A stretch of DNA of 64,000 bases, taken from Roseateles subflavus. Lineage in GTDB: Bacteria; Pseudomonadota; Gammaproteobacteria; Burkholderiales; Burkholderiaceae_C. A program made the position numbers and the translations under genes. Under the pieces are notes generated by a model that worked only from the letters and a program-made list of their open reading frames with translations, was not told where the DNA came from and made no database searches. The stretch is taken from contig NZ_JASVDS010000002.1 in assembly GCF_030285365.1 (NCBI RefSeq), positions 62,001 to 126,000 on the forward strand. Direction: 5' to 3'. Shown in pieces: positions 1 through 64,000 of the stretch. How positions within the stretch are numbered: position 1 is the stretch's first letter; the number at the start of each line of letters is the position of its first letter.

Positions 1-447
1 GAAGAAGGCCGCCGCCGCTTCGCCGCCCATGCCGACGGTCGAGCTGCTGGCGATGCGCCCGAGGTTGTAGTCCGCCGCGCTCATCCACAGCCGGCAGGGC
101 TGCTCGGGCGTGCTGAAGCGCTCGGTGAGCCAGGCGGCCAGGCCCAGGTGGTCCGGATGGAAGTGCGTGACCAGCACGCGCAGCAGCGGCTCGCCCTGGA
201 GGCCCTCCGTCAGCACCTGCTCCCACAGCGTGCGGGTGGCGTCGTTGGCGACGCCGCAGTCGACGAGCGTCCAGCCGGCACGGCCGTCGATCTCGTCCCG
301 CAGCAGCCACAGGTTGATGTGGTCCAGCGCAAAAGGCAGGCCCATGCGCACCCAGGCCAGGCCAGGCTCCAGGGCCAACAGGCCGCCGGGCGAGGGGAGG
401 GTGTCGCCCCAGGGATAGCTCAGTTCGGATTCGCGCGGATTGGCCAT
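1..447 (-). CDS. MBL-fold metallo-hydrolase, C-terminus outside window
   Basis: Only the first 149 codons are present; the gene runs off the left edge. The N-terminus begins MANPRESELSYPWGD. The metallo-beta-lactamase signature THFHPDHLG (HxHxDH) lies about 95 residues in, so the family assignment rests on the di-metal ligand motif. Members hydrolyse thioesters, lactones or similar ester bonds, and the substrate cannot be read here. The ATG at 447 faces the MerR gene at 504 across a 56-bp gap that holds an ACGT-repeat operator. Shared control by that regulator is likely. If the regulator is LiuR-like, a role linked to acyl-CoA or branched-chain catabolism is possible but unproven. Confidence 0.85.
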   Translation of the reverse strand, partial: MANPRESELSYPWGDTLPSPGGLLALEPGLAWVRMGLPFALDHINLWLLRDEIDGRAGWTLVDCGVANDATRTLWEQVLTEGLQGEPLLRVLVTHFHPDHLGLAAWLTERFSTPEQPCRLWMSAADYNLGRIASSSTVGMGGEAAAAFF

Positions 448-465
448 GGGCTGCAAGGGCTTAGA

Positions 466-486
466 CTAACGTTAACGTAAACGTCA
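466..486. promoter_or_regulatory. ACGT-repeat operator between MBL hydrolase and MerR genes
   Basis: Three ACGT cores at 469, 475 and 481 repeat exactly every six bases (ACGTTA, ACGTAA, ACGTCA). Paired ACGT half-sites of this spacing are what I recall for LiuR-type MerR operators. The site sits in the only gap between two divergent genes, one of which encodes such a regulator. Direct evidence is the repeat and its position; binding is inferred. Confidence 0.55.
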
Positions 487-503
487 TTCAGCGCAGTGTA
501 GCC

Positions 504-968
504 ATGAGCATCGAGTCCGACCTGAGCGCCCCCGCAAAAGCCCTGGCGGTGCCCGATGACGCGGCCGCCGCCGAGGCTGCGGCGGAGGGCAGCACCCGCC
601 TTTTCACCATCACGGAGCTGGCGGCGGAGTTCGACATCACGCCGCGCGCCATCCGCTTCTACGAGGACATGGGCCTGCTGAGCCCTGCCCGCGAGGGGCG
701 CAACCGCGTCTACACCCATCGCGACCGCACCCGGCTGAAGCTGACGCTGCGCGGCAAGCGCCTGGGGCTGTCGCTCCAGGAGATCAAGCAGCTGGTGGAC
801 ATGTACGACGCGGCGGGCGCCGATACCGCCCCGCAGCTCAAGGCCTTCCTCGAGGTGCTCGCCCAGCACCGCCGGCAGCTCGAGCAGCAGCTGGAGGACA
901 TCGAGGTGACGCTCGAGGAAATCGCCCAGCACGAGGAGCGCTGCCGCGCGCTGCTGGCGCTGCGCTGA
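504..968 (+). CDS. MerR-family regulator, LiuR-like
   Basis: A 154-aa MerR-type DNA-binding protein. After a 30-residue Ala-rich extension the winged helix begins (TITELAAEFDITPRAIRFYE), followed by the second wing and a long C-terminal coiled coil. The stretch LGLSLQEIKQLVDMYD is typical of the subgroup that controls acyl-CoA and branched-chain catabolism (LiuR and relatives) rather than metal-sensing MerR proteins. There is no cysteine-rich metal loop near the end; the only C-terminal cysteine is in EERCRALLALR. It is divergent from an MBL-fold hydrolase over an ACGT-repeat site, so it probably controls that gene and itself. The leucine-degradation operon of this window, 41 kb away, faces a TetR regulator and shows no such site. 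Confidence 0.8.
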   Translation: MSIESDLSAPAKALAVPDDAAAAEAAAEGSTRLFTITELAAEFDITPRAIRFYEDMGLLSPAREGRNRVYTHRDRTRLKLTLRGKRLGLSLQEIKQLVDMYDAAGADTAPQLKAFLEVLAQHRRQLEQQLEDIEVTLEEIAQHEERCRALLALR

Positions 969-978
969 GCGCGCCGCT

Positions 979-3399
979 TCAGTCCTGCAGCACCGCGATG
1001 GGGCGCAGGGCGACGGCCTTGAGCCCGTGGCGCAGGCTGGCCAGCAGGGCCACCGCCAGCAGCCCGCCCAGGGCGATCCCCTGCGGCCAGACGCCCAGCG
1101 CCGCCTGATCGGCGAAGCCCCCCAGATAGATGCGACCGAGCAGCCACGACAGCGGCAGCCCGATCAGCGCTCCGGCGAGCAGCAGCAGGGCGAGCTCCCG
1201 GCCGAGGCGCCGCAGCGACTGCCAGGTGCTTGCGCCATGCAGCTTGCGCAGCACGATCTCCCGCGCATGCCGCTGCACCAGATGCGCCGCCAGCGCGTAC
1301 ATGCCGAAGCCCGCGATGGCCAGCGCCAGGCCCGCACACAGGGCCACCAGATGGCCCAGGCGCAGGTCCTGGGTGTAGGGCTCCAGGAGTGCCTCCTCCA
1401 GCCGTTCCAGCCGCAGGGGGGCCGAGGGAAACTGCCGCCGCCACAGGGCGTGCACCTGCGCCGCGTCGAAGGCCGGCGAGCTGCGCAGGAGCAGCACGCC
1501 GGGACCGTCCGCCGGGGTGCCCGACTCCGGCGGGTCCTGCAGCAGGAAGCCCTGTGGCAGGCGCGGCTCGCGGGTCGATTCCAGCGCCAGGTGCTCGACC
1601 ACCGCCACGATGCGGCTGTGCTTCCGGGCCTGGTCCAGGCCGCGCAGCTGGTCCTGCACGGTCTGGCCGACGGCCTCCTCGGGGCGCGTCCAGCCCAGCG
1701 CCCGGGCGGCGTCGGCATCGATCACGAGCCGGGGCTCGGCGGTCGAGGGGCGCCCGACCTGCCCGGCCAGCAGCCGAACGCGGTAGAGGTCGAGGAAGTC
1801 GCCGTCGACGATCTGCCGGCGCAGGGTGACCTGGCGCTCCAGGCGCTCGATGAGGGCCTCCTGCTCCATCCGCCCCGAGCCAGGGATCCACTGCGCCCAG
1901 CTGCTGCCTCGCACACCCGGCAAAGCGCGCAGGGCCTGCTGGAAGGCCTCCAGCTTCGTCCGGGTCGTCCCCGCGGGCAGCGTCAGCGCGTGCAGGCCGG
2001 GCAGCTCGTAGCCCAGATCGCGCGCCAGCACGTGCCGGTTCTGCGCCCACACCAGCAGGGCCATGGCCACGACGAGCAGCGCGCAGCCGAACTGCAGGGC
2101 GCCGAACAGGCGTCGCAGCCAGCGCCCGGAGCGGCCTTCGCCACCCAGCCGCCCCTGCAGCGCCTCGGCGCAGCGCAGGCGCCGGCAGAGCCAGGCCGGG
2201 TAGGCCGCCACGACCAGCGTGATGAGGACGAACAGCCCGGCGCACAGCAGCAAGCCCGGCCCGGAGAGGACGTCCGGCTGCGGCAGCTCCAGCTGACCGG
2301 CCATCCACGGCGCCAGCAGCCAGGCCATCAGCCACCCGAGGCCGACGGCAATCAGCGCCTGCAGGCCGGCCTCCGCGAGGGCCAGGCCCAGCAGCCCGCC
2401 GGGTCCGGCGCCAAGGCTCTGGCGGATGGCGATCTCGCGCTGGCGCTGCAGCATGCGCACGCCGCCCAGGTTCACGGCATTGACGAGCGCCAGCAGCCCC
2501 AGCAGCAGCCCGGCGCCGAGCAGGGCGGCCAGGACCTGCCGCTGCTGCTGGCCCAGCCGCCCCTCGAAGCCGCGCTCGCTCAGCGGCAGGGCGCGCATGA
2601 AGCCGGCCTTGCGCCCACCCGCGACCCAGTCCGGCGGCAGTTCCTTGATGACGGGGCTGTGGTCCAGCAGGCCCTGGGCCACGGCGCCGGCCTGCGCCGC
2701 CGAGACCCCGGGGGCCAGTCGCCCCCACACCTGGCCGCTGACCCAGAACCACGCCGTCTTGAGGTCCTCGCTCAGTCCGGCCGCCGGGCTGTCGAAGTTC
2801 AGCAGCACCTCCGCCTGAACCGGGTGACGGGCGGTGGGCGTGCGGATCACCGCGCCGACGTGCAGCGTGTGCGTGCCGAGCGTCAGGGCCTCGCCCAGCA
2901 CATCGACCCGACCGAAGAGGCGCCGTGCGACGTCCGCCGTGACCACCAGCTGGTCCGGCCGGGCGAGGGCCTGGCGGGCATCGCCGCGCAGCGACTGCAG
3001 GGCGAACAGCGACGCGAGTTCGGCATCCAGGGCGGCGGTGCGCACGGGCCGGCCCTCGTCCTCGACCGATGGGCCGGCGCGGCGAAGTGTCCGCTCAGCC
3101 TCGAGGTAGCGGCCGACGTCCGTCAGCGGCGCTCCGGCCCGCTTGAGCTCGCCGTGGAAGGCGAAGGGCGTGCGCAGGAACCAGTCCTCCTGGCGGCCCG
3201 GCATGTTGCCCTTGAAGTCGATCAGCACGATGCGCTCGGGGTCCTGGAGCGTCGCGTCGGGCAGCAAGCGCTCGAGGATGAGCGTCGCGAGCAGCAGGCA
3301 GGCGGCCACGGCCAGCGCGAGGCCGCCCAGGCTGGCGAGCGTGTGCAGGGGCGCTGCGGCCATCTGCCGCCGCGCGACGCGGAGATCGGGAAAACGCAT
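979..3399 (-). CDS. ABC exporter permease, FtsX/MacB type, duplicated
   Basis: An 806-aa inner-membrane permease. One transmembrane helix near the N-terminus (about 18-42) is followed by a large periplasmic domain. A first FtsX-like three-helix block spans about 285-400, and a second TM plus extracytoplasmic domain begins near 430. A C-terminal FtsX block spans about 680-800 and contains the charged coupling loop EIVLRKLHGAS. The matching loop of the first block is EIAIRQSLGAG, so the protein carries two fused half-permeases. It ends an operon of adaptor, ATPase and permease, 11 bp after the ATPase gene. Such MacB-like transporters export peptides, antibiotics or lipids; the substrate is unknown. 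Expression probably depends on the sigma-54 promoter at 5515-5529. Confidence 0.88.
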   Translation of the reverse strand: MRFPDLRVARRQMAAAPLHTLASLGGLALAVAACLLLATLILERLLPDATLQDPERIVLIDFKGNMPGRQEDWFLRTPFAFHGELKRAGAPLTDVGRYLEAERTLRRAGPSVEDEGRPVRTAALDAELASLFALQSLRGDARQALARPDQLVVTADVARRLFGRVDVLGEALTLGTHTLHVGAVIRTPTARHPVQAEVLLNFDSPAAGLSEDLKTAWFWVSGQVWGRLAPGVSAAQAGAVAQGLLDHSPVIKELPPDWVAGGRKAGFMRALPLSERGFEGRLGQQQRQVLAALLGAGLLLGLLALVNAVNLGGVRMLQRQREIAIRQSLGAGPGGLLGLALAEAGLQALIAVGLGWLMAWLLAPWMAGQLELPQPDVLSGPGLLLCAGLFVLITLVVAAYPAWLCRRLRCAEALQGRLGGEGRSGRWLRRLFGALQFGCALLVVAMALLVWAQNRHVLARDLGYELPGLHALTLPAGTTRTKLEAFQQALRALPGVRGSSWAQWIPGSGRMEQEALIERLERQVTLRRQIVDGDFLDLYRVRLLAGQVGRPSTAEPRLVIDADAARALGWTRPEEAVGQTVQDQLRGLDQARKHSRIVAVVEHLALESTREPRLPQGFLLQDPPESGTPADGPGVLLLRSSPAFDAAQVHALWRRQFPSAPLRLERLEEALLEPYTQDLRLGHLVALCAGLALAIAGFGMYALAAHLVQRHAREIVLRKLHGASTWQSLRRLGRELALLLLAGALIGLPLSWLLGRIYLGGFADQAALGVWPQGIALGGLLAVALLASLRHGLKAVALRPIAVLQD

Positions 3400-3410
3400 G
3401 GCGGTCTCCC

Positions 3411-4088
<678 letters not shown>

Positions 4089-4148
4089 CGGGATCTCCGG
4101 GGGCAATGGTAGGGCGCCGGGGGCGCTTCGTGCGAATGGGGGGCGGGT

Positions 4149-5426
4149 CTATCGGGGGGAGGCAGGCGGGCGTTCGGCCTCGTCCGCGCCCTCGCCGACG
4201 AGGCGCAGCACGGGCTGTCCGGCATGGCGGGCGCTGGCGCTCACCAGCACACGCTCGCCCGCGCGCAGCCCGGCCAGCAGCTCCACCTGCGTGCCCGTGC
4301 GCCGACCCAGCTGCACGGCACGCCGGTGGGCCAGCGGCCCGCCGTTCTCCCGCACGTAGACGCTGCCGCCCCCCTCGTCGAGGTAGGCGCCGGTGGGCAG
4401 CCACAGCGCCTGCGCGGGGGCGCCCAGCTGCACGCTGAGCTCGAAGGACTGGCCGGCGCGCAGGCCCTCGGGCGGCGGGTCGGCAAACGCGAACGACACC
4501 CGGAAGCGCCCCTGCTGCACCGTCTCCTGCCGATCTCGCAGCACGAGGGGCCAGGTCTTGCCGCCCAGGGTGAGCCGCGCCTCAAGGCCGGGGCGGACGC
4601 GCGCGTCGTAGAACTCGTCGACCTCGGCCTGCAGCCGCCAGTGCCGGCGGTCGTCGATGCGGCCGAGCCGCTCGCCCGCGCGGACCACGCTGCCCACCTG
4701 CAGATCGAAGCCGCTGAGCTGGCCGGCGCCCGGTGAGCGCACGGTCAGGCGGCCGGCGGCCTGGCGCACCAGCGTCAGGCCGGACGAGAGACCCTGCACC
4801 GCCCGCTCCATCTCGGTGACGGTGCGGGCCCGCACCCGCAGCTCGGCCTGGCTGTCCTCCTCGCACTGCCGCAGCAGCTCGGCCTGCAGCTCGGCCTGGC
4901 GACGGGCGTTGCGCGCGGCCAGCGGCGAGACAAAGCCTTGCGCGGCCAAGGCCTGCTGGCGCTCGGACTCGTCGCTGGCCAGGGCGAGCTCATGCCGGCG
5001 CTGGGCCAGCTCACGCCGCCACTGGGCCTGTGCGCCCGCCTGGGCCGCGCGCAGCGTGGAGAGGTTGGCGAGCTGCTGCGCCACCTCGGCCGTGCGGGCC
5101 AGCACCTCCTGCTCGCGCTGCGGATTGGAGAGCAGCACGAGCGTCTGGCCCGCCGTGATCGCCTGCCCGTCCCGGACCTGCACGGCCTCGACACGCCCAC
5201 CCTCGGTCGCATCGATCATCAGCTGCTCCTGCGGCTGGGCCTGCGCCCGCAGCGTGAGCTCGTCCAGAAAGGGCCCCTGCTCGACGGTCGCCCACTGCAG
5301 GTCCCGGGCCTGGACCCGCACGCCCTGCGGCGCGAGCGCCCAAGCGAGCAGGGCCAGGGCCGGCAGCAGAGCCCAGGCGGCCCGACGTGCATGCCGCCAG
5401 CGGCTGGGCGGCAGCAGGCGGTCCAT
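4149..5426 (-). CDS. HlyD-family periplasmic adaptor of the ABC exporter
   Basis: A 425-aa membrane-fusion protein. It has a cytoplasmic N-terminus, one membrane anchor (about 15-35, rich in Ala and Leu), a lipoyl-like half, a long coiled-coil hairpin (about 90-210, QEQEVLARTAEVAQQLANLS onward) and beta-barrel plus membrane-proximal domains at the C-terminus. The frame is open further upstream (ATG at 5501 and 5513). The sigma-54 promoter predicts a transcript start near 5503, which leaves the ATG at 5426 as the best start, though its ribosome-binding site is weak. It is first in the operon with the ATPase and duplicated permease, and would link them to an outer-membrane channel that is not in this window. 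Confidence 0.85.
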   Translation of the reverse strand: MDRLLPPSRWRHARRAAWALLPALALLAWALAPQGVRVQARDLQWATVEQGPFLDELTLRAQAQPQEQLMIDATEGGRVEAVQVRDGQAITAGQTLVLLSNPQREQEVLARTAEVAQQLANLSTLRAAQAGAQAQWRRELAQRRHELALASDESERQQALAAQGFVSPLAARNARRQAELQAELLRQCEEDSQAELRVRARTVTEMERAVQGLSSGLTLVRQAAGRLTVRSPGAGQLSGFDLQVGSVVRAGERLGRIDDRRHWRLQAEVDEFYDARVRPGLEARLTLGGKTWPLVLRDRQETVQQGRFRVSFAFADPPPEGLRAGQSFELSVQLGAPAQALWLPTGAYLDEGGGSVYVRENGGPLAHRRAVQLGRRTGTQVELLAGLRAGERVLVSASARHAGQPVLRLVGEGADEAERPPASPR

Positions 5427-5514
5427 GGCGGCGCCGGACAGGGCTCGCAAGTGAGCGGGGGGCGCGGGCGGTGCGGTGGGAGTCTCGGGCGAGCGTTGCA
5501 TGCCTGGCCTCATC

Positions 5515-5529
5515 GCAAGGCGCATGCCA
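5515..5529 (-). promoter_or_regulatory. Sigma-54 (RpoN) promoter of the exporter operon
   Basis: The minus strand reads TGGCATGCGCCTTGC. GG and GC sit at the -24 and -12 positions with the invariant 10-base spacing, against the consensus TGGCACG-N4-TTGC. Position +1 would fall near 5503, 77 bp before the adaptor ATG. The divergent neighbour is an NtrC-type activator, which is what such a promoter requires. Confidence 0.75.
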
Positions 5530-5571
5530 GCGCCCGGCAGCGCCTGCCGACGGGGTCGCCGCGGGCGGCAC

Positions 5572-5619
5572 TGTCCGGGGGCGGTACAGCAGGGGCGTGG
5601 AGGTGTCCGGATCCGGACA
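5572..5619. promoter_or_regulatory. Upstream activating sites for the NtrC-type regulator
   Basis: 5604-5619 is a perfect 16-base palindrome, TGTCCGGATCCGGACA. 5572-5588 is a degenerate copy (TGTCCG-N5-GGTACA), and another half-site (GCGGACA) follows the palindrome. The perfect copy is centred about 85 bp upstream of the sigma-54 -24 element, a usual enhancer distance. It also lies about 30 bp before the regulator's own start, so autoregulation is possible. Confidence 0.65.
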
Positions 5620-5649
5620 GTCGCTGGCGGACACCGGGGCGGGGCTGGT

Positions 5650-7026
5650 ATGGTCGCGCCCATGCTGACCAGCCCGGCCCGCCTCCTTGTGCTCGACGAC
5701 GACCCGGACGTCGGCATCGCCGCCCGCCTGCTGCTGCAGCGACGCTTCGGCGAGGTCCGCTGTCTGGAGCGTCCGACCGAGCTGGCCGCGACGATAGCGC
5801 AATGGCGGCCCGACCTGCTGCTGCTGGACATGAACTTCCTGCCGGGCCACAGTGACGGCGCGCAGGGGCTGTCGCTGCTGCGGCAGCTGAGGCAGCAGCC
5901 CGGCGCGCCTCAGGTGATCGTGATGACGGCCTACGCGGGCGTGGAGCTGGCCGTCCAGGCGCTCAAGGCAGGCGCGCTGGACTTCGTCACCAAGCCCTGG
6001 GACCACCCCCGCCTGCTGGCTGCAGTGGCCGCGGCCCTTGCGCTGCGCGATCCGTCACGGCTGGCCGGCGCAGCGCCGGAGGCAGGGCCGCCGAGCGCGC
6101 TGCTCGGGCAGTCCCCGCCCATGCAGGAGCTGCGTCGCCTGATTGCCGCCGTGGCGGCGACGGATGCGCATGTGCTGGTGCTGGGTGAGATGGGCGCGGG
6201 CAAGGAACTGGTCGCGCGCGAGCTGCACGAGCGCTCGCCGCGTCGCCTGCGACCGCTGCTGGCCGTGGACCTGGGTTCGCTGCCGGACACCTTGCTGGAA
6301 AGCGAGCTCTTCGGCCATCGCCGCGGCAGCTACACCGACGCACGCCAGGACCGTCCCGGCCGCTTCCTGGCGGCGGCCGGCGGCACGCTGCTGCTGGACG
6401 AGATCGGCAACCTGTCGATGTCAGGGCAGGCGCGCCTGCTGGCCGTGCTCGAGCGGCGCGAGTTCACGCCGCTGGGCGCGGACACGCCGCTGCCGCTGCA
6501 GGCCCGCATCGTCAGTGCCACGAACCTCGACGAGACGGCCCTCTTCGACCCGCAGCGCTTCCGCCCCGATCTGCTGTACCGCCTCAACACCATCGTGCTG
6601 CGCGTGCCGCCGCTGCGGGCGCGGCGTGAAGACATCCCGCAGCTGGCCACCCACTTCCTGGCGCGCTTCGCGGCCGAGCACGGTCGCCCGCCCCGCCCGC
6701 TGAGCGCTGCCGCGATGCAGCGGCTGCAGGCACACGACTGGCCGGGCAATGTGCGGGACCTGCGCCAGGCCTGCGAACGGGCCGTGATCCTGGCGCCGGG
6801 CGCGCAGTTCGAGCCGGCGGACTTCCAGCTGGAGGGGCTCGTCGCGCCCGGCGCGGCCCCTGCCGAGGCGGATCGTCCGTCAACAGGCCAGACCCTGGCG
6901 GAGCGCGAACGCGCCGCGCTGGACGAGGCCATGCGCCTGGCCCAGGGCAATGTCAGCGAGGCCGCGCGGCGCCTGGGGGTGTCCCGCGCCGCGCTCTACC
7001 GCCGTCTGGACAAGCATGGACTCTGA
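5650..7026 (+). CDS. NtrC-family sigma-54-dependent response regulator
   Basis: 458 aa with three domains: a receiver (about 8-125, LVLDDDPDV with the phosphoacceptor in LLLLDMNF, conserved Lys in VTKPWDHP), a AAA+ domain (about 145-370, Walker A GEMGAGKE, Walker B GGTLLLDEIGN) and a C-terminal Fis-type helix-turn-helix (NVSEAARRLGVSRAALYRRL). The sigma-54 contact loop, usually GAFTGA, reads GSYTDA here. The frame is open upstream to 5476; the ATG at 5650 or the one at 5662 are the sensible starts and neither has a strong ribosome-binding site. It overlaps the kinase gene by 11 bp and is divergent from the exporter operon that it very probably activates. Confidence 0.9.
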   Translation: MVAPMLTSPARLLVLDDDPDVGIAARLLLQRRFGEVRCLERPTELAATIAQWRPDLLLLDMNFLPGHSDGAQGLSLLRQLRQQPGAPQVIVMTAYAGVELAVQALKAGALDFVTKPWDHPRLLAAVAAALALRDPSRLAGAAPEAGPPSALLGQSPPMQELRRLIAAVAATDAHVLVLGEMGAGKELVARELHERSPRRLRPLLAVDLGSLPDTLLESELFGHRRGSYTDARQDRPGRFLAAAGGTLLLDEIGNLSMSGQARLLAVLERREFTPLGADTPLPLQARIVSATNLDETALFDPQRFRPDLLYRLNTIVLRVPPLRARREDIPQLATHFLARFAAEHGRPPRPLSAAAMQRLQAHDWPGNVRDLRQACERAVILAPGAQFEPADFQLEGLVAPGAAPAEADRPSTGQTLAERERAALDEAMRLAQGNVSEAARRLGVSRAALYRRLDKHGL

Positions 7027-8299
7027 GCCCCTCCTTCGCCGCGCCGCCTGGCGTCTGCTGCCGCTGCTCGGCCTGGCGCTGCTGGCGGCGTCGGCCATCG
7101 GGGCGCTGGACGATGCGCGTGCACGGGTCCTCGCCGGGCTGGTCCTGCTGGTGATCCTTGCGCTGATGTGGGGTCAGGTCTTGCCTCTCTTGCGGGCGAT
7201 GCACGAGCTGGGCGCACGGGCGCGCGCCGGCGAAGGGCAGGAGGCGCTGCTGCGGCAGCGGGAGCACGCCGCGACGCTGAGCGAGGCGCTGCTGGACGAG
7301 GCGCCCGTCGCCCTGTGGCGCTGCCCGTCAGGCGGCGCCCCCGAGGCCCTGAACGGGGCGGCCCGGCGCTGGCTGGCGCCCGGCGGGGCACGTGACGCGG
7401 CCACCTTGCTGGCGCAGCTGCACGAGCACGCCGAGGCGGCGAGCCGGCAGCGCAGCTGGCTGCGCGTCGACACGGAGCGGGGCGAGGAGCGCTGTCTGCT
7501 GGCGTCGCGGGCCTGGATCCAGGACGGCCAGCTGGGCTGGCTGCTGGCGCTGCAGCCGCTGGAGTCGGCGCTGGAGGCCGAGACGCTGCGCGCCTGGCGC
7601 CAGCTGGTGCATGTGCTGACCCACGAGATCATGAACTCGCTGACGCCCATCGCCTCGCTGGCGCGCAGCGCGCAGGAGCTGCAGGCGGAGGCGCTGCCGC
7701 CCGCCGCCGCCTGCGGCCCTGGGGCCGACGAGGCCAGTCGGGCGGACCTGCAGCTGGCGCTGGAGGCGATCGCCCGGCGGGCGGAGGCGTTGTCGCGCTT
7801 CGTGGGCGACTACCGCCGCATCAGCGACTGGCCGGATCCCATGCTGGAGCCGGTGCCGCTGCAGGCCCTGTTCGACCGCCTGGCGCAGCTGCTGTCAGCG
7901 CGATGGCAGGCACGCGGCGGCGCGCTGCATTTCGAGCTGCCGGCGTCCGGCCTGCTGCTGACGGCCGATGCCGGGCAGCTGGAGCAGGTGCTGCTGAACC
8001 TGCTGGGCAATGCCGAGCAGGCCACGCAGGACGAGTGCCGACCCGAGGCCTGGGTGCAGGCCCGGCTCGGCCGCGGCGGGCGCCTGCGCATCGAGGTGCG
8101 CGACAACGGCCCGGGCGTGCCGCCGGGGTTGGAGCGGGACATCTTCCTGCCCTTCTTCAGCACCCGGCCCCGCGACGCCACCCAGGGCGCGCGCGGCATC
8201 GGGCTTGCGGTGGTGCGGCAGCTGGTGCACGGCATGGGCGGGACGGTGCGCCTGCACCGGCCGGCACAGGGCGGGGCCTGCTTCGTGCTGAGCTTCTGA
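7016..8299 (+). CDS. Sensor histidine kinase partner of the NtrC-type regulator
   Basis: A 427-aa membrane kinase. Two N-terminal transmembrane helices (about 8-30 and 36-58) have almost no periplasmic loop between them, so the signal is probably sensed in or at the membrane. A PAS-like stretch follows (about 85-180), then the H-box HVLTHEIMNSLTPI and a HATPase domain with N-box NLLGNAEQA, G1 DNGPGVP and G2 RGIGLAVVRQLVHGMGG. It starts inside the end of the regulator gene, implying coupled translation. With the adjacent exporter it looks like an envelope- or antibiotic-stress circuit; that role is inferred from context. Confidence 0.88.
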   Translation: MDSEPLLRRAAWRLLPLLGLALLAASAIGALDDARARVLAGLVLLVILALMWGQVLPLLRAMHELGARARAGEGQEALLRQREHAATLSEALLDEAPVALWRCPSGGAPEALNGAARRWLAPGGARDAATLLAQLHEHAEAASRQRSWLRVDTERGEERCLLASRAWIQDGQLGWLLALQPLESALEAETLRAWRQLVHVLTHEIMNSLTPIASLARSAQELQAEALPPAAACGPGADEASRADLQLALEAIARRAEALSRFVGDYRRISDWPDPMLEPVPLQALFDRLAQLLSARWQARGGALHFELPASGLLLTADAGQLEQVLLNLLGNAEQATQDECRPEAWVQARLGRGGRLRIEVRDNGPGVPPGLERDIFLPFFSTRPRDATQGARGIGLAVVRQLVHGMGGTVRLHRPAQGGACFVLSF

Positions 8300-8326
8300 A
8301 CGGGGGGCGACGGGCGAGGCGGCCCG

Positions 8327-9019
8327 TCAGCGCTCACCCGCGCTGGCGGCGGCGTCCGGCGCCAGGCAGCGGCTGATGAAGCCGGCGATGTCGTGGATCT
8401 CGTCCATGCAGACCTCGTGGCCCATGGCATAGCCGTGCCACTGCGGCCGGTAGCCCAGGCGCTCGAGCGCCACCTTGGCGGCCATCCCGCGGGCGGGCAG
8501 CACGACCTCGTCGGCATCGCCATGGGCCAGGAAGAGTGGCACGTCGACGTTGGCGGCCTGCCGCTCGGCCTCGGTGGTCGAGGCCAGCGGCAGATAACCT
8601 GACAGCGCCACCAGGCCCGCCAGCCGCTGCGGATGGCGCAGGCCCGTCATCAGCGTCATGGCGGCGCCCTGCGAAAAGCCCATCAGCACGATGCGCGAGG
8701 CGGGGATGCCGCGCTCGATCTCCCTGGCGATCAGGGCCTCGATGCTGCGCTGGGACTCCCGCAGCCCGCGCTCGTCCTCGACCCGCTGCCCCGTGGCGTC
8801 GAGGCCGATGTCATACCAGGCGGGCATGCGGTAGCCGCCGTTGATGGACACGGGCCGATCCGGGGCCTGCGGCAGGATCACGCGCAGGCCGCCGACGCCG
8901 CGCAGGTCCATGGCCTGGCAGACGGGCACGAAGTCGTCCCCGCTGGCGCCGAGGCCGTGCAGGACGATGAGGCTGGCGGCCGGCGCGGCCGGGGTCTGGA
9001 GTTCGATGGCGTCGAGCAT
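8327..9019 (-). CDS. Carboxylesterase/phospholipase, alpha/beta hydrolase
   Basis: 230 aa, the usual length for the cytosolic carboxylesterase family (acyl-protein-thioesterase-like, Pfam Abhydrolase_2). It has the oxyanion stretch LHGLGASGDDFVP, nucleophile elbow GFSQGAAMTL, catalytic Asp in HGDADEVV and catalytic His in MGHEVCMDE. No signal peptide is seen. It stands alone, convergent with the kinase gene and divergent from the lipoprotein gene at 9202. Natural substrates of these enzymes are usually short- to medium-chain esters. Confidence 0.9.
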   Translation of the reverse strand: MLDAIELQTPAAPAASLIVLHGLGASGDDFVPVCQAMDLRGVGGLRVILPQAPDRPVSINGGYRMPAWYDIGLDATGQRVEDERGLRESQRSIEALIAREIERGIPASRIVLMGFSQGAAMTLMTGLRHPQRLAGLVALSGYLPLASTTEAERQAANVDVPLFLAHGDADEVVLPARGMAAKVALERLGYRPQWHGYAMGHEVCMDEIHDIAGFISRCLAPDAAASAGER

Positions 9020-9201
9020 GGCGCGGGTCCGTGGGAGACAGAGGGCGTGCGGCAGGCGCGCCGCGCCGCCATCATCCCATGCGCGAGGCCGCTACCATCC
9101 GCCACGGGCCGGGTCGTGCAGACCATCCGGATCAGCGGATGGCGCCGCCGGGCGGAGCCGCGGCCGCGACGACCGGCCCGTCAACAGGGAGGACAGCGGG
9201 C

Positions 9202-10281
9202 ATGGGCGCAGCGGGCGACAAGGCAAGGGACGGCACGGCGGACCGGACATCACGGCCGCGAGGCGACCGCGCGCAGGGCCCGGCACCGCGCGGGCTGGTG
9301 TCGCGGTGCCGCGCCCTGGCGGGGCGCCAGGCCGCCGCGCGCAGTGTGTGTGCCGCCGTGCTCGTCGTCCTGAGTGCCTGCGCCGGGATCGGCCCGGGCG
9401 GATCGGGCGGGCCTGGCAAGCCGGTGCAGGGGCCGGACAGCCTGGCGATGGAGTGCCCCTCCGAATTCCGCTACGAGCTGCCGGTGCCGCTGGGCGCGCC
9501 CCTCGCGGCCTTGCGGGACCACGCCGAGCAGCGTCTGCAGGCCTTGGGCTTGCGGGCGAACTGGGACGGCCCCTGGGCGCACGCACAGGCACAGCGATTC
9601 GGCGGGGAGCCGGCCGAGCTGGCGCGCCTGCGCCGCCTGCTGGCCGTCGTGCTGCCGGCGCTGGAGCGCTACCACCCCAGCTTCTTCCAACGGACCGGCC
9701 TGCAGGAAGTGGGGCTGGTGAAGGATCTGGTCGTCGGGGAGACCCAGATGCGCCTGGCCATGCCGGCGCCCGAGCGACACGCCGTGGTCTACGCGGACAA
9801 CGCCAATCCGCTGTGCGCCGCCGGCATGGAGCTGCGTGTGCATCACGAGCTCTACCATCTCGTCGAACTGCGCCTCTTCGGCGACTTCTACTACCGCGAC
9901 CCGGCCTGGCTGGCGCTCAATCCCGAGGGGCTGGCCTACGGGCAGGGGGGCGCCACGGCCTATGGCGGCACCTTCCACAACCTGGGTCATCCGGCGGCCG
10001 GGCTGGTCAGCCGCTATGCCCTCTACGGCCCCGAGGAAGACAAGGCCGAGGTCTTCGGCTGGCTGATGACGCCGGGCTACGCCGGCCGGGTCAAGGCCTG
10101 GTCCGAGCAGGACCTGGCCCTGGCCGCCAAGCGCCGGTTCATGATGGCGCTGGTGCACCGCCTGAGTGCCGGCACCATGAGCGAGAGCTTCTTCGAGGCC
10201 CTCGCCCGCGAGCAGCCGGCACCGCCCGTGTCGCCCGCCGGCGCCGCGCCGGCCGCCCGGGTCGACAAGTCGGCAGGCTGA
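9202..10281 (+). CDS. Putative zinc-metallopeptidase lipoprotein
   Basis: 359 aa starting at the ATG at 9202, which has AGGGAGGA upstream. A basic N-region of about 45 residues precedes a hydrophobic stretch ending in the lipobox LSAC (VLVVLSACAG), so it is probably an envelope lipoprotein with an unusually long n-region. The motif HHELYH gives HExxH at residues 215-219, with downstream glutamates that could be the third ligand. The fold resembles uncharacterised zinc-dependent peptidases; I cannot name the family with certainty. It ends 4 bp from the convergent S9 peptidase gene. Confidence 0.72.
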   Translation: MGAAGDKARDGTADRTSRPRGDRAQGPAPRGLVSRCRALAGRQAAARSVCAAVLVVLSACAGIGPGGSGGPGKPVQGPDSLAMECPSEFRYELPVPLGAPLAALRDHAEQRLQALGLRANWDGPWAHAQAQRFGGEPAELARLRRLLAVVLPALERYHPSFFQRTGLQEVGLVKDLVVGETQMRLAMPAPERHAVVYADNANPLCAAGMELRVHHELYHLVELRLFGDFYYRDPAWLALNPEGLAYGQGGATAYGGTFHNLGHPAAGLVSRYALYGPEEDKAEVFGWLMTPGYAGRVKAWSEQDLALAAKRRFMMALVHRLSAGTMSESFFEALAREQPAPPVSPAGAAPAARVDKSAG

Positions 10282-10285
10282 GCCC

Positions 10286-13200
10286 TCAGCGCGTCTGCAG
10301 CGGCTGAGGCGGCGGCGTCGACGGGTCCTCGATCACGGGCGCGCGGACCGGGATGCGCTCGGCGACCGGCTTGAACAGCGGCATCACGTCGCGCTTGCCG
10401 CGCTCCAGATAGGGCACCGGCTGGTCCATCCAGGCCGGGCGCGGCTCGCCGAGCAGGTAGTGGTCGAAGAACTCGCCCATGTGCACCGTGAAATGCTTGA
10501 GGGCGTCGCGGTCCCGCAGGCCGTGCTTCTCGCCGTTGTAGTTGAACCAGTACGCCTCCTTGCCCAGGCGGCGCAGCGCGGTGAAGAACTCGATGGCCTG
10601 GTAGTAGGGCACGGCGTCATCCTCGTCGTTGTGCACGGTGAGGTAGGGCGTGGTGATGCGGTCGATGCGGAAGATCGGCGAGTTCTCGACGTACAGGTCC
10701 GGCCGCTGCCAGGGCGTGGCGCCGATGCGGCTCTGCTGCTGCTCGTACTGGAAGGCGCGGCTGCGGCCCGTGCCCCAGCGGATGCCGCCGTAGCCGCTGA
10801 TCATGTTGGCCATCGAGGCCCCGGCCTCGGCCGCGCGGAACATCGTGGTGCGGGTGAGCAGGTGGTTGACCTGGTAGGCGCCCCAGCTGTGTCCCTGGAT
10901 GCCGATGCGCTTCTCGTCGACGAAGCCTTGCTTCACCAGCTGCTGGATGGCGGGAATGACCGTGTCCATCGCGCTCTGGCCCGGGTGGCCGATCGTGTAG
11001 ACGATGTCCGGACGCAGCACGAGGTAGCCCTTGCTGACGTAGCGGCTCACGTTGATGTTCTGACCGGGTGCCGGGGGCACATAGCGGTGCAGGTTGTCCG
11101 TCATCTTTTCGTAGATGTAGACCATCAGCGGGTACTTCTTCCTGGGGTCGAAGTCCTCGGGCTTGGCCAGCAGGGCGCGCAGCGGGCGCCCCTTGGCCGA
11201 GGTGTAGCCGATGATCTCCTGCGTGCCCCAGCGCAGGCGCGCCTGTTGCGGATTGGCGTCGCTCAGGCGCTGGCCCTGGCCGAGCGGCCCCTGGCTCAGC
11301 CAGAGATCCGGGAAGGTGCGGAAGTCCTGCGCGGTGTGCAGCCAGACCTCGGCATCGCGCGCCTTCACGAGGCCGCCGAGCAGCTGCGGGCGGTGCAGCA
11401 GGCGCTCGGGGGCGCTGGTGCCGGCCGGGTCGATCCGGTAGAAGGCGGTGGACTTGTCCTGCTCGGCCGTCCCGAGCAGGATCCAGGGGCCGGCGGGCAG
11501 GGGCCGGGCGTGGCGCTGCTCCTCGCGCTCGGTGCGGTCGCCGCCCTCGTCATCCACGCGCTGCAGGCGCAGCTGGATCCGGGGCGATGCAGCGCCAGGC
11601 CGGGCCGTGTTGATGCCCGGCGTGAGGCGCTTCGCCGCCAGGCTTTCGGGGTCGACGGACCAGAGGTCGAACTGGGCGTTCAGCACCACCGCGCGGTCGT
11701 CGGGCAGCCAGCCGACCTGCCCGTAGGCATCGGCGGGCTCGACGACGTCGCGCTCCACGTTCTCGAAGTGCTCGCCGGCGATGCCGGCCGTCAGGGCGCG
11801 GGCGCTGCCGTCCTGGGTGCGCCAGGCCATCCACTGCTTCTTCTCGGGCAGGAAGGCCGTCACGTAGCGCCCGCCGGGCGAGAGCAGCGGCATGCCGCGC
11901 AGCCGGCGTGCCAGCAGGCGCGTGCTGCCGTCCTTCAGGCTCACGGCGTAGGCGTCGCGGTAGAGCGTGTCCCAGGACTGCAGTGCGCGATACGGGAGCT
12001 CGTTGAAGCCCAGGGCGAAGTCGGCGTTGTCATTGACGACGACCTCCGGCAGCTCCGGCGTGGCCAGCTGCACGAAGCGCCGTTCGGCCGGCAGGTCCAG
12101 GTGGACCACGGCACGGTAGCTGCGGAGCCTCTCCTTCTCGGCCCGCACCTTCTGCATGGACTGCAGCTCCGGGTCCTGCCAGTGCCAGAGGTCGACCTTG
12201 AGCGGCTCCGGTGCGTCCTTGGCCGGCTCCGGGGGCAGCGGGGCGGTGCCCAGGAAGAGGCGGCGGCCGTCCTTGCTGAAACGCAGGCTGGCGTGCTCGC
12301 TGGGGGAGAAACCCTCCCGCAGCCCCGCGTTGCCGGCGGCCAGCAGCTCGACGGCGCCGGCTTCGTCCGCGCGCCAGTGGTACAGCTTGAAGGGCGTGGC
12401 GGGGGCCTTGGCGTCGTCCTTGCCATCACCCTTGCCGTCCTCCTTGCGCTCCGCGCCGGCGTCCTGGGCCAGATGGTCCCGGTTGCTGACGAAGGCCAGC
12501 TGGCGGCCGGCGTCGTCGAACTGCAGCTGCCGGTAGGCGCCCCGGCCGCCCAGGAGCAGGCGCGGCTCGCCGCCCGTGCCGGCGAGGAGGTAGACCCCGT
12601 CGCGCGGGGGCTTGGCGTCCTTCGGGGCTTTCGAGTCCTTCGTGTCTTTCGGGGCCGGCGTGGTGACGGCAAACGCCAGCCGCAGGCCATCCCGGCTCCA
12701 GGCGAAGGCACTGACGTCCTCCAGGCGCTGGCGCTGGCCGTCGGCGGGATTCACCAGCAGCAGCGCGGTGCCGGCATCCTTCTTCCGGCCGGCCTCGGCG
12801 CTGGCATGGCTGGCCCCGAAGAAGCCGGTCTCGCTGAGGGCGATCTGGTCCGGGCCGTCGTCGTCAGCCGGGGCGGTGCCGGCCTTGCGGGTGTCGCTCT
12901 TGGCATCGGTCTTGCCGTCCGGCTTGGCCGGCGCTTCCAGCCACAGGGCCAGGCGGCTGCCGCCGTCCTCGGCGAAGGCGACGCGCTTGACGCGGTCCAC
13001 GGTCTCGAAGCGGCCGCTGTCAAGATCCAGCCAGCCGGCGCCTGGCTTGGGCGCGTCGTCGCCCTTCTTCTTGTCCTTGCGGGCCTGGTCCTGCGCCGCG
13101 CGCGTGGGAGCCTGGGCAAAGGCCAGGAAGCGGCTGTCGGCACTGAACACGGGCTGCAGGCCGCGCGGCACGCGCCATTCCTGCCCGTCGGCCAGCCGAC

Positions 13201-13444
13201 GCACGACCAGCTCGCCATCGCTCTCCTGCCCGACCAGGGCATACGCGGCGAAGCGGCCGTCCCGCGACAGCACGGCGCCCTGGATGCTGCGCCACGGGGC
13301 GTAGTCGCTGTAGGCGAGGGCCCGCTTGGCGGCGTCGGTGCCGGCCTCCGCGGCCGTCGCGGCCCCCAGCGGCAGGAGACTGCAGACACCGGCCAGCACG
13401 AGGGCGCGGGCGCTGCGGGTGAGGAGGGAGCGGCGTTGGAGCAT
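10286..13444 (-). CDS. S9-family (prolyl-oligopeptidase) serine peptidase, exported
   Basis: 1052 aa. The start at 13444 (MLQRRSLLTRSARALVLAG) gives a clean Sec signal peptide ending near AATAAEA, and a TATAAA box 32 bp upstream supports it; the frame is open 28 codons further. The N-terminal two thirds form a beta-propeller, the C-terminal third an alpha/beta hydrolase with nucleophile GHSWGAYQ (Ser near 853), acid NDEDDAVPYY and His GEKHGLRD. Three Lys/Asp-rich loops interrupt the propeller (near KDKKKGDD, KTDAKSDT and DTKDSKAPKDAKPP). It probably cleaves peptides in the periplasm or outside the cell. It is monocistronic as far as can be seen. Confidence 0.92.
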   Translation of the reverse strand: MLQRRSLLTRSARALVLAGVCSLLPLGAATAAEAGTDAAKRALAYSDYAPWRSIQGAVLSRDGRFAAYALVGQESDGELVVRRLADGQEWRVPRGLQPVFSADSRFLAFAQAPTRAAQDQARKDKKKGDDAPKPGAGWLDLDSGRFETVDRVKRVAFAEDGGSRLALWLEAPAKPDGKTDAKSDTRKAGTAPADDDGPDQIALSETGFFGASHASAEAGRKKDAGTALLLVNPADGQRQRLEDVSAFAWSRDGLRLAFAVTTPAPKDTKDSKAPKDAKPPRDGVYLLAGTGGEPRLLLGGRGAYRQLQFDDAGRQLAFVSNRDHLAQDAGAERKEDGKGDGKDDAKAPATPFKLYHWRADEAGAVELLAAGNAGLREGFSPSEHASLRFSKDGRRLFLGTAPLPPEPAKDAPEPLKVDLWHWQDPELQSMQKVRAEKERLRSYRAVVHLDLPAERRFVQLATPELPEVVVNDNADFALGFNELPYRALQSWDTLYRDAYAVSLKDGSTRLLARRLRGMPLLSPGGRYVTAFLPEKKQWMAWRTQDGSARALTAGIAGEHFENVERDVVEPADAYGQVGWLPDDRAVVLNAQFDLWSVDPESLAAKRLTPGINTARPGAASPRIQLRLQRVDDEGGDRTEREEQRHARPLPAGPWILLGTAEQDKSTAFYRIDPAGTSAPERLLHRPQLLGGLVKARDAEVWLHTAQDFRTFPDLWLSQGPLGQGQRLSDANPQQARLRWGTQEIIGYTSAKGRPLRALLAKPEDFDPRKKYPLMVYIYEKMTDNLHRYVPPAPGQNINVSRYVSKGYLVLRPDIVYTIGHPGQSAMDTVIPAIQQLVKQGFVDEKRIGIQGHSWGAYQVNHLLTRTTMFRAAEAGASMANMISGYGGIRWGTGRSRAFQYEQQQSRIGATPWQRPDLYVENSPIFRIDRITTPYLTVHNDEDDAVPYYQAIEFFTALRRLGKEAYWFNYNGEKHGLRDRDALKHFTVHMGEFFDHYLLGEPRPAWMDQPVPYLERGKRDVMPLFKPVAERIPVRAPVIEDPSTPPPQPLQTR

Positions 13445-13475
13445 GGCGGGCACAGACAAAGACAGGCAGGCCCGC

Positions 13476-13481
13476 TTTATA
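13476..13481 (-). promoter_or_regulatory. -10-like box (TATAAA) upstream of the S9 peptidase gene
   Basis: The minus strand reads GCTATAAAG 32 bases before the chosen ATG. No good -35 is seen 17 bases further upstream. It stands out in GC-rich surroundings. Confidence 0.35.
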
Positions 13482-13583
13482 GCAAGCCGGGAGGTCCGCG
13501 CCATGCCTTCTGGTTGGGAACTCGCCACCAGAATTCATGATGGACGCTCCGGCACATCGGCCGATCCCGGCCCGGCGGCGTGC

Positions 13584-13970
13584 TCAGGGCGGGAGCTGGG
13601 CGAGGGCCGCCTCGAAGGCCTCCGGCTGGTAGCCCACGATCATGCGCCGCCCGATGAGGACGACGGGCACGGCCTGCCCCTCTCCCAGGCTTTGCAGGCG
13701 GCGCTGCTGTTCGGGGTCCTGTTGCACGTCCAGGTCGGCGAAGGGGATCCGGCGGGCCTGGAAGTAGGCCCGCGCGGCCTTGCAATAGCGGCAGCTGGCG
13801 GTGCCATACAGGAGCACCGGCTCGGCGTGGCCCTGGAAGTGGGCGCGGTAGTCGCCCTCGGTATAGGCTGGGCGCAGCCACGTCGGCACGCGGGGCGCGG
13901 CATAGCCGGCCGCGAGGCCCAGCGCCACGATGGCCAGCGCGGGACCGAATCGGCGTAGCAGGCGATGCAT
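13584..13970 (-). CDS. Membrane-anchored glutaredoxin-family protein
   Basis: 128 aa. A hydrophobic N-terminal helix (LAIVALGLAAGYAA, about 11-24) is followed by a glutaredoxin fold with active site GTASCRYCKAARAYF (CxxC near residues 60-63). The cis-Pro lies in AVPVVLIG. The helix orients the thiol domain to the periplasm or leaves it as an uncleaved anchor. It is encoded on the same strand, 125 bp downstream of a small exported cysteine-rich protein (14096-14269), which could be a partner. Related single-gene glutaredoxins in Burkholderiales have no settled role. Confidence 0.82.
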   Translation of the reverse strand: MHRLLRRFGPALAIVALGLAAGYAAPRVPTWLRPAYTEGDYRAHFQGHAEPVLLYGTASCRYCKAARAYFQARRIPFADLDVQQDPEQQRRLQSLGEGQAVPVVLIGRRMIVGYQPEAFEAALAQLPP

Positions 13971-14064
13971 TGGCAGAAGGCCTCGCGGCCCGGATGGAGG
14001 AGGTTCAGGGGATGGCGCGGCAGGCGCCGGGGGCGCGGCGCCCTCGGGCCTGCCGCCCGGTGGA

Positions 14065-14081
14065 GCCCGCCTCAGGCGGGC
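14065..14081. other. Short perfect hairpin in the gap after the CX3C peptide gene
   Basis: GCCCGCC-TCA-GGCGGGC forms a 7-bp stem with a 3-base loop, about 15 bases after the stop at 14096. It lacks a T-run on the minus strand, so it is at best a weak terminator or a processing stem. Confidence 0.35.
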
Positions 14082-14095
14082 CCCATGGCACGACG

Positions 14096-14269
14096 TCAGG
14101 GATAGATGTCATCGCACTCGGCGATGCACTCGGCGTACTCGGGGGTGCCCTTCAGGAAGGCCTTGGCGCAGGCCTTGTAGCAGAAGTAGCTGGGCGGCGG
14201 GTAGGCAATGGCTCCCCCGCAGATGGCGGCCAGTGCGAACAGGGCAATGCGCTTCTTGATCGATTTCAT
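14096..14269 (-). CDS. Small exported protein with twin CX3C motif
   Basis: A 57-aa protein. The start at 14269 has AAGGA spaced 8 bases before the ATG. MKSIKKRIALFALAAICGGA is a typical signal peptide (KKR, hydrophobic core, cleavage near AIA-YP). The mature part is about 35 residues and contains four cysteines as C30-x3-C34 and C48-x3-C52, ending in acidic residues (AECDDIYP). The twin CX3C spacing suits a helical hairpin held by two disulfides, as in mitochondrial small Tim and CHCH proteins. No relationship to those is claimed. I do not recognise a family. A membrane glutaredoxin is encoded 125 bp downstream on the same strand. Confidence 0.65.
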   Translation of the reverse strand: MKSIKKRIALFALAAICGGAIAYPPPSYFCYKACAKAFLKGTPEYAECIAECDDIYP

Positions 14270-14413
14270 GATCCAGTCCTTGGTCAGGTGTGGGCGACCG
14301 CTTGGATGCGGTCAGGGCTGGATCCCTCCAGGGTGGCAGGCCTCCTGGGGCCTGACTCTGGAGCGCGATGCTAATCCGTCAGATGCGCGGTGGTGTTGGT
14401 GCTTGCCCGGGGG

Positions 14414-14803
14414 TCAGGCGTCGCCGCCGGGCGGGCCGTAGAGGCTCATGATGCCCTGCACCAGCTGGATGGGGCCGAAGGGCTTGGCGATGAAGAGGTC
14501 GGCGCCGGAGGCCTCGAACTCCGCCTGCATGTCCGAGAACGGGCGGGCGCTGACGATCACGACCTTGGGCGCCGTCCCGGGCTCAGCGGCCTGCTTGATC
14601 TGGCGGCAGGCCTCGAGGCCCGACATCCCGCCGGGCATCATCACGTCCATCAGGATGAGGTCGGGCTGTTCGGCCTTGACCTTCGCCAGCGCCTCGTCGG
14701 CGGTGCCTGCCTCGGTGAGCGAGAAGCTCTGCGCCAGCTCCAGCGTCATGCGCAGCAGATCGCGGATCTCGTTCTGGTCATCAACGATCAGGATTTTTTT
14801 CAT
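14414..14803 (-). CDS. Single-domain CheY-like response regulator
   Basis: 129 aa, consisting of a receiver domain only. It has the acidic pair IVDDQNE, phospho-Asp in LILMDVMMPGG, Ser switch in VIVSARPF and conserved Lys in FIAKPFG. There is no output domain, so it acts by protein contact or as a phosphate sink. Its cognate kinase is not adjacent; neighbours are a DUF6445 gene upstream on the same strand (92-bp gap) and the small CX3C gene downstream. The start is the ATG at 14803. Confidence 0.9.
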   Translation of the reverse strand: MKKILIVDDQNEIRDLLRMTLELAQSFSLTEAGTADEALAKVKAEQPDLILMDVMMPGGMSGLEACRQIKQAAEPGTAPKVVIVSARPFSDMQAEFEASGADLFIAKPFGPIQLVQGIMSLYGPPGGDA

Positions 14804-14895
14804 GGCGATGGTGGCAGTCGGCAGGTGGACGCTAGCCGACGTCCGGGGGTGTGGCAAGCCCGGGGCGCGCCAGACCGGCACAGACCGTGAACAAG

Positions 14896-15603
14896 TCAGT
14901 GTTCTGCGAGCCAGAAGAAGACGGCCGTGAGTCGCTTGTCCGACAGCTGCTCGCCGAAATAGCCGGTCGCGCTGTGGACGAGGGCCGCCTTGTAGAGCAG
15001 CAGGCGGTTGAAGCGGTTGTCCACGCGCCGCTCCTCGTACCAGGCCTGCGGCGGCAGGCTGCGCACGTTCAGCGCATCCACCAGGCTCTTGTGCGGCGCG
15101 CCCACGAGGTTGCCGCCGATTGCGCCGTTGGGGTAGCGCAGCCGGTAGAAGCTGGTGCCGCTGTCCGCCGGAGGGTCGGGGTGCAGGTAGAGCACGGCGG
15201 CATAGGTGCAGAGGTCGCGCCGGTCGGTATGCGGGCGGGCGCCGCATTCCTTGGCCCCGACGAGCTGGGCGACATTGAAGTCCAGCGTCGCCCCATTGGG
15301 CGCGGTACCGACCCACAGGCGCCGGGCGCCCGTGAGTTCACGGACACGGCTTTCCAGCTGCGCGATCTCGTCCTCGTTCAGGGCGCCCCGGAAGCGCATG
15401 CCCGGCCAGCTCTCCTTGGCGTGGGGAAAGCCGTAATGCCAGTCCTGGTGCTGCAGGCAGCGCTCGCGGATCTCGTGGGCGTTGGGCAGCACGTTGTCGC
15501 AGACCCAGTAGTTGCGACCCAGCTCAAGGCCGTCATCGACCAGGCGGGGGGCGGTCGGCGGAATGGGCGGCAGGACCGTGCCGGGCGGGGGCATGGGAAT
15601 CAT
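14896..15603 (-). CDS. DUF6445-family protein, probable 2OG-Fe(II) oxygenase fold
   Basis: 235 aa from the ATG at 15603 (a TTG at 15618 would add five residues). The central motif RPHTDRRDLCTYAAVLYLH gives HxD as in prolyl-4-hydroxylase-like oxygenases. A distal His occurs in ALVHSATGYFG, and a basic residue follows in DKRLTAVFFW. A characteristic DNVLPNAHEIRE lies near the N-terminus. I recognise the protein as the uncharacterised DUF6445 type. The oxygenase reading rests on the HxD...H pattern and is inferred; the substrate is unknown. It sits upstream of the CheY-like gene on the same strand. Confidence 0.72.
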   Translation of the reverse strand: MIPMPPPGTVLPPIPPTAPRLVDDGLELGRNYWVCDNVLPNAHEIRERCLQHQDWHYGFPHAKESWPGMRFRGALNEDEIAQLESRVRELTGARRLWVGTAPNGATLDFNVAQLVGAKECGARPHTDRRDLCTYAAVLYLHPDPPADSGTSFYRLRYPNGAIGGNLVGAPHKSLVDALNVRSLPPQAWYEERRVDNRFNRLLLYKAALVHSATGYFGEQLSDKRLTAVFFWLAEH

Positions 15604-15845
15604 GGGCAGGGGCCGCAACGGTGGCCAGGCGACGTGAACGAGGAGGGCGCCAGCCTAGCACCCGCCTGTCGCCCGGACGCCTGGGGACTTCACCGCTTGC
15701 CGGCGGCCCGAGGGGCGGCATCGCGCCGGGCGCGGGCGCAACAAGCTGCATGAGACGGTGTGCAGTTGTTGCAGGCGCGCGCCAGGCGGCCCGAGCCCCT
15801 TCACAATGCGCCGCCGCCCCCTGTGGGCCTCCCTCCCGAGCCGTC

Positions 15846-16682
<837 letters not shown>

Positions 16683-16698
16683 TCCAGGCGGCGCTGCC

Positions 16699-17580
16699 TC
16701 AGCCGAGCGCCAGTCCCATCACGCCCAGGGCGATGAACGCGGCGCCGAGCAGGCGCAAGGCGCGGTCGCCCTCCCCGAGCAGCGAGCCGCCGGCCAGCGC
16801 GGCGAAGAGCATCGACAGCTCCCGCGCCGGCGCCACATGGCTCAGCGGTGCCAGCCGCATGGCATACAGCACCATCACATAGCTGGCCGGTCCCAGCACG
16901 GCGACCGCCAGGGCGACACGCCATTGCCGACGCCAGGCGGCGCGGAAACCGGCCGGGTCGCGCAGGGCCAGGGGCAGCATCACGGGGATCCGCAGCACAT
17001 TGCCGAGGTAATCCAGCACGATGGGCGAGATGAGGAGGATCTTCACCGAGTAGCCGTCCAGCACGGTGTAGCCCGCGATGCAGGCCCCCGTGATGGCGCC
17101 CCAGCGCAGGCCCAGCAGGACCCGCGCCTTGCGCGCCGGGTCGTGCGCCTGACGCAGCAGCGCCGGGCCGCCCGCGATGAGGAACACGCCGGCGACCACG
17201 GCCAGTGCGCCGATGGCGCCGGTCATGCTCAGGGGTTCGTCCAGCAGCAGCACGGCGCCGAGCGTGCTCAGCAGTGGGCCGCTGCCGCGCGCCACCGGGT
17301 AGACCACGGTGAGGTCCGAGACGCGGTAGCCGTAGAGCAGGCAGTTGAAATAGACGAGGTGCAGCACCGCGCTGGCCGCCAGCGCCGCCCATTCGACCGC
17401 CCCGAAGCGCGGCACCGTGTCCCAGCCCTGCCAGAGGGCCACGGGCGCCCACACGAGGCCGACGAGGATGGCGCTGATCAGCACCACCTCTTGGCCGCCG
17501 CCATGGCGCTTGACGATGAGGTTCCAGCTGGCGTGGCACAGCGCAGCGGCGAGGACGAGGAGCAGGGCAAGGGGGGTCAT
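16699..17580 (-). CDS. EamA/DMT-family transporter
   Basis: 293 aa with about ten hydrophobic helices and two EamA repeats: N-terminal ALCHASWNLIVKRHGGG and PVARGSGPLLSTLGAVLLLDEPLS; C-terminal PARELSMLFAALAGGSLLGEGD. The R-x-x-x-l...E pattern before the fourth and ninth helices fits drug/metabolite exporters. It is divergent (184-bp gap) from a D-threonine-aldolase-type enzyme at 17765. Export or uptake of an amino-acid-like substrate is a possible link, but nothing in the sequence fixes it. Confidence 0.88.
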   Translation of the reverse strand: MTPLALLLVLAAALCHASWNLIVKRHGGGQEVVLISAILVGLVWAPVALWQGWDTVPRFGAVEWAALAASAVLHLVYFNCLLYGYRVSDLTVVYPVARGSGPLLSTLGAVLLLDEPLSMTGAIGALAVVAGVFLIAGGPALLRQAHDPARKARVLLGLRWGAITGACIAGYTVLDGYSVKILLISPIVLDYLGNVLRIPVMLPLALRDPAGFRAAWRRQWRVALAVAVLGPASYVMVLYAMRLAPLSHVAPARELSMLFAALAGGSLLGEGDRALRLLGAAFIALGVMGLALG

Positions 17581-17764
17581 GGCGGGCGGCGGTCCGCGCC
17601 GGGCGAGAGGCCCGCGCGGGGCCTGCAGTATGCCTGCGCCTGCCCGCCGAGGTTGCCGCTTGGGGGCAGGGCGGAGGGTCCGCTGCGCGAGGGGCGACGC
17701 CGCCGTGCCGCCTCGTCGCCGTGCACGCCTTTGCGGCGCTAGTGTCCTGCGCCACAATGGTTGC

Positions 17765-18922
17765 ATGACTGCCTCCGACGCCCTGCTGACCCTGCCGCCG
17801 GTCGCCCGCCCCGGCGACCCGCTCCCGGCCGTGGACACCCCCGCCCTGCTGTTGGATCTCGATGCCTTCGAGCGCAATGTCCGGCAGATGCAGGCCGCCG
17901 CGGACTCCGCCGGCGTGGCGCTGCGTCCGCATGCCAAGGCACACAAGTGCGTGACCATCGCGCAGGCCCAGATGGCGGCGGGGGCGGTGGGCATCTGCTG
18001 CCAGAAGGTCAGCGAGGCGATGCCCTTCGTGCAGGCGGGCATCCCGGACATCCTCATCAGCAACGAGGTCGTGGGGGCGGCCAAGGCCGGCCAGCTGGCC
18101 CGGCTCGCCGGGCGCACGCGGCTGAGCGTCTGCGTGGACCACGAGCTGCAGGTCGAGCAGCTGGCGCAGGCCTGCGAGGCGGCGGGCAGTCGCCTGGACG
18201 TGCTGGTGGAGATCAACATCGGGCAGGACCGCTGCGGTGTGGCCGATGCCGACGCCGTGCTGCGCCTGATCGACGCCCTGTGCCAGTACCCCGACACCCT
18301 GCGCTTCAAGGGGCTGCAGGCCTACCAGGGAGCGCTGCAGCATGTGCGTGGCGTCGAGGCGCGCCGTGAGGCCGTGCAGCGCGCCACCGACCGCGCGGCG
18401 GCGGTGCTGCAGTCCTTGCAGGCCCAGGGCGTCGTGTGTGAGACGGTGACCGGCGGCGGCACGGGCAGTGCCGCCTTCGACCTCGGCCTCGGGCTGTACA
18501 CCGAGCTGCAGCCGGGCTCCTACGTCTTCATGGACGCCGACTACGGCCGCAACGACGTCGCCGATGAAGGCCTGCGCTTCGAGCACGCGCTGCTGCTGGC
18601 GAGCACCGTCATGAGCGAGGGCGTCGGAGACCGTGCGGTGCTCGATGCCGGACTCAAGTCTCTCAGCGCGGAGTCCGGCATGCCCTGGGTCTGGGAAGCC
18701 GGCGGGCGCAGCCCGCGCTGGGACTATGTCTCCGCGAACGACGAGCACGGCCTCCTGCAATGCCGGGCACCCGGCTCGGCGAAGCCGGCGCTGGGAACGC
18801 AGGTCCTGCTGGTGCCCGGGCATTGCGACCCGACGCTGAACCTGCACGATCAGCTGGTCGTGCATCGCCAGGGGCGCGTGGAGGCGCTGTGGGCGATCGA
18901 AGCCCGGGGGCTCAGCCGCTGA
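17765..18922 (+). CDS. DSD1-family PLP enzyme (D-threonine/3-hydroxyaspartate aldolase type)
   Basis: 385 aa. The N-terminal alanine-racemase-like TIM barrel begins at DTPALLLDLDAFERNV, with the PLP lysine in LRPHAKAHKC. The C-terminal beta domain carries a metal site of the form HxC in VPGHCDPTLN, as in D-threonine aldolase and D-serine dehydratase-like proteins. These enzymes cleave beta-hydroxy-D-amino acids to glycine and an aldehyde, or glyoxylate for hydroxyaspartate. Which substrate applies cannot be read from sequence. The start is the ATG at 17765; the frame remains open upstream without a convincing start. Confidence 0.85.
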   Translation: MTASDALLTLPPVARPGDPLPAVDTPALLLDLDAFERNVRQMQAAADSAGVALRPHAKAHKCVTIAQAQMAAGAVGICCQKVSEAMPFVQAGIPDILISNEVVGAAKAGQLARLAGRTRLSVCVDHELQVEQLAQACEAAGSRLDVLVEINIGQDRCGVADADAVLRLIDALCQYPDTLRFKGLQAYQGALQHVRGVEARREAVQRATDRAAAVLQSLQAQGVVCETVTGGGTGSAAFDLGLGLYTELQPGSYVFMDADYGRNDVADEGLRFEHALLLASTVMSEGVGDRAVLDAGLKSLSAESGMPWVWEAGGRSPRWDYVSANDEHGLLQCRAPGSAKPALGTQVLLVPGHCDPTLNLHDQLVVHRQGRVEALWAIEARGLSR

Positions 18923-18949
18923 GCCAGCGCTGGCGAAGCGCCGTCGCCA

Positions 18950-20644
18950 TCAGGATCGACCGGCCTCCCAGGCGGCACGGCAGGCCGTGAGGCGCTGTGC
19001 ATCCAGCCCGCGCACGAGGCAGACGGCCGAGACGCCGCAGCGCGCGGCCGCCTCCACCTGAGCCGCCTCCAGCACGCCGCCGATCGCCACGACCGGCCGC
19101 CCCGCCATGCGCGCCCACCACGCCAGCTGGCTCAGACCCTGGGCCAGCCAGGGCATGTGCTTGGTCGTGGTGGCCCAGACGGGGCCGCAGGCGATGTAGC
19201 GCGGCGCCAGCCCGCGTGCCCGCACCAGCTCCCACAGGCTGTGGCTGGACAGGCCGAGCGCCATGCCGCTGTCCAGGATCCGCCGGCGCTGCATCGCGTC
19301 CAGGCAGGCCCAGTCCTCCTGGCCCAGATGCAGGCCGGTGGCCCCGACCTCCAGGGCCAGCTGCCAGTGGTCGTTGATCCAGAACTGCGTGCCCGGATGG
19401 TCGCGCATGCACTGCACGGCTCGCGTGACGCGTGCCCGCAGTGACGCGGGATCCAGGCCGGGGGTGGTCTTGCTGCGCAGCTGCAGATGCGGCAGGCCCC
19501 AGCCCGCCACGGCCGCGAGGCGTTCCTCGTCCTCGACGATGCCGTAGAGCCCGGGCGCGAAGGCGCCGGGCTCGGCGGCACCGGTCAGCACCGTTTGCCA
19601 GCGGGCGAGGGTGGCCGCGTCGGGGCGGGTCTCGTCGCCGAATCCCATCACCGGCAGGGCCTCGGGGGCGTGGATGAAGGAGGCCGCCGGGCGCAGCGGA
19701 CCGGCACCCGCACCGGCCGCATGCCCCTGGCGCAGGCCGTGCCAGCTGCACATCTTGGCCAGCACCAGCGCGTCGGCCGGCGGGAAGCCCCGGGCCAGTG
19801 CGGCGGCCGCGGCGCTGGCGAAGGTGCAGCCGCTGCCGTGATGGTGCAGGGGCGTCTGCTGCTGGCGCGGCAGGGCCATCCAGCCGCGCAGCCCCGGGCC
19901 GGCGTGCGGGGGCAAGTCCAGCCAGTCGAGGGCCAGGTCTTGCGCGCCAGGCACGGGCAGGGCGTCGTCACCCCCCGTGATGCAGACGCCCGCCTGGGGG
20001 GCGAGATGCTGGCGCAGGGCCGCCGCGAGTGCGGGGACATCCAGCGCCTCGCGAGACGCGGCGCCAGGCAGGTGCGCCAGCAGGGCCAGCGCCTCGCGCC
20101 GGTTGGGCGTGACCAGGGTGGCCTGGGGCAGCAGGCGCTCGCGGCAGGCCTGCAGCAGGGCGTCGCTGCAGAAGGCCGCACCGCCCGCGCTGGCACCGAG
20201 CACCGGGTCCACGACCAGGTCCACGCGCCGACCATCGGCGCGCAGGGCGGCGAGCGTCTCCAGCAGCGCCTCGATGGCCTCGACGCTGCCCAGCAGGCCG
20301 GTCTTGATGACGCGCGGGGTCAGGTCTTGCGCGAGCGCGGCGAGCTGATGGCGGATCTGGGCGGCCGGCACGGGATGCAAGGCCTGCACGCCGAGCGAGT
20401 TCTGCGCGGTGATGGCCGCGACCACCGGGCAGAGATGGACGCCGAAGGCCGCTGCGGCCCGGGCGTCGGCACTGAGGCCTGCCGCACCGCCGCTGTCGTG
20501 GCCGGCCACGCTCCAGATGACGGGGGGCGTGGCCTCCTGCGTCCAGTCGGGCAGCTGCGTCAGCGCAGGGTCCGGGGCCTCGAACCAGGGTGAGGGCAGG
20601 CTGGGGTGGGGCAGGGCGGTCGTCAGGGTCGCCATGGTCGTCAT
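18950..20644 (-). CDS. thiDE: ThiD-ThiE fusion: HMP(-P) kinase and thiamin phosphate synthase
   Basis: 564 aa. Residues about 40-330 are ribokinase-like HMP-P kinase (VIWSVAGHDSGGAAGLSAD; anion hole HGSGCTFASA). Residues about 370-560 are a TIM-barrel thiamin phosphate synthase (LQLRSKTT, INDHWQLALEVGATGLHLGQ, GPVWATTTKHM, VAIGGV). The protein thus makes HMP-PP and joins it to the thiazole phosphate. The ATG at 20644 overlaps the thiG stop as ATGA, implying translational coupling. It is last in the thiC-thiO-thiS-thiG-thiDE run under the TPP riboswitch. Confidence 0.93.
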   Translation of the reverse strand: MTTMATLTTALPHPSLPSPWFEAPDPALTQLPDWTQEATPPVIWSVAGHDSGGAAGLSADARAAAAFGVHLCPVVAAITAQNSLGVQALHPVPAAQIRHQLAALAQDLTPRVIKTGLLGSVEAIEALLETLAALRADGRRVDLVVDPVLGASAGGAAFCSDALLQACRERLLPQATLVTPNRREALALLAHLPGAASREALDVPALAAALRQHLAPQAGVCITGGDDALPVPGAQDLALDWLDLPPHAGPGLRGWMALPRQQQTPLHHHGSGCTFASAAAAALARGFPPADALVLAKMCSWHGLRQGHAAGAGAGPLRPAASFIHAPEALPVMGFGDETRPDAATLARWQTVLTGAAEPGAFAPGLYGIVEDEERLAAVAGWGLPHLQLRSKTTPGLDPASLRARVTRAVQCMRDHPGTQFWINDHWQLALEVGATGLHLGQEDWACLDAMQRRRILDSGMALGLSSHSLWELVRARGLAPRYIACGPVWATTTKHMPWLAQGLSQLAWWARMAGRPVVAIGGVLEAAQVEAAARCGVSAVCLVRGLDAQRLTACRAAWEAGRS

Positions 20645-21435
20645 CCCAGCAGGAAGGCGTGATCGCCCACCGGCGTGCTGGCCACGGCGAAGTCCTGCGG
20701 GGCCATCAGCCCGGCTCGTCGGGCCGTGCGGCCGGCGAGGACGGCATCGCGGAAGGCCGCCGCCATGCGCACGGGATCGCGCGCCTGGGCCACGGCCGAG
20801 TTCAGCAGCACGGCATCGAAGCCCATCTCCAGCGCCTCCGCCGCCTGCGAGGGGGCACCCAGGCCGGCATCGACGATCAGCACGGCGTCCGGCAGCCGCT
20901 CTCGCAGCGTGCGCAGACCGTGGCGGTGCAGCAGGCCCTGGCCGGATCCGATGGGCGCGCCCCAGGGCATCAGCACCGCGCAGCCCACCTCCAGCAGTCG
21001 GCGGCACAGCACCAGGTCCTCGGTGCAGTAGGGGAAGACGGTGAAGCCGTCGCGCACCAGCTGCGCGGCGGCGTCGAGCAGCTCGAAGGGGTCCGGCTGC
21101 AGCGTGTGATCGTCGCCGGTGACCTCGAGCTTGACCCAGGCCGTGCCGTACAGCTCCCGCGCCATGTGCGCGAGCGTGACGGCCTCGCGCGCGCTGCGGC
21201 AGCCGGCCGTGTTGGGCAGCAGGTGTCCGCCCTGGGCCTGGATGGACTGCAGGGCGAGTGCCACGGCGCCGTTGTCCCCGGCGCCCTGGAGGCTGCGCTT
21301 GAGACCCACGGTCAGCACCTGGCTCTGCGAAGCCCGGATGGCCTCGCTCAGGATCTGGGGGCTCGGGTAGCCCGCCGAGCCGATGAAGAAGCGGCTGCGC
21401 AAGGCACGGCCGTCGATGTGCAGGAGATCGTCCAT
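20641..21435 (-). CDS. thiG: Thiazole synthase ThiG
   Basis: 264 aa from the ATG at 21435 (MDDLLHIDG); a TTG at 21447 overlapping the thiS stop as TTGA is an alternative. It is a TIM-barrel enzyme that forms the thiazole from DXP, dehydroglycine and ThiS thiocarboxylate. The Schiff-base Lys lies in AWVKLEVTGDDHTLQPD, and phosphate-binding loops in FPYCTEDLVLCRRL, VDAGLGAPS and LLNSAVAQARDP. It lies between thiS and thiDE with overlapping ends. Confidence 0.95.
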   Translation of the reverse strand: MDDLLHIDGRALRSRFFIGSAGYPSPQILSEAIRASQSQVLTVGLKRSLQGAGDNGAVALALQSIQAQGGHLLPNTAGCRSAREAVTLAHMARELYGTAWVKLEVTGDDHTLQPDPFELLDAAAQLVRDGFTVFPYCTEDLVLCRRLLEVGCAVLMPWGAPIGSGQGLLHRHGLRTLRERLPDAVLIVDAGLGAPSQAAEALEMGFDAVLLNSAVAQARDPVRMAAAFRDAVLAGRTARRAGLMAPQDFAVASTPVGDHAFLLG

Positions 21436-21443
21436 GGCGCGTC

Positions 21444-21701
21444 TCAACCGCCCACGATGGGACGGAACAGGAGGATGTGGTCGCCCTCGCGCAGCTCATG
21501 CAGGCCGCGATGCTCGCGCGGCACGTGCTGGCCGTTGACGGCCGTCGCGGCGGCCTCCTGGGCCTGGCCGAGCAGGCTCAGCAGCTGGGCGAGCGTGCAG
21601 CCGTCGGGCACTTCCATGGGCTGGCCGTCCAGGTGGACGCGCAGCGAGCTGGGCACGGTGGTGGCGTAGTGATCGATGCGTGGCGTCATGGCAGGTTTCA
21701 T
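21444..21701 (-). CDS. thiS: Sulfur carrier ThiS
   Basis: 85 aa, somewhat longer than the usual 66. The extra N-terminal 15 residues (MKPAMTPRIDHYATT) precede the ubiquitin-like fold SLRVHLDGQPMEVPDG...FRPIVGG. The terminal Gly-Gly is the site of thiocarboxylate formation. The ATG at 21701 overlaps the thiO stop as ATGA; a second ATG at 21689 is also possible. Confidence 0.9.
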   Translation of the reverse strand: MKPAMTPRIDHYATTVPSSLRVHLDGQPMEVPDGCTLAQLLSLLGQAQEAAATAVNGQHVPREHRGLHELREGDHILLFRPIVGG

Positions 21702-22774
21702 GCGGGGTCGGGCAGCGCGCCGAGGCCGCTGCGCCGGAGAAGTTGGTCGACGAGGGCCGGCGCCAGCAGCCAGCCGTGGCGGTAGAGCCCGTTCAGGCGC
21801 AGCAGGCCGGCTTCGTGGTGGAGGTGGGGCTGGTGGTCGGGCAGTGCCGGGCGCAGGTTGCGGTCCAGGCGCGTGATGCGGGCCTCGCCGAGCTGCGGCA
21901 TCACGCTGTGGGCCGCCGCCATCAGCTCGACGGCGCTCTGCAGGCTCACCGGGCTGCGGTCCTCGCTCTCGATCTCGCTGGCGCCGATGAGCAGCTGGTC
22001 CGCCGTGCGGGGCACGAGGTAGACGCGATGGCGCGGATGCAGCAGGCGCACCGGCCGCGTCAGTCCGTGGCCCGGCGCCTCCAGGGCGATGACCTCGCCG
22101 CGCACGCCGCGCAGGGCGGGCAGCTGCGACCGGGCGCCCAGGCCGCGGCAGTCGATGACCCAGTCGGCATCGAGGCCGCGGCCGTCCGCGAGCGTCAGCC
22201 GGTGGGCCTCGCATTGCACGGCGGGCATGGACCAGTGCCAGGCCACGCCGGCGGCGTCGGCCTGCAGCGCGGCCATGGCCTCGAGCGGGTGCACGAGGCC
22301 CTCGCCGGGCAGCAGCCAGGCCTGCAGGCCGGCACTGCGTCGCAGCGCGGGCTCCAGGGCGGCCAGGGCCTCGGGGTCCAGCGCCTGCGGCGTCGGGAAA
22401 GCGCCGAGTCCCGGCTGCTGCAGGCGGTCCAGCACGCGCCGGGCGGCACCGCCATCGCTGCGCTGGGCCAGCAGCAGGCTGCCGTTCAGCTGCAGTCCGA
22501 CCGGCCGGCACCGACGCAGCTGCTGCACCAGGCCGGGCCACAGCGCCAGCGAGCGCCAGCCCGCCGCGGCGATGGCGACGTCCGCCTTCTCCAGCTCGGC
22601 CAGCGGGCTGAGCATGCCGGCTGCGGTGAACGCGGCGGCACCGAGGCCGTCGAACATCGGCTCGGGGCCAGGTCTTGCGTCGAAGACCTGCACCCGGTGC
22701 CCGGCCCGGGCCAGGGCCCAGGCGAAGAGTCGCCCGGCCAGGCCGGCCCCCGCGATGGCGATGGTCGCGCTCAT
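21698..22774 (-). CDS. thiO: FAD-dependent glycine oxidase ThiO
   Basis: 358 aa of the DAO family. The Rossmann motif IAIAGAGLAGRLFAWALARAG is at the N-terminus, and the C-terminal substrate/FAD segment reads NGLYRHGWLLAPALVD. ThiO supplies dehydroglycine for ThiG in aerobes, in place of ThiH. It lies 16 bp after thiC and overlaps thiS, so it belongs to the riboswitch-controlled transcript. Confidence 0.92.
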   Translation of the reverse strand: MSATIAIAGAGLAGRLFAWALARAGHRVQVFDARPGPEPMFDGLGAAAFTAAGMLSPLAELEKADVAIAAAGWRSLALWPGLVQQLRRCRPVGLQLNGSLLLAQRSDGGAARRVLDRLQQPGLGAFPTPQALDPEALAALEPALRRSAGLQAWLLPGEGLVHPLEAMAALQADAAGVAWHWSMPAVQCEAHRLTLADGRGLDADWVIDCRGLGARSQLPALRGVRGEVIALEAPGHGLTRPVRLLHPRHRVYLVPRTADQLLIGASEIESEDRSPVSLQSAVELMAAAHSVMPQLGEARITRLDRNLRPALPDHQPHLHHEAGLLRLNGLYRHGWLLAPALVDQLLRRSGLGALPDPA

Positions 22775-22790
22775 GCGTGCTCCCGGGGGC

Positions 22791-24956
<2,166 letters not shown>

Positions 24957-24962
24957 TGTATA
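24957..24962 (-). promoter_or_regulatory. -10 box of the thi operon
   Basis: TATACA on the minus strand places the transcript start near 24950, at the 5' side of the riboswitch. No clear -35 is seen. The rest of the 24963-25157 gap holds only the motif at 24984-25003. Confidence 0.5.
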
Positions 24963-24983
24963 GGAGGAAGCGTGCGATCTGCA

Positions 24984-25003
24984 CGCAGGCTTGGTGGAAT
25001 CCC
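24984..25003 (+). other. CTTGGTGGA element upstream of TonB-like gene
   Basis: CGCAGGCTTGGTGGAATCCC matches CGCAGACTTGGTGGAGTTCCC at 35609-35629 in 14 of the first 15 bases. Both lie about 140-160 bp upstream of a TonB-related gene on the same relative strand. It could be a shared -35 region or activator site. Confidence 0.35.
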
Positions 25004-25157
25004 GCAGTGCCGGTTGCAGACCGGTGGAGGACACTTGTTTCCGGAAGTCATAGGCGTAAGAGACCGCCAACTTCTGAATCAAAACGACGGACGAGCCCGC
25101 AGAGGTTCCGCTGTTCACGGGATGGCACGACACCGTGCCAGGGGTCTTAGGGTTGCA

Positions 25158-25889
25158 ATGAGCATGTCCACCAAGCTGTATTCCGCCACCGCGCTGGCGC
25201 TGGCCTGCCAGTTGCTGCTGAGCGCAGCCGTGTCCGCCCAGACGGCGGAGCCCGCCGGCAAGGCCGGTTCCGCCTCGGGGCTGAGTGATTCCGACCGCGC
25301 CAAGCGCGATGCCGACAAGGTCCTGCAATGGATCAAGTTCCACGCCTCGCACGCCACCAAGCCGGAGGCCCCGGCGCCGGCCCCCAAGCCTGCCCCCACG
25401 GCCAAGGCCGCGGCACCGGCGCCCAAGCCGGCCGTGACGGCCGCTGCCGCCGCACCGTCGCAGGCCGCCGCCTCCGTGCCCGCGCCGGCCGCCAGCCAGG
25501 AGTCCCAGGTCGCGGCCCGCGAGCCCGAGCCCGCGCCAAAGGCCGAGCTGGTCGCCACCGCTCCCGCCACGCCGCCGGCACCGCCGCCGACCGAACCCAC
25601 CCGCCCGGCGCCCCAGCCGCAGCCGGAGCCTGAAGAGGAAGTCGCGCTGCGCCTGATCCAGAAGGTCGATCCGGACATCCCGCGCCAACTGGTCAGCAAC
25701 ATCCGCAACGGCTCCGTCATGGTCCGCTTCCAGGTCAAGCCGGACGGCACCACGACCAAGGTGGAGACGCTCGGCAATCCGAACAAGCGCCTGGCCTCGA
25801 GCGCGATTGCCGCGGTCCAGCAGTGGAAGTTCGCGCCCATCCCCAAGCAGCGCGAAGCCACCGTCGAGATCGGCTTCAAGCTCGACTGA
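25158..25889 (+). CDS. TonB C-terminal-domain protein, exported
   Basis: 243 aa. The N-terminus MSMSTKLYSATALALACQ continues to a probable cleavage site near AVSAQ, so it looks like a cleavable signal peptide and not the usual uncleaved TonB anchor. Residues about 70-160 are Ala/Pro/Glu-rich with PAPKPAP-type repeats. The C-terminal 85 residues form a TonB-like domain (VDPDIPRQLVSNIRNGSVMVRFQVKPDG ... AIAAVQQWKFAPIP). No exbB or exbD is adjacent, so a direct energy-transduction role is doubtful. It may instead be a periplasmic or outer-membrane-associated TonB-like protein. A good terminator follows. Confidence 0.85.
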   Translation: MSMSTKLYSATALALACQLLLSAAVSAQTAEPAGKAGSASGLSDSDRAKRDADKVLQWIKFHASHATKPEAPAPAPKPAPTAKAAAPAPKPAVTAAAAAPSQAAASVPAPAASQESQVAAREPEPAPKAELVATAPATPPAPPPTEPTRPAPQPQPEPEEEVALRLIQKVDPDIPRQLVSNIRNGSVMVRFQVKPDGTTTKVETLGNPNKRLASSAIAAVQQWKFAPIPKQREATVEIGFKLD

Positions 25890-25910
25890 CGCGGCCGCCC
25901 GCCCTGCCTG

Positions 25911-25938
25911 AACGGCCCCATCTCGGGGCCGTTTTCAT
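25911..25938 (+). terminator. Rho-independent terminator after TonB-like gene
   Basis: AACGGCCCC-ATCTC-GGGGCCGTT followed by TTC gives a 9-bp stem. It separates the gene from the convergent LysR gene. Confidence 0.8.
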
Positions 25939-25963
25939 TGCGGGGTCGGCATCCGGGGGAGCG

Positions 25964-26893
25964 TCAGGCGCCGCTGGCGCTGCTCGGGCAGCGGCTCAGC
26001 GTGGCGACCAGCGCATCGAGGAAGGCACGCGTGCGCAGCGGCATCAGCCGACGCTCCGGGAACACGGCCCAGCAGGGCGTGGGCAGCAGCTCCCAGTCGG
26101 GCAGCACGCGCACCAGCTCGCCCCGGTCCACGAAGGGCTGCGCGAAGTGCGCGCCCACCGCCGTGATGCCGACATCGGCGCAGGCCAGGCGCAGCAGCAT
26201 GTCAGGGGCGTTGACCAGCGTCTTGAGCTGAGGCTGCCCCTCCCACAGCGCCCAGGCGCCCTCGTGCCCGCGGCGCAGCTTCCAGGGGACGGCGTCCCCA
26301 TGGCGGCTGAGGATCATCAGGCCGTGCATGCTAGTCAGCGCCTGCGGCAGCTGAGGCTCGCCGTGCCGCGCCAGATAGCCCGGCGAGGCATAGAGCCCGG
26401 TGCCGATGAGGGCCAGGCGGCGGGCCGCGAGCTGCGAGTCCTCCGGCAGCGTGCCCATGCGGATCGCGAGATCGAAGCCCTCGGCGATGAGGTCCACGCG
26501 GCGGGGTGAGAGGTCCAGCTCCAGCTGCACCTCGGGGTTGTCGCGCACGAAGGCGGACAGCATCTCCGGCAGCGCCTGCTGGGCGAAGTCCCCGGGCATG
26601 GAGACGCGCAGGCGGCCGCGCGGCCGCTGCTGCCGGTGCAGCGCCAGCGCCAGGGCACCGTCGACCTCGCTGGCCACCACGCGGGCATGCTCCAGCACGC
26701 CCTGGCCGAAGTCGGTGAGCGCGAGGCGTCGGGTGGAGCGCTGCAGCAGCTTCTCCCCCAGCCGGTCCTCCAGGGCCGCCATGCGGCGCGAGACGGTGGA
26801 CTTGGGCAGGTGCAGGCGCTCGGCGGCCCGGCTGAAGCTGCCGGCCTCCATCACGCGGGCAAAGAGCAGCAGGTCGTCGGCATCCAGGCTCAT
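25964..26893 (-). CDS. LysR-family regulator of the azoR group
   Basis: 309 aa with an N-terminal winged helix (LLFARVMEAGSFSRAAERLHLPKSTVSRRMAALE) and a substrate-binding domain (about 92-300). It is divergent from azoR, 121 bp away. A perfect 9+6+9 inverted repeat lies 3 bp before its start codon. LysR proteins placed this way usually control the divergent gene and themselves, so azoR and perhaps doxX and pirin are the likely targets, with a quinone or electrophile as a possible inducer. Confidence 0.9.
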   Translation of the reverse strand: MSLDADDLLLFARVMEAGSFSRAAERLHLPKSTVSRRMAALEDRLGEKLLQRSTRRLALTDFGQGVLEHARVVASEVDGALALALHRQQRPRGRLRVSMPGDFAQQALPEMLSAFVRDNPEVQLELDLSPRRVDLIAEGFDLAIRMGTLPEDSQLAARRLALIGTGLYASPGYLARHGEPQLPQALTSMHGLMILSRHGDAVPWKLRRGHEGAWALWEGQPQLKTLVNAPDMLLRLACADVGITAVGAHFAQPFVDRGELVRVLPDWELLPTPCWAVFPERRLMPLRTRAFLDALVATLSRCPSSASGA

Positions 26894-26896
26894 GGT

Positions 26897-26920
26897 GATT
26901 GTTCCGTTGGTGGAACAATC
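26897..26920. promoter_or_regulatory. Perfect inverted repeat at the LysR start
   Basis: GATTGTTCC-N6-GGAACAATC is a perfect inverted repeat and contains LysR-type T-N11-A spacing. It sits immediately before the LysR ATG and about 95 bp before azoR. Autorepression by blocking transcription is likely. Confidence 0.7.
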
Positions 26921-27014
26921 TTATCCATTCGATGGTCTTCTGGTGCTGTCTTGCGATCAATAAAGTTCAGCCATGCCAACAACACGCCGCCCTGCGGCGA
27001 GCAAGGAGCCCGGT

Positions 27015-27653
27015 ATGAACATCCTGCAGATCAACAGCAGCGCCCGCCGCCTTCAAGACGATGGCCAAGGCTCGCATTCCACCCGCCTGGCCAATGAGCT
27101 GGTCGCCGCCCTGCGCGCAGGCCAACCGGCGGCCCGCCTGGACATCCTGGACCTGGGCCAGCGCAATCTGCCCGCGCTCGATGAAGCCACGCTGCAGGCC
27201 CTGTTCACGCCGGCCGAGCAGCGCAGCGAGGCGCAGGCCGCCCGCGTCGCCCAGGACATGGCGCTGATCGAGCAGGTCCGCGCCCAGGACACCCTGGTGC
27301 TGGCCGTGCCCATGATCAACTTCGGCATCCCGACCCAGCTCAAGCACTGGATCGACGCCATCGCCAAGGCCGGCGTGACCTTCCGCTACACCGCCAACGG
27401 CCCCGAGGGCCTGCTGGGGGGCAAGAAGGTCTACATCGTCCTGACCCGTGGCGGCATCTACCGCGACCAACCGAGCGACACCATGGTGCCCTACCTCAAG
27501 ACGGTGCTCGGCTTCCTGGGCATGACGGACCTGCACTTCATCTACGCCGAAGGCCTGTCCATGGGCCCCGACGCCGAGGCGCAGGGCCTGGCCGCCGCGC
27601 GCGAGCAGATCGCGTCGCTGCTGCAGGGCCAGGGCGAGGCCCAGCCCGCCTGA
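27015..27653 (+). CDS. azoR: FMN-dependent NADH:quinone oxidoreductase/azoreductase AzoR
   Basis: 212 aa with a flavodoxin-like fold: [13 protein letters not shown] at the N-terminus (phosphate loop), [20 protein letters not shown] for flavin binding, and LTRGGIY. AzoR enzymes reduce quinones and azo compounds by two electrons and protect against thiol stress. AAGGAG precedes the ATG at 27015. It heads a run with doxX (112 bp later) and pirin (54 bp later), divergent from the LysR gene. Confidence 0.92.
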
Positions 27654-27764
27654 GGGTAAGTCCCCGGCGCCACGGCGTCGGGGTGCGGGGCCGGGCATGG
27701 CACCATCGCGCGCAATTCGATTTCGACAAGGCCGGTCACGGCCCCGCACGAGGAGCGCAAGAGG

Positions 27765-28184
27765 ATGATCTCGACCTGGATTCGCAGCGCGCCGACGCAG
27801 GCGCATGTCAGCGTGGCGCTGGTGCGCGTGGCCGTGGCGCTGGTCATCCTCATGCATCCGCTGCATGGCTATGCCCACCTCGAGAACATTCCGCGCTTCG
27901 GCGAGTACCTGTCCTCGCTGGGCTTCCCCTACGGCGGCGTGCTGGCCTGGATCGTGCTGCTGGCGCAGACCGCCGCCAGCCTGCTGATGCTGGCCGGGCG
28001 CCTGGTGGTGCCGGCCTGCGTCGCCCATGTGGTGGTGCTGCTGACGGGCATCGTGGTGTTTCATTACCCCCTGGGCTGGTATGTCGTTGGCCCGGGTGAA
28101 GGCGGCATGGAGTTCAGCGTGCTGATGATCAGCTGCCTCTGTGCCGTGGCCTGGGCCCACTGGCCCCGCCGCCGCGGTCTCTGA
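27765..28184 (+). CDS. DoxX-family inner-membrane protein
   Basis: 139 aa with four hydrophobic helices (about 17-33, 57-77, 82-103, 115-133). The family features are ALVRVAVALVILMHPLHGYAHLE and YLSSLGFPYGGVLAWIV. DoxX proteins are linked to thiol or oxidative stress and to quinol-handling complexes; biochemical roles are poorly defined. GAGG lies just before the ATG. Its position between azoR and pirin supports a shared electrophile or quinone stress function. Confidence 0.85.
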   Translation: MISTWIRSAPTQAHVSVALVRVAVALVILMHPLHGYAHLENIPRFGEYLSSLGFPYGGVLAWIVLLAQTAASLLMLAGRLVVPACVAHVVVLLTGIVVFHYPLGWYVVGPGEGGMEFSVLMISCLCAVAWAHWPRRRGL

Positions 28185-28237
28185 GCCGGGGCGCCTGCGG
28201 GCCGCGCCGGCCGAGGCGTATCGAAAGGAGATCTCTC

Positions 28238-29104
28238 ATGTCGACCGACACGCTCCCGCTGACCCAACCCCGCCTGGTGGAACGCCTGGTGGCCGGGCAG
28301 CCCACCAGCGACGGCGCCGGCGTCAAGCTCACGCGCGTGCTGACCCACACGCTGCAGCAGCGCCTGGACCCCTTCCTGATGCTCGACGCCTTCGGCTCGG
28401 ACAAGGCCGACGACTACATCGCCGGCTTCCCCGACCACCCGCACCGCGGCTTCGAGACCATCACCTACATGCTTGAAGGGCGCATGCGTCATCGCGATTC
28501 CGCGGGCCACGAAGGCCTGCTGCAGAGCGGCGGCGTGCAGTGGATGACCGCCGGGCGCGGCGTGATCCATTCCGAGCTGCCCGAGCAGGAAGAGGGCCGC
28601 ATGGAAGGCTTCCAGCTGTGGCTGAACCTGCCCGGCCGCAACAAGCTCTGCGAGCCGTGGTACCGCGACATCCCGAGCAGCGAGATCCCGCAATGGACGC
28701 AGGACGGCACGGTCGTGCGCGTCATCGCCGGGACCCACCGCGGCGTGGCCGGCGCCGTGCAGCGCGAGCACACCGAACCGGTCTACCTGGACGTCCACCT
28801 GCCGCCTGGCGCCAGCTTCGAGCATGCCCTGCCGGACACGCACAACGCCTTCGTGTATGTCTACCGCGGCGCCGTGCGATTCGACAGCGGCTGCACCGTG
28901 CCGCAGCAGCGCATGGCGCTTCTCGCCAACACGCCCGGCAGCGACGGCGTGCGCCTGCAGGCGGGCGAGGCGGGGGCCCGGCTGCTGCTCATCGCCGGCC
29001 GCCCGCTGGGCGAGCCGATCGCCCAGTACGGCCCCTTCGTGATGAACACGGAAGCCGAGCTGATGCAGGCGGTGCGCGACTTCCAGAGCGGCCGGCTGGC
29101 CTGA
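28238..29104 (+). CDS. Pirin-family bicupin protein
   Basis: 288 aa. The N-terminal cupin has the metal motif FPDHPHRGFETITYMLEG and the GGVQWMTAGRGVIHSE block; the C-terminal domain follows (about 170-280). Bacterial pirins can act as quercetinases or bind enzymes such as pyruvate dehydrogenase, and the motif preserves the iron-binding His residues. AAAGGAGA precedes the start. It is the last gene of the azoR-doxX-pirin run. Confidence 0.92.
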   Translation: MSTDTLPLTQPRLVERLVAGQPTSDGAGVKLTRVLTHTLQQRLDPFLMLDAFGSDKADDYIAGFPDHPHRGFETITYMLEGRMRHRDSAGHEGLLQSGGVQWMTAGRGVIHSELPEQEEGRMEGFQLWLNLPGRNKLCEPWYRDIPSSEIPQWTQDGTVVRVIAGTHRGVAGAVQREHTEPVYLDVHLPPGASFEHALPDTHNAFVYVYRGAVRFDSGCTVPQQRMALLANTPGSDGVRLQAGEAGARLLLIAGRPLGEPIAQYGPFVMNTEAELMQAVRDFQSGRLA

Positions 29105-29236
29105 GGACGCGGCGGGCCGGGACGGGCCACCCGGCGTTGACATGGCTCAAGAATCGGCGGTGTGGTGCAGCGAGTCGTGGCGGCGGTGCAATCTGCACAT
29201 TGTGCGGATTGCGCCCGTGCTGTCACACTTTGTTGC

Positions 29237-31198
29237 ATGGATACGAAGCTGCAGTACGAGCACGACACCGTCCCCGCCGCCCTGGAGGATCTGACCCACA
29301 CCGCGGCGCCGCCGCCCGCCGGAGCCCAGGTCCACACCGACCTGGATCAGCTCTGGCGCCACATGCAGACGGGCCATGGCACGCGCGCGGCCCGCCTGGG
29401 CGAGGCCCTGATCGCCGCCGGTCTGCTGAGCCGGCCTCAGCTGCAGCGGGCCCTGAGCCGGCAGCTCGGGGCGGTGCCCCATCTGCCGCTCGGTGAGCAG
29501 CTGGTCAAGGACGGCGTGCTGAGCCCGGCTCAGCTGCGGCAGATGCTCGCCTCCTGGCAGGGCGTGCCCACCGTGGACCTGGCCCGCGTGCGCCCCGAGC
29601 CCGAGGCCCTGGCCCAGGTGCCCCGCATGATCGCGCTGCGCGAGTCCGTCTGCCCGCTGATGGTGCGGGCCGACGAGCTGGTGGTGGCCGTCGCGGACCC
29701 CTGGGACCAGCACCTGCTGGACGTGCTGCGCTTCGTCAGCGAGCTGCACGTGCGGCCGGTCCTGGCCCGGCCCGGCACCTTGCTGCCCGCCATAGCCCGG
29801 GCCTACCAGCAGGACCTGACGAGCGCCGCGCGGGGGGCCGGCGAGGCCCCGGACAAGGCCCTCGCCCCGGACGTGCAGGCCACGACCATCCGCGAACTGG
29901 CCCAGCAGCTGGCGGAGTCCGACGGCCTGACGGGCGACGCCGAGGTCGGCGTGGTGGCGGAGTCGGACAACACGCTCGTGCGCCTGGTCAACCGGCTCAT
30001 CGCCGATGCGGTCGAGCTGGGCGCCTCGGATATCCACATCGAGGCCTCGGATGCCCCGCGTCCGGTGCGCGTGCGCCTGCGCATCGACGGTGATCTGGTC
30101 CGCTACCTGGAGCTGCCCACGCGGGTGCGCTTCGCCCTCATCGCCCGCCTGAAGATCATGGCGGACCTGGACATTTCGGAGCACCGCCGCCCCCAGGACG
30201 GCAAGATCGACTTCAGCCGTTTCGGCGGCCCGCCGGTGGAGCTGCGTCTGGTCACGGTGCCCACCAACACCGGCCTGGAGGATGTGGTGCTGCGCCTGCT
30301 GGGAGGCATGAAGCCGCTGCCGCTGGATGAGATCGGCCTGTCGCCCGGCAATCTGGACGGGCTGCGGCGGGTGATGGCCAAGTCCTACGGGCTGCTGCTC
30401 ATCTGCGGTCCCACGGGCTGCGGCAAGACGACCACGCTGCACTCGGTGATGCGCGAGCTCAACGAGGACAAGCGCAAGATCTGGACCGCCGAGGACCCCA
30501 TCGAGATCACACAGGAAGGCCTGCGCCAGGTCCAGGTCAACGCCCGCATCGGCTGGACCTTCGCGGCGGCGATGCGGACGTTTCTGCGGGCCGATCCGGA
30601 CGTGATCATGATCGGCGAGATGCGGGACGAAGAGACCGCGCGCATCGCCATCGAGGCCTCGCTCACGGGCCACCTGGTGATGTCCACGCTGCACACCAAC
30701 TCGGCGCCCGAGAGCGTGACCCGGCTGCTCGAGATCGGGCTGGACCCCTTCATGTTCTCCGACTCCCTGCTGGGCGTGCTGGCGCAGCGGCTGGTGCGCC
30801 GGCTGTGCCGGGACTGCCGGGTCGCGGAGCCGCTCGACGACCGGGCCGCGCACTCCCTGGCGCAGCTCTATCTCCAGACCCCGCCGCCCGGGCTGACGAC
30901 CGAGGCCCTGCTGGCCCGCTGGCGCGAGCGCTTCGGCGTGGACGGCCGGCTGGTGCAGTACCGTCACCATGGCTGCGACGCCTGCGGGGGCAGCGGCTAC
31001 CGGGGCCGGCTCGGCATCCACGAGCTGCTGGTGGCCGACGAGCCGCTGCGAGGGCTGGTGCGCCGCCGGGCGCCTGCCGCCGAGATGTTCCAGCTGGCCC
31101 TGCAGGCCGGCATGCGCACGCTGCGCCAGGATGGCATCGAGAAGGTGCTGGCCGGCCTGACCGACCTCTCCGAGGTGCTGGCGGCCAGCAACCAGTGA
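29237..31198 (+). CDS. GspE/PilB-type secretion ATPase
   Basis: 653 aa from the ATG at 29237. The N-terminal MshEN/T2SSE_N domain (about 45-180) is followed by the hexameric ATPase, with Walker A LLICGPTGCGKTT, Walker B DPDVIMIGEMRDEETA and His box MSTLHTN. A C-terminal Zn-finger region is formed by CRDCR and CDACGGSGYRGRLGIHELL. This layout matches type II secretion or type IV pilus assembly ATPases. No platform, pilin or secretin gene is nearby, so it is an orphan, followed only by a degenerate kinase/receiver-like gene 27 bp downstream. Confidence 0.92.
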   Translation: MDTKLQYEHDTVPAALEDLTHTAAPPPAGAQVHTDLDQLWRHMQTGHGTRAARLGEALIAAGLLSRPQLQRALSRQLGAVPHLPLGEQLVKDGVLSPAQLRQMLASWQGVPTVDLARVRPEPEALAQVPRMIALRESVCPLMVRADELVVAVADPWDQHLLDVLRFVSELHVRPVLARPGTLLPAIARAYQQDLTSAARGAGEAPDKALAPDVQATTIRELAQQLAESDGLTGDAEVGVVAESDNTLVRLVNRLIADAVELGASDIHIEASDAPRPVRVRLRIDGDLVRYLELPTRVRFALIARLKIMADLDISEHRRPQDGKIDFSRFGGPPVELRLVTVPTNTGLEDVVLRLLGGMKPLPLDEIGLSPGNLDGLRRVMAKSYGLLLICGPTGCGKTTTLHSVMRELNEDKRKIWTAEDPIEITQEGLRQVQVNARIGWTFAAAMRTFLRADPDVIMIGEMRDEETARIAIEASLTGHLVMSTLHTNSAPESVTRLLEIGLDPFMFSDSLLGVLAQRLVRRLCRDCRVAEPLDDRAAHSLAQLYLQTPPPGLTTEALLARWRERFGVDGRLVQYRHHGCDACGGSGYRGRLGIHELLVADEPLRGLVRRRAPAAEMFQLALQAGMRTLRQDGIEKVLAGLTDLSEVLAASNQ

Positions 31199-31225
31199 CG
31201 GACCCATGACCGCAAGGAGCTCCAG

Positions 31226-32245
31226 ATGACACCTCCCCCCGCCGACGCCCACCTGGCCGGTCCGCTGAACCTGGAAGTGCCCGCGCTGCTGCTGAGCAGC
31301 CTCGGCGAGTGGCTGGCGCGCCAGGCGCTGCAGTTGCAGGCCGAGGCTGACCGTCCGGAGCGGGTCGTCCGGGCCGGCGCGGCGCTGGAGCAGCTGGGGC
31401 TGGAGATGCAGGCGCTGGTCCACGCGCTGCGCGGCGCACGGCCCGGCGCCGCGGAAGCGCTGGACCTGCACGCGGCGGCGGCACAGGCGCTGGCGCTGTG
31501 GGCGCCCGCCTGGCATCGGGCCGGGCTGCGTGCCGAGCTGCTGCCGGGGCCCGCCCTCGTGCAGCACCTCGATGCCGGACTGCTGCAGCACGCCCTGGAC
31601 CTGCTGCTGGGTCATGGCCTGGCGGGCGGGCGGGACGTGCGGCTGAGCCTTTCAACACTCGACGAGGCCCGCCACCGCCTGTGCCTGTCCGGCCTCGGGC
31701 CGGCTGCCGCGGAGGATGAGCTGCACTGGCAGCTGCTGCGACTGCTGGCCCGGGCGCGCGGCTGGGCGCTGCTGCGCCGCGAGACGCCCGCGGGGACGAT
31801 CGACGTCGAGCTGCATCTGGGACCGGCCGTGGGCCTGGATCACCCCTCGGCGGGGGCGGAAGGCGCGGCCCTGCCCCGGCGCCGCCTGGACCGGTCGATG
31901 CGGGTGCTCGTGCTGGATCCCCAGGAGAGCAGCCGCGTCGAATGCGCCCGTCTGCTGGGGGCGGCCGGCCTGGCCTTCGACTGCCATGCGACGCTGGACG
32001 ATGCCCGCGCGCGGCTTGAATCGGCCGATCCGGGCTGGGATGCGCTCGTGTCCGGCATTCCCGCCGAGGCCCCGGGCCTGGCGGCCCTGGTGGAAGCGCT
32101 GCGGCAGCGCCACGGCCTGCGGTGCTGGATCGAGCTGGGCGACGAGGACTACCGCTTCGACATCGCCGTGCCCGACAGCACCCGCCCGGCGCGCCTGGGC
32201 CGGGCGGACCTGCCGCACACGCTGCTGCAGGCGCTCGCCGGCTGA
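31226..32245 (+). CDS. Hypothetical protein with kinase-like and degenerate receiver-like regions
   Basis: 339 aa. Residues about 30-205 recall the dimerisation and ATPase parts of a histidine kinase (LLSSLGEWLARQALQLQAEA; LLQHALDLLLGHGLAGG) but lack the H-box and the G1/G2 glycine boxes. From about 228 a receiver-like fold begins (MRVLVLDPQESSRVECARLL). The acidic pair is LDPQ and the phosphoacceptor position reads WDALVSGIP, with no Asp. Both halves therefore appear catalytically dead. AAGGAG lies before the ATG, 27 bp after the GspE-type gene, so the two are probably co-transcribed. A scaffolding or regulatory role for the ATPase is possible. I do not recognise a named family. Confidence 0.6.
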   Translation: MTPPPADAHLAGPLNLEVPALLLSSLGEWLARQALQLQAEADRPERVVRAGAALEQLGLEMQALVHALRGARPGAAEALDLHAAAAQALALWAPAWHRAGLRAELLPGPALVQHLDAGLLQHALDLLLGHGLAGGRDVRLSLSTLDEARHRLCLSGLGPAAAEDELHWQLLRLLARARGWALLRRETPAGTIDVELHLGPAVGLDHPSAGAEGAALPRRRLDRSMRVLVLDPQESSRVECARLLGAAGLAFDCHATLDDARARLESADPGWDALVSGIPAEAPGLAALVEALRQRHGLRCWIELGDEDYRFDIAVPDSTRPARLGRADLPHTLLQALAG

Positions 32246-32274
32246 CGAGTGCGAGTCGCGCGGGCGGCCGACCG

Positions 32275-32681
32275 TCAGCCGCTGGCGCCGCCGGCCAGGC
32301 CCTCGAGGATGGGGCAGTCCGGCCGTTCGTCCCCGTGGCAGCACTGGGTGAGCTGCAGCAGGGTCTGGCGCATGGCCTGCATCTCGGCGAGCCGGCGGTC
32401 GAGGTCGGCGATGTGGGCCTGCGCGATCTTCTTCACCTGGCTGCTGGCCCGGTCGCGGTCCTGCCAGAGCCTCAGCAGCTCGGCGATCTCCGCCATCGAG
32501 AAGCCCAGGTCCCGGCCGCGCCGGATGAAGCGCAGCAGATGGACCTCGCGCTCGCTGTACTGCCGGTAGCCGGACTCGGTGCGGGGCACCTCGCCGAGCA
32601 GGCCGAGGCTTTCATAGTGGCGCAGCATCTTGGCCGACACGCCCGAGCGCGCCGCGGCTTCGCCAATGTTGAGACGTCCGT

Positions 32682-32685
<4 letters not shown>
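32275..32685 (-). CDS. cueR: Copper-responsive MerR regulator CueR
   Basis: 136 aa. The MerR winged helix ([26 protein letters not shown]) is followed by a dimerisation helix and the metal loop [11 protein letters not shown]. Its C-x7-C spacing is that of Cu(I)/Ag(I)/Au(I) sensors. The ATG at 32685 overlaps the copA stop as ATGA, so the sensor is translated as part of the copA transcript. Two promoters with 19-bp spacers, the hallmark of MerR activation, lie between copA and copZ. Confidence 0.93.
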
Positions 32686-35090
<2,405 letters not shown>

Positions 35091-35096
35091 GGCGCC

Positions 35097-35127
35097 AGTC
35101 TCAAGCTTCACCTGATGGTAAGGTCAA
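35097..35127 (-). promoter_or_regulatory. CueR-type promoter of copA
   Basis: -35 TTGACC (35122-35127) and -10 GAGACT (35097-35102) are separated by 19 bp. The spacer contains the imperfect dyad CTTACC-ATCA-GGTGAAG. Seven bases after the -10 is position 35090, the A of the copA ATG, so the transcript may be leaderless. Confidence 0.7.
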
Positions 35128-35165
35128 GCCGTGCTCGGCGGTCTGTGACCCGCCCGGGTCTGTGC

Positions 35166-35196
35166 TTGACCTTGCCATGATGGCAATGAATAAGCT
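35166..35196 (+). promoter_or_regulatory. CueR-type promoter of copZ
   Basis: -35 TTGACC (35166-35171) and -10 TAAGCT (35191-35196) are separated by 19 bp. The spacer contains the perfect dyad TTGCCAT-G-ATGGCAA. The predicted start near 35203 leaves a 25-base leader with CTAGGAG before the copZ ATG. Confidence 0.8.
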
Positions 35197-35227
35197 GCAG
35201 CGCGAATCAACTGTCTAGGAGCCTTCC

Positions 35228-35425
35228 ATGCGTACCTTCCACCTTCCCGACATGAGCTGCGGCCACTGCGTGGCGGCCATCACCGAGGCGCTGAAGGCCG
35301 TCGATCCCGAGGTTAAGCTGGAGTTCCAGCGCGAGGCCCGGACCGTGCAGGTCGGCAGTGCCGCCGAGGACGCCCGGCTGGTCGAGGCGCTTACCGAGGC
35401 CGGCTACCCGCCGAAACTGGTGTAA
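35228..35425 (+). CDS. copZ: Copper chaperone CopZ-like HMA protein
   Basis: 65 aa, a single heavy-metal-associated domain with the metal loop DMSCGHCVAAI (CxxC). It carries Cu(I) to CopA or CueR in the cytoplasm. It is divergent from copA with its own CueR-type promoter. AGGAG lies 7 bases before the ATG. Confidence 0.93.
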   Translation: MRTFHLPDMSCGHCVAAITEALKAVDPEVKLEFQREARTVQVGSAAEDARLVEALTEAGYPPKLV

Positions 35426-35766
35426 ACCCCTGGCGCGATGCGCACCTTCCCCGCGGCCGCCCGATTTATGTGCAGCTGCTCACGGTGCCTGGGCGGGGAG
35501 GGGGCAGAAGGAGCGCCGAAACGGGCCTGAACCGGCTTTGGGGCGGGCGCTGCGCGCGCACGCCGTCGCGCCGACGGCGGCATCTGTGGCATTCCTGCAT
35601 CACATGCCCGCAGACTTGGTGGAGTTCCCAGATACGTTTCTACACACGGATGAAACAATCGCCCCGCGCTGTCCGGTGTACCGCACGTCGGGGACTTGGC
35701 AGCGGGCAACTACTACATCAGAGCTACGGCTCCGCCACAAGTGGCGCCATGTCAGAGGGCTTTCCA
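35426..35766 (+). other. Long leader region of the TonB-dependent receptor gene
   Basis: 341 bp without a gene. It holds the CTTGGTGGA element at 35609-35629. TCTACA follows the TTGGTG of that element after 17 bp, a weak promoter candidate. The receptor reading frame is open through much of it, but its coding character starts only at 35767. I see no terminator after copZ. Confidence 0.5.
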
Positions 35767-38577
35767 ATGTCTCGAATCATCATCAGCCAGCGCAAGCTTG
35801 CGCTGTCCACCCTGGCCATCGCCAGCAGCGTCGCCTGCCTGTCGGCACACGCTCAGGCCCAGTCGGAACCCGTGCAGCTGCAGCGCGTGGAAATCACCGG
35901 CTCCAACATCAAGCGCCTGGCCGCCGAGACCGCATCCCCGGTCCAAGTGATCACCCGCAATGAAGTCAAGCAGACCGGCGCTAACACCGTGCGCCAGGTG
36001 CTGGACACCATCACCGCCACCAACACCGGCGAACTGCGTGACGACGGCAACAGCTCCAGCTTCGCCGCCGGCGCCACTGGCGTGGGCATGCGCGGCCTGG
36101 GCAAGGCTGCCACCCTCGTGCTGCTGAACGGCCGCCGCATCGCCAACTTCGGCCTGGCCGACGGCGCCAAGGAAACCTTCGTCAACATCGATTCCATCCC
36201 GGCCGACGTGATCGACCGCGTGGAAATCCTGAAGGACGGCGCCTCCGCCATCTACGGCTCCGACGCCATGGCCGGCGTGATCAACATCATCACCCGCCGC
36301 GACTACAGCGGCGTGGGCCTGTCCGCCAGCTACCAGCGTGGCGTTTCGCCCGCCACCGGCAAGCAGACCACTGCAGGTATCGTGGCCGGCATGGGCGACA
36401 TGGCCCGCGACCGCTACAACGTGCTGGCCAACCTCGAGCTGTACAAGCGCGAGGGCTACATGCAGAAGGACATCATTCCTTACTACCCCGCGTGGCATAA
36501 GCAGTTCGTCAGCCCGGCCTTCGGCGATCCGAGCCTCGTGTCCTACCCTGGCAACCTGCTGAAGGGCGCCAAGGACAAGAACGGCAACTTCGTCGCCTCC
36601 TCGCGCGTGGCCAGCCCGCTGTGCCCGGCTTCGCAGCTGAACAGCGCCAAGGCTTGCACGAGCGACCTGACCGGCATCAACCCCTTCTCGGACCCTGCGC
36701 AGCGAGTGAACCTGTACACGGCCGGCCGCTACGCCGTGAACGAGAACGTGGAAGCCTTCGCTGAAGTGAGCCTGTCGCACACGAAGACGGAGTACCGCGA
36801 TCTGCCCTTCGGCATCAACAGCCCGGGTACGCCCTTCCGTTGGTTCGATGGCAACAGCAAAACCATCCAGACGGTCAACAAGCCCCTGCTGGCCGCCAAC
36901 AATCCGGCCAACAACACCGGTGGTGTGGCTGGCCTGGAATACCGCTTCATGGACAACCTGGACATGTGGGGCGCCCCCGCCACTGCTGACCAGTACCGTG
37001 TGATGGCCGGCTTCCGCGGCACCTATGGCAACTGGGACTGGGAAACCGCCTTCGGCCAGATCGGCGCTGATGCGAAGAAGGGTGGCGTCGGTGCCCATCG
37101 CACGTCGTTCATCAACGCTGTGGAAAGCGGCGAGTACAAGATTGGTGCCCAGAACAGCCAGGAGTTGCTGGACCGCATGTTCGTGCCTCTCGAGATGAAG
37201 GGTGAGAACCGCACCCGCTTCATCGACGCCAAGGTCAGCGGCGAAGTCGCCAAGCTGCCCGCCGGCGCGCTGCAGATGGCCGTGGGCGTGGATCTGCGTG
37301 ACGAGCACCTGAAGATCAAGTCCAGCGACAACGTGATGAACGCCGAGATCATCAACCGTGGCTCGGTCTGGGTGGAAGGCGATCGCAAGCTGACCGCTGC
37401 CTTCGTCGAGCTGGAAGGCCCGATCGTCAAGAGCCTGACCGCCAACGGCGCCCTGCGCTACGACAAGGCCACGGGCTTCGACGGCCGCGTGTCTCCCAAG
37501 CTGGGCCTGCGCTGGGAAGCCAGCCCGCAGTTCCTGCTGCGCGGCACGATCGCTGGTGGCTTCCGCGCCCCCAACATCCCCGAAACGCTGGGTAAGGTGG
37601 GTCTGACTGGCTTCTTCAACAGCACCTACGATCCGAAGCGCTGCGACACCGCCACGGCCATCCGTGACGCGCTGCGCCTGGGCGACGCCAACGACAAGCA
37701 GGACGCCACCACGGCCTACAACACGGGCTGCCTGGCTTCCGTGCCGGCCATGATCTCCGCCAACTCCAAGCTGAAGCCTGAGCTGTCCACCAGCAAGACC
37801 GTCGGCTTCGTGTTCGAGCCGGTGCGTGACTTCTCCGTGGCCGTGGACTACTTCCACATCGAGCGCCGCGACGAAATCAGCTACCGTGACCCGAGCTATG
37901 TGCTGGACCGCGAAGACAAGCCTGAGTACGCAGCTCTGATCGCCCGTCAGCCGATCTCCGCTCAAGACCAAGCCTGGGCTGCACGTGCCAACGCGCTGAA
38001 GCCGGGTGCCAACCTGAAGTGGGATGCCGGCCAGCTGATCACGCTGCTGCTGCAGTACGAGAACTTCGGCAAGACCGAGTCCTCCGGCATCGACATCGAC
38101 ATGAAGGGCCGTTTCAAGGTTGCTGACGTCGGCACCTTCACCGTCGGCTGGCAGACCACCTACGCCCTGAAGTCGCGCGGCTGGGACATCGACGCCAACG
38201 AATGGCGCCCGAACACCGTCGGCCTTCGCAGCACGCCGCGCGTTCGTTCCATCCTGACGACCCAGTGGGCTCGAGGCGACTGGACCGCCGGTCTGCGCTT
38301 CAACTACACCTCGCGTACGGAACTCAACTTCGACGAGACCGATCCGAGCGTGTGGGGCGAGGCGTCCTGCCAGGCTCGTCTGAAGCCGGGTAGCCTGCCT
38401 TGCTACTACGGCAAGGATCTGGTCACCAGCTTCAACATGGCCTACAGCGGCATCAAGAACCTGCGTCTGAGCATGAACATCGGCAACCTGTTCCACGACG
38501 AGTTCCCGGTCGACCTGCGCGGCGGTTACGGCGTGCGTCCCCGCACCATCAAGGTGGGTGCCGAGTACAAGTTCTAA
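35767..38577 (+). CDS. TonB-dependent outer-membrane receptor
   Basis: 936 aa from ATG 35767 (MSRIIISQRKLALSTLAIAS), which gives a signal peptide ending near AHAQAQ. A TonB box-like VEITGSNIKR is followed by the plug (about 55-170; LDTITATNTGE, VLLNGRRIANFG, VEILKDGASAIYGSDAMAGVINIITR) and a 22-strand barrel ending in the aromatic KVGAEYKF. The plug wording is of the kind seen in receptors for peptides or plant-derived oligomers and not classical siderophore receptors; the ligand is unknown. Third-position codon choice looks less GC-saturated than in neighbouring genes, as often seen in highly expressed receptors. A strong terminator follows, then the small gene at 38741. Confidence 0.92.
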   Translation: MSRIIISQRKLALSTLAIASSVACLSAHAQAQSEPVQLQRVEITGSNIKRLAAETASPVQVITRNEVKQTGANTVRQVLDTITATNTGELRDDGNSSSFAAGATGVGMRGLGKAATLVLLNGRRIANFGLADGAKETFVNIDSIPADVIDRVEILKDGASAIYGSDAMAGVINIITRRDYSGVGLSASYQRGVSPATGKQTTAGIVAGMGDMARDRYNVLANLELYKREGYMQKDIIPYYPAWHKQFVSPAFGDPSLVSYPGNLLKGAKDKNGNFVASSRVASPLCPASQLNSAKACTSDLTGINPFSDPAQRVNLYTAGRYAVNENVEAFAEVSLSHTKTEYRDLPFGINSPGTPFRWFDGNSKTIQTVNKPLLAANNPANNTGGVAGLEYRFMDNLDMWGAPATADQYRVMAGFRGTYGNWDWETAFGQIGADAKKGGVGAHRTSFINAVESGEYKIGAQNSQELLDRMFVPLEMKGENRTRFIDAKVSGEVAKLPAGALQMAVGVDLRDEHLKIKSSDNVMNAEIINRGSVWVEGDRKLTAAFVELEGPIVKSLTANGALRYDKATGFDGRVSPKLGLRWEASPQFLLRGTIAGGFRAPNIPETLGKVGLTGFFNSTYDPKRCDTATAIRDALRLGDANDKQDATTAYNTGCLASVPAMISANSKLKPELSTSKTVGFVFEPVRDFSVAVDYFHIERRDEISYRDPSYVLDREDKPEYAALIARQPISAQDQAWAARANALKPGANLKWDAGQLITLLLQYENFGKTESSGIDIDMKGRFKVADVGTFTVGWQTTYALKSRGWDIDANEWRPNTVGLRSTPRVRSILTTQWARGDWTAGLRFNYTSRTELNFDETDPSVWGEASCQARLKPGSLPCYYGKDLVTSFNMAYSGIKNLRLSMNIGNLFHDEFPVDLRGGYGVRPRTIKVGAEYKF

Positions 38578-38612
38578 GCTTGTAACGCAGCTGGCAGCGC
38601 CAGCGCATATGC

Positions 38613-38643
38613 AAAAAGCCGGGCGAATGCCCGGCTTTTTTTT
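38613..38643 (+). terminator. Strong terminator after the receptor gene
   Basis: AAAAAGCCGGGC-GAAT-GCCCGGCTTTTT, continued by TTT, forms a 12-bp stem with an 8-T run. Confidence 0.93.
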
Positions 38644-38740
38644 GCGCATTACTTTCTTCATATGTAATGGTTTCCGTGTTGTCTGAAGGTTGCTTGGTCG
38701 CAATAATTGGGGCTCCTGTATCGATATTTGAGGGATGTAT

Positions 38741-38947
38741 ATGAAGAATTTGATTGCTGCTGAAATTGAACTCGTTGCCGGCGGAGAAGGTGGCGAGGGG
38801 GAGGGGACGGATAAGGAAGGCAAGAACGTGCTGCCTCCCGTGGAGGTTTCTGGTCCTCGAGCTGGGTCTTCTGCAATCGGTGATTTCGGCGGGCCGGCGT
38901 TGGATAAGGGCAAGCCTAAGTTCCAGTTTGCTGAGCCGAATCCCTAA
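38741..38947 (+). CDS. Small peptide with double-glycine-type leader
   Basis: 68 aa. The ATG at 38741 has GAGGG 6 bases upstream; the ATG at 38735 lies on top of that site. MKNLIAAEIELVAGG matches the pattern of double-glycine leaders (E-L/I-x-x-V-x-GG) cut by C39 peptidase ABC exporters. The remaining 53 residues are EGGEGEGTDKEGKNVLPP onward, rich in Gly, Pro, Lys and acidic residues and without cysteine. The gene is clearly AT-richer than its surroundings and sits between two terminators, 163 bp after a TonB-dependent receptor. It could be a bacteriocin- or signal-like secreted peptide. No exporter or modification gene is in the window, and a chance leader resemblance remains possible. Confidence 0.6.
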   Translation: MKNLIAAEIELVAGGEGGEGEGTDKEGKNVLPPVEVSGPRAGSSAIGDFGGPALDKGKPKFQFAEPNP

Positions 38948-38970
38948 GCGGGATATTGCTTGTTTGAGGT

Positions 38971-38997
38971 AAAAAGGCCGGGCAATGCCCGGCCTTT
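38971..38997. terminator. Bidirectional terminator
   Basis: AAAGGCCGGGC-AAT-GCCCGGCCTTT gives an 11-bp stem. It serves the small peptide gene on plus. On minus a five-T run also makes it a good terminator for the gene starting at 40021. Confidence 0.9.
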
Positions 38998-39016
38998 CGC
39001 ATCTAGGACTGATGCA

Positions 39017-40021
39017 TCAATCCAGGCGCAGATTCAGGCGCACCCAGGCGGTCGTGCCTTCCGGGCGGTTGCGCACGCTGAACTCCTTGGCCACCTTGAA
39101 CTCGGCCGACCACACGCCGTCTTCCGACACATAGGCCACCATCGGGCCCAGCGAGCGCACGCGGGCCTTGTTGCCATTGGCGGCGACGCCCGGGCCGTTG
39201 TCGCGGGTGGTCTGCTCGACCAGATAGCCCTGCAGGCCGGTGCGCCATTCGTCATTGATGCGGTACATGGCGGCGTAGTCGGCATGCAGGTACTGGCCGG
39301 AGCGGACGTCGGTCGCGGTGTTGCGGGTGTTGACGGAGTAGGTGGCGCGCAGGCCCAGTTCCACGCCGTTCTCCCAGACCTTGGAGGCGATCACCAGCGG
39401 GCGCACGGTCCAGAACTTGCCGGCGCCCGGGTTCACGGCGCGCTGCGCGTCGTAGGCCCCCGTCGGGGCGACCACGCTCAGGCCCAGCACCAGGCGGCTG
39501 TCGTCGTTCTGCCAGTCCACGAAGCCGGCCACGTCCAGGTCGCCCTGACCCGTCTTGCTGCCGGAGCGTGCGGCGCTCTGCTGGTCGAGCAGTGCCTGCA
39601 CGGCGGTCGCGGCGCCGGCCGGCACGCCGGCAGGCAGCGTGGCGCTCAGGCGGATGTCATTGCGCTGGCGGATGAGGGGCAGCGTGGCGGAGAAGCCCAG
39701 GCGGCCTTCGGCGACGAGCTTCTCGGTGACCCAGGTGCCGCGCGTCACGAAGACGTCGGCGTCGATCTCGCCCTGGATCTGCACGGGCAGCGTGCCCAGG
39801 GGCGTGGCGGCCTGCGTCTGCAGGGCCTGGCCATCGTCACCCTTCAGGCGCTTGGCACTGTAGTGCTGCAGCCAGAGCTGGCCGTACCAGCCGGGAAACT
39901 GGGGCGAGGCCAGTTCGTAGCTCGGGGCGCCGAGCAGGGCGCGCAGCTGGCCGTTTTCGGTGGCATGGGCCGTGCCGAGGGCGGCAGTGGCAGCGAGGAG
40001 GGCCAGGGTGTACTTCTTCAT
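39017..40021 (-). CDS. Outer-membrane protein of the MetA/SphA phenol-transporter-like family
   Basis: 334 aa with signal peptide MKKYTLALLAATAALGTAHA. It is predicted as a beta-barrel: alternating aromatic/hydrophobic strands, PGWYGQLWLQHYSA near the mature start, VVAPTGAYD in the middle, and a C-terminal strand WVRLNLRLD. The phrase LVLGLSVVAPTGAYDAQRAVNPGAG is typical of the Phenol_MetA_deg family, outer-membrane proteins found with aromatic degradation genes. No such genes are adjacent. Function is inferred from family only. Confidence 0.78.
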   Translation of the reverse strand: MKKYTLALLAATAALGTAHATENGQLRALLGAPSYELASPQFPGWYGQLWLQHYSAKRLKGDDGQALQTQAATPLGTLPVQIQGEIDADVFVTRGTWVTEKLVAEGRLGFSATLPLIRQRNDIRLSATLPAGVPAGAATAVQALLDQQSAARSGSKTGQGDLDVAGFVDWQNDDSRLVLGLSVVAPTGAYDAQRAVNPGAGKFWTVRPLVIASKVWENGVELGLRATYSVNTRNTATDVRSGQYLHADYAAMYRINDEWRTGLQGYLVEQTTRDNGPGVAANGNKARVRSLGPMVAYVSEDGVWSAEFKVAKEFSVRNRPEGTTAWVRLNLRLD

Positions 40022-40303
40022 GGTGGTCCTGATTGCTGGAAAAAGGGAAGGCGCAAGACGCCGCCGTGCGGTCGGCGCGGCAGCGTTGCGGGCGGGCCCG
40101 GGGGCGCCGGGACGGGGAGTGGGGCGGATGCTGCCAGTGTTGGCGTGAAATGCACAGCAATCCAGCTAGAGGCGCCTGTCGAATCGGTGCAAGCTGCGTA
40201 ATCTTGCCGGACTGCGCTGCTGCGTCGGCGAGCGCACTTCTCTATGATCCGCCCCCTGGCAGTACCGTCGTGATGTGGCGCTGCCGCATGTCAAGGAGAC
40301 AAG

Positions 40304-40897
40304 ATGCTGCGATTCCTGCGACCCCTCGCGATGGGCCTGCTCGTGCTGGCCGGCTCGGCACAGGCCACGGACGTCAAGTTCGAGGGCTTCGATTTTCCGA
40401 CCACGGCCGCCGTGGGCAACCAGAACCTCGTCCTGAACGGCATTGCGGCCTCGAGCATTCTCTCGACCCGCTCCACCGTCGTGGCCTTCTACCTGCCCAG
40501 CAAGCAGACGACCATGGAAGGCGCCACGGGCATCAAGGGCCCCAAGCGCATCCAGTTCTACATGCTGCGCGCCGTGTCCGCCAAGGACCTGGCCAATGCG
40601 ATGCTGGACCGCATCCGTCAGAACGTGACGACCGAGGAGTTCTCGGCCAACGTCATCGCCACCTCGCAGCTCGGTGCCGTCTTCGGCCAGCGCAGCAAGG
40701 TCAACAAGGGCGATCTGGTGGTGATCGACTACAACCCCGTCGAGAAGAACACCGAGTTCTCGCTCAACGGCAAGCGCCTGGGCGACCCGATCGCGGGCGA
40801 GGCTTTCTTCCCGATGATGATGAAGGTGTGGATCGGCCCGAAGGTGCGCGACTCCACGCGGGACGGCCTGCTGGGGCTGGTCAAGCTCGAAGGCTGA
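40304..40897 (+). CDS. Exported chalcone-isomerase-like protein
   Basis: 197 aa. The signal peptide ends near LAGSAQA. The mature protein follows the chalcone-isomerase-like pattern: LNGIAASSILSTRSTVVAFYLPSK, PKRIQFYMLRAVSAKDLANA, GDLVVIDYNP and GEAFFPMMMKVWIG. Bacterial members are periplasmic proteins of unknown activity; the plant flavonoid reaction should not be assumed. AAGGAGA precedes the ATG. It is monocistronic with its own terminator. Confidence 0.88.
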   Translation: MLRFLRPLAMGLLVLAGSAQATDVKFEGFDFPTTAAVGNQNLVLNGIAASSILSTRSTVVAFYLPSKQTTMEGATGIKGPKRIQFYMLRAVSAKDLANAMLDRIRQNVTTEEFSANVIATSQLGAVFGQRSKVNKGDLVVIDYNPVEKNTEFSLNGKRLGDPIAGEAFFPMMMKVWIGPKVRDSTRDGLLGLVKLEG

Positions 40898-40917
40898 GCG
40901 CTCTTTCGCTCACCGGC

Positions 40918-40943
40918 ACGCCCCGCGACGACGGGGCGTTTTT
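40918..40943 (+). terminator. Terminator after the chalcone-isomerase-like gene
   Basis: ACGCCCCG-CGACGA-CGGGGCGT followed by a T-run gives an 8-bp stem. Confidence 0.88.
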
Positions 40944-40976
40944 CATGGCGCGCGCCCGTCGTGGGCCGGGGTGCGG

Positions 40977-41729
40977 TCAGGCCTGGCCCAGCGCCTGCTG
41001 CAGCGTCGCCTTCAGGGCGCGCAGGCGCAGCAGCTCCGCCTCCGGCGCCTGCAGGGCGGGCCACAGCAGGGCGACGAGGTCGCGGGCGCTCTGGTCGACG
41101 TTGATCTGCCGGCCCGCGATGATCACCTCCCACAGCATGTGCTCCATCGGCCCGAAGACCAGCGAGCGCAGCATGCGCAGCGGAATGTCCTGCCGCACCT
41201 GCCCCAGCTGCTGCCCGCGCGACAGCAGCTCCATCAGCGGCGCGGTGTAGCGGCGCTGCAGCTCGATGAAGGCCTCGCCGAACTCCGCGGAGCTGCCGCT
41301 CCCGCCGGTGATGTCGGCCTCGCGCTTGCGGCCTTCCGAGAGCACCAGCTCGCACAGCCCGGTGCCCTGGATCAGGAACAGCCGCAGGTGCGTGTGCACC
41401 ACGAACTCCAGCTGCTCCCGGATCGGCGCCTCGCGGGGCAGGCCCTGCTCGATGGCGTCGATGATCTCGTCGTACCAGTCGGCGATCACGCGCATGCACA
41501 GCTCGCGCTTGCCGCGGAAATAGGTGAACACCGTCGCCTCCGAGATGCCCAGGCGCTTGGCAATCTCGGTGGTGGTGGCCCGCTCGTAGCCCTTGGCGGC
41601 GAAGACCTCGCGGCCCACGCGCAGGAGGTCCCGCACGCGCTGCTCCGCCTTGGCGCCCGCTGGCGCACGGCGCTGCAGAGCGGGAGGCATGACGGCGGGC
41701 GGGTCGGCGGGCAGGCTCATGCGGGCCAT
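40977..41729 (-). CDS. TetR-family regulator of leucine catabolism, LiuQ-like
   Basis: 250 aa. The N-terminal helix-turn-helix (about 28-75: FAAKGYERATTTEIAKRLGI, TVFTYFRGKREL) precedes an all-helical ligand domain. It is divergent from the methylcrotonyl-CoA carboxylase beta gene over 165 bp containing two identical operators. In Burkholderiales a TetR protein named LiuQ is known to control leucine/isovalerate genes; the position and paired operators fit that assignment. The inducer would be a branched-chain acyl-CoA, by analogy. Confidence 0.82.
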   Translation of the reverse strand: MARMSLPADPPAVMPPALQRRAPAGAKAEQRVRDLLRVGREVFAAKGYERATTTEIAKRLGISEATVFTYFRGKRELCMRVIADWYDEIIDAIEQGLPREAPIREQLEFVVHTHLRLFLIQGTGLCELVLSEGRKREADITGGSGSSAEFGEAFIELQRRYTAPLMELLSRGQQLGQVRQDIPLRMLRSLVFGPMEHMLWEVIIAGRQINVDQSARDLVALLWPALQAPEAELLRLRALKATLQQALGQA

Positions 41730-41741
41730 TCTCCCTGAAAT

Positions 41742-41757
41742 TCTGAGTCAAGCTCAA
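41742..41757. promoter_or_regulatory. TetR (LiuQ-like) operator, regulator side
   Basis: TCTGAGTCAAGCTCAA is the exact reverse complement of 41846-41861. Each copy contains the palindrome TGAG-N5-CTCA. It lies 12 bp before the regulator start, consistent with autorepression. Confidence 0.8.
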
Positions 41758-41845
41758 GTCTTGCTTGCTGGGGTGTTGCCGCATGTCGTATCCTCACGGA
41801 TTCGCGAGCCCGGCGAACACGATTCAATGGGTTTCACATGATGAA

Positions 41846-41861
41846 TTGAGCTTGACTCAGA
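41846..41861. promoter_or_regulatory. TetR (LiuQ-like) operator, liu operon side
   Basis: TTGAGCTTGACTCAGA is the second exact copy (inverted) of the 16-base operator. It lies 33 bp before the liuB ATG, where a repressor would block transcription or its early elongation. Confidence 0.8.
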
Positions 41862-41894
41862 TCAGGCTCCGCACCCCGCCCGCCAGGAGACACC

Positions 41895-43502
41895 ATGTCC
41901 GTGCTGCACAGCAAGCTCAACGCGCGCTCCGCCGACTTCAAGGCCAATGCCGAGGCCATGCAGGCCCTGATCGCCGACCTCAACGCCCGTCTGGCCAAGA
42001 TCGCCGAGGGCGGCGGCGAGGCGGCCCGTGCCAAGCACACGGCCCGCGGCAAGCTGCTGCCGCGCGACCGCGTCGAGATGCTGCTGGACCCCGGCACGCC
42101 CTTCCTGGAGATCGCGCCGCTGGCGGGCCTCGGCATGTACGACAACGCCGCGCCGGGCGGCGGCATGATTGCCGGCATCGGTCGCGTCAATGGCGTGGAG
42201 TGCGTGATCGTCTGCAACGACGCCACGGTCAAGGGCGGCACCTACTACCCGGTCACCGTCAAGAAGCACCTGCGCGCCCAGGAGATCGCCGACCAGAACA
42301 ACCTGCCCTGCGTCTACCTCGTGGACTCCGGCGGCGCCAACCTGCCCAACCAGGACGAGGTCTTCCCGGACCGCGACCACTTCGGCCGCATCTTCTACAA
42401 CCAGGCCAACCTCTCCGCCAAGGGCATCCCGCAGATCGCCGTGGTGATGGGCTCCTGCACCGCCGGCGGCGCCTATGTGCCCGCTATGAGCGACGAGACC
42501 ATCATCGTCAAGAACCAGGGCACCATCTTCCTGGGCGGCCCGCCCCTGGTGAAGGCCGCCACCGGCGAGGTGGTGAGCGCCGAGGACCTGGGCGGCGGTG
42601 ACGTCCACACCCGCCTCTCCGGCGTGGCCGACCACCTGGCCGAGAACGACACCCATGCCCTGGCCCTGGCCCGCAACGTGGTCGCCAGCCTGAACCGCAC
42701 CAAGCCCCAGTCGCTGCGCCTGCAGCCGCCCGTGGCCCCGCTGTTCGACCCGGCCGAGCTGCACGGCGTGATCCCCACCGACACCCGCAAGCCCTTCGAC
42801 GTGCGCGAGGTCATCGCCCGCGTCGTGGACGGCTCGGCCTTCGACGAGTTCAAGGCCCGCTACGGCAACACCCTGGTGTGCGGCTTCGCCCACATCGAGG
42901 GCATGCCCGTGGGCATCGTGGCCAACAACGGCATCCTCTTCGCCGAAAGCGCCAACAAGGGCGCCCACTTCATCGAGCTGTGCTGCCAGCGCAAGATCCC
43001 GCTGGTGTTCCTGCAGAACATCACGGGCTTCATGGTGGGCCGCAAGTACGAGAACGAGGGCATCGCCCGCGCCGGCGCCAAGATGGTGACCGCCGTGGCC
43101 TGCGCCAACGTGCCGAAGTTCACCGTGATCATCGGCGGGTCCTTTGGCGCCGGGAACTACGGCATGTGCGGTCGCGCCTACAGCCCGCGCTTCCTGTGGA
43201 TGTGGCCCAACGCCCGCATTTCGGTGATGGGCGGGGAGCAGGCGGCGAGCGTGCTGGCCACCGTCAAGCGCGACGGCATCGAGGCCAAGGGGGGGCAGTG
43301 GAGCGCGGCGGAGGAGGAGGCCTTCAAGGCGCCCATCCGTCAGCAGTACGAGGACCAGGGCCATCCCTACTACGCGAGCGCCCGCCTCTGGGACGACGGC
43401 GTGATCGATCCGGCCGACACCCGCCGCGTGCTGGCACTGGGCCTGTCGGCCGCGCTGAATGCCCCCATCCCGGACGCCAAGTTCGGCGTTTTCCGCATGT
43501 GA
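41895..43502 (+). CDS. liuB: Methylcrotonyl-CoA carboxylase beta subunit (carboxyltransferase)
   Basis: 535 aa, the usual length for MccB/LiuB. It shows N-terminal carboxyltransferase motifs ([47 protein letters not shown]), the oxyanion region [17 protein letters not shown], and C-terminal [20 protein letters not shown]. It transfers CO2 from biotin on the alpha subunit (gene at 49677) to methylcrotonyl-CoA in leucine breakdown. AGGAGA precedes the start. No isovaleryl-CoA dehydrogenase (liuA) precedes it here, unlike many liu operons. Confidence 0.93.
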
Positions 43503-43506
43503 TGCA

Positions 43507-43540
43507 TACAATGTGCGTTCCGTCTGCAAAACGTACACAT
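43507..43540 (+). promoter_or_regulatory. Candidate vapBC promoter and operator
   Basis: A -10-like TACAAT (43507-43512) is followed by an imperfect inverted repeat (ATGTGCGT ... ACGTACACAT) ending just before the vapB ATG. VapB antitoxins commonly bind such repeats. This suggests that the module keeps its own promoter inside the operon. Confidence 0.45.
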
Positions 43541-43541
43541 C

Positions 43542-43796
43542 ATGCGCACCAATATCGAGATCGATGACGAGCTGATGGCCAAAGCCCTGCAGGCCGGCCC
43601 CTTCAAGACCAAGAAGGAAGCGGTCGAGGCGGGGCTGAAGCTGCTGGCGCGCCAGGCGGCCTACCGCGAGCTGCTCAAGTGGCGCGGCAAGCTCAAGTGG
43701 GAGGGCGGTGATGACGTCGACTGGACGGCTGCGCCCGCGTCCGCGCCCCTGTCCGTCCAGGAACCGGCTCCGGGGGAGCGCCGTGCTCGTCGTTGA
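43542..43796 (+). CDS. vapB: VapB-type antitoxin
   Basis: 84 aa. MRTNIEIDDELMAKALQAG followed by TKKEAVEAGLKLLARQ is the VapB ribbon-helix-helix pattern. The C-terminal half (WRGKLKWEGGDDVDW) is the part that usually fills the VapC active site. It overlaps vapC by 14 bp. It lies 39 bp after liuB and on the same strand as the rest of the operon. Confidence 0.88.
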   Translation: MRTNIEIDDELMAKALQAGPFKTKKEAVEAGLKLLARQAAYRELLKWRGKLKWEGGDDVDWTAAPASAPLSVQEPAPGERRARR

Positions 43797-44184
43797 TTCC
43801 AGCGTCTGGATCGACTTCTTCTCGGGGGCCTCGCACCCGGCCGTCGATCAGCTGGCCGCGCTGCTGGAGCAGGGCGAGCTGCGCCTCGTGGTGCCGGACC
43901 TGGTGCTGTTCGAGGTCCTGCGCGGGTTCCGCCATCCGCGCGAACTGCGCCAGGCCACGCTGCTGATGCAGAGCCTGGCCGTCGAGACCACGGGCGGCGA
44001 GGCGCTGGCCATGGCCGCTGTCGACCATTACCGCCATCTGCGCGCCCAGGGCTACACGGTGCGCAGCCCCATCGACGTCCTGCTGGCCACCTTCTGCATC
44101 GAGAACGACTACGCCCTGCTGCACAAGGACCGCGACTTCGACGCCCTGGAGGTCCACCGTGGCCTCAAGGTCTGGAAGCACTGA
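43783..44184 (+). CDS. vapC: VapC-type PIN-domain toxin
   Basis: 133 aa from the GTG at 43783, which has GGGGGAG 5 bases upstream. It is a PIN-domain RNase: first acidic residue in VLVVDSSVWIDFF, second in LVLFEVLRG, third in SPIDVLLATFCIEN and fourth in HKDRDFDAL. All catalytic acids are present, so the toxin looks active. VapC enzymes cleave tRNA or rRNA when VapB is lost. It ends 12 bp before liuC, so the pair sits within the leucine-degradation transcript. Confidence 0.88.
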   Translation: MLVVDSSVWIDFFSGASHPAVDQLAALLEQGELRLVVPDLVLFEVLRGFRHPRELRQATLLMQSLAVETTGGEALAMAAVDHYRHLRAQGYTVRSPIDVLLATFCIENDYALLHKDRDFDALEVHRGLKVWKH

Positions 44185-44196
44185 GAAGAGAACCCC

Positions 44197-44979
44197 ATGA
44201 CGAGCACGCTCAAGATCGAACGCGAAGGCCATGTGGCCCGCGTCACCCTCAATCGCCCCGATGTCCGCAACGCCTTCAACGAGGGGGTCATCGCCGAACT
44301 GACCGAGACCTTCGCCGCGCTGGGGCAAGACCTGACCCTGCGCGCCATCGTGCTCGCGGCCGAGGGCAAGGCCTTCTGCGCCGGTGCCGATCTCAACTGG
44401 ATGAAGGCCATGGCCGGCTACAGCTGGGACGAGAACCACGCCGACGCCAGCCGCCTGGCCGAGATGCTCTGGACCCTCTACAGCTGCCCCGTGCCCGTCA
44501 TCGCCCGCGTGCAAGGGGACGTCTATGCCGGCGGCGTGGGCCTGGTGTCGGTGTGCGACATGGTGGTGGCGGTGGAGGGCGCGGGCTTCTGCCTGTCCGA
44601 GGCCAAGCTGGGCCTGCTGCCGGCCACCATCGGGCCCTATGTCGTGCGCGCGCTGGGCGAGCAGGCCTCGCGCCGCTACTTCGTGACCGCCGAGCGCTTC
44701 GGCGCCGCCGAAGCCCACCGCCTGGGCCTGGTGCATGAGCTGGCCACGCCCGAGACGCTCGATGCCAAGGTCCAGGGCCTCGTCGACGCCCTGTGCACCA
44801 ACGGTCCGGCCGCCGTGCGCGCCTGCAAGCGGCTGGTGCAGGACGTGGCCCACCGCGAGATCACGCCCCAGCTGCGCGACGACACCGCGCGCCGCATCGC
44901 CGACATCCGTGCGTCCGCCGAAGGGCGTGAGGGCGTGCAGTCCTTCCTGAACAAGGCCAAGCCCTCGTGGCTCGCGTGA
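44197..44979 (+). CDS. liuC: Methylglutaconyl-CoA hydratase (enoyl-CoA hydratase family)
   Basis: 260 aa crotonase fold: LNRPDVRNAFNEGVIAEL, oxyanion AEGKAFCAGADLNWMK, catalytic-region DVYAGGVGLVSVCDMVVAVE, and FCLSEAKLGLLPATIGPYV. The phrase CAGADLNWMK is characteristic of LiuC/AUH-type hydratases. Its place between methylcrotonyl-CoA carboxylase and HMG-CoA lyase genes assigns it the middle step of leucine breakdown. It starts 12 bp after vapC and ends 9 bp before bioA. Confidence 0.9.
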   Translation: MTSTLKIEREGHVARVTLNRPDVRNAFNEGVIAELTETFAALGQDLTLRAIVLAAEGKAFCAGADLNWMKAMAGYSWDENHADASRLAEMLWTLYSCPVPVIARVQGDVYAGGVGLVSVCDMVVAVEGAGFCLSEAKLGLLPATIGPYVVRALGEQASRRYFVTAERFGAAEAHRLGLVHELATPETLDAKVQGLVDALCTNGPAAVRACKRLVQDVAHREITPQLRDDTARRIADIRASAEGREGVQSFLNKAKPSWLA

Positions 44980-44988
44980 CGCCGGACC

Positions 44989-46390
44989 ATGGCTGACGAC
45001 CGCACCACCGCCGCCTTGCAACGCCGCAGCCTCGACGCGGTGTGGCACCCCTGCACGCAGATGGCGCGCGCCGAGCGCGTGCCGCCGCTGCCCATCGCGC
45101 GGGGCGAGGGCCCCTGGCTCTTCGACTTCGACGGCCGCCGCTACTTCGACGCCAACAGCTCCTGGTGGGTCAACCTCTTCGGCCACTCGGATGCCGGAAT
45201 CAACGCCGCCATCAAGCAGCAGCTCGACACCCTGCCGCATGTGATGCTGGCCGGCTGCACACACGAGCCCGCCATCCGCCTCGGCGAGCGTCTGAGCGCG
45301 CGCACCGGTGGTGCGCTGGGCCATGTCTTCTTCGGCAGCGATGGTGCCAGCGCCGTGGAGATCGCGCTGAAGCAGAGCTTCCACAGCTGGCGCAACCTCG
45401 GGCAGGCCGGGAAGCGCGAGTTCGTGTGCCTGCGCAACGGCTACCACGGCGAGACCATCGGCGCGCTGGCCGTGACCGACGTCGCCATCTTCCGCGATGC
45501 CTACGACCCACTGCTGATGCGCGCCCACATCGTGGAGTCGCCCGACAGCCGCCTGGGCAACGAGGCCGAGGCCCTGGCCGCGCTGCGCACGCTGTTGGCC
45601 GAGCGCCATGCCCACATCGCCGCCGTGATCCTGGAGCCGCTCGTGCAGGGCGCGGCCGGCATGGTGATGCACTCGCCGGACTACCTGCGCCAGGTGCGCG
45701 CCATGACCCGCGAATTCGGCGTCCACCTCATCGCCGACGAGATCGCCGTGGGCTGCGGGCGGACGGGGCAGTTCTTTGCCTGGCAGCACACGCTGCTTGA
45801 TGGCGACCTCGCCAGCGCCGCGCCGCCCCAAGCTGGCGAAGCCCCTGTGGGGGGCAGCTCGCCTGCCGGCGAGCGTGGGGGCCCACCATCCCCGTGGCCC
45901 GATTTCATCCTGCTGTCCAAGGGCATCACCGCCGGCACGCTGCCCTTGTCGCTCGTGCTCACGACCGACGCCGTCTACCGCGCCTTCTGGTCCGAGGACG
46001 TCACCCGCGGCTTCCTGCACTCGCACTCGTACACCGGCAACGCCCTGGCCTGCGCCGCCGCCAACGCGGTGCTGGACCGCTTCGATGCCGGGCAGCTCGC
46101 GCGCAATGCCGAACAGGCTTCGCAATTGGCCGAGGCCTTCGCCCCGCTGGCGAAGCATGCCCGCGTGGCCCATTTGCGCCAGCAGGGCATGATCCTGGCC
46201 TTTGACGTGGTCGACGCCCCCGCGGGCTTCGCGGAGGCCTTCCATCTCGCCGCACGCCGGCATGAGCTGCTGATCCGCCCGATCGGGCGCACGGTCTACG
46301 TGATGCCGCCCTACCTGCTGGATGCCAACGTGGCCGCCTGGCTGGCCGCGGCGGTGCGGCGCACCCTGGCCGATCTTTTCCCAGAATCCG

Positions 46391-46401
<11 letters not shown>
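44989..46401 (+). CDS. bioA: DAPA aminotransferase BioA with an inserted repeat
   Basis: 470 aa, against about 430 for typical BioA. It has WHPCTQM near the N-terminus, HVFFGSDGASAVEIALKQ, IADEIAVGCGRTGQFFAWQH and the PLP lysine in LLSKGITAGTLPLS. Between AWQH and WPDFILLSKG about 30 extra residues (LASAAPPQAGEAPVGGSSPA onward) are encoded by a GC-rich, hairpin-forming sequence that reads as a repeat insertion; the frame is kept. The enzyme makes 7,8-diaminopelargonate. It starts 9 bp after liuC and overlaps bioF by 11 bp. Confidence 0.92.
45821..45893. repeat. REP-like palindromic repeat inserted in bioA
   Basis: Two adjacent hairpins: CCCC (45826) pairs with GGGG (45849) around AAGCTGGCGAAGCCCCTG, and CTCGCC-TGCC-GGCGAG at 45858-45873. 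The wording (CCCCAAGCTGGCGAAGC ... GGGGGCAGC ... GCGTGGGGGC) resembles the short extragenic palindromes common in Burkholderiales. It is translated in frame as the BioA insert. Confidence 0.6.
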
Positions 46402-47616
<1,215 letters not shown>

Positions 47617-47620
<4 letters not shown>

Positions 47621-48348
47621 GCACGCGCCTCCAAGGCCTGTTCGTCACAGGCACCGACACCGAGATCGGCAAGACCTGCATCACCGCCGGCCTGACGCAC
47701 GCGCTGGCGGAGGCCGGGGCGCGCGTGGCGCCGGTGAAGTCCCTCGCCGCGGGCCAGGTGCAGGACGCCGCCGGCCAGTGGGTCAACGAGGACGTGCTGC
47801 AACTCCACGCCGCGCAGCGACTTGGGCTCACGCCGGTGCAGGTCGGCCCGGTGCAGTTCCGCGAACCCTGCGCGCCGCACATCGCCGCGCGGCTGGAGGG
47901 GCGGACGCTCGAGCGCGAGCCGCTGCTCGCCGCCATCCGCGCCAGCGCGCAGCTCGGCGAGCTGGCACTGGTCGAGGGGGTGGGCGGCTTCCGCGTCCCG
48001 CTCAACGACGCCTACGACACCGCCGACCTCGCCGTGGACCTCGCGCTGCCGGTGCTGCTGGTCGTCGGCCTGCGCCTCGGCTGCATCAACCATGCGCTGC
48101 TGACGGCCGAGGCCATCCGCGCCCGCGGCCTGCGCCTGGCGGGATGGGTGGCCAACGTCGCCGACCCGCGCCAGACCCATGTGGCCGACAATGTCGCCGC
48201 GCTGACCGCCCATTTCGACCGGATGGGCGCGCCATGCTGGGGCGAGGTGCCCCGTCTCGCCGATCCTTCGCCTGCGGCCGTGGCCGCCCATTTCTCCCTG
48301 ATGCCTGCCACCTTGCTGCAGGCCGTGCGACAAGTCCAGGAACCCTGA
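47617..48348 (+). CDS. bioD: Dethiobiotin synthetase BioD
   Basis: 243 aa. The P-loop [39 protein letters not shown] and [14 protein letters not shown] mark BioD, which closes the ureido ring with CO2 and ATP. The start overlaps the bioF stop (ATGA). bioB follows after 2 bp. Confidence 0.94.
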
Positions 48349-48350
48349 CC

Positions 48351-49451
48351 ATGAAGCAGACCACCAACCAAGTCCAGACGCTCACGCCCACCACCGACGC
48401 CGAGCGTCGCAACGCCAAGGCCTGGACGGTCAACGAAGTCGCCGAGCTGTTCGAGCTGCCCTTCAATGACCTCCTCTTCCGCGCCCAGCAGGTGCACCGC
48501 GAGCACTTCGATGCCAACGCGATCCAGCTCTCCACGCTGCTGTCCATCAAGACCGGCGGCTGCGAGGAGGACTGCGCCTACTGCCCGCAGTCGGCCCACT
48601 TCGACACCGGGCTCAAGGCCGAGAAGCTGATCCCGCTGCAGGAAGTGATGGAAGCCGCGCGTGCCGCCAAGGCCAATGGCGCGACGCGCTTCTGCATGGG
48701 CGCCGCCTGGCGTTCGCCCAAGGAGCGTCACATCGAGGCCATCGGCGAGATGATCTCCGAGGTCAAGGCGCTGGGCCTGGAGACCTGCCTCACCGCCGGC
48801 ATGCTGGCGGACGGTCAGGCCGAGAAGCTCAAGGATGCCGGCCTGGACTACTACAACCACAACCTCGACACCTCGCCCGAGTTCTACGGCCAGATCATCA
48901 CCACCCGCACCTACCAGGATCGCCTGGACACGCTGGACCGCGTGCGTGCACAGGGCCTGAAGGTCTGCTCCGGCGGCATCGTGGGCCTGGGCGAGACGCG
49001 CCGCGAGCGTGCGGGCCTGCTGGTCCAGCTGGCCAACCTGAACCCCTACCCGGAGTCCGTGCCCATCAACAACCTGGTGCAGGTCGAGGGCACGCCGCTG
49101 TCCGGCACGGCCCAGCTCGATCCCTTCGAGTTCGTGCGCACCATCGCCGTGGCCCGCATCATCATGCCGCGCGCCATGGTCCGCCTCTCGGCTGGCCGCG
49201 AGGAGATGCCCGAAAGTCTGCAGGCCCTGTGCTTCCTGGCGGGCGCCAACAGCATGTTCTACGGCGACAAGCTCCTCACCACGTCCAACCCGCAGGCCGA
49301 GAAGGACCGCGCGCTGCTGGATCGCCTGGGCATGCACTGCGCCACGGAAGCCGAGCTGTCGGACGGCCATGGCAAGGAAGCCAAGATCCGCCTGAATGCC
49401 GTCGAGCCGGCGCCGGTGGGCACGCTGCGCGGCTGCAGCGCAGCGGCTTGA
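48351..49451 (+). CDS. bioB: Biotin synthase BioB
   Basis: 366 aa radical SAM enzyme with cluster motif [11 protein letters not shown] (CX3CX2C), [26 protein letters not shown] and [11 protein letters not shown]. The N-terminal 30 residues are a variable extension; the chosen ATG at 48351 has AGGAA upstream. It inserts sulfur into dethiobiotin. It is the last bio gene. The next 225 bp hold no gene I can support before the biotin-carrying carboxylase subunit. Confidence 0.95.
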
Positions 49452-49676
49452 CCCACCCGGCGACGCGTCGGGCCTTCGGGCGCGACGCGGACGGCCAGGT
49501 CGACCGCAGGCCCGGCCAGGCCGGATCCTCGGGCGCCGCTGAGCACAAGTCAGCGCTTTGCCAGCTGTTCTGCCACTCGAACTGAACCTTTGGATCCAAG
49601 AGGCCACCCCGCCCTCCCGATGCCTACCGCGGCTTACCCGCCGCCCTGCTGATCACAAGAAAACGGAGTCACCGCC

Positions 49677-51677
49677 ATGTTCAAGAAGATCCTGATCGCC
49701 AATCGCGGCGAAATCGCCTGCCGCGTCGCGGCGACTGCCCGTCGCCTGGGCGTGAAGACGGTGGCGGTCTACTCCGAGGCCGACGCCCGCGCGCGCCATG
49801 TGCAGGCCTGCGACGAGGGCGTGCTGATCGGCGGTCCTGCGCCCCGTGACTCCTACCTGCAATGGCAGCGCATCATCGAGGCGGCGAAGGCCACCGGCGC
49901 CGAGGCCGTCCATCCGGGCTATGGCTTCCTGTCGGAAAACGAAGACTTTGCCCAGGCCTGCGCGGCCGCCGGCCTCGTGTTCATCGGCCCGCCGGCCTCG
50001 GCCATCCTGGCCATGGGCCTCAAGGCCGAGTCCAAGCGCCTGATGGAGAAGGCCGGCGTGCCGCTGGTCCCCGGCTACCATGGCGCGGACCAGGACCCGG
50101 CCCTGCTGAAGAAGGAAGCCGACCGCATCGGCTATCCCGTGCTGATCAAGGCCAGCGCGGGCGGCGGCGGCAAGGGCATGCGTGCGGTGTATGCGGCCGA
50201 GGAGTTCGAGGCCGCGCTGGCTTCCTGCAAGCGCGAGGCCATCAACAGCTTCGGGGATGACGCCGTGCTGATCGAGCGTTATGTGCAGAAGCCGCGCCAC
50301 ATCGAGATCCAGGTCTTCGGCGACACGCAGGGCGACTGCGTCTACCTCTTCGAGCGTGACTGCTCGGTGCAGCGCCGTCACCAGAAGGTGCTGGAGGAGG
50401 CCCCGGCGCCCGGCATGACCGAGGCTCGCCGCCGCGAGATGGGCGAGGCGGCCGTGGCCGCGGCCAAGGCGGTGGGCTACGTGGGTGCCGGCACGGTCGA
50501 GTTCATCGCCGAGCAGGATGGGCGTTTCTACTTCATGGAGATGAACACCCGCCTGCAGGTGGAGCATCCCGTCACGGAAGCGATCACCGGCCAGGATCTG
50601 GTCGAGTGGCAGCTCCGCGTGGCCGCCGGCGAGCCGCTGCCGCTGAAGCAGCACGAGTTGCGCATGCACGGCCATGCCATCGAGGCCCGCATCTGCGCCG
50701 AGAACCCGGAAGCCGGCTTCCTGCCCGCCACCGGCCGCCTCGGGGTGGCCCGCTGGCCCGCCCACGTGAAGTTCCAGCGCGGTGACGTCCGCATCGATTC
50801 CGGGGTCGACGAGGGCGACGAGATCAGCCCCTTCTACGACTCCATGGTCGCCAAGCTGATTGTCTGGGGCGAGACGCGCGAACAGGCCCTGGCCCGCCTG
50901 GACGCCAGCCTGCGCGACACCCACATCGTCGGCCTGCAGACCAACGTCGCCTTCCTGCGCCGCTGTGCGGCCACGGCCTCCTTCGCGGGGGCGGACCTCG
51001 ACACTGCGCTGATCGAACGCGAGAAGGCCGCCCTGTTCGGCCAGCCCGGCCTGCCCCTGCGCGTGGCCGCTGCGGCGGTCGTCGCGCACACGCTGGCCGA
51101 GGAAGCCGCCACGGTGGGCAGCGACCCCTGGAGTCGCCGCGACGGCTGGCGCCTTTTCGGCGCCTCGGCACGCCGCTTCGATCTGGCCGAGGGCGAGGCG
51201 CATCACGAGGTGCTGCTGTCCCGCCACCACCAGGGCGGCATGGCACTGACGGTCGCGGGCGAGGCGATGGCCTTTGCCGTGCGTTCCACCGGCACCGAGC
51301 AGCACGAGCTGCTGCTGGGCGAGGGCCTGGGCCAGCAGCGCGTGACGGTCCGGACCTACAAGCAGGGCGAGCAGGTGGCGGTGTTCGCCGATGCCGGCTC
51401 CGCCTTGATGACCGAGGTCGACGTCATCGCCCACGCCGGTGAAGGGCAGGGCGAGGGGGGCCGCCTGACGGCGCCCATGCCGGGCAAGCTGGTGGCCTTC
51501 CTGGCCCAGGCCGGCGATACCGTCACCAAAGGCCAGCCGCTGGCCGTGATGGAGGCCATGAAGATGGAGCACACCATCACCGCACCGCGTGATGGCGTCG
51601 TGGCCGAGCTGCTGTTCGCCGTCGGCGATCAGGTGGGGGATGGCGCCGAGCTGCTGAAGCTCAAGGCCGCCGAATAA
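49677..51677 (+). CDS. liuD: Methylcrotonyl-CoA carboxylase alpha subunit (biotin carboxylase/carrier)
   Basis: 666 aa. It has a biotin carboxylase N-terminus (ILIANRGEIACRVAATARRLG), ATP-grasp KASAGGGGKGMR, MEMNTRLQVEHPVTE, a BT domain (about 460-580) and a C-terminal biotinyl domain with AMKMEHTI, the Lys that carries biotin. The length fits MccA/LiuD and not PccA-fused or acetyl-CoA forms. It works with LiuB (41895). The gene lies 225 bp after bioB and 19 bp before liuE; GGAG precedes the ATG. Confidence 0.93.
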   Translation: MFKKILIANRGEIACRVAATARRLGVKTVAVYSEADARARHVQACDEGVLIGGPAPRDSYLQWQRIIEAAKATGAEAVHPGYGFLSENEDFAQACAAAGLVFIGPPASAILAMGLKAESKRLMEKAGVPLVPGYHGADQDPALLKKEADRIGYPVLIKASAGGGGKGMRAVYAAEEFEAALASCKREAINSFGDDAVLIERYVQKPRHIEIQVFGDTQGDCVYLFERDCSVQRRHQKVLEEAPAPGMTEARRREMGEAAVAAAKAVGYVGAGTVEFIAEQDGRFYFMEMNTRLQVEHPVTEAITGQDLVEWQLRVAAGEPLPLKQHELRMHGHAIEARICAENPEAGFLPATGRLGVARWPAHVKFQRGDVRIDSGVDEGDEISPFYDSMVAKLIVWGETREQALARLDASLRDTHIVGLQTNVAFLRRCAATASFAGADLDTALIEREKAALFGQPGLPLRVAAAAVVAHTLAEEAATVGSDPWSRRDGWRLFGASARRFDLAEGEAHHEVLLSRHHQGGMALTVAGEAMAFAVRSTGTEQHELLLGEGLGQQRVTVRTYKQGEQVAVFADAGSALMTEVDVIAHAGEGQGEGGRLTAPMPGKLVAFLAQAGDTVTKGQPLAVMEAMKMEHTITAPRDGVVAELLFAVGDQVGDGAELLKLKAAE

Positions 51678-51696
51678 GTCTGCAAAGGAGTCCTTC

Positions 51697-52608
51697 ATGA
51701 GCACCCTGCCTCACCGCGTCACCCTGGTCGATGTGGGCCCACGCGACGGCCTGCAGAACGAGAAGCAGCCCGTCGCCACCGAGCACAAGGCCCGTCTTGT
51801 GGCGATGCTGCAGGACGCCGGCCTGAAGAACATCGAGGTCACCAGCTTCGTCAGCCCCAAGTGGGTGCCGCAGATGGGCGACAACACCGCGGTGATGGCT
51901 GCCATCGAACGCCGCCCCGGTGTTCGCTACAGCGTGCTGACGCCCAACATGAAAGGGCTGGAGTCGGCCCTGCCGACAAAGCCGGATGAAATCGTCGTCT
52001 TCGGCGCGGCCTCCGAAGCCTTCAGCCAGAAGAACATCAACTGCAGCGTGGCCGAGAGCATCGAGCGCTTCGCGCCGGTGGTCGAGGCGGCGCACGCTGC
52101 CGGCCTCAAGGTGCGCGGCGCGCTGTCCTGCGCTGTCGGTTGCCCCTACGAAGGGGACATCTCGCCTGACCAGGTCGAGCGCGTGGTCTTGCTGATGAAG
52201 GGCATCGGCGTGGATCACCTGGGCGTCGCCGACACCATCGGCGTGGGCACGCCCCGCCGCATCCAGGCCGCCATGGAGCGCGCGCTGAAGCACTACCCGC
52301 TGCATGAGGTCAGCGGCCACTTCCACGACACCTACGGCCAGGCGCTGTCCAACATCTACGCCTGCCTGGAGATGGGCATCCATACCTTCGACACCAGCGT
52401 CGCGGGTCTGGGCGGCTGCCCCTACGCCAAGGGCGCCACGGGCAATGTGGCCACCGAGGACGTGGTCTTCCTGCTGAATGGCCTGGGCATCGAGACCGGC
52501 ATCGACCTGGACCGTCTGGTCGATGCCGGTGCCTTCATCTCGGAGCAGCTCGGCCGTCCGCCGGTGTCCCGCGTGGCCCGGGCCTTGCTGGCCAAGCGGC
52601 AGGGCTGA
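51697..52608 (+). CDS. liuE: Hydroxymethylglutaryl-CoA lyase
   Basis: 303 aa TIM-barrel lyase: VTLVDVGPRDGLQNEKQPV at the N-terminus, EVTSFVSPKWVPQMGDN, metal-binding HFHDTYGQAL and the HMG-CoA lyase signature SVAGLGGCPYAKGATGN with its active-site Cys. It splits HMG-CoA into acetyl-CoA and acetoacetate, ending leucine breakdown. AAAGGAG precedes the ATG. It is the last gene of the operon; no clear terminator follows. Confidence 0.95.
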   Translation: MSTLPHRVTLVDVGPRDGLQNEKQPVATEHKARLVAMLQDAGLKNIEVTSFVSPKWVPQMGDNTAVMAAIERRPGVRYSVLTPNMKGLESALPTKPDEIVVFGAASEAFSQKNINCSVAESIERFAPVVEAAHAAGLKVRGALSCAVGCPYEGDISPDQVERVVLLMKGIGVDHLGVADTIGVGTPRRIQAAMERALKHYPLHEVSGHFHDTYGQALSNIYACLEMGIHTFDTSVAGLGGCPYAKGATGNVATEDVVFLLNGLGIETGIDLDRLVDAGAFISEQLGRPPVSRVARALLAKRQG

Positions 52609-53098
52609 CGCTCCCCCAGGCGGCTCAGTGCTCCGGCTCAGTGAGCCAGTTCAGCGAGGCGGTTCAGCGAGCCCATCCGGCACATCCGTTCCGCCATCCC
52701 ATCCCGCAAGCTGCGCTGTGCCGCCGGTTCCTCCGCAGGCCCGCTGCGCGCGTTGCGCGGACGGCGTGCCGGGGCCATGGCACGGCGCCAGCGTCGCCCA
52801 TGGCCCGAGGTGAGCAACCCTGTCGAAGCGATTGAAGCCGCGAGCCGTGCGAGCCGGGCGGACCATGCGTCTCGGGCGTGGCGTGCGAGGAGGGGGCATG
52901 GAGGGCCGGATGGGGCCCAGAGAGCCGGCCCGAGGCGGGCTCGAGTGCGGGCTCGAGTGACCGCTGGCGTGGCCGCTGGAGTGGCAACTGGAGTGGCAAC
53001 TGGAGTGCGGGGGCCTGTGCAGACCGACAAGTGCAGGCCGACAAGTGCAGGCCGGCAGACGTGGCGCGCGTCGTCGAGCGGCAGAACGAGCGCTGGCC
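52609..53098. repeat. Intergenic region with several unrelated short tandem repeats
   Basis: 490 bp without a supported gene. It holds 14-base units around 52621-52672 (CGGCTCAGTGAGCC / CGGTTCAGCGAGCC). GCGGGCTCGAGT occurs twice (52935-52958), GTGGCAACTGGA twice plus a diverged copy (52969-53004), and CCGACAAGTGCAGG twice (53024-53051). No terminator for liuE is visible. Confidence 0.7.
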
Positions 53099-54052
53099 TC
53101 AGGCCATGGCCGAGGCCAGCCCCAGCTCCTCCAGGACCCGCTGCCTGAAGCGCTCCGAGCGCTCGTCCCCGGCGCGCTCGCGCAGGTGCTGTGCGGCGAC
53201 TTCGATCCACAGCAGCAGGCCCTCCTCGTTGTCAATGTGGCGGGCGAGGGCGCGCAGATCGCCATCCTGGCCCGCGAGCATGCGGGCGACGAGATCCAGC
53301 GCATAGACCTTCGCGCGCAGCAGGCGACGCGCCTGAGCACCCGCGGCCTCCTGCGCGGCGATGAGTGCCAGCCGTGCCTGCTCGTGTCCCGACGCCGCCA
53401 GGGCGCTGGCCTCGGCCCCCGGACTCCCTACCCCAGGCGCAAGCCCCTGTGGCGACACGCCCGCGGCTGGCCTCGGCTCGCCGCTCCGCGCGGCCGGCGT
53501 CCCCGCAGATAGGGATGCTGATGCCGACACCGACACCGATGGCGACATCGATGCCGCCGGGGATGGCGCAGGGTCCCGCGCTGCCCGGCTGGCCGCGGAC
53601 GTCGCGGACGCCGGGGGCTCCGGTGAACGACCCTTGCGCGGGTCCGGCAAGGCCTGCGCCTTCGGGGCAAGCGGTCCCGCGTGAGACGCCGCCCTTGCGC
53701 CTGTGCCGGGCGCGGTGGTGAGTGCGGCGTTCGAGGTGCCGGCGGCGCTCGAGGCTTTCGCAGCACTCGCAGCATTCGAGGCACTCGCAGCGCTCGCAGC
53801 GCCGGTGCGCCCCTGGGTCACCGTGACTTCGTCGGCGCCGGTCGAGTCAGCCGGCACCGGCGCGATCAGGCCACGGCCATAGAGCGTCTCCACCACCGCC
53901 GGGTCGAGCCCGAGGTTGCGAGCCAGCTCGCGCAACTGGGGCAGATCGCGGCGGCCATCCACGGTGATCAACAGCATGCGCTCGCCGGCGGGCAGGTCGC
54001 GGCGGGGGCTGCGCAGCAGCTCTCGGGCAAGGTCCGTCTTTTGCAGTTTCAT
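53099..54052 (-). CDS. Hypothetical protein with conserved ends and Ala/Ser-rich linker
   Basis: 317 aa. The N-terminal 65 residues (RELLRSPRRDLPAGERMLLI, PQLRELARNLGLD, VVETLYGRGLI) resemble a small winged-helix-type domain seen in uncharacterised Burkholderiales proteins. Residues about 75-215 are low-complexity Ala/Ser/Pro with repeats such as ASASNAASAAKASSAA. The C-terminal 95 residues are helical (AQARRLLRAKVYALDLVARM ... RQRVLEELGLASAMA). There is no signal peptide, so it is probably cytoplasmic. No function is assigned. The frame is open upstream to 54730, but the family-like sequence starts at 54052. Confidence 0.65.
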   Translation of the reverse strand: MKLQKTDLARELLRSPRRDLPAGERMLLITVDGRRDLPQLRELARNLGLDPAVVETLYGRGLIAPVPADSTGADEVTVTQGRTGAASAASASNAASAAKASSAAGTSNAALTTAPGTGARAASHAGPLAPKAQALPDPRKGRSPEPPASATSAASRAARDPAPSPAASMSPSVSVSASASLSAGTPAARSGEPRPAAGVSPQGLAPGVGSPGAEASALAASGHEQARLALIAAQEAAGAQARRLLRAKVYALDLVARMLAGQDGDLRALARHIDNEEGLLLWIEVAAQHLRERAGDERSERFRQRVLEELGLASAMA

Positions 54053-54159
54053 GGGCGCATTCCAAGGGGGTGCCGCAGGCGATCCCGTGAACTGCGGATC
54101 GTTCGAGCCCCGCATCTTGCGGCGGGACTTTGATGCCGTCATGACAAGGGCCGTGCCGT

Positions 54160-54609
54160 TCAGGCGGGATCCCGCACGCGCTCGCAGAACCACCACAGAT
54201 GGCCGTCGAGATCGAGCGCCCCGTAGCAGCGGTCGGCCCAGTAGCCGGGGCCGTAGTCCTGCACGGCGGGCTCCATCACGATGCGGGCGCCCTCGGCGCG
54301 TGCCCGGGCGCAATGGGCCTCGGCGTCGTCCACATAGACCATCAGCGCCTGGGTGTTGGTGCCATCGCAGGCGAGCGGGCTGCGCAAGGGAATGCCGAAG
54401 CGCTGCGTGCGGTCGGCACGCCCCTCGCCGACCATGATCAGCCCTTCGCCGTAGCTGAGCTGGCTGTGCAGCACCGTGCCATCGGGGCCGTCCACCTTGA
54501 GCTGCACGGTGAAGCCGAAGGCCCGGACGAGCCAGGCGATGGCGGTGTTGGCATCGTTGTAGAAGAGGCTGCTGGCGATGCGGGGCCAGCCTTGGGGAGG
54601 CGCTTTCAT
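54160..54609 (-). CDS. VOC-superfamily (glyoxalase/PhnB-like) protein
   Basis: 149 aa. ASSLFYNDANTAIAWLVRAFGF is the first beta-alpha-beta module, and GYWADRCYGALDLDGHLWWF is the second with the usual DPDGH-like end. Members include dioxygenases, glyoxalases and resistance proteins, and the metal ligands are only partly conserved. No substrate can be assigned. It is a single gene between the low-complexity protein and the divergent peptidase-like gene. Confidence 0.85.
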   Translation of the reverse strand: MKAPPQGWPRIASSLFYNDANTAIAWLVRAFGFTVQLKVDGPDGTVLHSQLSYGEGLIMVGEGRADRTQRFGIPLRSPLACDGTNTQALMVYVDDAEAHCARARAEGARIVMEPAVQDYGPGYWADRCYGALDLDGHLWWFCERVRDPA

Positions 54610-54781
54610 CGGGGTTCCTTGAGGCTTCTTGCGGGAGTGCGCAGATTAGGCGCGATGCCGTCCACTGTCGTCCCGAGAATGAATGAACTAGGGAGAGGCC
54701 CTTGTCCTGGCGCGGGAACGCCCGCAACAATGCGCCGTTTGACGCATTTCAACGCACTTTGAAGCACGGGGAGTTCACTGC

Positions 54782-56293
54782 ATGGACAAGCTGATCCTGC
54801 GCCATGGCGCCGCCCTGACGGGCAAGTACGGCAAGGCCGGGTTGGGCCGCATCGACGCGGCGCTCAAGGCGCTCGTGACGGCGGACCGCCGCCGCGGCAT
54901 CGCCACGCAGGTGCTGAGCGTGGACGACGCGGCGGCCATGAAGCGGCTCGGCCTGGCCGCGGTGCCGCGCTCCGACCCGAAAGCGCTGAAGGCCGCGATC
55001 GACGGCCTCGCGACGGCGCTGGCGCCCCACTACTTCCTGCTGCTGGGGGCGCAGGATGTGCTGCCCTTCGTGCCGCTCGTCAATCCGGCCTTCACCGGCG
55101 ACGACGGGGACTGCGACAAGACGGTCCCCAGCGATCTGCCCTATGCCTGCGAGGCGCCCTACAGCACCGACGCGGCGCGCTTCCAGGGCCCCAGCCGGGT
55201 GGTGGGGCGGCTGCCCGACGTGCCGGGCGCGACGACGCCGGACCTGCTGCTGCAGCTCATCCATGCCGCCGCGCGTGCCAAGCCGCTGGATCGCGCCCTG
55301 TTCCAGCAAAGCTTCGGTCTCAGCGCCGCCGAGTGGCAGGCCTCCACGCGCCTGAGCCTGAGCAATCTCTTCGGTCAGGCCGATCAGCTGAAGCTGGCGC
55401 CGCCGGAAGGCCCGCGCTGGAGCAAGGCCGAGCTCGCGCCGCGCGTGCACTTCATCAACTGCCATGGCGGCGACACCAGCCCCGAGTACCTCGGGCAGCA
55501 GGGCGACGACTATCCGGTGGCGCACCGGGCCAGCCACTTGCGCGGCCGTGTCAGTGCGGGCACGGTGATTGCCGCGGAGTGCTGCTATGGCGCGCAGCTC
55601 TACGACCCCAACGACGCAGGAGGCCACCTGGGCATCGCCCTGAGCTATCTGGCCGATGGTGCGTGGGGCTTCTTCGGCAGCACCACCATTGCCTACGGCC
55701 CGAGCGAGGGCAATGGCTCGGCCGACCTCGTCTGCCAGTACTTCCTGCAGCGCGTGCTCGCGGGCGCCTCGCTGGGCCGTGCGGCGCTGGAGGCCCGGCA
55801 GAAGTTCGCGGGTGAGCGCACGCACCTGGATCCCGTGGACCTCAAGACCCTGGCGCAGTTCTACCTGCTGGGCGATCCGTCCGTGCAGCCCGTGGGCTTC
55901 ATCGGCCATGCCCTCACGAAGACGAAGGCGTTCAAGACCGCCTTCTCCAAGGTGCAGGACCGCGGCGTGCGTGGCCTGCGACGCGAACGCCTGGAGCGCG
56001 AGGGCCTGAACCTCGGCCGTTCGCTGCCGCTGCTGCGGCCCAGCGAGCAAGCCGCCGCCGCGCCGGTCGAGAAGGTGCTGCGCTCGATGGCGAAGGAGAG
56101 TGGCCTCGACCTCAAGGCCGCGCAGCGACGCAGCTACGTCCTGCAGGCCAGCCGGCTTGGGCCGAAGATCCCGCCGCGCAGCATTCACGTGCTGAAGGGC
56201 CGCAAGCTCAACGGCCAGCTGGTGACGCTGGTGGCCACCGAGCAGGATGGCGAGCTGCTGCACGTGCGCCGCCTGCATGCCCGCGGGGCCTGA
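54782..56293 (+). CDS. Putative clan-CD (caspase/gingipain C25-like) cysteine peptidase
   Basis: 503 aa without signal peptide. Three hydrophobic strands are visible: YFLLLGAQDVLPFVPLV (about 83-99), VHFINCHGGD and TVIAAECCYGA. The second and third end in His228-Gly and Cys267/268, a spacing of about 40 residues. That matches the clan-CD dyad (hydrophobic-H-G, hydrophobic-x-C) of caspases and gingipains. GAWGFFGSTTIAYGPSEGNG and FYLLGDPSVQPVG follow, as in C25-type domains. The C-terminal 120 residues are basic and helical. GGGGAG lies before the ATG. A small gene follows after 15 bp. The peptidase call is a motif-level inference; it could instead be an inactive C25-like scaffold. Confidence 0.6.
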   Translation: MDKLILRHGAALTGKYGKAGLGRIDAALKALVTADRRRGIATQVLSVDDAAAMKRLGLAAVPRSDPKALKAAIDGLATALAPHYFLLLGAQDVLPFVPLVNPAFTGDDGDCDKTVPSDLPYACEAPYSTDAARFQGPSRVVGRLPDVPGATTPDLLLQLIHAAARAKPLDRALFQQSFGLSAAEWQASTRLSLSNLFGQADQLKLAPPEGPRWSKAELAPRVHFINCHGGDTSPEYLGQQGDDYPVAHRASHLRGRVSAGTVIAAECCYGAQLYDPNDAGGHLGIALSYLADGAWGFFGSTTIAYGPSEGNGSADLVCQYFLQRVLAGASLGRAALEARQKFAGERTHLDPVDLKTLAQFYLLGDPSVQPVGFIGHALTKTKAFKTAFSKVQDRGVRGLRRERLEREGLNLGRSLPLLRPSEQAAAAPVEKVLRSMAKESGLDLKAAQRRSYVLQASRLGPKIPPRSIHVLKGRKLNGQLVTLVATEQDGELLHVRRLHARGA

Positions 56294-56308
56294 ACGGCGG
56301 GCGCCGGC

Positions 56309-56554
56309 ATGGGCCATCCTGTCAAGACCTGGACCGGCGTGATCGAGCGCCGCCACCTTGCCGCGGGCAGCAAGAGCGAACGGCAGGGCCTGGTGCTTCG
56401 CCTGGATGGGGGGCAGGTCTTGCCTGTGCGCCGTCTGGGCGGGAACGACTTCCGCGATGAGGTGCTGGAGGCCCTGCTCGGCCAGCGGCTCACCGTCCAG
56501 GCGCGCCAGCTGGACAGCGGCGTGCTGCAGATCGAGTCCTTTGCCTGCGGCTGA
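56309..56554 (+). CDS. Small hypothetical partner of the clan-CD-like protein
   Basis: 81 aa. It looks like a compact all-beta domain: KTWTGVIERRHLAAGSKSER, LVLRLDGGQVLPVRRLGGN, RLTVQARQLDSGVLQIESF. It has no signal peptide and no cysteine apart from one near the C-terminus (FACG). It starts 15 bp after the peptidase-like gene, so co-expression is likely. I do not recognise a family; substrate, inhibitor or adaptor roles are all open. Confidence 0.6.
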   Translation: MGHPVKTWTGVIERRHLAAGSKSERQGLVLRLDGGQVLPVRRLGGNDFRDEVLEALLGQRLTVQARQLDSGVLQIESFACG

Positions 56555-56699
56555 GTGCGCAGGGCCATGCTGCGCTGCGCCATAAGCGCGGCTAATAGGG
56601 GCCGAGATCCGTGAATGGCGCTTGCGGGGGGCCGGGCGGCGGTCGTACAACCCATGGCTTCAGAACCACGGCTCACGGGCCAAAACAAGGAGACAAGCC

Positions 56700-57815
56700 A
56701 TGCAGATCGGATGCCCGAAGGAAATCAAGAACCATGAGTACCGCGTCGGCCTGACGCCGGCCAGCGTGCGCGAGCTGACCAGCCGAGGTCACCGCGTGCT
56801 GGTGCAGACGCAGGCCGGCGCCGCCATCGGGCTGAGCGATGAGCAGTACGTCGCCGCCGGCGCCCAGATCGCGCCGGACGCCGCGACGGTCTTCGCCCAG
56901 AGCGACATGATCGTCAAGGTCAAGGAACCGCAGCCGCAGGAATGCGCGATGCTGCGCGAAGGCCAGATCCTCTACACCTACCTGCACCTGGCGCCGGATC
57001 CCGAGCAGACCGCGGCCCTGGTCAAGAGCGGCGCCATCTGCATCGCCTACGAGACCATCACCGGCCCGGGCGGCGGCCTGCCGCTGCTGGCCCCGATGAG
57101 CGAAGTGGCCGGCCGCATGTCCATCCAGGCGGGGGCGGCCCATCTCGAGAAGAGCAAGGGCGGCATGGGCGTGCTGCTGGGCGGCGTGCCCGGCGTGGCG
57201 CCCGCGCAGGTCACCATCATCGGCGCCGGCGTGGTCGGCACGCATGCGCTGCAGATGGCCGTGGGCCTGGGCGCCCGTGTCACGGTGCTCGACAAGAGTG
57301 TGGACCGCCTGCGCCAGCTGGACCTGGTTTTCGGCAATCGCATCACCACGCTGTACTCCAATGCCCAGAGCGTCGAGGAGTCCGTGCTGGCCGCCGATCT
57401 CGTCATCGGTGGCGTGCTGATCCCCGGTGCCGCGGCGCCGAAGCTGGTGACGCGCGACATGGTCTCGCGCATGAAGAAGGGCGCGGTCGTGGTGGACGTC
57501 GCCATCGACCAGGGCGGCTGCTTCGAGACCTCGCACGCCACGACGCACGCCGAACCCACCTTCCTGGTGGACGGCGTGGTGCACTACTGCGTCGCCAACA
57601 TGCCGGGGGCCGTGGCCCGCACCTCCACCTTTGCCCTGAACAACGCCACCATCGGCCATGCCGTGGCGCTGGCGGACAAGGGCTGGCGCCAGGCCCTCAA
57701 GGACAACGCCCACCTCAAGGCCGGCCTGAACGTGGCGCAGGGCCGGGTGACGTATGAGGCCGTGGCCCGCGACCTGGGCTACGACTACCTGGCCGCGGAT
57801 GCCCTGCTGCCCTGA
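56700..57815 (+). CDS. ald: Alanine dehydrogenase
   Basis: 371 aa, the standard length. [20 protein letters not shown] at the N-terminus, substrate-site KVKEPQ and YLHLAPD, NAD-binding [18 protein letters not shown], and [14 protein letters not shown]. It interconverts alanine and pyruvate with NAD+ and ammonia. AAGGAGA precedes the ATG at 56700. It is monocistronic with a terminator. Confidence 0.96.
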
Positions 57816-57836
57816 GCAGCTTGTCTTTCCTTGCGC

Positions 57837-57860
57837 AAAGCCGGGTTCGCCCGGCTTTTC
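57837..57860 (+). terminator. Terminator after ald
   Basis: AAAGCCGGG-TTCG-CCCGGCTTTT: a 9-bp stem on a stable TTCG tetraloop. Confidence 0.9.
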
Positions 57861-58202
57861 TCATGGCGCCGGCGGCCGCCCTCGGCAGGACCCCGATGAA
57901 CAGGCGCCGGAGCCGCCGGACGCTGCTTCGGCGCGTTCCGGCATCAAGTGTGCAAGCCTGCACGAATCCCCGTCCCCCTGAATGGAGGGCAAGGGCGTCA
58001 GACTGCTCCGAACCCCCCCCGAGGCCGCCTATCATCGCGCCGCTGTTCAGACGTTTCTGATTGTTTCGGAGATGTCTTGACGGTGTCGCCCCTGCAGAAC
58101 ACGAGTTTCCGGCTCATGGACGCGGCGGGGGCGGCCTGGTCAATCAGGGGAGTCGCCGCTCGATCGAACGGGATCGGCGGGCGTGCAGAAGAGTCAACGG
58201 GT
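57861..58202 (+). other. Gap before the CelD-like acetyltransferase gene
   Basis: About 340 bp. The downstream frame is open from 57948, but the sequence before 58203 lacks the family's conserved start. A relatively AT-rich stretch (58047-58080, TTCAGACGTTTCTGATTG) is the likely promoter or leader region. I see no other gene. Confidence 0.45.
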
Positions 58203-59519
58203 ATGGCAAGGGTGCTGAAACAGGTCGACATGTCATGGGCGAAAGCCGGCACCTCGGTGTGCCGAGCGGACGCGCCTGCGCAGGCCGTGCCAGCGCCGTC
58301 CGGGCGGCGCCAGCCGGCGTCGGGCGAGGTCCTGGGGCTGCAGCGTCATCGCGTGCAGTGGGAGACCGACCGCGAGCTGGATCCGGCCTTCATCGAGGAG
58401 TGGCAGGCGCTGCTGGCCCACAGCCACGGCCCCGAGCCCATCTACCAGTCCCCCGCCTTCATCCAGTACATCCGGGCGACCAGCCAGGATCCCATGGAGG
58501 TGGAGATCCTCACCGTCCGGGATGCCGCCGATGGCCGTCTGCTGGCGCTGACGCCGATCCGCTACCGCGATCTCGCCATGGGGCTGCAGGTGCGGCACTG
58601 GCGCCTGAAGCTGGGCGCGCTGCACGTGGGCACGGTCATGGGCAGCGCGGTGCTGGGGGACGAGTCCCCGGCCGTGCTCGAGAGCATGGTGCGCTTTCTC
58701 TTCGCAGAGCGCCCTCGCGTGGGGGCGCTGTCCCTGCCGGCGATGTCGCAGGAGGCCAGCACCTGGGCGGGCCTGCAGGCGGTGACCCGCCAGGCGCGAG
58801 GTCTGGGGGCCTGCGTGCTGCATGGCTGGCGCGAGTGCCACAAGATTCCGCTGCCGGGCGACTTCAACGCCTACCTGGCGCAGTTCGGCAGCAAGCACCG
58901 CTACAACCTCAAGCGTCAGGTCCGGCTGCTGCGCGAGCATGCGCCGCTGGCACTGACGCGCATCGATTCGCCCGAGGGCATGGACGTGCTGATGGCGGCC
59001 ATCGAGCGCATGGCCACGGCCGAAGTCCGCTCCGTCCTGATCTCTCCCGAGAAGTTCCTGGCGATGGCGCGCCTGGGCCTGCTGCGCTGCTATGTGCTGC
59101 AGTCCGACGGTGTGCCGGTCGCCGCGCTGGTGGCCACGCAGTTCGGCTCGACGCTGCACCTGCACAACGTGCTGACCGATCCGGCCATGCTGCGCTTCTC
59201 GGTGGGCACGTCCATCCTGTACATGGCCATCGAGGACCTGAGCAGCGAAGGGCGCTTCACGGCCATCGACCTGGGCTACAGCTCGCCTGCGCACAGCCAC
59301 CAGTCGTCCAACCGCATCGAGAACCGGGGCCACCTGCTGCTGTACCGGTCGAGCCTGCGGACCTGGGCGCTGTGCACGGCCGAGCGCGTCTTCGGCGAAT
59401 GGCTGGAGCGCGCCAAGGAGTGCCAGCAGGCCGTGAAGGCCTGGCGCGCCCGCCGTGCCGCCGCCGCCCGGGCGGCCAAGGACGCCAAGGACGGCGGCAA
59501 GACGACGCCGGACGTCTGA
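58203..59519 (+). CDS. CelD/BioF2-like GNAT acetyltransferase
   Basis: 438 aa from the ATG at 58203 (in-frame starts exist further up). It begins its conserved part near LDPAFIEEWQALLAHSHGPEPIYQSP. The C-terminal GNAT fold (about 245-400) shows FNAYLAQFGSKHRYNLKRQVRLL, VPVAALVATQFGSTLHLHNV, SVGTSILYMAIEDL and IDLGYSSPAHSHQSSN. Family members modify extracellular polysaccharides or other secreted products; no such genes flank it here. The C-terminal tail is Lys/Ala-rich. Confidence 0.82.
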   Translation: MARVLKQVDMSWAKAGTSVCRADAPAQAVPAPSGRRQPASGEVLGLQRHRVQWETDRELDPAFIEEWQALLAHSHGPEPIYQSPAFIQYIRATSQDPMEVEILTVRDAADGRLLALTPIRYRDLAMGLQVRHWRLKLGALHVGTVMGSAVLGDESPAVLESMVRFLFAERPRVGALSLPAMSQEASTWAGLQAVTRQARGLGACVLHGWRECHKIPLPGDFNAYLAQFGSKHRYNLKRQVRLLREHAPLALTRIDSPEGMDVLMAAIERMATAEVRSVLISPEKFLAMARLGLLRCYVLQSDGVPVAALVATQFGSTLHLHNVLTDPAMLRFSVGTSILYMAIEDLSSEGRFTAIDLGYSSPAHSHQSSNRIENRGHLLLYRSSLRTWALCTAERVFGEWLERAKECQQAVKAWRARRAAAARAAKDAKDGGKTTPDV

Positions 59520-59573
59520 GCGGCGCCTCCGGCGTGACGGGCCCCGTGCCGTTGCCGGGCGGAGCTGCGGCCG

Positions 59574-60875
59574 TCAGAGCGGGGTCGCGGGCGTCGCGGG
59601 CGAGTAGCCGTCGCTGAGCGTCTTCAGGAAGCTGACGATGTCGTTCACGTCCTGCGGGCTGAGCGCCGGCAACTGGCCGGGCCGGCGATCGAAGGGCGCA
59701 CCCCGGTGCACATTGCCCTGATAGGCCGCCGGCAGGTCGTTGTAGCGCTGCACCTGGCCGTTGACGACGGGATACCAGCGCGCCGGGTCCACGTCGCGTG
59801 TCGCGTAGAAGCCCACCACCTCCTCCAGGGTCTGGAAGCGGGCGTTGTGGAAGTAGGGCGCGCTCAGCGCCACATTGCGCAGGCTGGGCACCCGGAAGCG
59901 GCCGCATTGGCTCGGCTGCGAGGCGAGGTCCGTGCGCTGCGGGCCGCACAGACCCAGGTCGAAGAAGGCGGGGTTCTGTGTGGCCGCGCTCTGGTTGCGC
60001 GGCACCCCCAGCGCGAAATAGGCGTGGTTGGTGAAGAGCGCGCGCGCGCCGGCCGGCGCGTTGGCCGGCGGCGTGGCGCTGTGGCAGGCGGCGCAGTTGC
60101 CCCGGCGCGGGTCGGTGAAGGCCGCGAAGCCGCGGGCCTCCTGGGCGGTGAAGGTGGCGCGGCCGTCCTGGACGGCGTCGAACTTGCTGCTGAAGGGCGC
60201 GAAGTCCGGGTCCTGCTGCTGGTAGCGGGCGAGGGCCTGCAGACTGGCGTCCAGCAGTTGGGCATCGGTCGCGGCGGCGGTGAGGCCGCTGGCTTGCAGC
60301 AGCGCCGGGAAGGCGCTCACCGTGCGCAGGCGTCGCACATAGCTCGGCACATCGGCATTGGCCATCTCGTTCGCGGCGAAGAGCGGTCCGCGGGCCTGTG
60401 CGATGCGGTCATTGGCGCGCCCGTCCCAGAACAGGCCGCCGTGCGCCCGGCCCTGCGCGTCGATGCTGAAGGCCGGCGTGCCGTTGAGGTAGCGCAGGCT
60501 GGGGCTGCTGCGCAGGCCCTGCTGGTTCATGAGGACACCGCCGACAGGCAGGAAGGTGCCGGCCTTGTCGGCATGGGCCTGGGCCGCGGCATGGCAGCCG
60601 GCGCAGGAGAGCTGGCCGCTGGCCGACAGACGGGGCTCGTTGAAGAGCTGCTGGCCCACGCTGGCGAGCGTTGGCGGCGGCGGGCGCACCGCGGTGGCCT
60701 GCGTCAGCGCGGCGGTGCTGGCGGCGCTGTCGTTGGTCGCGCTGGCGGTCACGTCCGGCGGGGTGCCGGCGCTGCCCGAGCCGCCCCCGCAGGCGGCCAG
60801 CAAGGCGGTGCTCAGCGTCAGCCAGGTCAGCAGGGCGGGACGACGGCGGGCAGAGGGGATGGGGAAGGGGCGCAT
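59574..60875 (-). CDS. Di-haem cytochrome c peroxidase/MauG-type lipoprotein
   Basis: 433 aa with lipoprotein signal (STALLAACGGG). Two haem c sites CAGCH (about 93) and CAACH (about 244) lie in the order expected for bacterial cytochrome c peroxidases and MauG proteins. FRVPSLRNVALSAPYFHNARFQTLEEVV and LSPQDVNDIVSFLKTLSDGY are family signatures. It would act in the periplasm, anchored by lipid. It lies 29 bp downstream of the Spy-like gene on the same strand, so the two may be co-transcribed. Confidence 0.92.
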   Translation of the reverse strand: MRPFPIPSARRRPALLTWLTLSTALLAACGGGSGSAGTPPDVTASATNDSAASTAALTQATAVRPPPPTLASVGQQLFNEPRLSASGQLSCAGCHAAAQAHADKAGTFLPVGGVLMNQQGLRSSPSLRYLNGTPAFSIDAQGRAHGGLFWDGRANDRIAQARGPLFAANEMANADVPSYVRRLRTVSAFPALLQASGLTAAATDAQLLDASLQALARYQQQDPDFAPFSSKFDAVQDGRATFTAQEARGFAAFTDPRRGNCAACHSATPPANAPAGARALFTNHAYFALGVPRNQSAATQNPAFFDLGLCGPQRTDLASQPSQCGRFRVPSLRNVALSAPYFHNARFQTLEEVVGFYATRDVDPARWYPVVNGQVQRYNDLPAAYQGNVHRGAPFDRRPGQLPALSPQDVNDIVSFLKTLSDGYSPATPATPL

Positions 60876-60904
60876 GGCGGTCTCCTGTCGGGGCGGCGCG
60901 GGAT

Positions 60905-61396
60905 TCAGCGGGCGGGGTGCGAGGCGGCGTTCGAAGGAACGCCAGGGCGAGCGCAGTCGGGGAGGCTCTGCGGCTCGTGGCCCGGGGGCTGGGGCGGGCG
61001 CTCCGGGCGCGGCGGGCGCATCGCACGCAGGCGCTGGCGCTGCTCGGGCGTCAGAAGCTTGGCCAGCGCGGCTTCATCCGGTGGCTGATGCTGCTCGTGG
61101 GCCTGGTGCAGCAGCGCCCCGAGCTGGCGGGCCTGCTCCGCGTTCAGGGACAACGCGTCCTGCAGATGCTGCTGGTGCTGCGCCGGTGACAGCCGCGGCG
61201 GCGGTGGCGGTTGCGGTGCCTCCGGGGGCGGACCGCAGCGCCGGGCCGGCGGCTGGGGCGGCGATCCCTGCGGATTCAGCTGCGGGGGCGGGGCGGCCGG
61301 CTGGGCTCGCGCCGGCAGCGGGGACGACAGGGCGAGTAGCAGGGGCAGGGCCAGCGAGGCGAGGCGGCGCGAGGGCCGGGAGGCGAAGGTGGGCAT
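60905..61396 (-). CDS. Spy/CpxP-like periplasmic protein, Pro/His-rich
   Basis: 163 aa from the ATG at 61396 (MPTFASRPSRRLASLALPLL), with a signal peptide ending near PARAQ. Two stretches are Pro-rich (PPPQLNPQGSPPQPPARR, PPEAPQPPPPPRLS). Between them is a helical core with His/Gln (SPAQHQQHLQDALSL, LLHQAHEQHQPPDEA) and an LTPEQRQRL motif like the LTxxQ of Spy/CpxP. It may bind metal or chaperone periplasmic proteins. It is divergent from a BaeSR-like system, as Spy-type genes often are. Confidence 0.72.
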   Translation of the reverse strand: MPTFASRPSRRLASLALPLLLALSSPLPARAQPAAPPPQLNPQGSPPQPPARRCGPPPEAPQPPPPPRLSPAQHQQHLQDALSLNAEQARQLGALLHQAHEQHQPPDEAALAKLLTPEQRQRLRAMRPPRPERPPQPPGHEPQSLPDCARPGVPSNAASHPAR

Positions 61397-61513
61397 GAGC
61401 GCTCCTGGAGTGTTGCAAGGCCTCCAGCCTGCGCGTCGATTGGGCAGCGAGCATGGAGAAACTGTGGAGGGCGCCTCCACATTTCGGCGCGGTGGCCCGC
61501 CTAAGATCGCGCC

Positions 61514-63052
61514 ATGCTTGCGCCCCTGCGATTGCGACTGCGACTCGTGCACCAGCTCGCCCTGCTGATGGCGCTGACCGTGCTGCTGGCCGTGGGCGCC
61601 ATGGCCAGCCTGCAGGTCTGGAACCTGCGCCGTGGTTTCAGCGACTACCTGCGCGTCCAGGACGGCCTGGTGCTGGACCGCCTCATGCGCGTTGCCGAGG
61701 CGGACCTGCACCGCCTGCCGGGCCGCTCGCACCGCGAGCTGCGCCAGACCCTGCACCAGTGGCTGGAGAGCACGAACCCGCAGTTCGACGTCGAGCCCCC
61801 GGTCGACGAACCGCCCCGGCGCGATCCCGAGACCCCGGGGCCGCCACCCGCCGAGCCGCCGGGCGCGGACCGGCAGTTGCTGCGCCCCCGCCCGCCGCAG
61901 GGCCTGCCGGCGCCGCCCCGCCCGCCGCGACCACCCCGGGATCCGGCCCGGCTGGGGCAGCGGCTGGTGCTGCTCGATGCCCAGGGCGCCTGGCTGGCGG
62001 GGCGGCCCGAAGCCCTCCAGCAGCCCGGCCAGCGCCGGGCCCTGAAGCGCGACGGCGAGACCCAGGCCTACCTCTTCCTGGCTGACCGCAGCGAGGTCAA
62101 TGATGCGCTCGATGTGCAGTTCCTGCGGCGCCAGACCCTGGGCATCGCGGCCGTTGCCGGGCTGAGCCTGCTCGTCGCCCTGGCCCTGGCCTACGGGGTG
62201 GCGCAGCGCTGGCTGCGGCCGCTGCAGCAGGCCCAGCGGGCGGCGCGGCGCATGGCCCAGGGCGAGCTGGCCGTGCGTGTGCCGCAGGACCGCGAGGACG
62301 AGATCGGCGCCCTCATGCGCGACCTCAATGTCATGGCCGCCTCCCTGCAGCAGACCGACACCGAGCGCCGTCGCTGGATCGCCCAGCTCTCGCATGAGCT
62401 GCGCACGCCGCTGGCCATCCTGCGAGGCGAGCTGGAGGCCCTGGCCGACGGCGTGCGCCCCTGGAGTGCCAGCGCGCTGGCCTCGCTGCAGGACGAGGTG
62501 CAGCGCCTGCACCGCCTCATCGAGGACTTCCACCTGCTCGCCGTGTCGGACATGCGGCGCCTGCCCTGCCAGTTCCAGCCGGTGGACGTGACCGCGCTGC
62601 TGCGCCAGGCCGCGCAGCGCGTGGACGAGCGCCTGCGTGCCAAGGGTCTGCAGCTGCTGCTGGACCTGGACGACGCGCTGGGCACGGCGCACTGGGACGG
62701 GGACCGGATCGCCCAGCTGCTGGGCAATCTCCTGGAGAACAGCCTGCGCTACACCGACGCGCCGGGGCGCGTGCTGCTGCGCGCGCGCCGCCGCGGTGAC
62801 GCGGTCCAGATCGTCGTCGAGGACAGCGCGCCGGGCCTGCCGCCCGAGCAGCGGCGGCAGCTCTTCGATCCGCTCTTTCGCGCCGAGGCCTCGCGCAACC
62901 GGGCCAGCGGCGGCAGCGGCCTGGGCCTGAGCATCGCCCGTGCGCTGGCGCAGAGCCATGGCGGCAGCCTGCGAGCCGAGGCCTCGCCGCTGGGCGGCTT
63001 GGCGCAGTGCCTGAGCCTGCCCGCGACGCCCCAGCTGAAGGATCCCGCATGA
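61514..63052 (+). CDS. BaeS-like sensor histidine kinase
   Basis: 512 aa. Two transmembrane helices (about 14-36 and 213-235) enclose a periplasmic domain with a long Pro/Arg-rich segment (PPAEPPGADRQLLRPRPP onward, about 100-150). A HAMP domain, H-box AQLSHELRTPLAILRGELEAL, N-box LLGNLLENSLRY and GGSGLGLSIARALAQSHGG complete the kinase. It overlaps the regulator gene as ATGA and is divergent from the Spy-like gene. Envelope stress or metals are plausible signals. Confidence 0.92.
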   Translation: MLAPLRLRLRLVHQLALLMALTVLLAVGAMASLQVWNLRRGFSDYLRVQDGLVLDRLMRVAEADLHRLPGRSHRELRQTLHQWLESTNPQFDVEPPVDEPPRRDPETPGPPPAEPPGADRQLLRPRPPQGLPAPPRPPRPPRDPARLGQRLVLLDAQGAWLAGRPEALQQPGQRRALKRDGETQAYLFLADRSEVNDALDVQFLRRQTLGIAAVAGLSLLVALALAYGVAQRWLRPLQQAQRAARRMAQGELAVRVPQDREDEIGALMRDLNVMAASLQQTDTERRRWIAQLSHELRTPLAILRGELEALADGVRPWSASALASLQDEVQRLHRLIEDFHLLAVSDMRRLPCQFQPVDVTALLRQAAQRVDERLRAKGLQLLLDLDDALGTAHWDGDRIAQLLGNLLENSLRYTDAPGRVLLRARRRGDAVQIVVEDSAPGLPPEQRRQLFDPLFRAEASRNRASGGSGLGLSIARALAQSHGGSLRAEASPLGGLAQCLSLPATPQLKDPA

Positions 63053-63765
63053 ACACCTCGATCCCGAGTCCCGCCGCCGCCCGCATCCTCATCGTCGAGG
63101 ACGAGGCCAAGATTGCCGCACTCCTGGCCGATTACCTGCAGGCCGCCGGCCACACCACCGAGGTCCTTGGTGACGGCGCGCAGGCACTCGAGCGGCTGCG
63201 GCAGTCGCCGCCCGACCTGCTGGTGCTGGACCTCATGCTCCCGGGCCTGGACGGGCTCAGCCTGTGCCGCGAGCTGCGGCAGTTCTCGGCCCTGCCGGTG
63301 CTGATGATCAGCGCGCGGGTGGACGAGCTCGATCGCCTGCTCGGCCTGGAGCTCGGGGCGGACGACTACCTGTGCAAGCCGTTCAGCCCGCGCGAGGCCG
63401 TGGCCCGCGTGAAGGCACTGCTGCGCCGCGCGCAGGGGCGTCTGCCGGGTCTGGCCGTCGGCGGGCCGCCGGCGCTGGAGGGCGGCTACGCGGTGGACGA
63501 GGCCGGTCAGCGCCTCTACTGGCAGGGCCAGTTGCTGCCGCTGACGCCGCTGGAGTTCCGCCTGCTGCGACTGCTGCTGCGGCAGCCCGGGCGCGTCTTC
63601 AGCCGTGCGCAGCTGCTCGAGCAGCTTCACGAGGACTTCCGCGATGTCAGCGATCGCGTCGTTGACAGCCACATCAAGAACATCCGCCGCAAGCTCGCCC
63701 AGCTCACGCCGCCGCAGGAGCCGCTGAGCGCGGTCTACGGCGTCGGCTACCGCCTGGACCTCTGA
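63049..63765 (+). CDS. OmpR-family response regulator (BaeR-like)
   Basis: 238 aa. The receiver (ILIVEDEAKIAALLADYLQA, LLVLDLMLPGLDG, DDYLCKPFSPREAVARVKAL) is followed by an OmpR-type winged helix (LTPLEFRLLRLLLRQPGRVF, DRVVDSHIKNIRRKL, VYGVGYRLDL). The start overlaps the kinase stop. It is probably the activator of the divergent Spy-like/peroxidase genes. Confidence 0.94.
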   Translation: MNTSIPSPAAARILIVEDEAKIAALLADYLQAAGHTTEVLGDGAQALERLRQSPPDLLVLDLMLPGLDGLSLCRELRQFSALPVLMISARVDELDRLLGLELGADDYLCKPFSPREAVARVKALLRRAQGRLPGLAVGGPPALEGGYAVDEAGQRLYWQGQLLPLTPLEFRLLRLLLRQPGRVFSRAQLLEQLHEDFRDVSDRVVDSHIKNIRRKLAQLTPPQEPLSAVYGVGYRLDL

Positions 63766-63884
63766 CGGCCGGCACCGGCCTTGCGTCAGGACAAGAAGCC
63801 CTGCCGGCGCAGCGGCCTGGGGCTGACGCCCGACCGCCGGCGGGTGTACAAACACGGTCCCACGGGATTCACGAGGAGCTGACG

Positions 63885-64000
63885 ATGAGCGACATGAGTC
63901 AAGGTCAGAAGGACCGCCTGATGGCAGATCTGCATGCCGTCGTGGCGGAGGCCGAGTCCCTGCTGCGGGCCACGGCGGAGCAGGGCGGTGCGGGCTCGGC
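63885..64000 (+). CDS. DUF883 (ElaB/YqjD)-family protein, truncated by window end
   Basis: Only 38 codons are present. MSDMSQGQKDRLMADLHAVV followed by EAESLLRATAEQGG is the start of a DUF883 protein, small ribosome- and membrane-associated proteins of stationary phase. GAGGAG precedes the ATG at 63885. Confidence 0.75.
   Translation, partial: MSDMSQGQKDRLMADLHAVVAEAESLLRATAEQGGAGS

Follow-up and report, generated by a model that had tools for sequence, protein, structure and literature searches.

Gingipains, the proteases of gum disease, are known to be secreted and to act in virulence. The potempins of Tannerella forsythia are exported lipoproteins with an OB fold that inhibit metallo- and serine proteases, and the gene for the inhibitor staphostatin takes the downstream position in its locus. 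In the staphostatin-staphopain system, according to passages of PMC7863939, a cysteine protease has its own specific inhibitor, a small beta-barrel protein, and parts of PMC4357240 give Arg/Lys specificity at P1 as a trait of peptidase family C25. "System 3", as presented in part of Kaur et al. 2020 (PMC7159879), comprises a trypsin and a NucA nuclease, sometimes together with an S8 protease. CHAT and TPR-CHAT proteases (Craspase, Csx29), SAVED-CHAT and the Canu caspase-nuclease are coupled to sensors (CRISPR effector, SAVED, TPR) or to a nuclease, whereas the C25 peptidase considered here is accompanied by an OB-fold protein.

The pair was found in a 64,000-nucleotide stretch of DNA, the whole of which is referred to as the window. 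The C25 gingipains RgpB and Kgp are secreted and have a signal peptide and an N-terminal prodomain; the window peptidase shows neither, its C-terminal region is different, and its OB-fold partner is encoded by a separate gene. That partner is like the potempins in its modelled fold alone, since it has no visible export signal and its neighbour is a cysteine peptidase. Staphopain, in turn, is a secreted papain-fold enzyme, and the staphostatin barrel differs from the OB partner. The trypsin-NucA core of System 3 is absent from the seven scanned neighbours of the window pair, whereas a trypsin-NucA fusion lies near one plasmid relative (L069), and subtilases occur with both kinds of system. The word "gingipain" is absent from the main texts of PMC7159879 (one section of which is also without C25) and PMC10907252; neither "gingipain" nor "C25 peptidase" occurs in the main text on Canu (PMC12799240). 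The literature terms "DUF5818" and "C25 family cysteine peptidase" returned 0 papers, and among the matches listed no title or abstract opening describes a C25/OB pair or a subtilase-C25-OB triplet. The annotation "C25 family cysteine peptidase" is already attached to some plasmid relatives. The peptidase family is known, and it is the conserved OB partner and the triplet that, among those matches, appear to be undescribed.

The two-gene unit and its proteins

A preliminary description of this DNA proposed a two-gene unit encoding a clan-CD-like peptidase and a small partner. Both ORFs are present on the + strand, with a gap of 15 bp:

54782..56293, + strand: ORF with ATG start, C25-family (gingipain-fold) cysteine peptidase, 503 aa
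55463..55465, + strand: codon of His228, predicted catalytic histidine of the dyad (H in 60/60 aligned rows)
55580..55585, + strand: codons of Cys267 and Cys268 (C267 in 56/60 and C268 in 60/60 aligned rows)
56309..56554, + strand: ORF with ATG start, OB-fold partner protein, 81 aa (five strands, one short helix)
56366..56383, + strand: conserved loop GSKSER, partner residues 20-25, between strands 1 and 2 (alignment A2; strand borders from the structure model)

Each protein has a single match in the window's own genome. Both genes are under purifying selection, since comparison with two congeneric genomes puts dN/dS at 0.15 in each case for the peptidase and at 0.29 and 0.23 for the small gene. 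A scan of 54550-56760 detected no promoter or terminator, and the PADLOC-DB models gave 0 families for either window protein (E <= 1). Across the whole window, the sole Rfam match at the gathering threshold is a TPP riboswitch far from the pair (RF00059, 59.9 bits; 24823-24952, - strand).

The window peptidase matches the Pfam model for family C25 (PF01364) with 25.1 bits, the curated cut-off being 23, as do all 38 relatives in alignment A1 (38/38, E <= 0.01); of three divergent relatives, L100 matches the model and L101 and L103 do not. The proposed clan-CD assignment is borne out by structure prediction, which confidently yields a gingipain fold composed of an N-terminal and a caspase-like subdomain, with a catalytic region at about residues 1-372. 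The HG motif (residues 228-229) and CC motif (residues 267-268) supply the expected His/Cys dyad: H228 and C268 are invariant in all 60 rows of an alignment that includes one second copy and leaves out three others, four truncated or interrupted loci and seven plasmid loci. Because the four rows without C267 read EACYG and C268 is kept in 60/60, Cys268 is the candidate catalytic residue. Queries of solved-structure sequences gave two matches with the peptidase, both at chance level, and none with its profile.

The peptidase sequence starts MDKLILRHGAALTGKYG. In agreement with the original reading, no signal peptide is visible by eye at its N-terminus (MDKLILRHG), which points to a cytosolic location. 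The catalytic fold begins at residue 1 of the structure model, so that an N-terminal inhibitory prodomain is absent. The basic helical C-terminal tail proposed for the protein, on the other hand, has to be abandoned, as residues of about 394-503 form a mostly confident alpha/beta region in which two helices are followed by a short strand-helix-strand and four strands' worth of sheet; the model is less sure at residues of about 371-400 and at the last few. By analogy with its family, the window peptidase may cut after Arg or Lys. As a separate observation, the extreme C-terminal residue of the C25 relatives is Arg (often Ser-Arg) in 43/55 loci counted, which could reflect a docked tail or a trace of processing.

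The small protein had been called all-beta, and its structure model does have beta structure throughout, the one exception being a short helix located between strands 3 and 4 of a five-stranded barrel, i.e. an OB fold. Neither a signal peptide nor a lipobox cysteine was seen by eye near its start. Within the 32 rows of alignment A2, S23 is invariant and K22 is present in at least 90%, with conserved stretches between strands 1 and 2 and after strand 3. Most of the OB matches are proteins that bind nucleic acids (SSB, PriB, RPA, pol-delta subunits), and an OB-fold protease inhibitor is also among them. Of the 32 small-protein members, 5 match DUF5818 (PF19135) at E <= 1, with 1.9e-4 as the best value, and the window protein is not one of these; seven matches of the small-protein profile to solved-structure sequences are all at chance level.

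Conservation of the pair and distribution

The small gene, claimed to be a dedicated partner, co-occurs with the peptidase at 69/74 loci, or 65/70 without second copies (L002, L003, L005 and L006, which are 100% identical to L008, L009, L011 and L023). In the main locus set it lies downstream on the same strand in 55/59 loci (51/55 after removal of second copies), its start overlapping the peptidase stop in 28/55 loci with the ATG chosen by the analyst. It is also present in 7/7 plasmid loci examined, drawn from ten plasmid records with a peptidase match, and in 7/8 further genome loci. The pairing survives a change of gene order, since the small gene precedes the peptidase in L100, L101 and L102, from the myxococcal sample. 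The C25 proteins of these three loci form a divergent subfamily that carries zinc ribbons at the N-terminus (DZR according to Pfam in L100 and L101, as read by eye in L102); there, a large zinc-ribbon gene stands before the small gene, with an SPFH/Band 7 domain in that of L101.

In a sample of 250 genomes of the family, 7 contain the peptidase and 8 the small gene; all 7 peptidase genomes carry both genes, adjacent to each other, and the eighth small-gene genome (G193) is a marginal case matching part of the profile at E 3.2e-4. The distances between peptidases and between their partners are correlated (r 0.82, 47 pairs; 0/2000 shuffles as high), with a drop to r 0.37 where the peptidase distance exceeds 0.5. 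At five loci (L043, L048, L052, L055 and L103) the peptidase motif is retained and no partner can be recognised, and whole-genome searches for the first four found none at E <= 0.01. On the tree, partner absence corresponds to four changes, at least three of them by firm branches. At L055 (9607-9858), an ORF of 83 aa that is not matched by the OB profile takes the place of the OB gene after the peptidase. Three loci have an interrupted peptidase frame and an open partner frame, which could be due to assembly error. No natural peptidase-partner fusion was noticed among the loci examined.

Occurrence is sporadic across the sampled groups. Besides the 7/250 of the family sample, the peptidase is found in 1/398 genomes of the phylum sample, namely the window's own, and in 3/297, 2/250, 5/235 and 2/247 genomes of four other groups, with the seed genome counted each time. 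The relatives include members of Roseateles/Mitsuaria/Pelomonas, Chitinophaga, Pedobacter, Desulfobacterales, Acidobacteriota, Latescibacterota, a Labilithrix and Bradyrhizobium. A phage collection searched with the peptidase gave no match, and of 12 viral-contig stretches that fit a pattern, 0 encode a peptidase relative.

Gene neighbourhoods

The preliminary description suggested a role in conflict or regulated proteolysis. This is in line with the context of some relatives and gains nothing from the window itself, where the seven ORFs in 49677-60875 that were scanned with Pfam are a metabolic set: methylcrotonyl-CoA carboxylase alpha, an HMGL-like lyase, a glyoxalase-like protein, alanine dehydrogenase, a GNAT acetyltransferase, a MauG-type peroxidase and one ORF without a family. 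None of the seven is a mobile, defence, NucA or trypsin gene. An alanine-dehydrogenase-like gene (by eye) also follows the pair at L004. Neighbour gene calls are approximate wherever annotation is lacking, as is entirely the case for plasmid stretches L066 and L067, and with that proviso only the OB gene and a subtilase recur beside the peptidase across lineages in the comparisons made.

The subtilase (S8) gene lies directly upstream of the C25 gene in L028, L047, L056, L058, L098 (in two pieces) and L099, being assigned by Pfam in L028, L056 and L099 and by tblastn homology to these in the other three. By eye, the six upstream subtilases have no obvious export signal. The association corresponds to four changes on the tree, at least two by firm branches. 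In the window's genome the subtilase type has one match, and since this covers part of the protein, at 34% identity, and lies on another contig, a subtilase cascade is unsupported for the window strain.

Several relatives have contexts that, by analogy, resemble conflict systems presented in parts of PMC7159879, PMC10907252 and PMC12799240. At L047 (1415-13930), the subtilase-C25-OB triplet lies between a metallo-beta-lactamase-fold gene and an EVE/KAP-NTPase gene, a neighbourhood that is defence-like as judged by its genes; the metallo-beta-lactamase-fold gene has weak PADLOC matches (LmuA and Avs1a). The subtilases of L028 and L068 also match PADLOC models. A TIR-TPR gene is found downstream at L052, which has no OB gene. 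Among the plasmids, the pair of L068 has a subtilase and a trypsin-like gene in its vicinity, L069 has its trypsin-NucA fusion within about 12 kb, with a trypsin-like gene between, and L064 and L065 have a caspase-family gene nearby. About 2.4 kb upstream of the pair at L022 (2600-5629) there is a gene with eCIS_core and nuclease domains.

At L100 (6000-20000), the pair shares the same 20 kb with a diversity-generating retroelement, in which 19/19 mismatches between template and variable repeat fall at template adenines:

16967-17090: template repeat
17084-18112, - strand: reverse transcriptase
18102-18464, - strand: bAvd-like gene
19151-19933, - strand: target with FGE domain
19161-19284: variable repeat

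A second FGE-domain gene (7177-9261, - strand) adjoins the C25 gene of this locus. On plasmids of Rhizobium, Bradyrhizobium and Novosphingobium (L061, L062/L068, L063 and L067), the pair adjoins a gene set with ferritin-like, LodA-like (weak, below Pfam cut-offs) and radical SAM members, perhaps a peptide-modifying cluster or one for a quinone-cofactor oxidase. In L061 and L068 the set is joined by a halogenase-like FAD enzyme, and the ferritin-like gene of L063 is of a different kind.

Proposed mechanism and alternatives

From the computed family, fold, dyad, conserved pairing and occasional subtilase we infer a cytosolic gingipain-fold endopeptidase that would be bound and kept in check by the OB protein, a reading to which we give an even chance. 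The OB protein, translated directly after the peptidase, would bind and restrain it, most likely as an inhibitor or regulatory subunit, with the conserved loop (G-S/T-K-S-E-H/R) docking at or near the active site. A signal, or else a cut made by another protease (for example the upstream subtilase of six relatives), would bring about release, and the freed peptidase would then cut selected proteins after Arg or Lys, with an outcome that may serve defence or regulated cell damage. The inhibitor reading draws on the likeness to potempins and staphostatins, which restrain their own proteases. It is favoured by the pairing, the coupled distances, this fold precedent and the three loci in which only the partner frame is open, and weakened by the five partnerless loci and by the usual nucleic-acid role of OB folds.

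That usual role keeps alive the idea of the OB protein as a sensor or specificity subunit, whose conserved loops would bind nucleic acid, sugar or protein and which would activate the peptidase or deliver substrates to it. The mainly nucleic-acid-binding fold matches and the position of the conserved stretches agree with this, and the partnerless peptidases keep an intact dyad motif, so the partner is not necessarily a safety catch; against it, an OB-fold protease inhibitor is also among the matches, and no nucleic-acid gene recurs near the pair across lineages in the comparisons made with approximate gene calls. On balance we regard this as possible though rather unlikely. We think it quite improbable that the pair is a dedicated maturation protease acting on the leader or pro-form of one partner protein, with the OB protein as chaperone or adaptor. 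Metabolic neighbours in the window, neighbours conserved within Roseateles-type and Chitinophaga loci as for a resident chromosomal gene, and the oxidase-like set adjoining the pair on some rhizobial-type plasmids would all fit such an enzyme, but its sporadic spread is unusual for a housekeeping maturase, and recurrence beside the peptidase across lineages is limited, in the comparisons made, to the OB gene and the subtilase. That the two genes are functionally unrelated neighbours would be compatible with the adjacency and 15-bp gap in the window alone and with the five relatives lacking the small gene; pairing at 69/74 loci from several phyla in both gene orders, and the same seven genomes carrying both genes in the family sample, come close to refuting it, and we find it scarcely credible.

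Returning to the restrained peptidase, the recurrence of the pair in distant phyla suggests a regulated intracellular switch for cutting proteins. If true, a gingipain branch that has no export signal and keeps its partner across several phyla would constitute a new clan-CD regulatory pair, joining the caspase-inhibitor and separase-securin pairs. It would offer a compact two-gene test case of how a caspase-like enzyme is kept harmless in bacteria, and the C25/OB pair might represent a new class of effector for immunity. More speculatively, it could be a widespread, undescribed immune or cell-death module in which an OB "antitoxin" silences a gingipain-fold protease and an upstream subtilase/trypsin cascade fires it, one myxococcal-group locus lying beside a retroelement-diversified sensor; this larger scheme we consider doubtful.

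A specific co-variation between Lys22 of the partner and Glu266 of the peptidase was considered and rejected, as L100-L102 are without the Lys yet keep the Glu. Both positions are altered in L007 and L057, which have GTGSEH together with AMCC.
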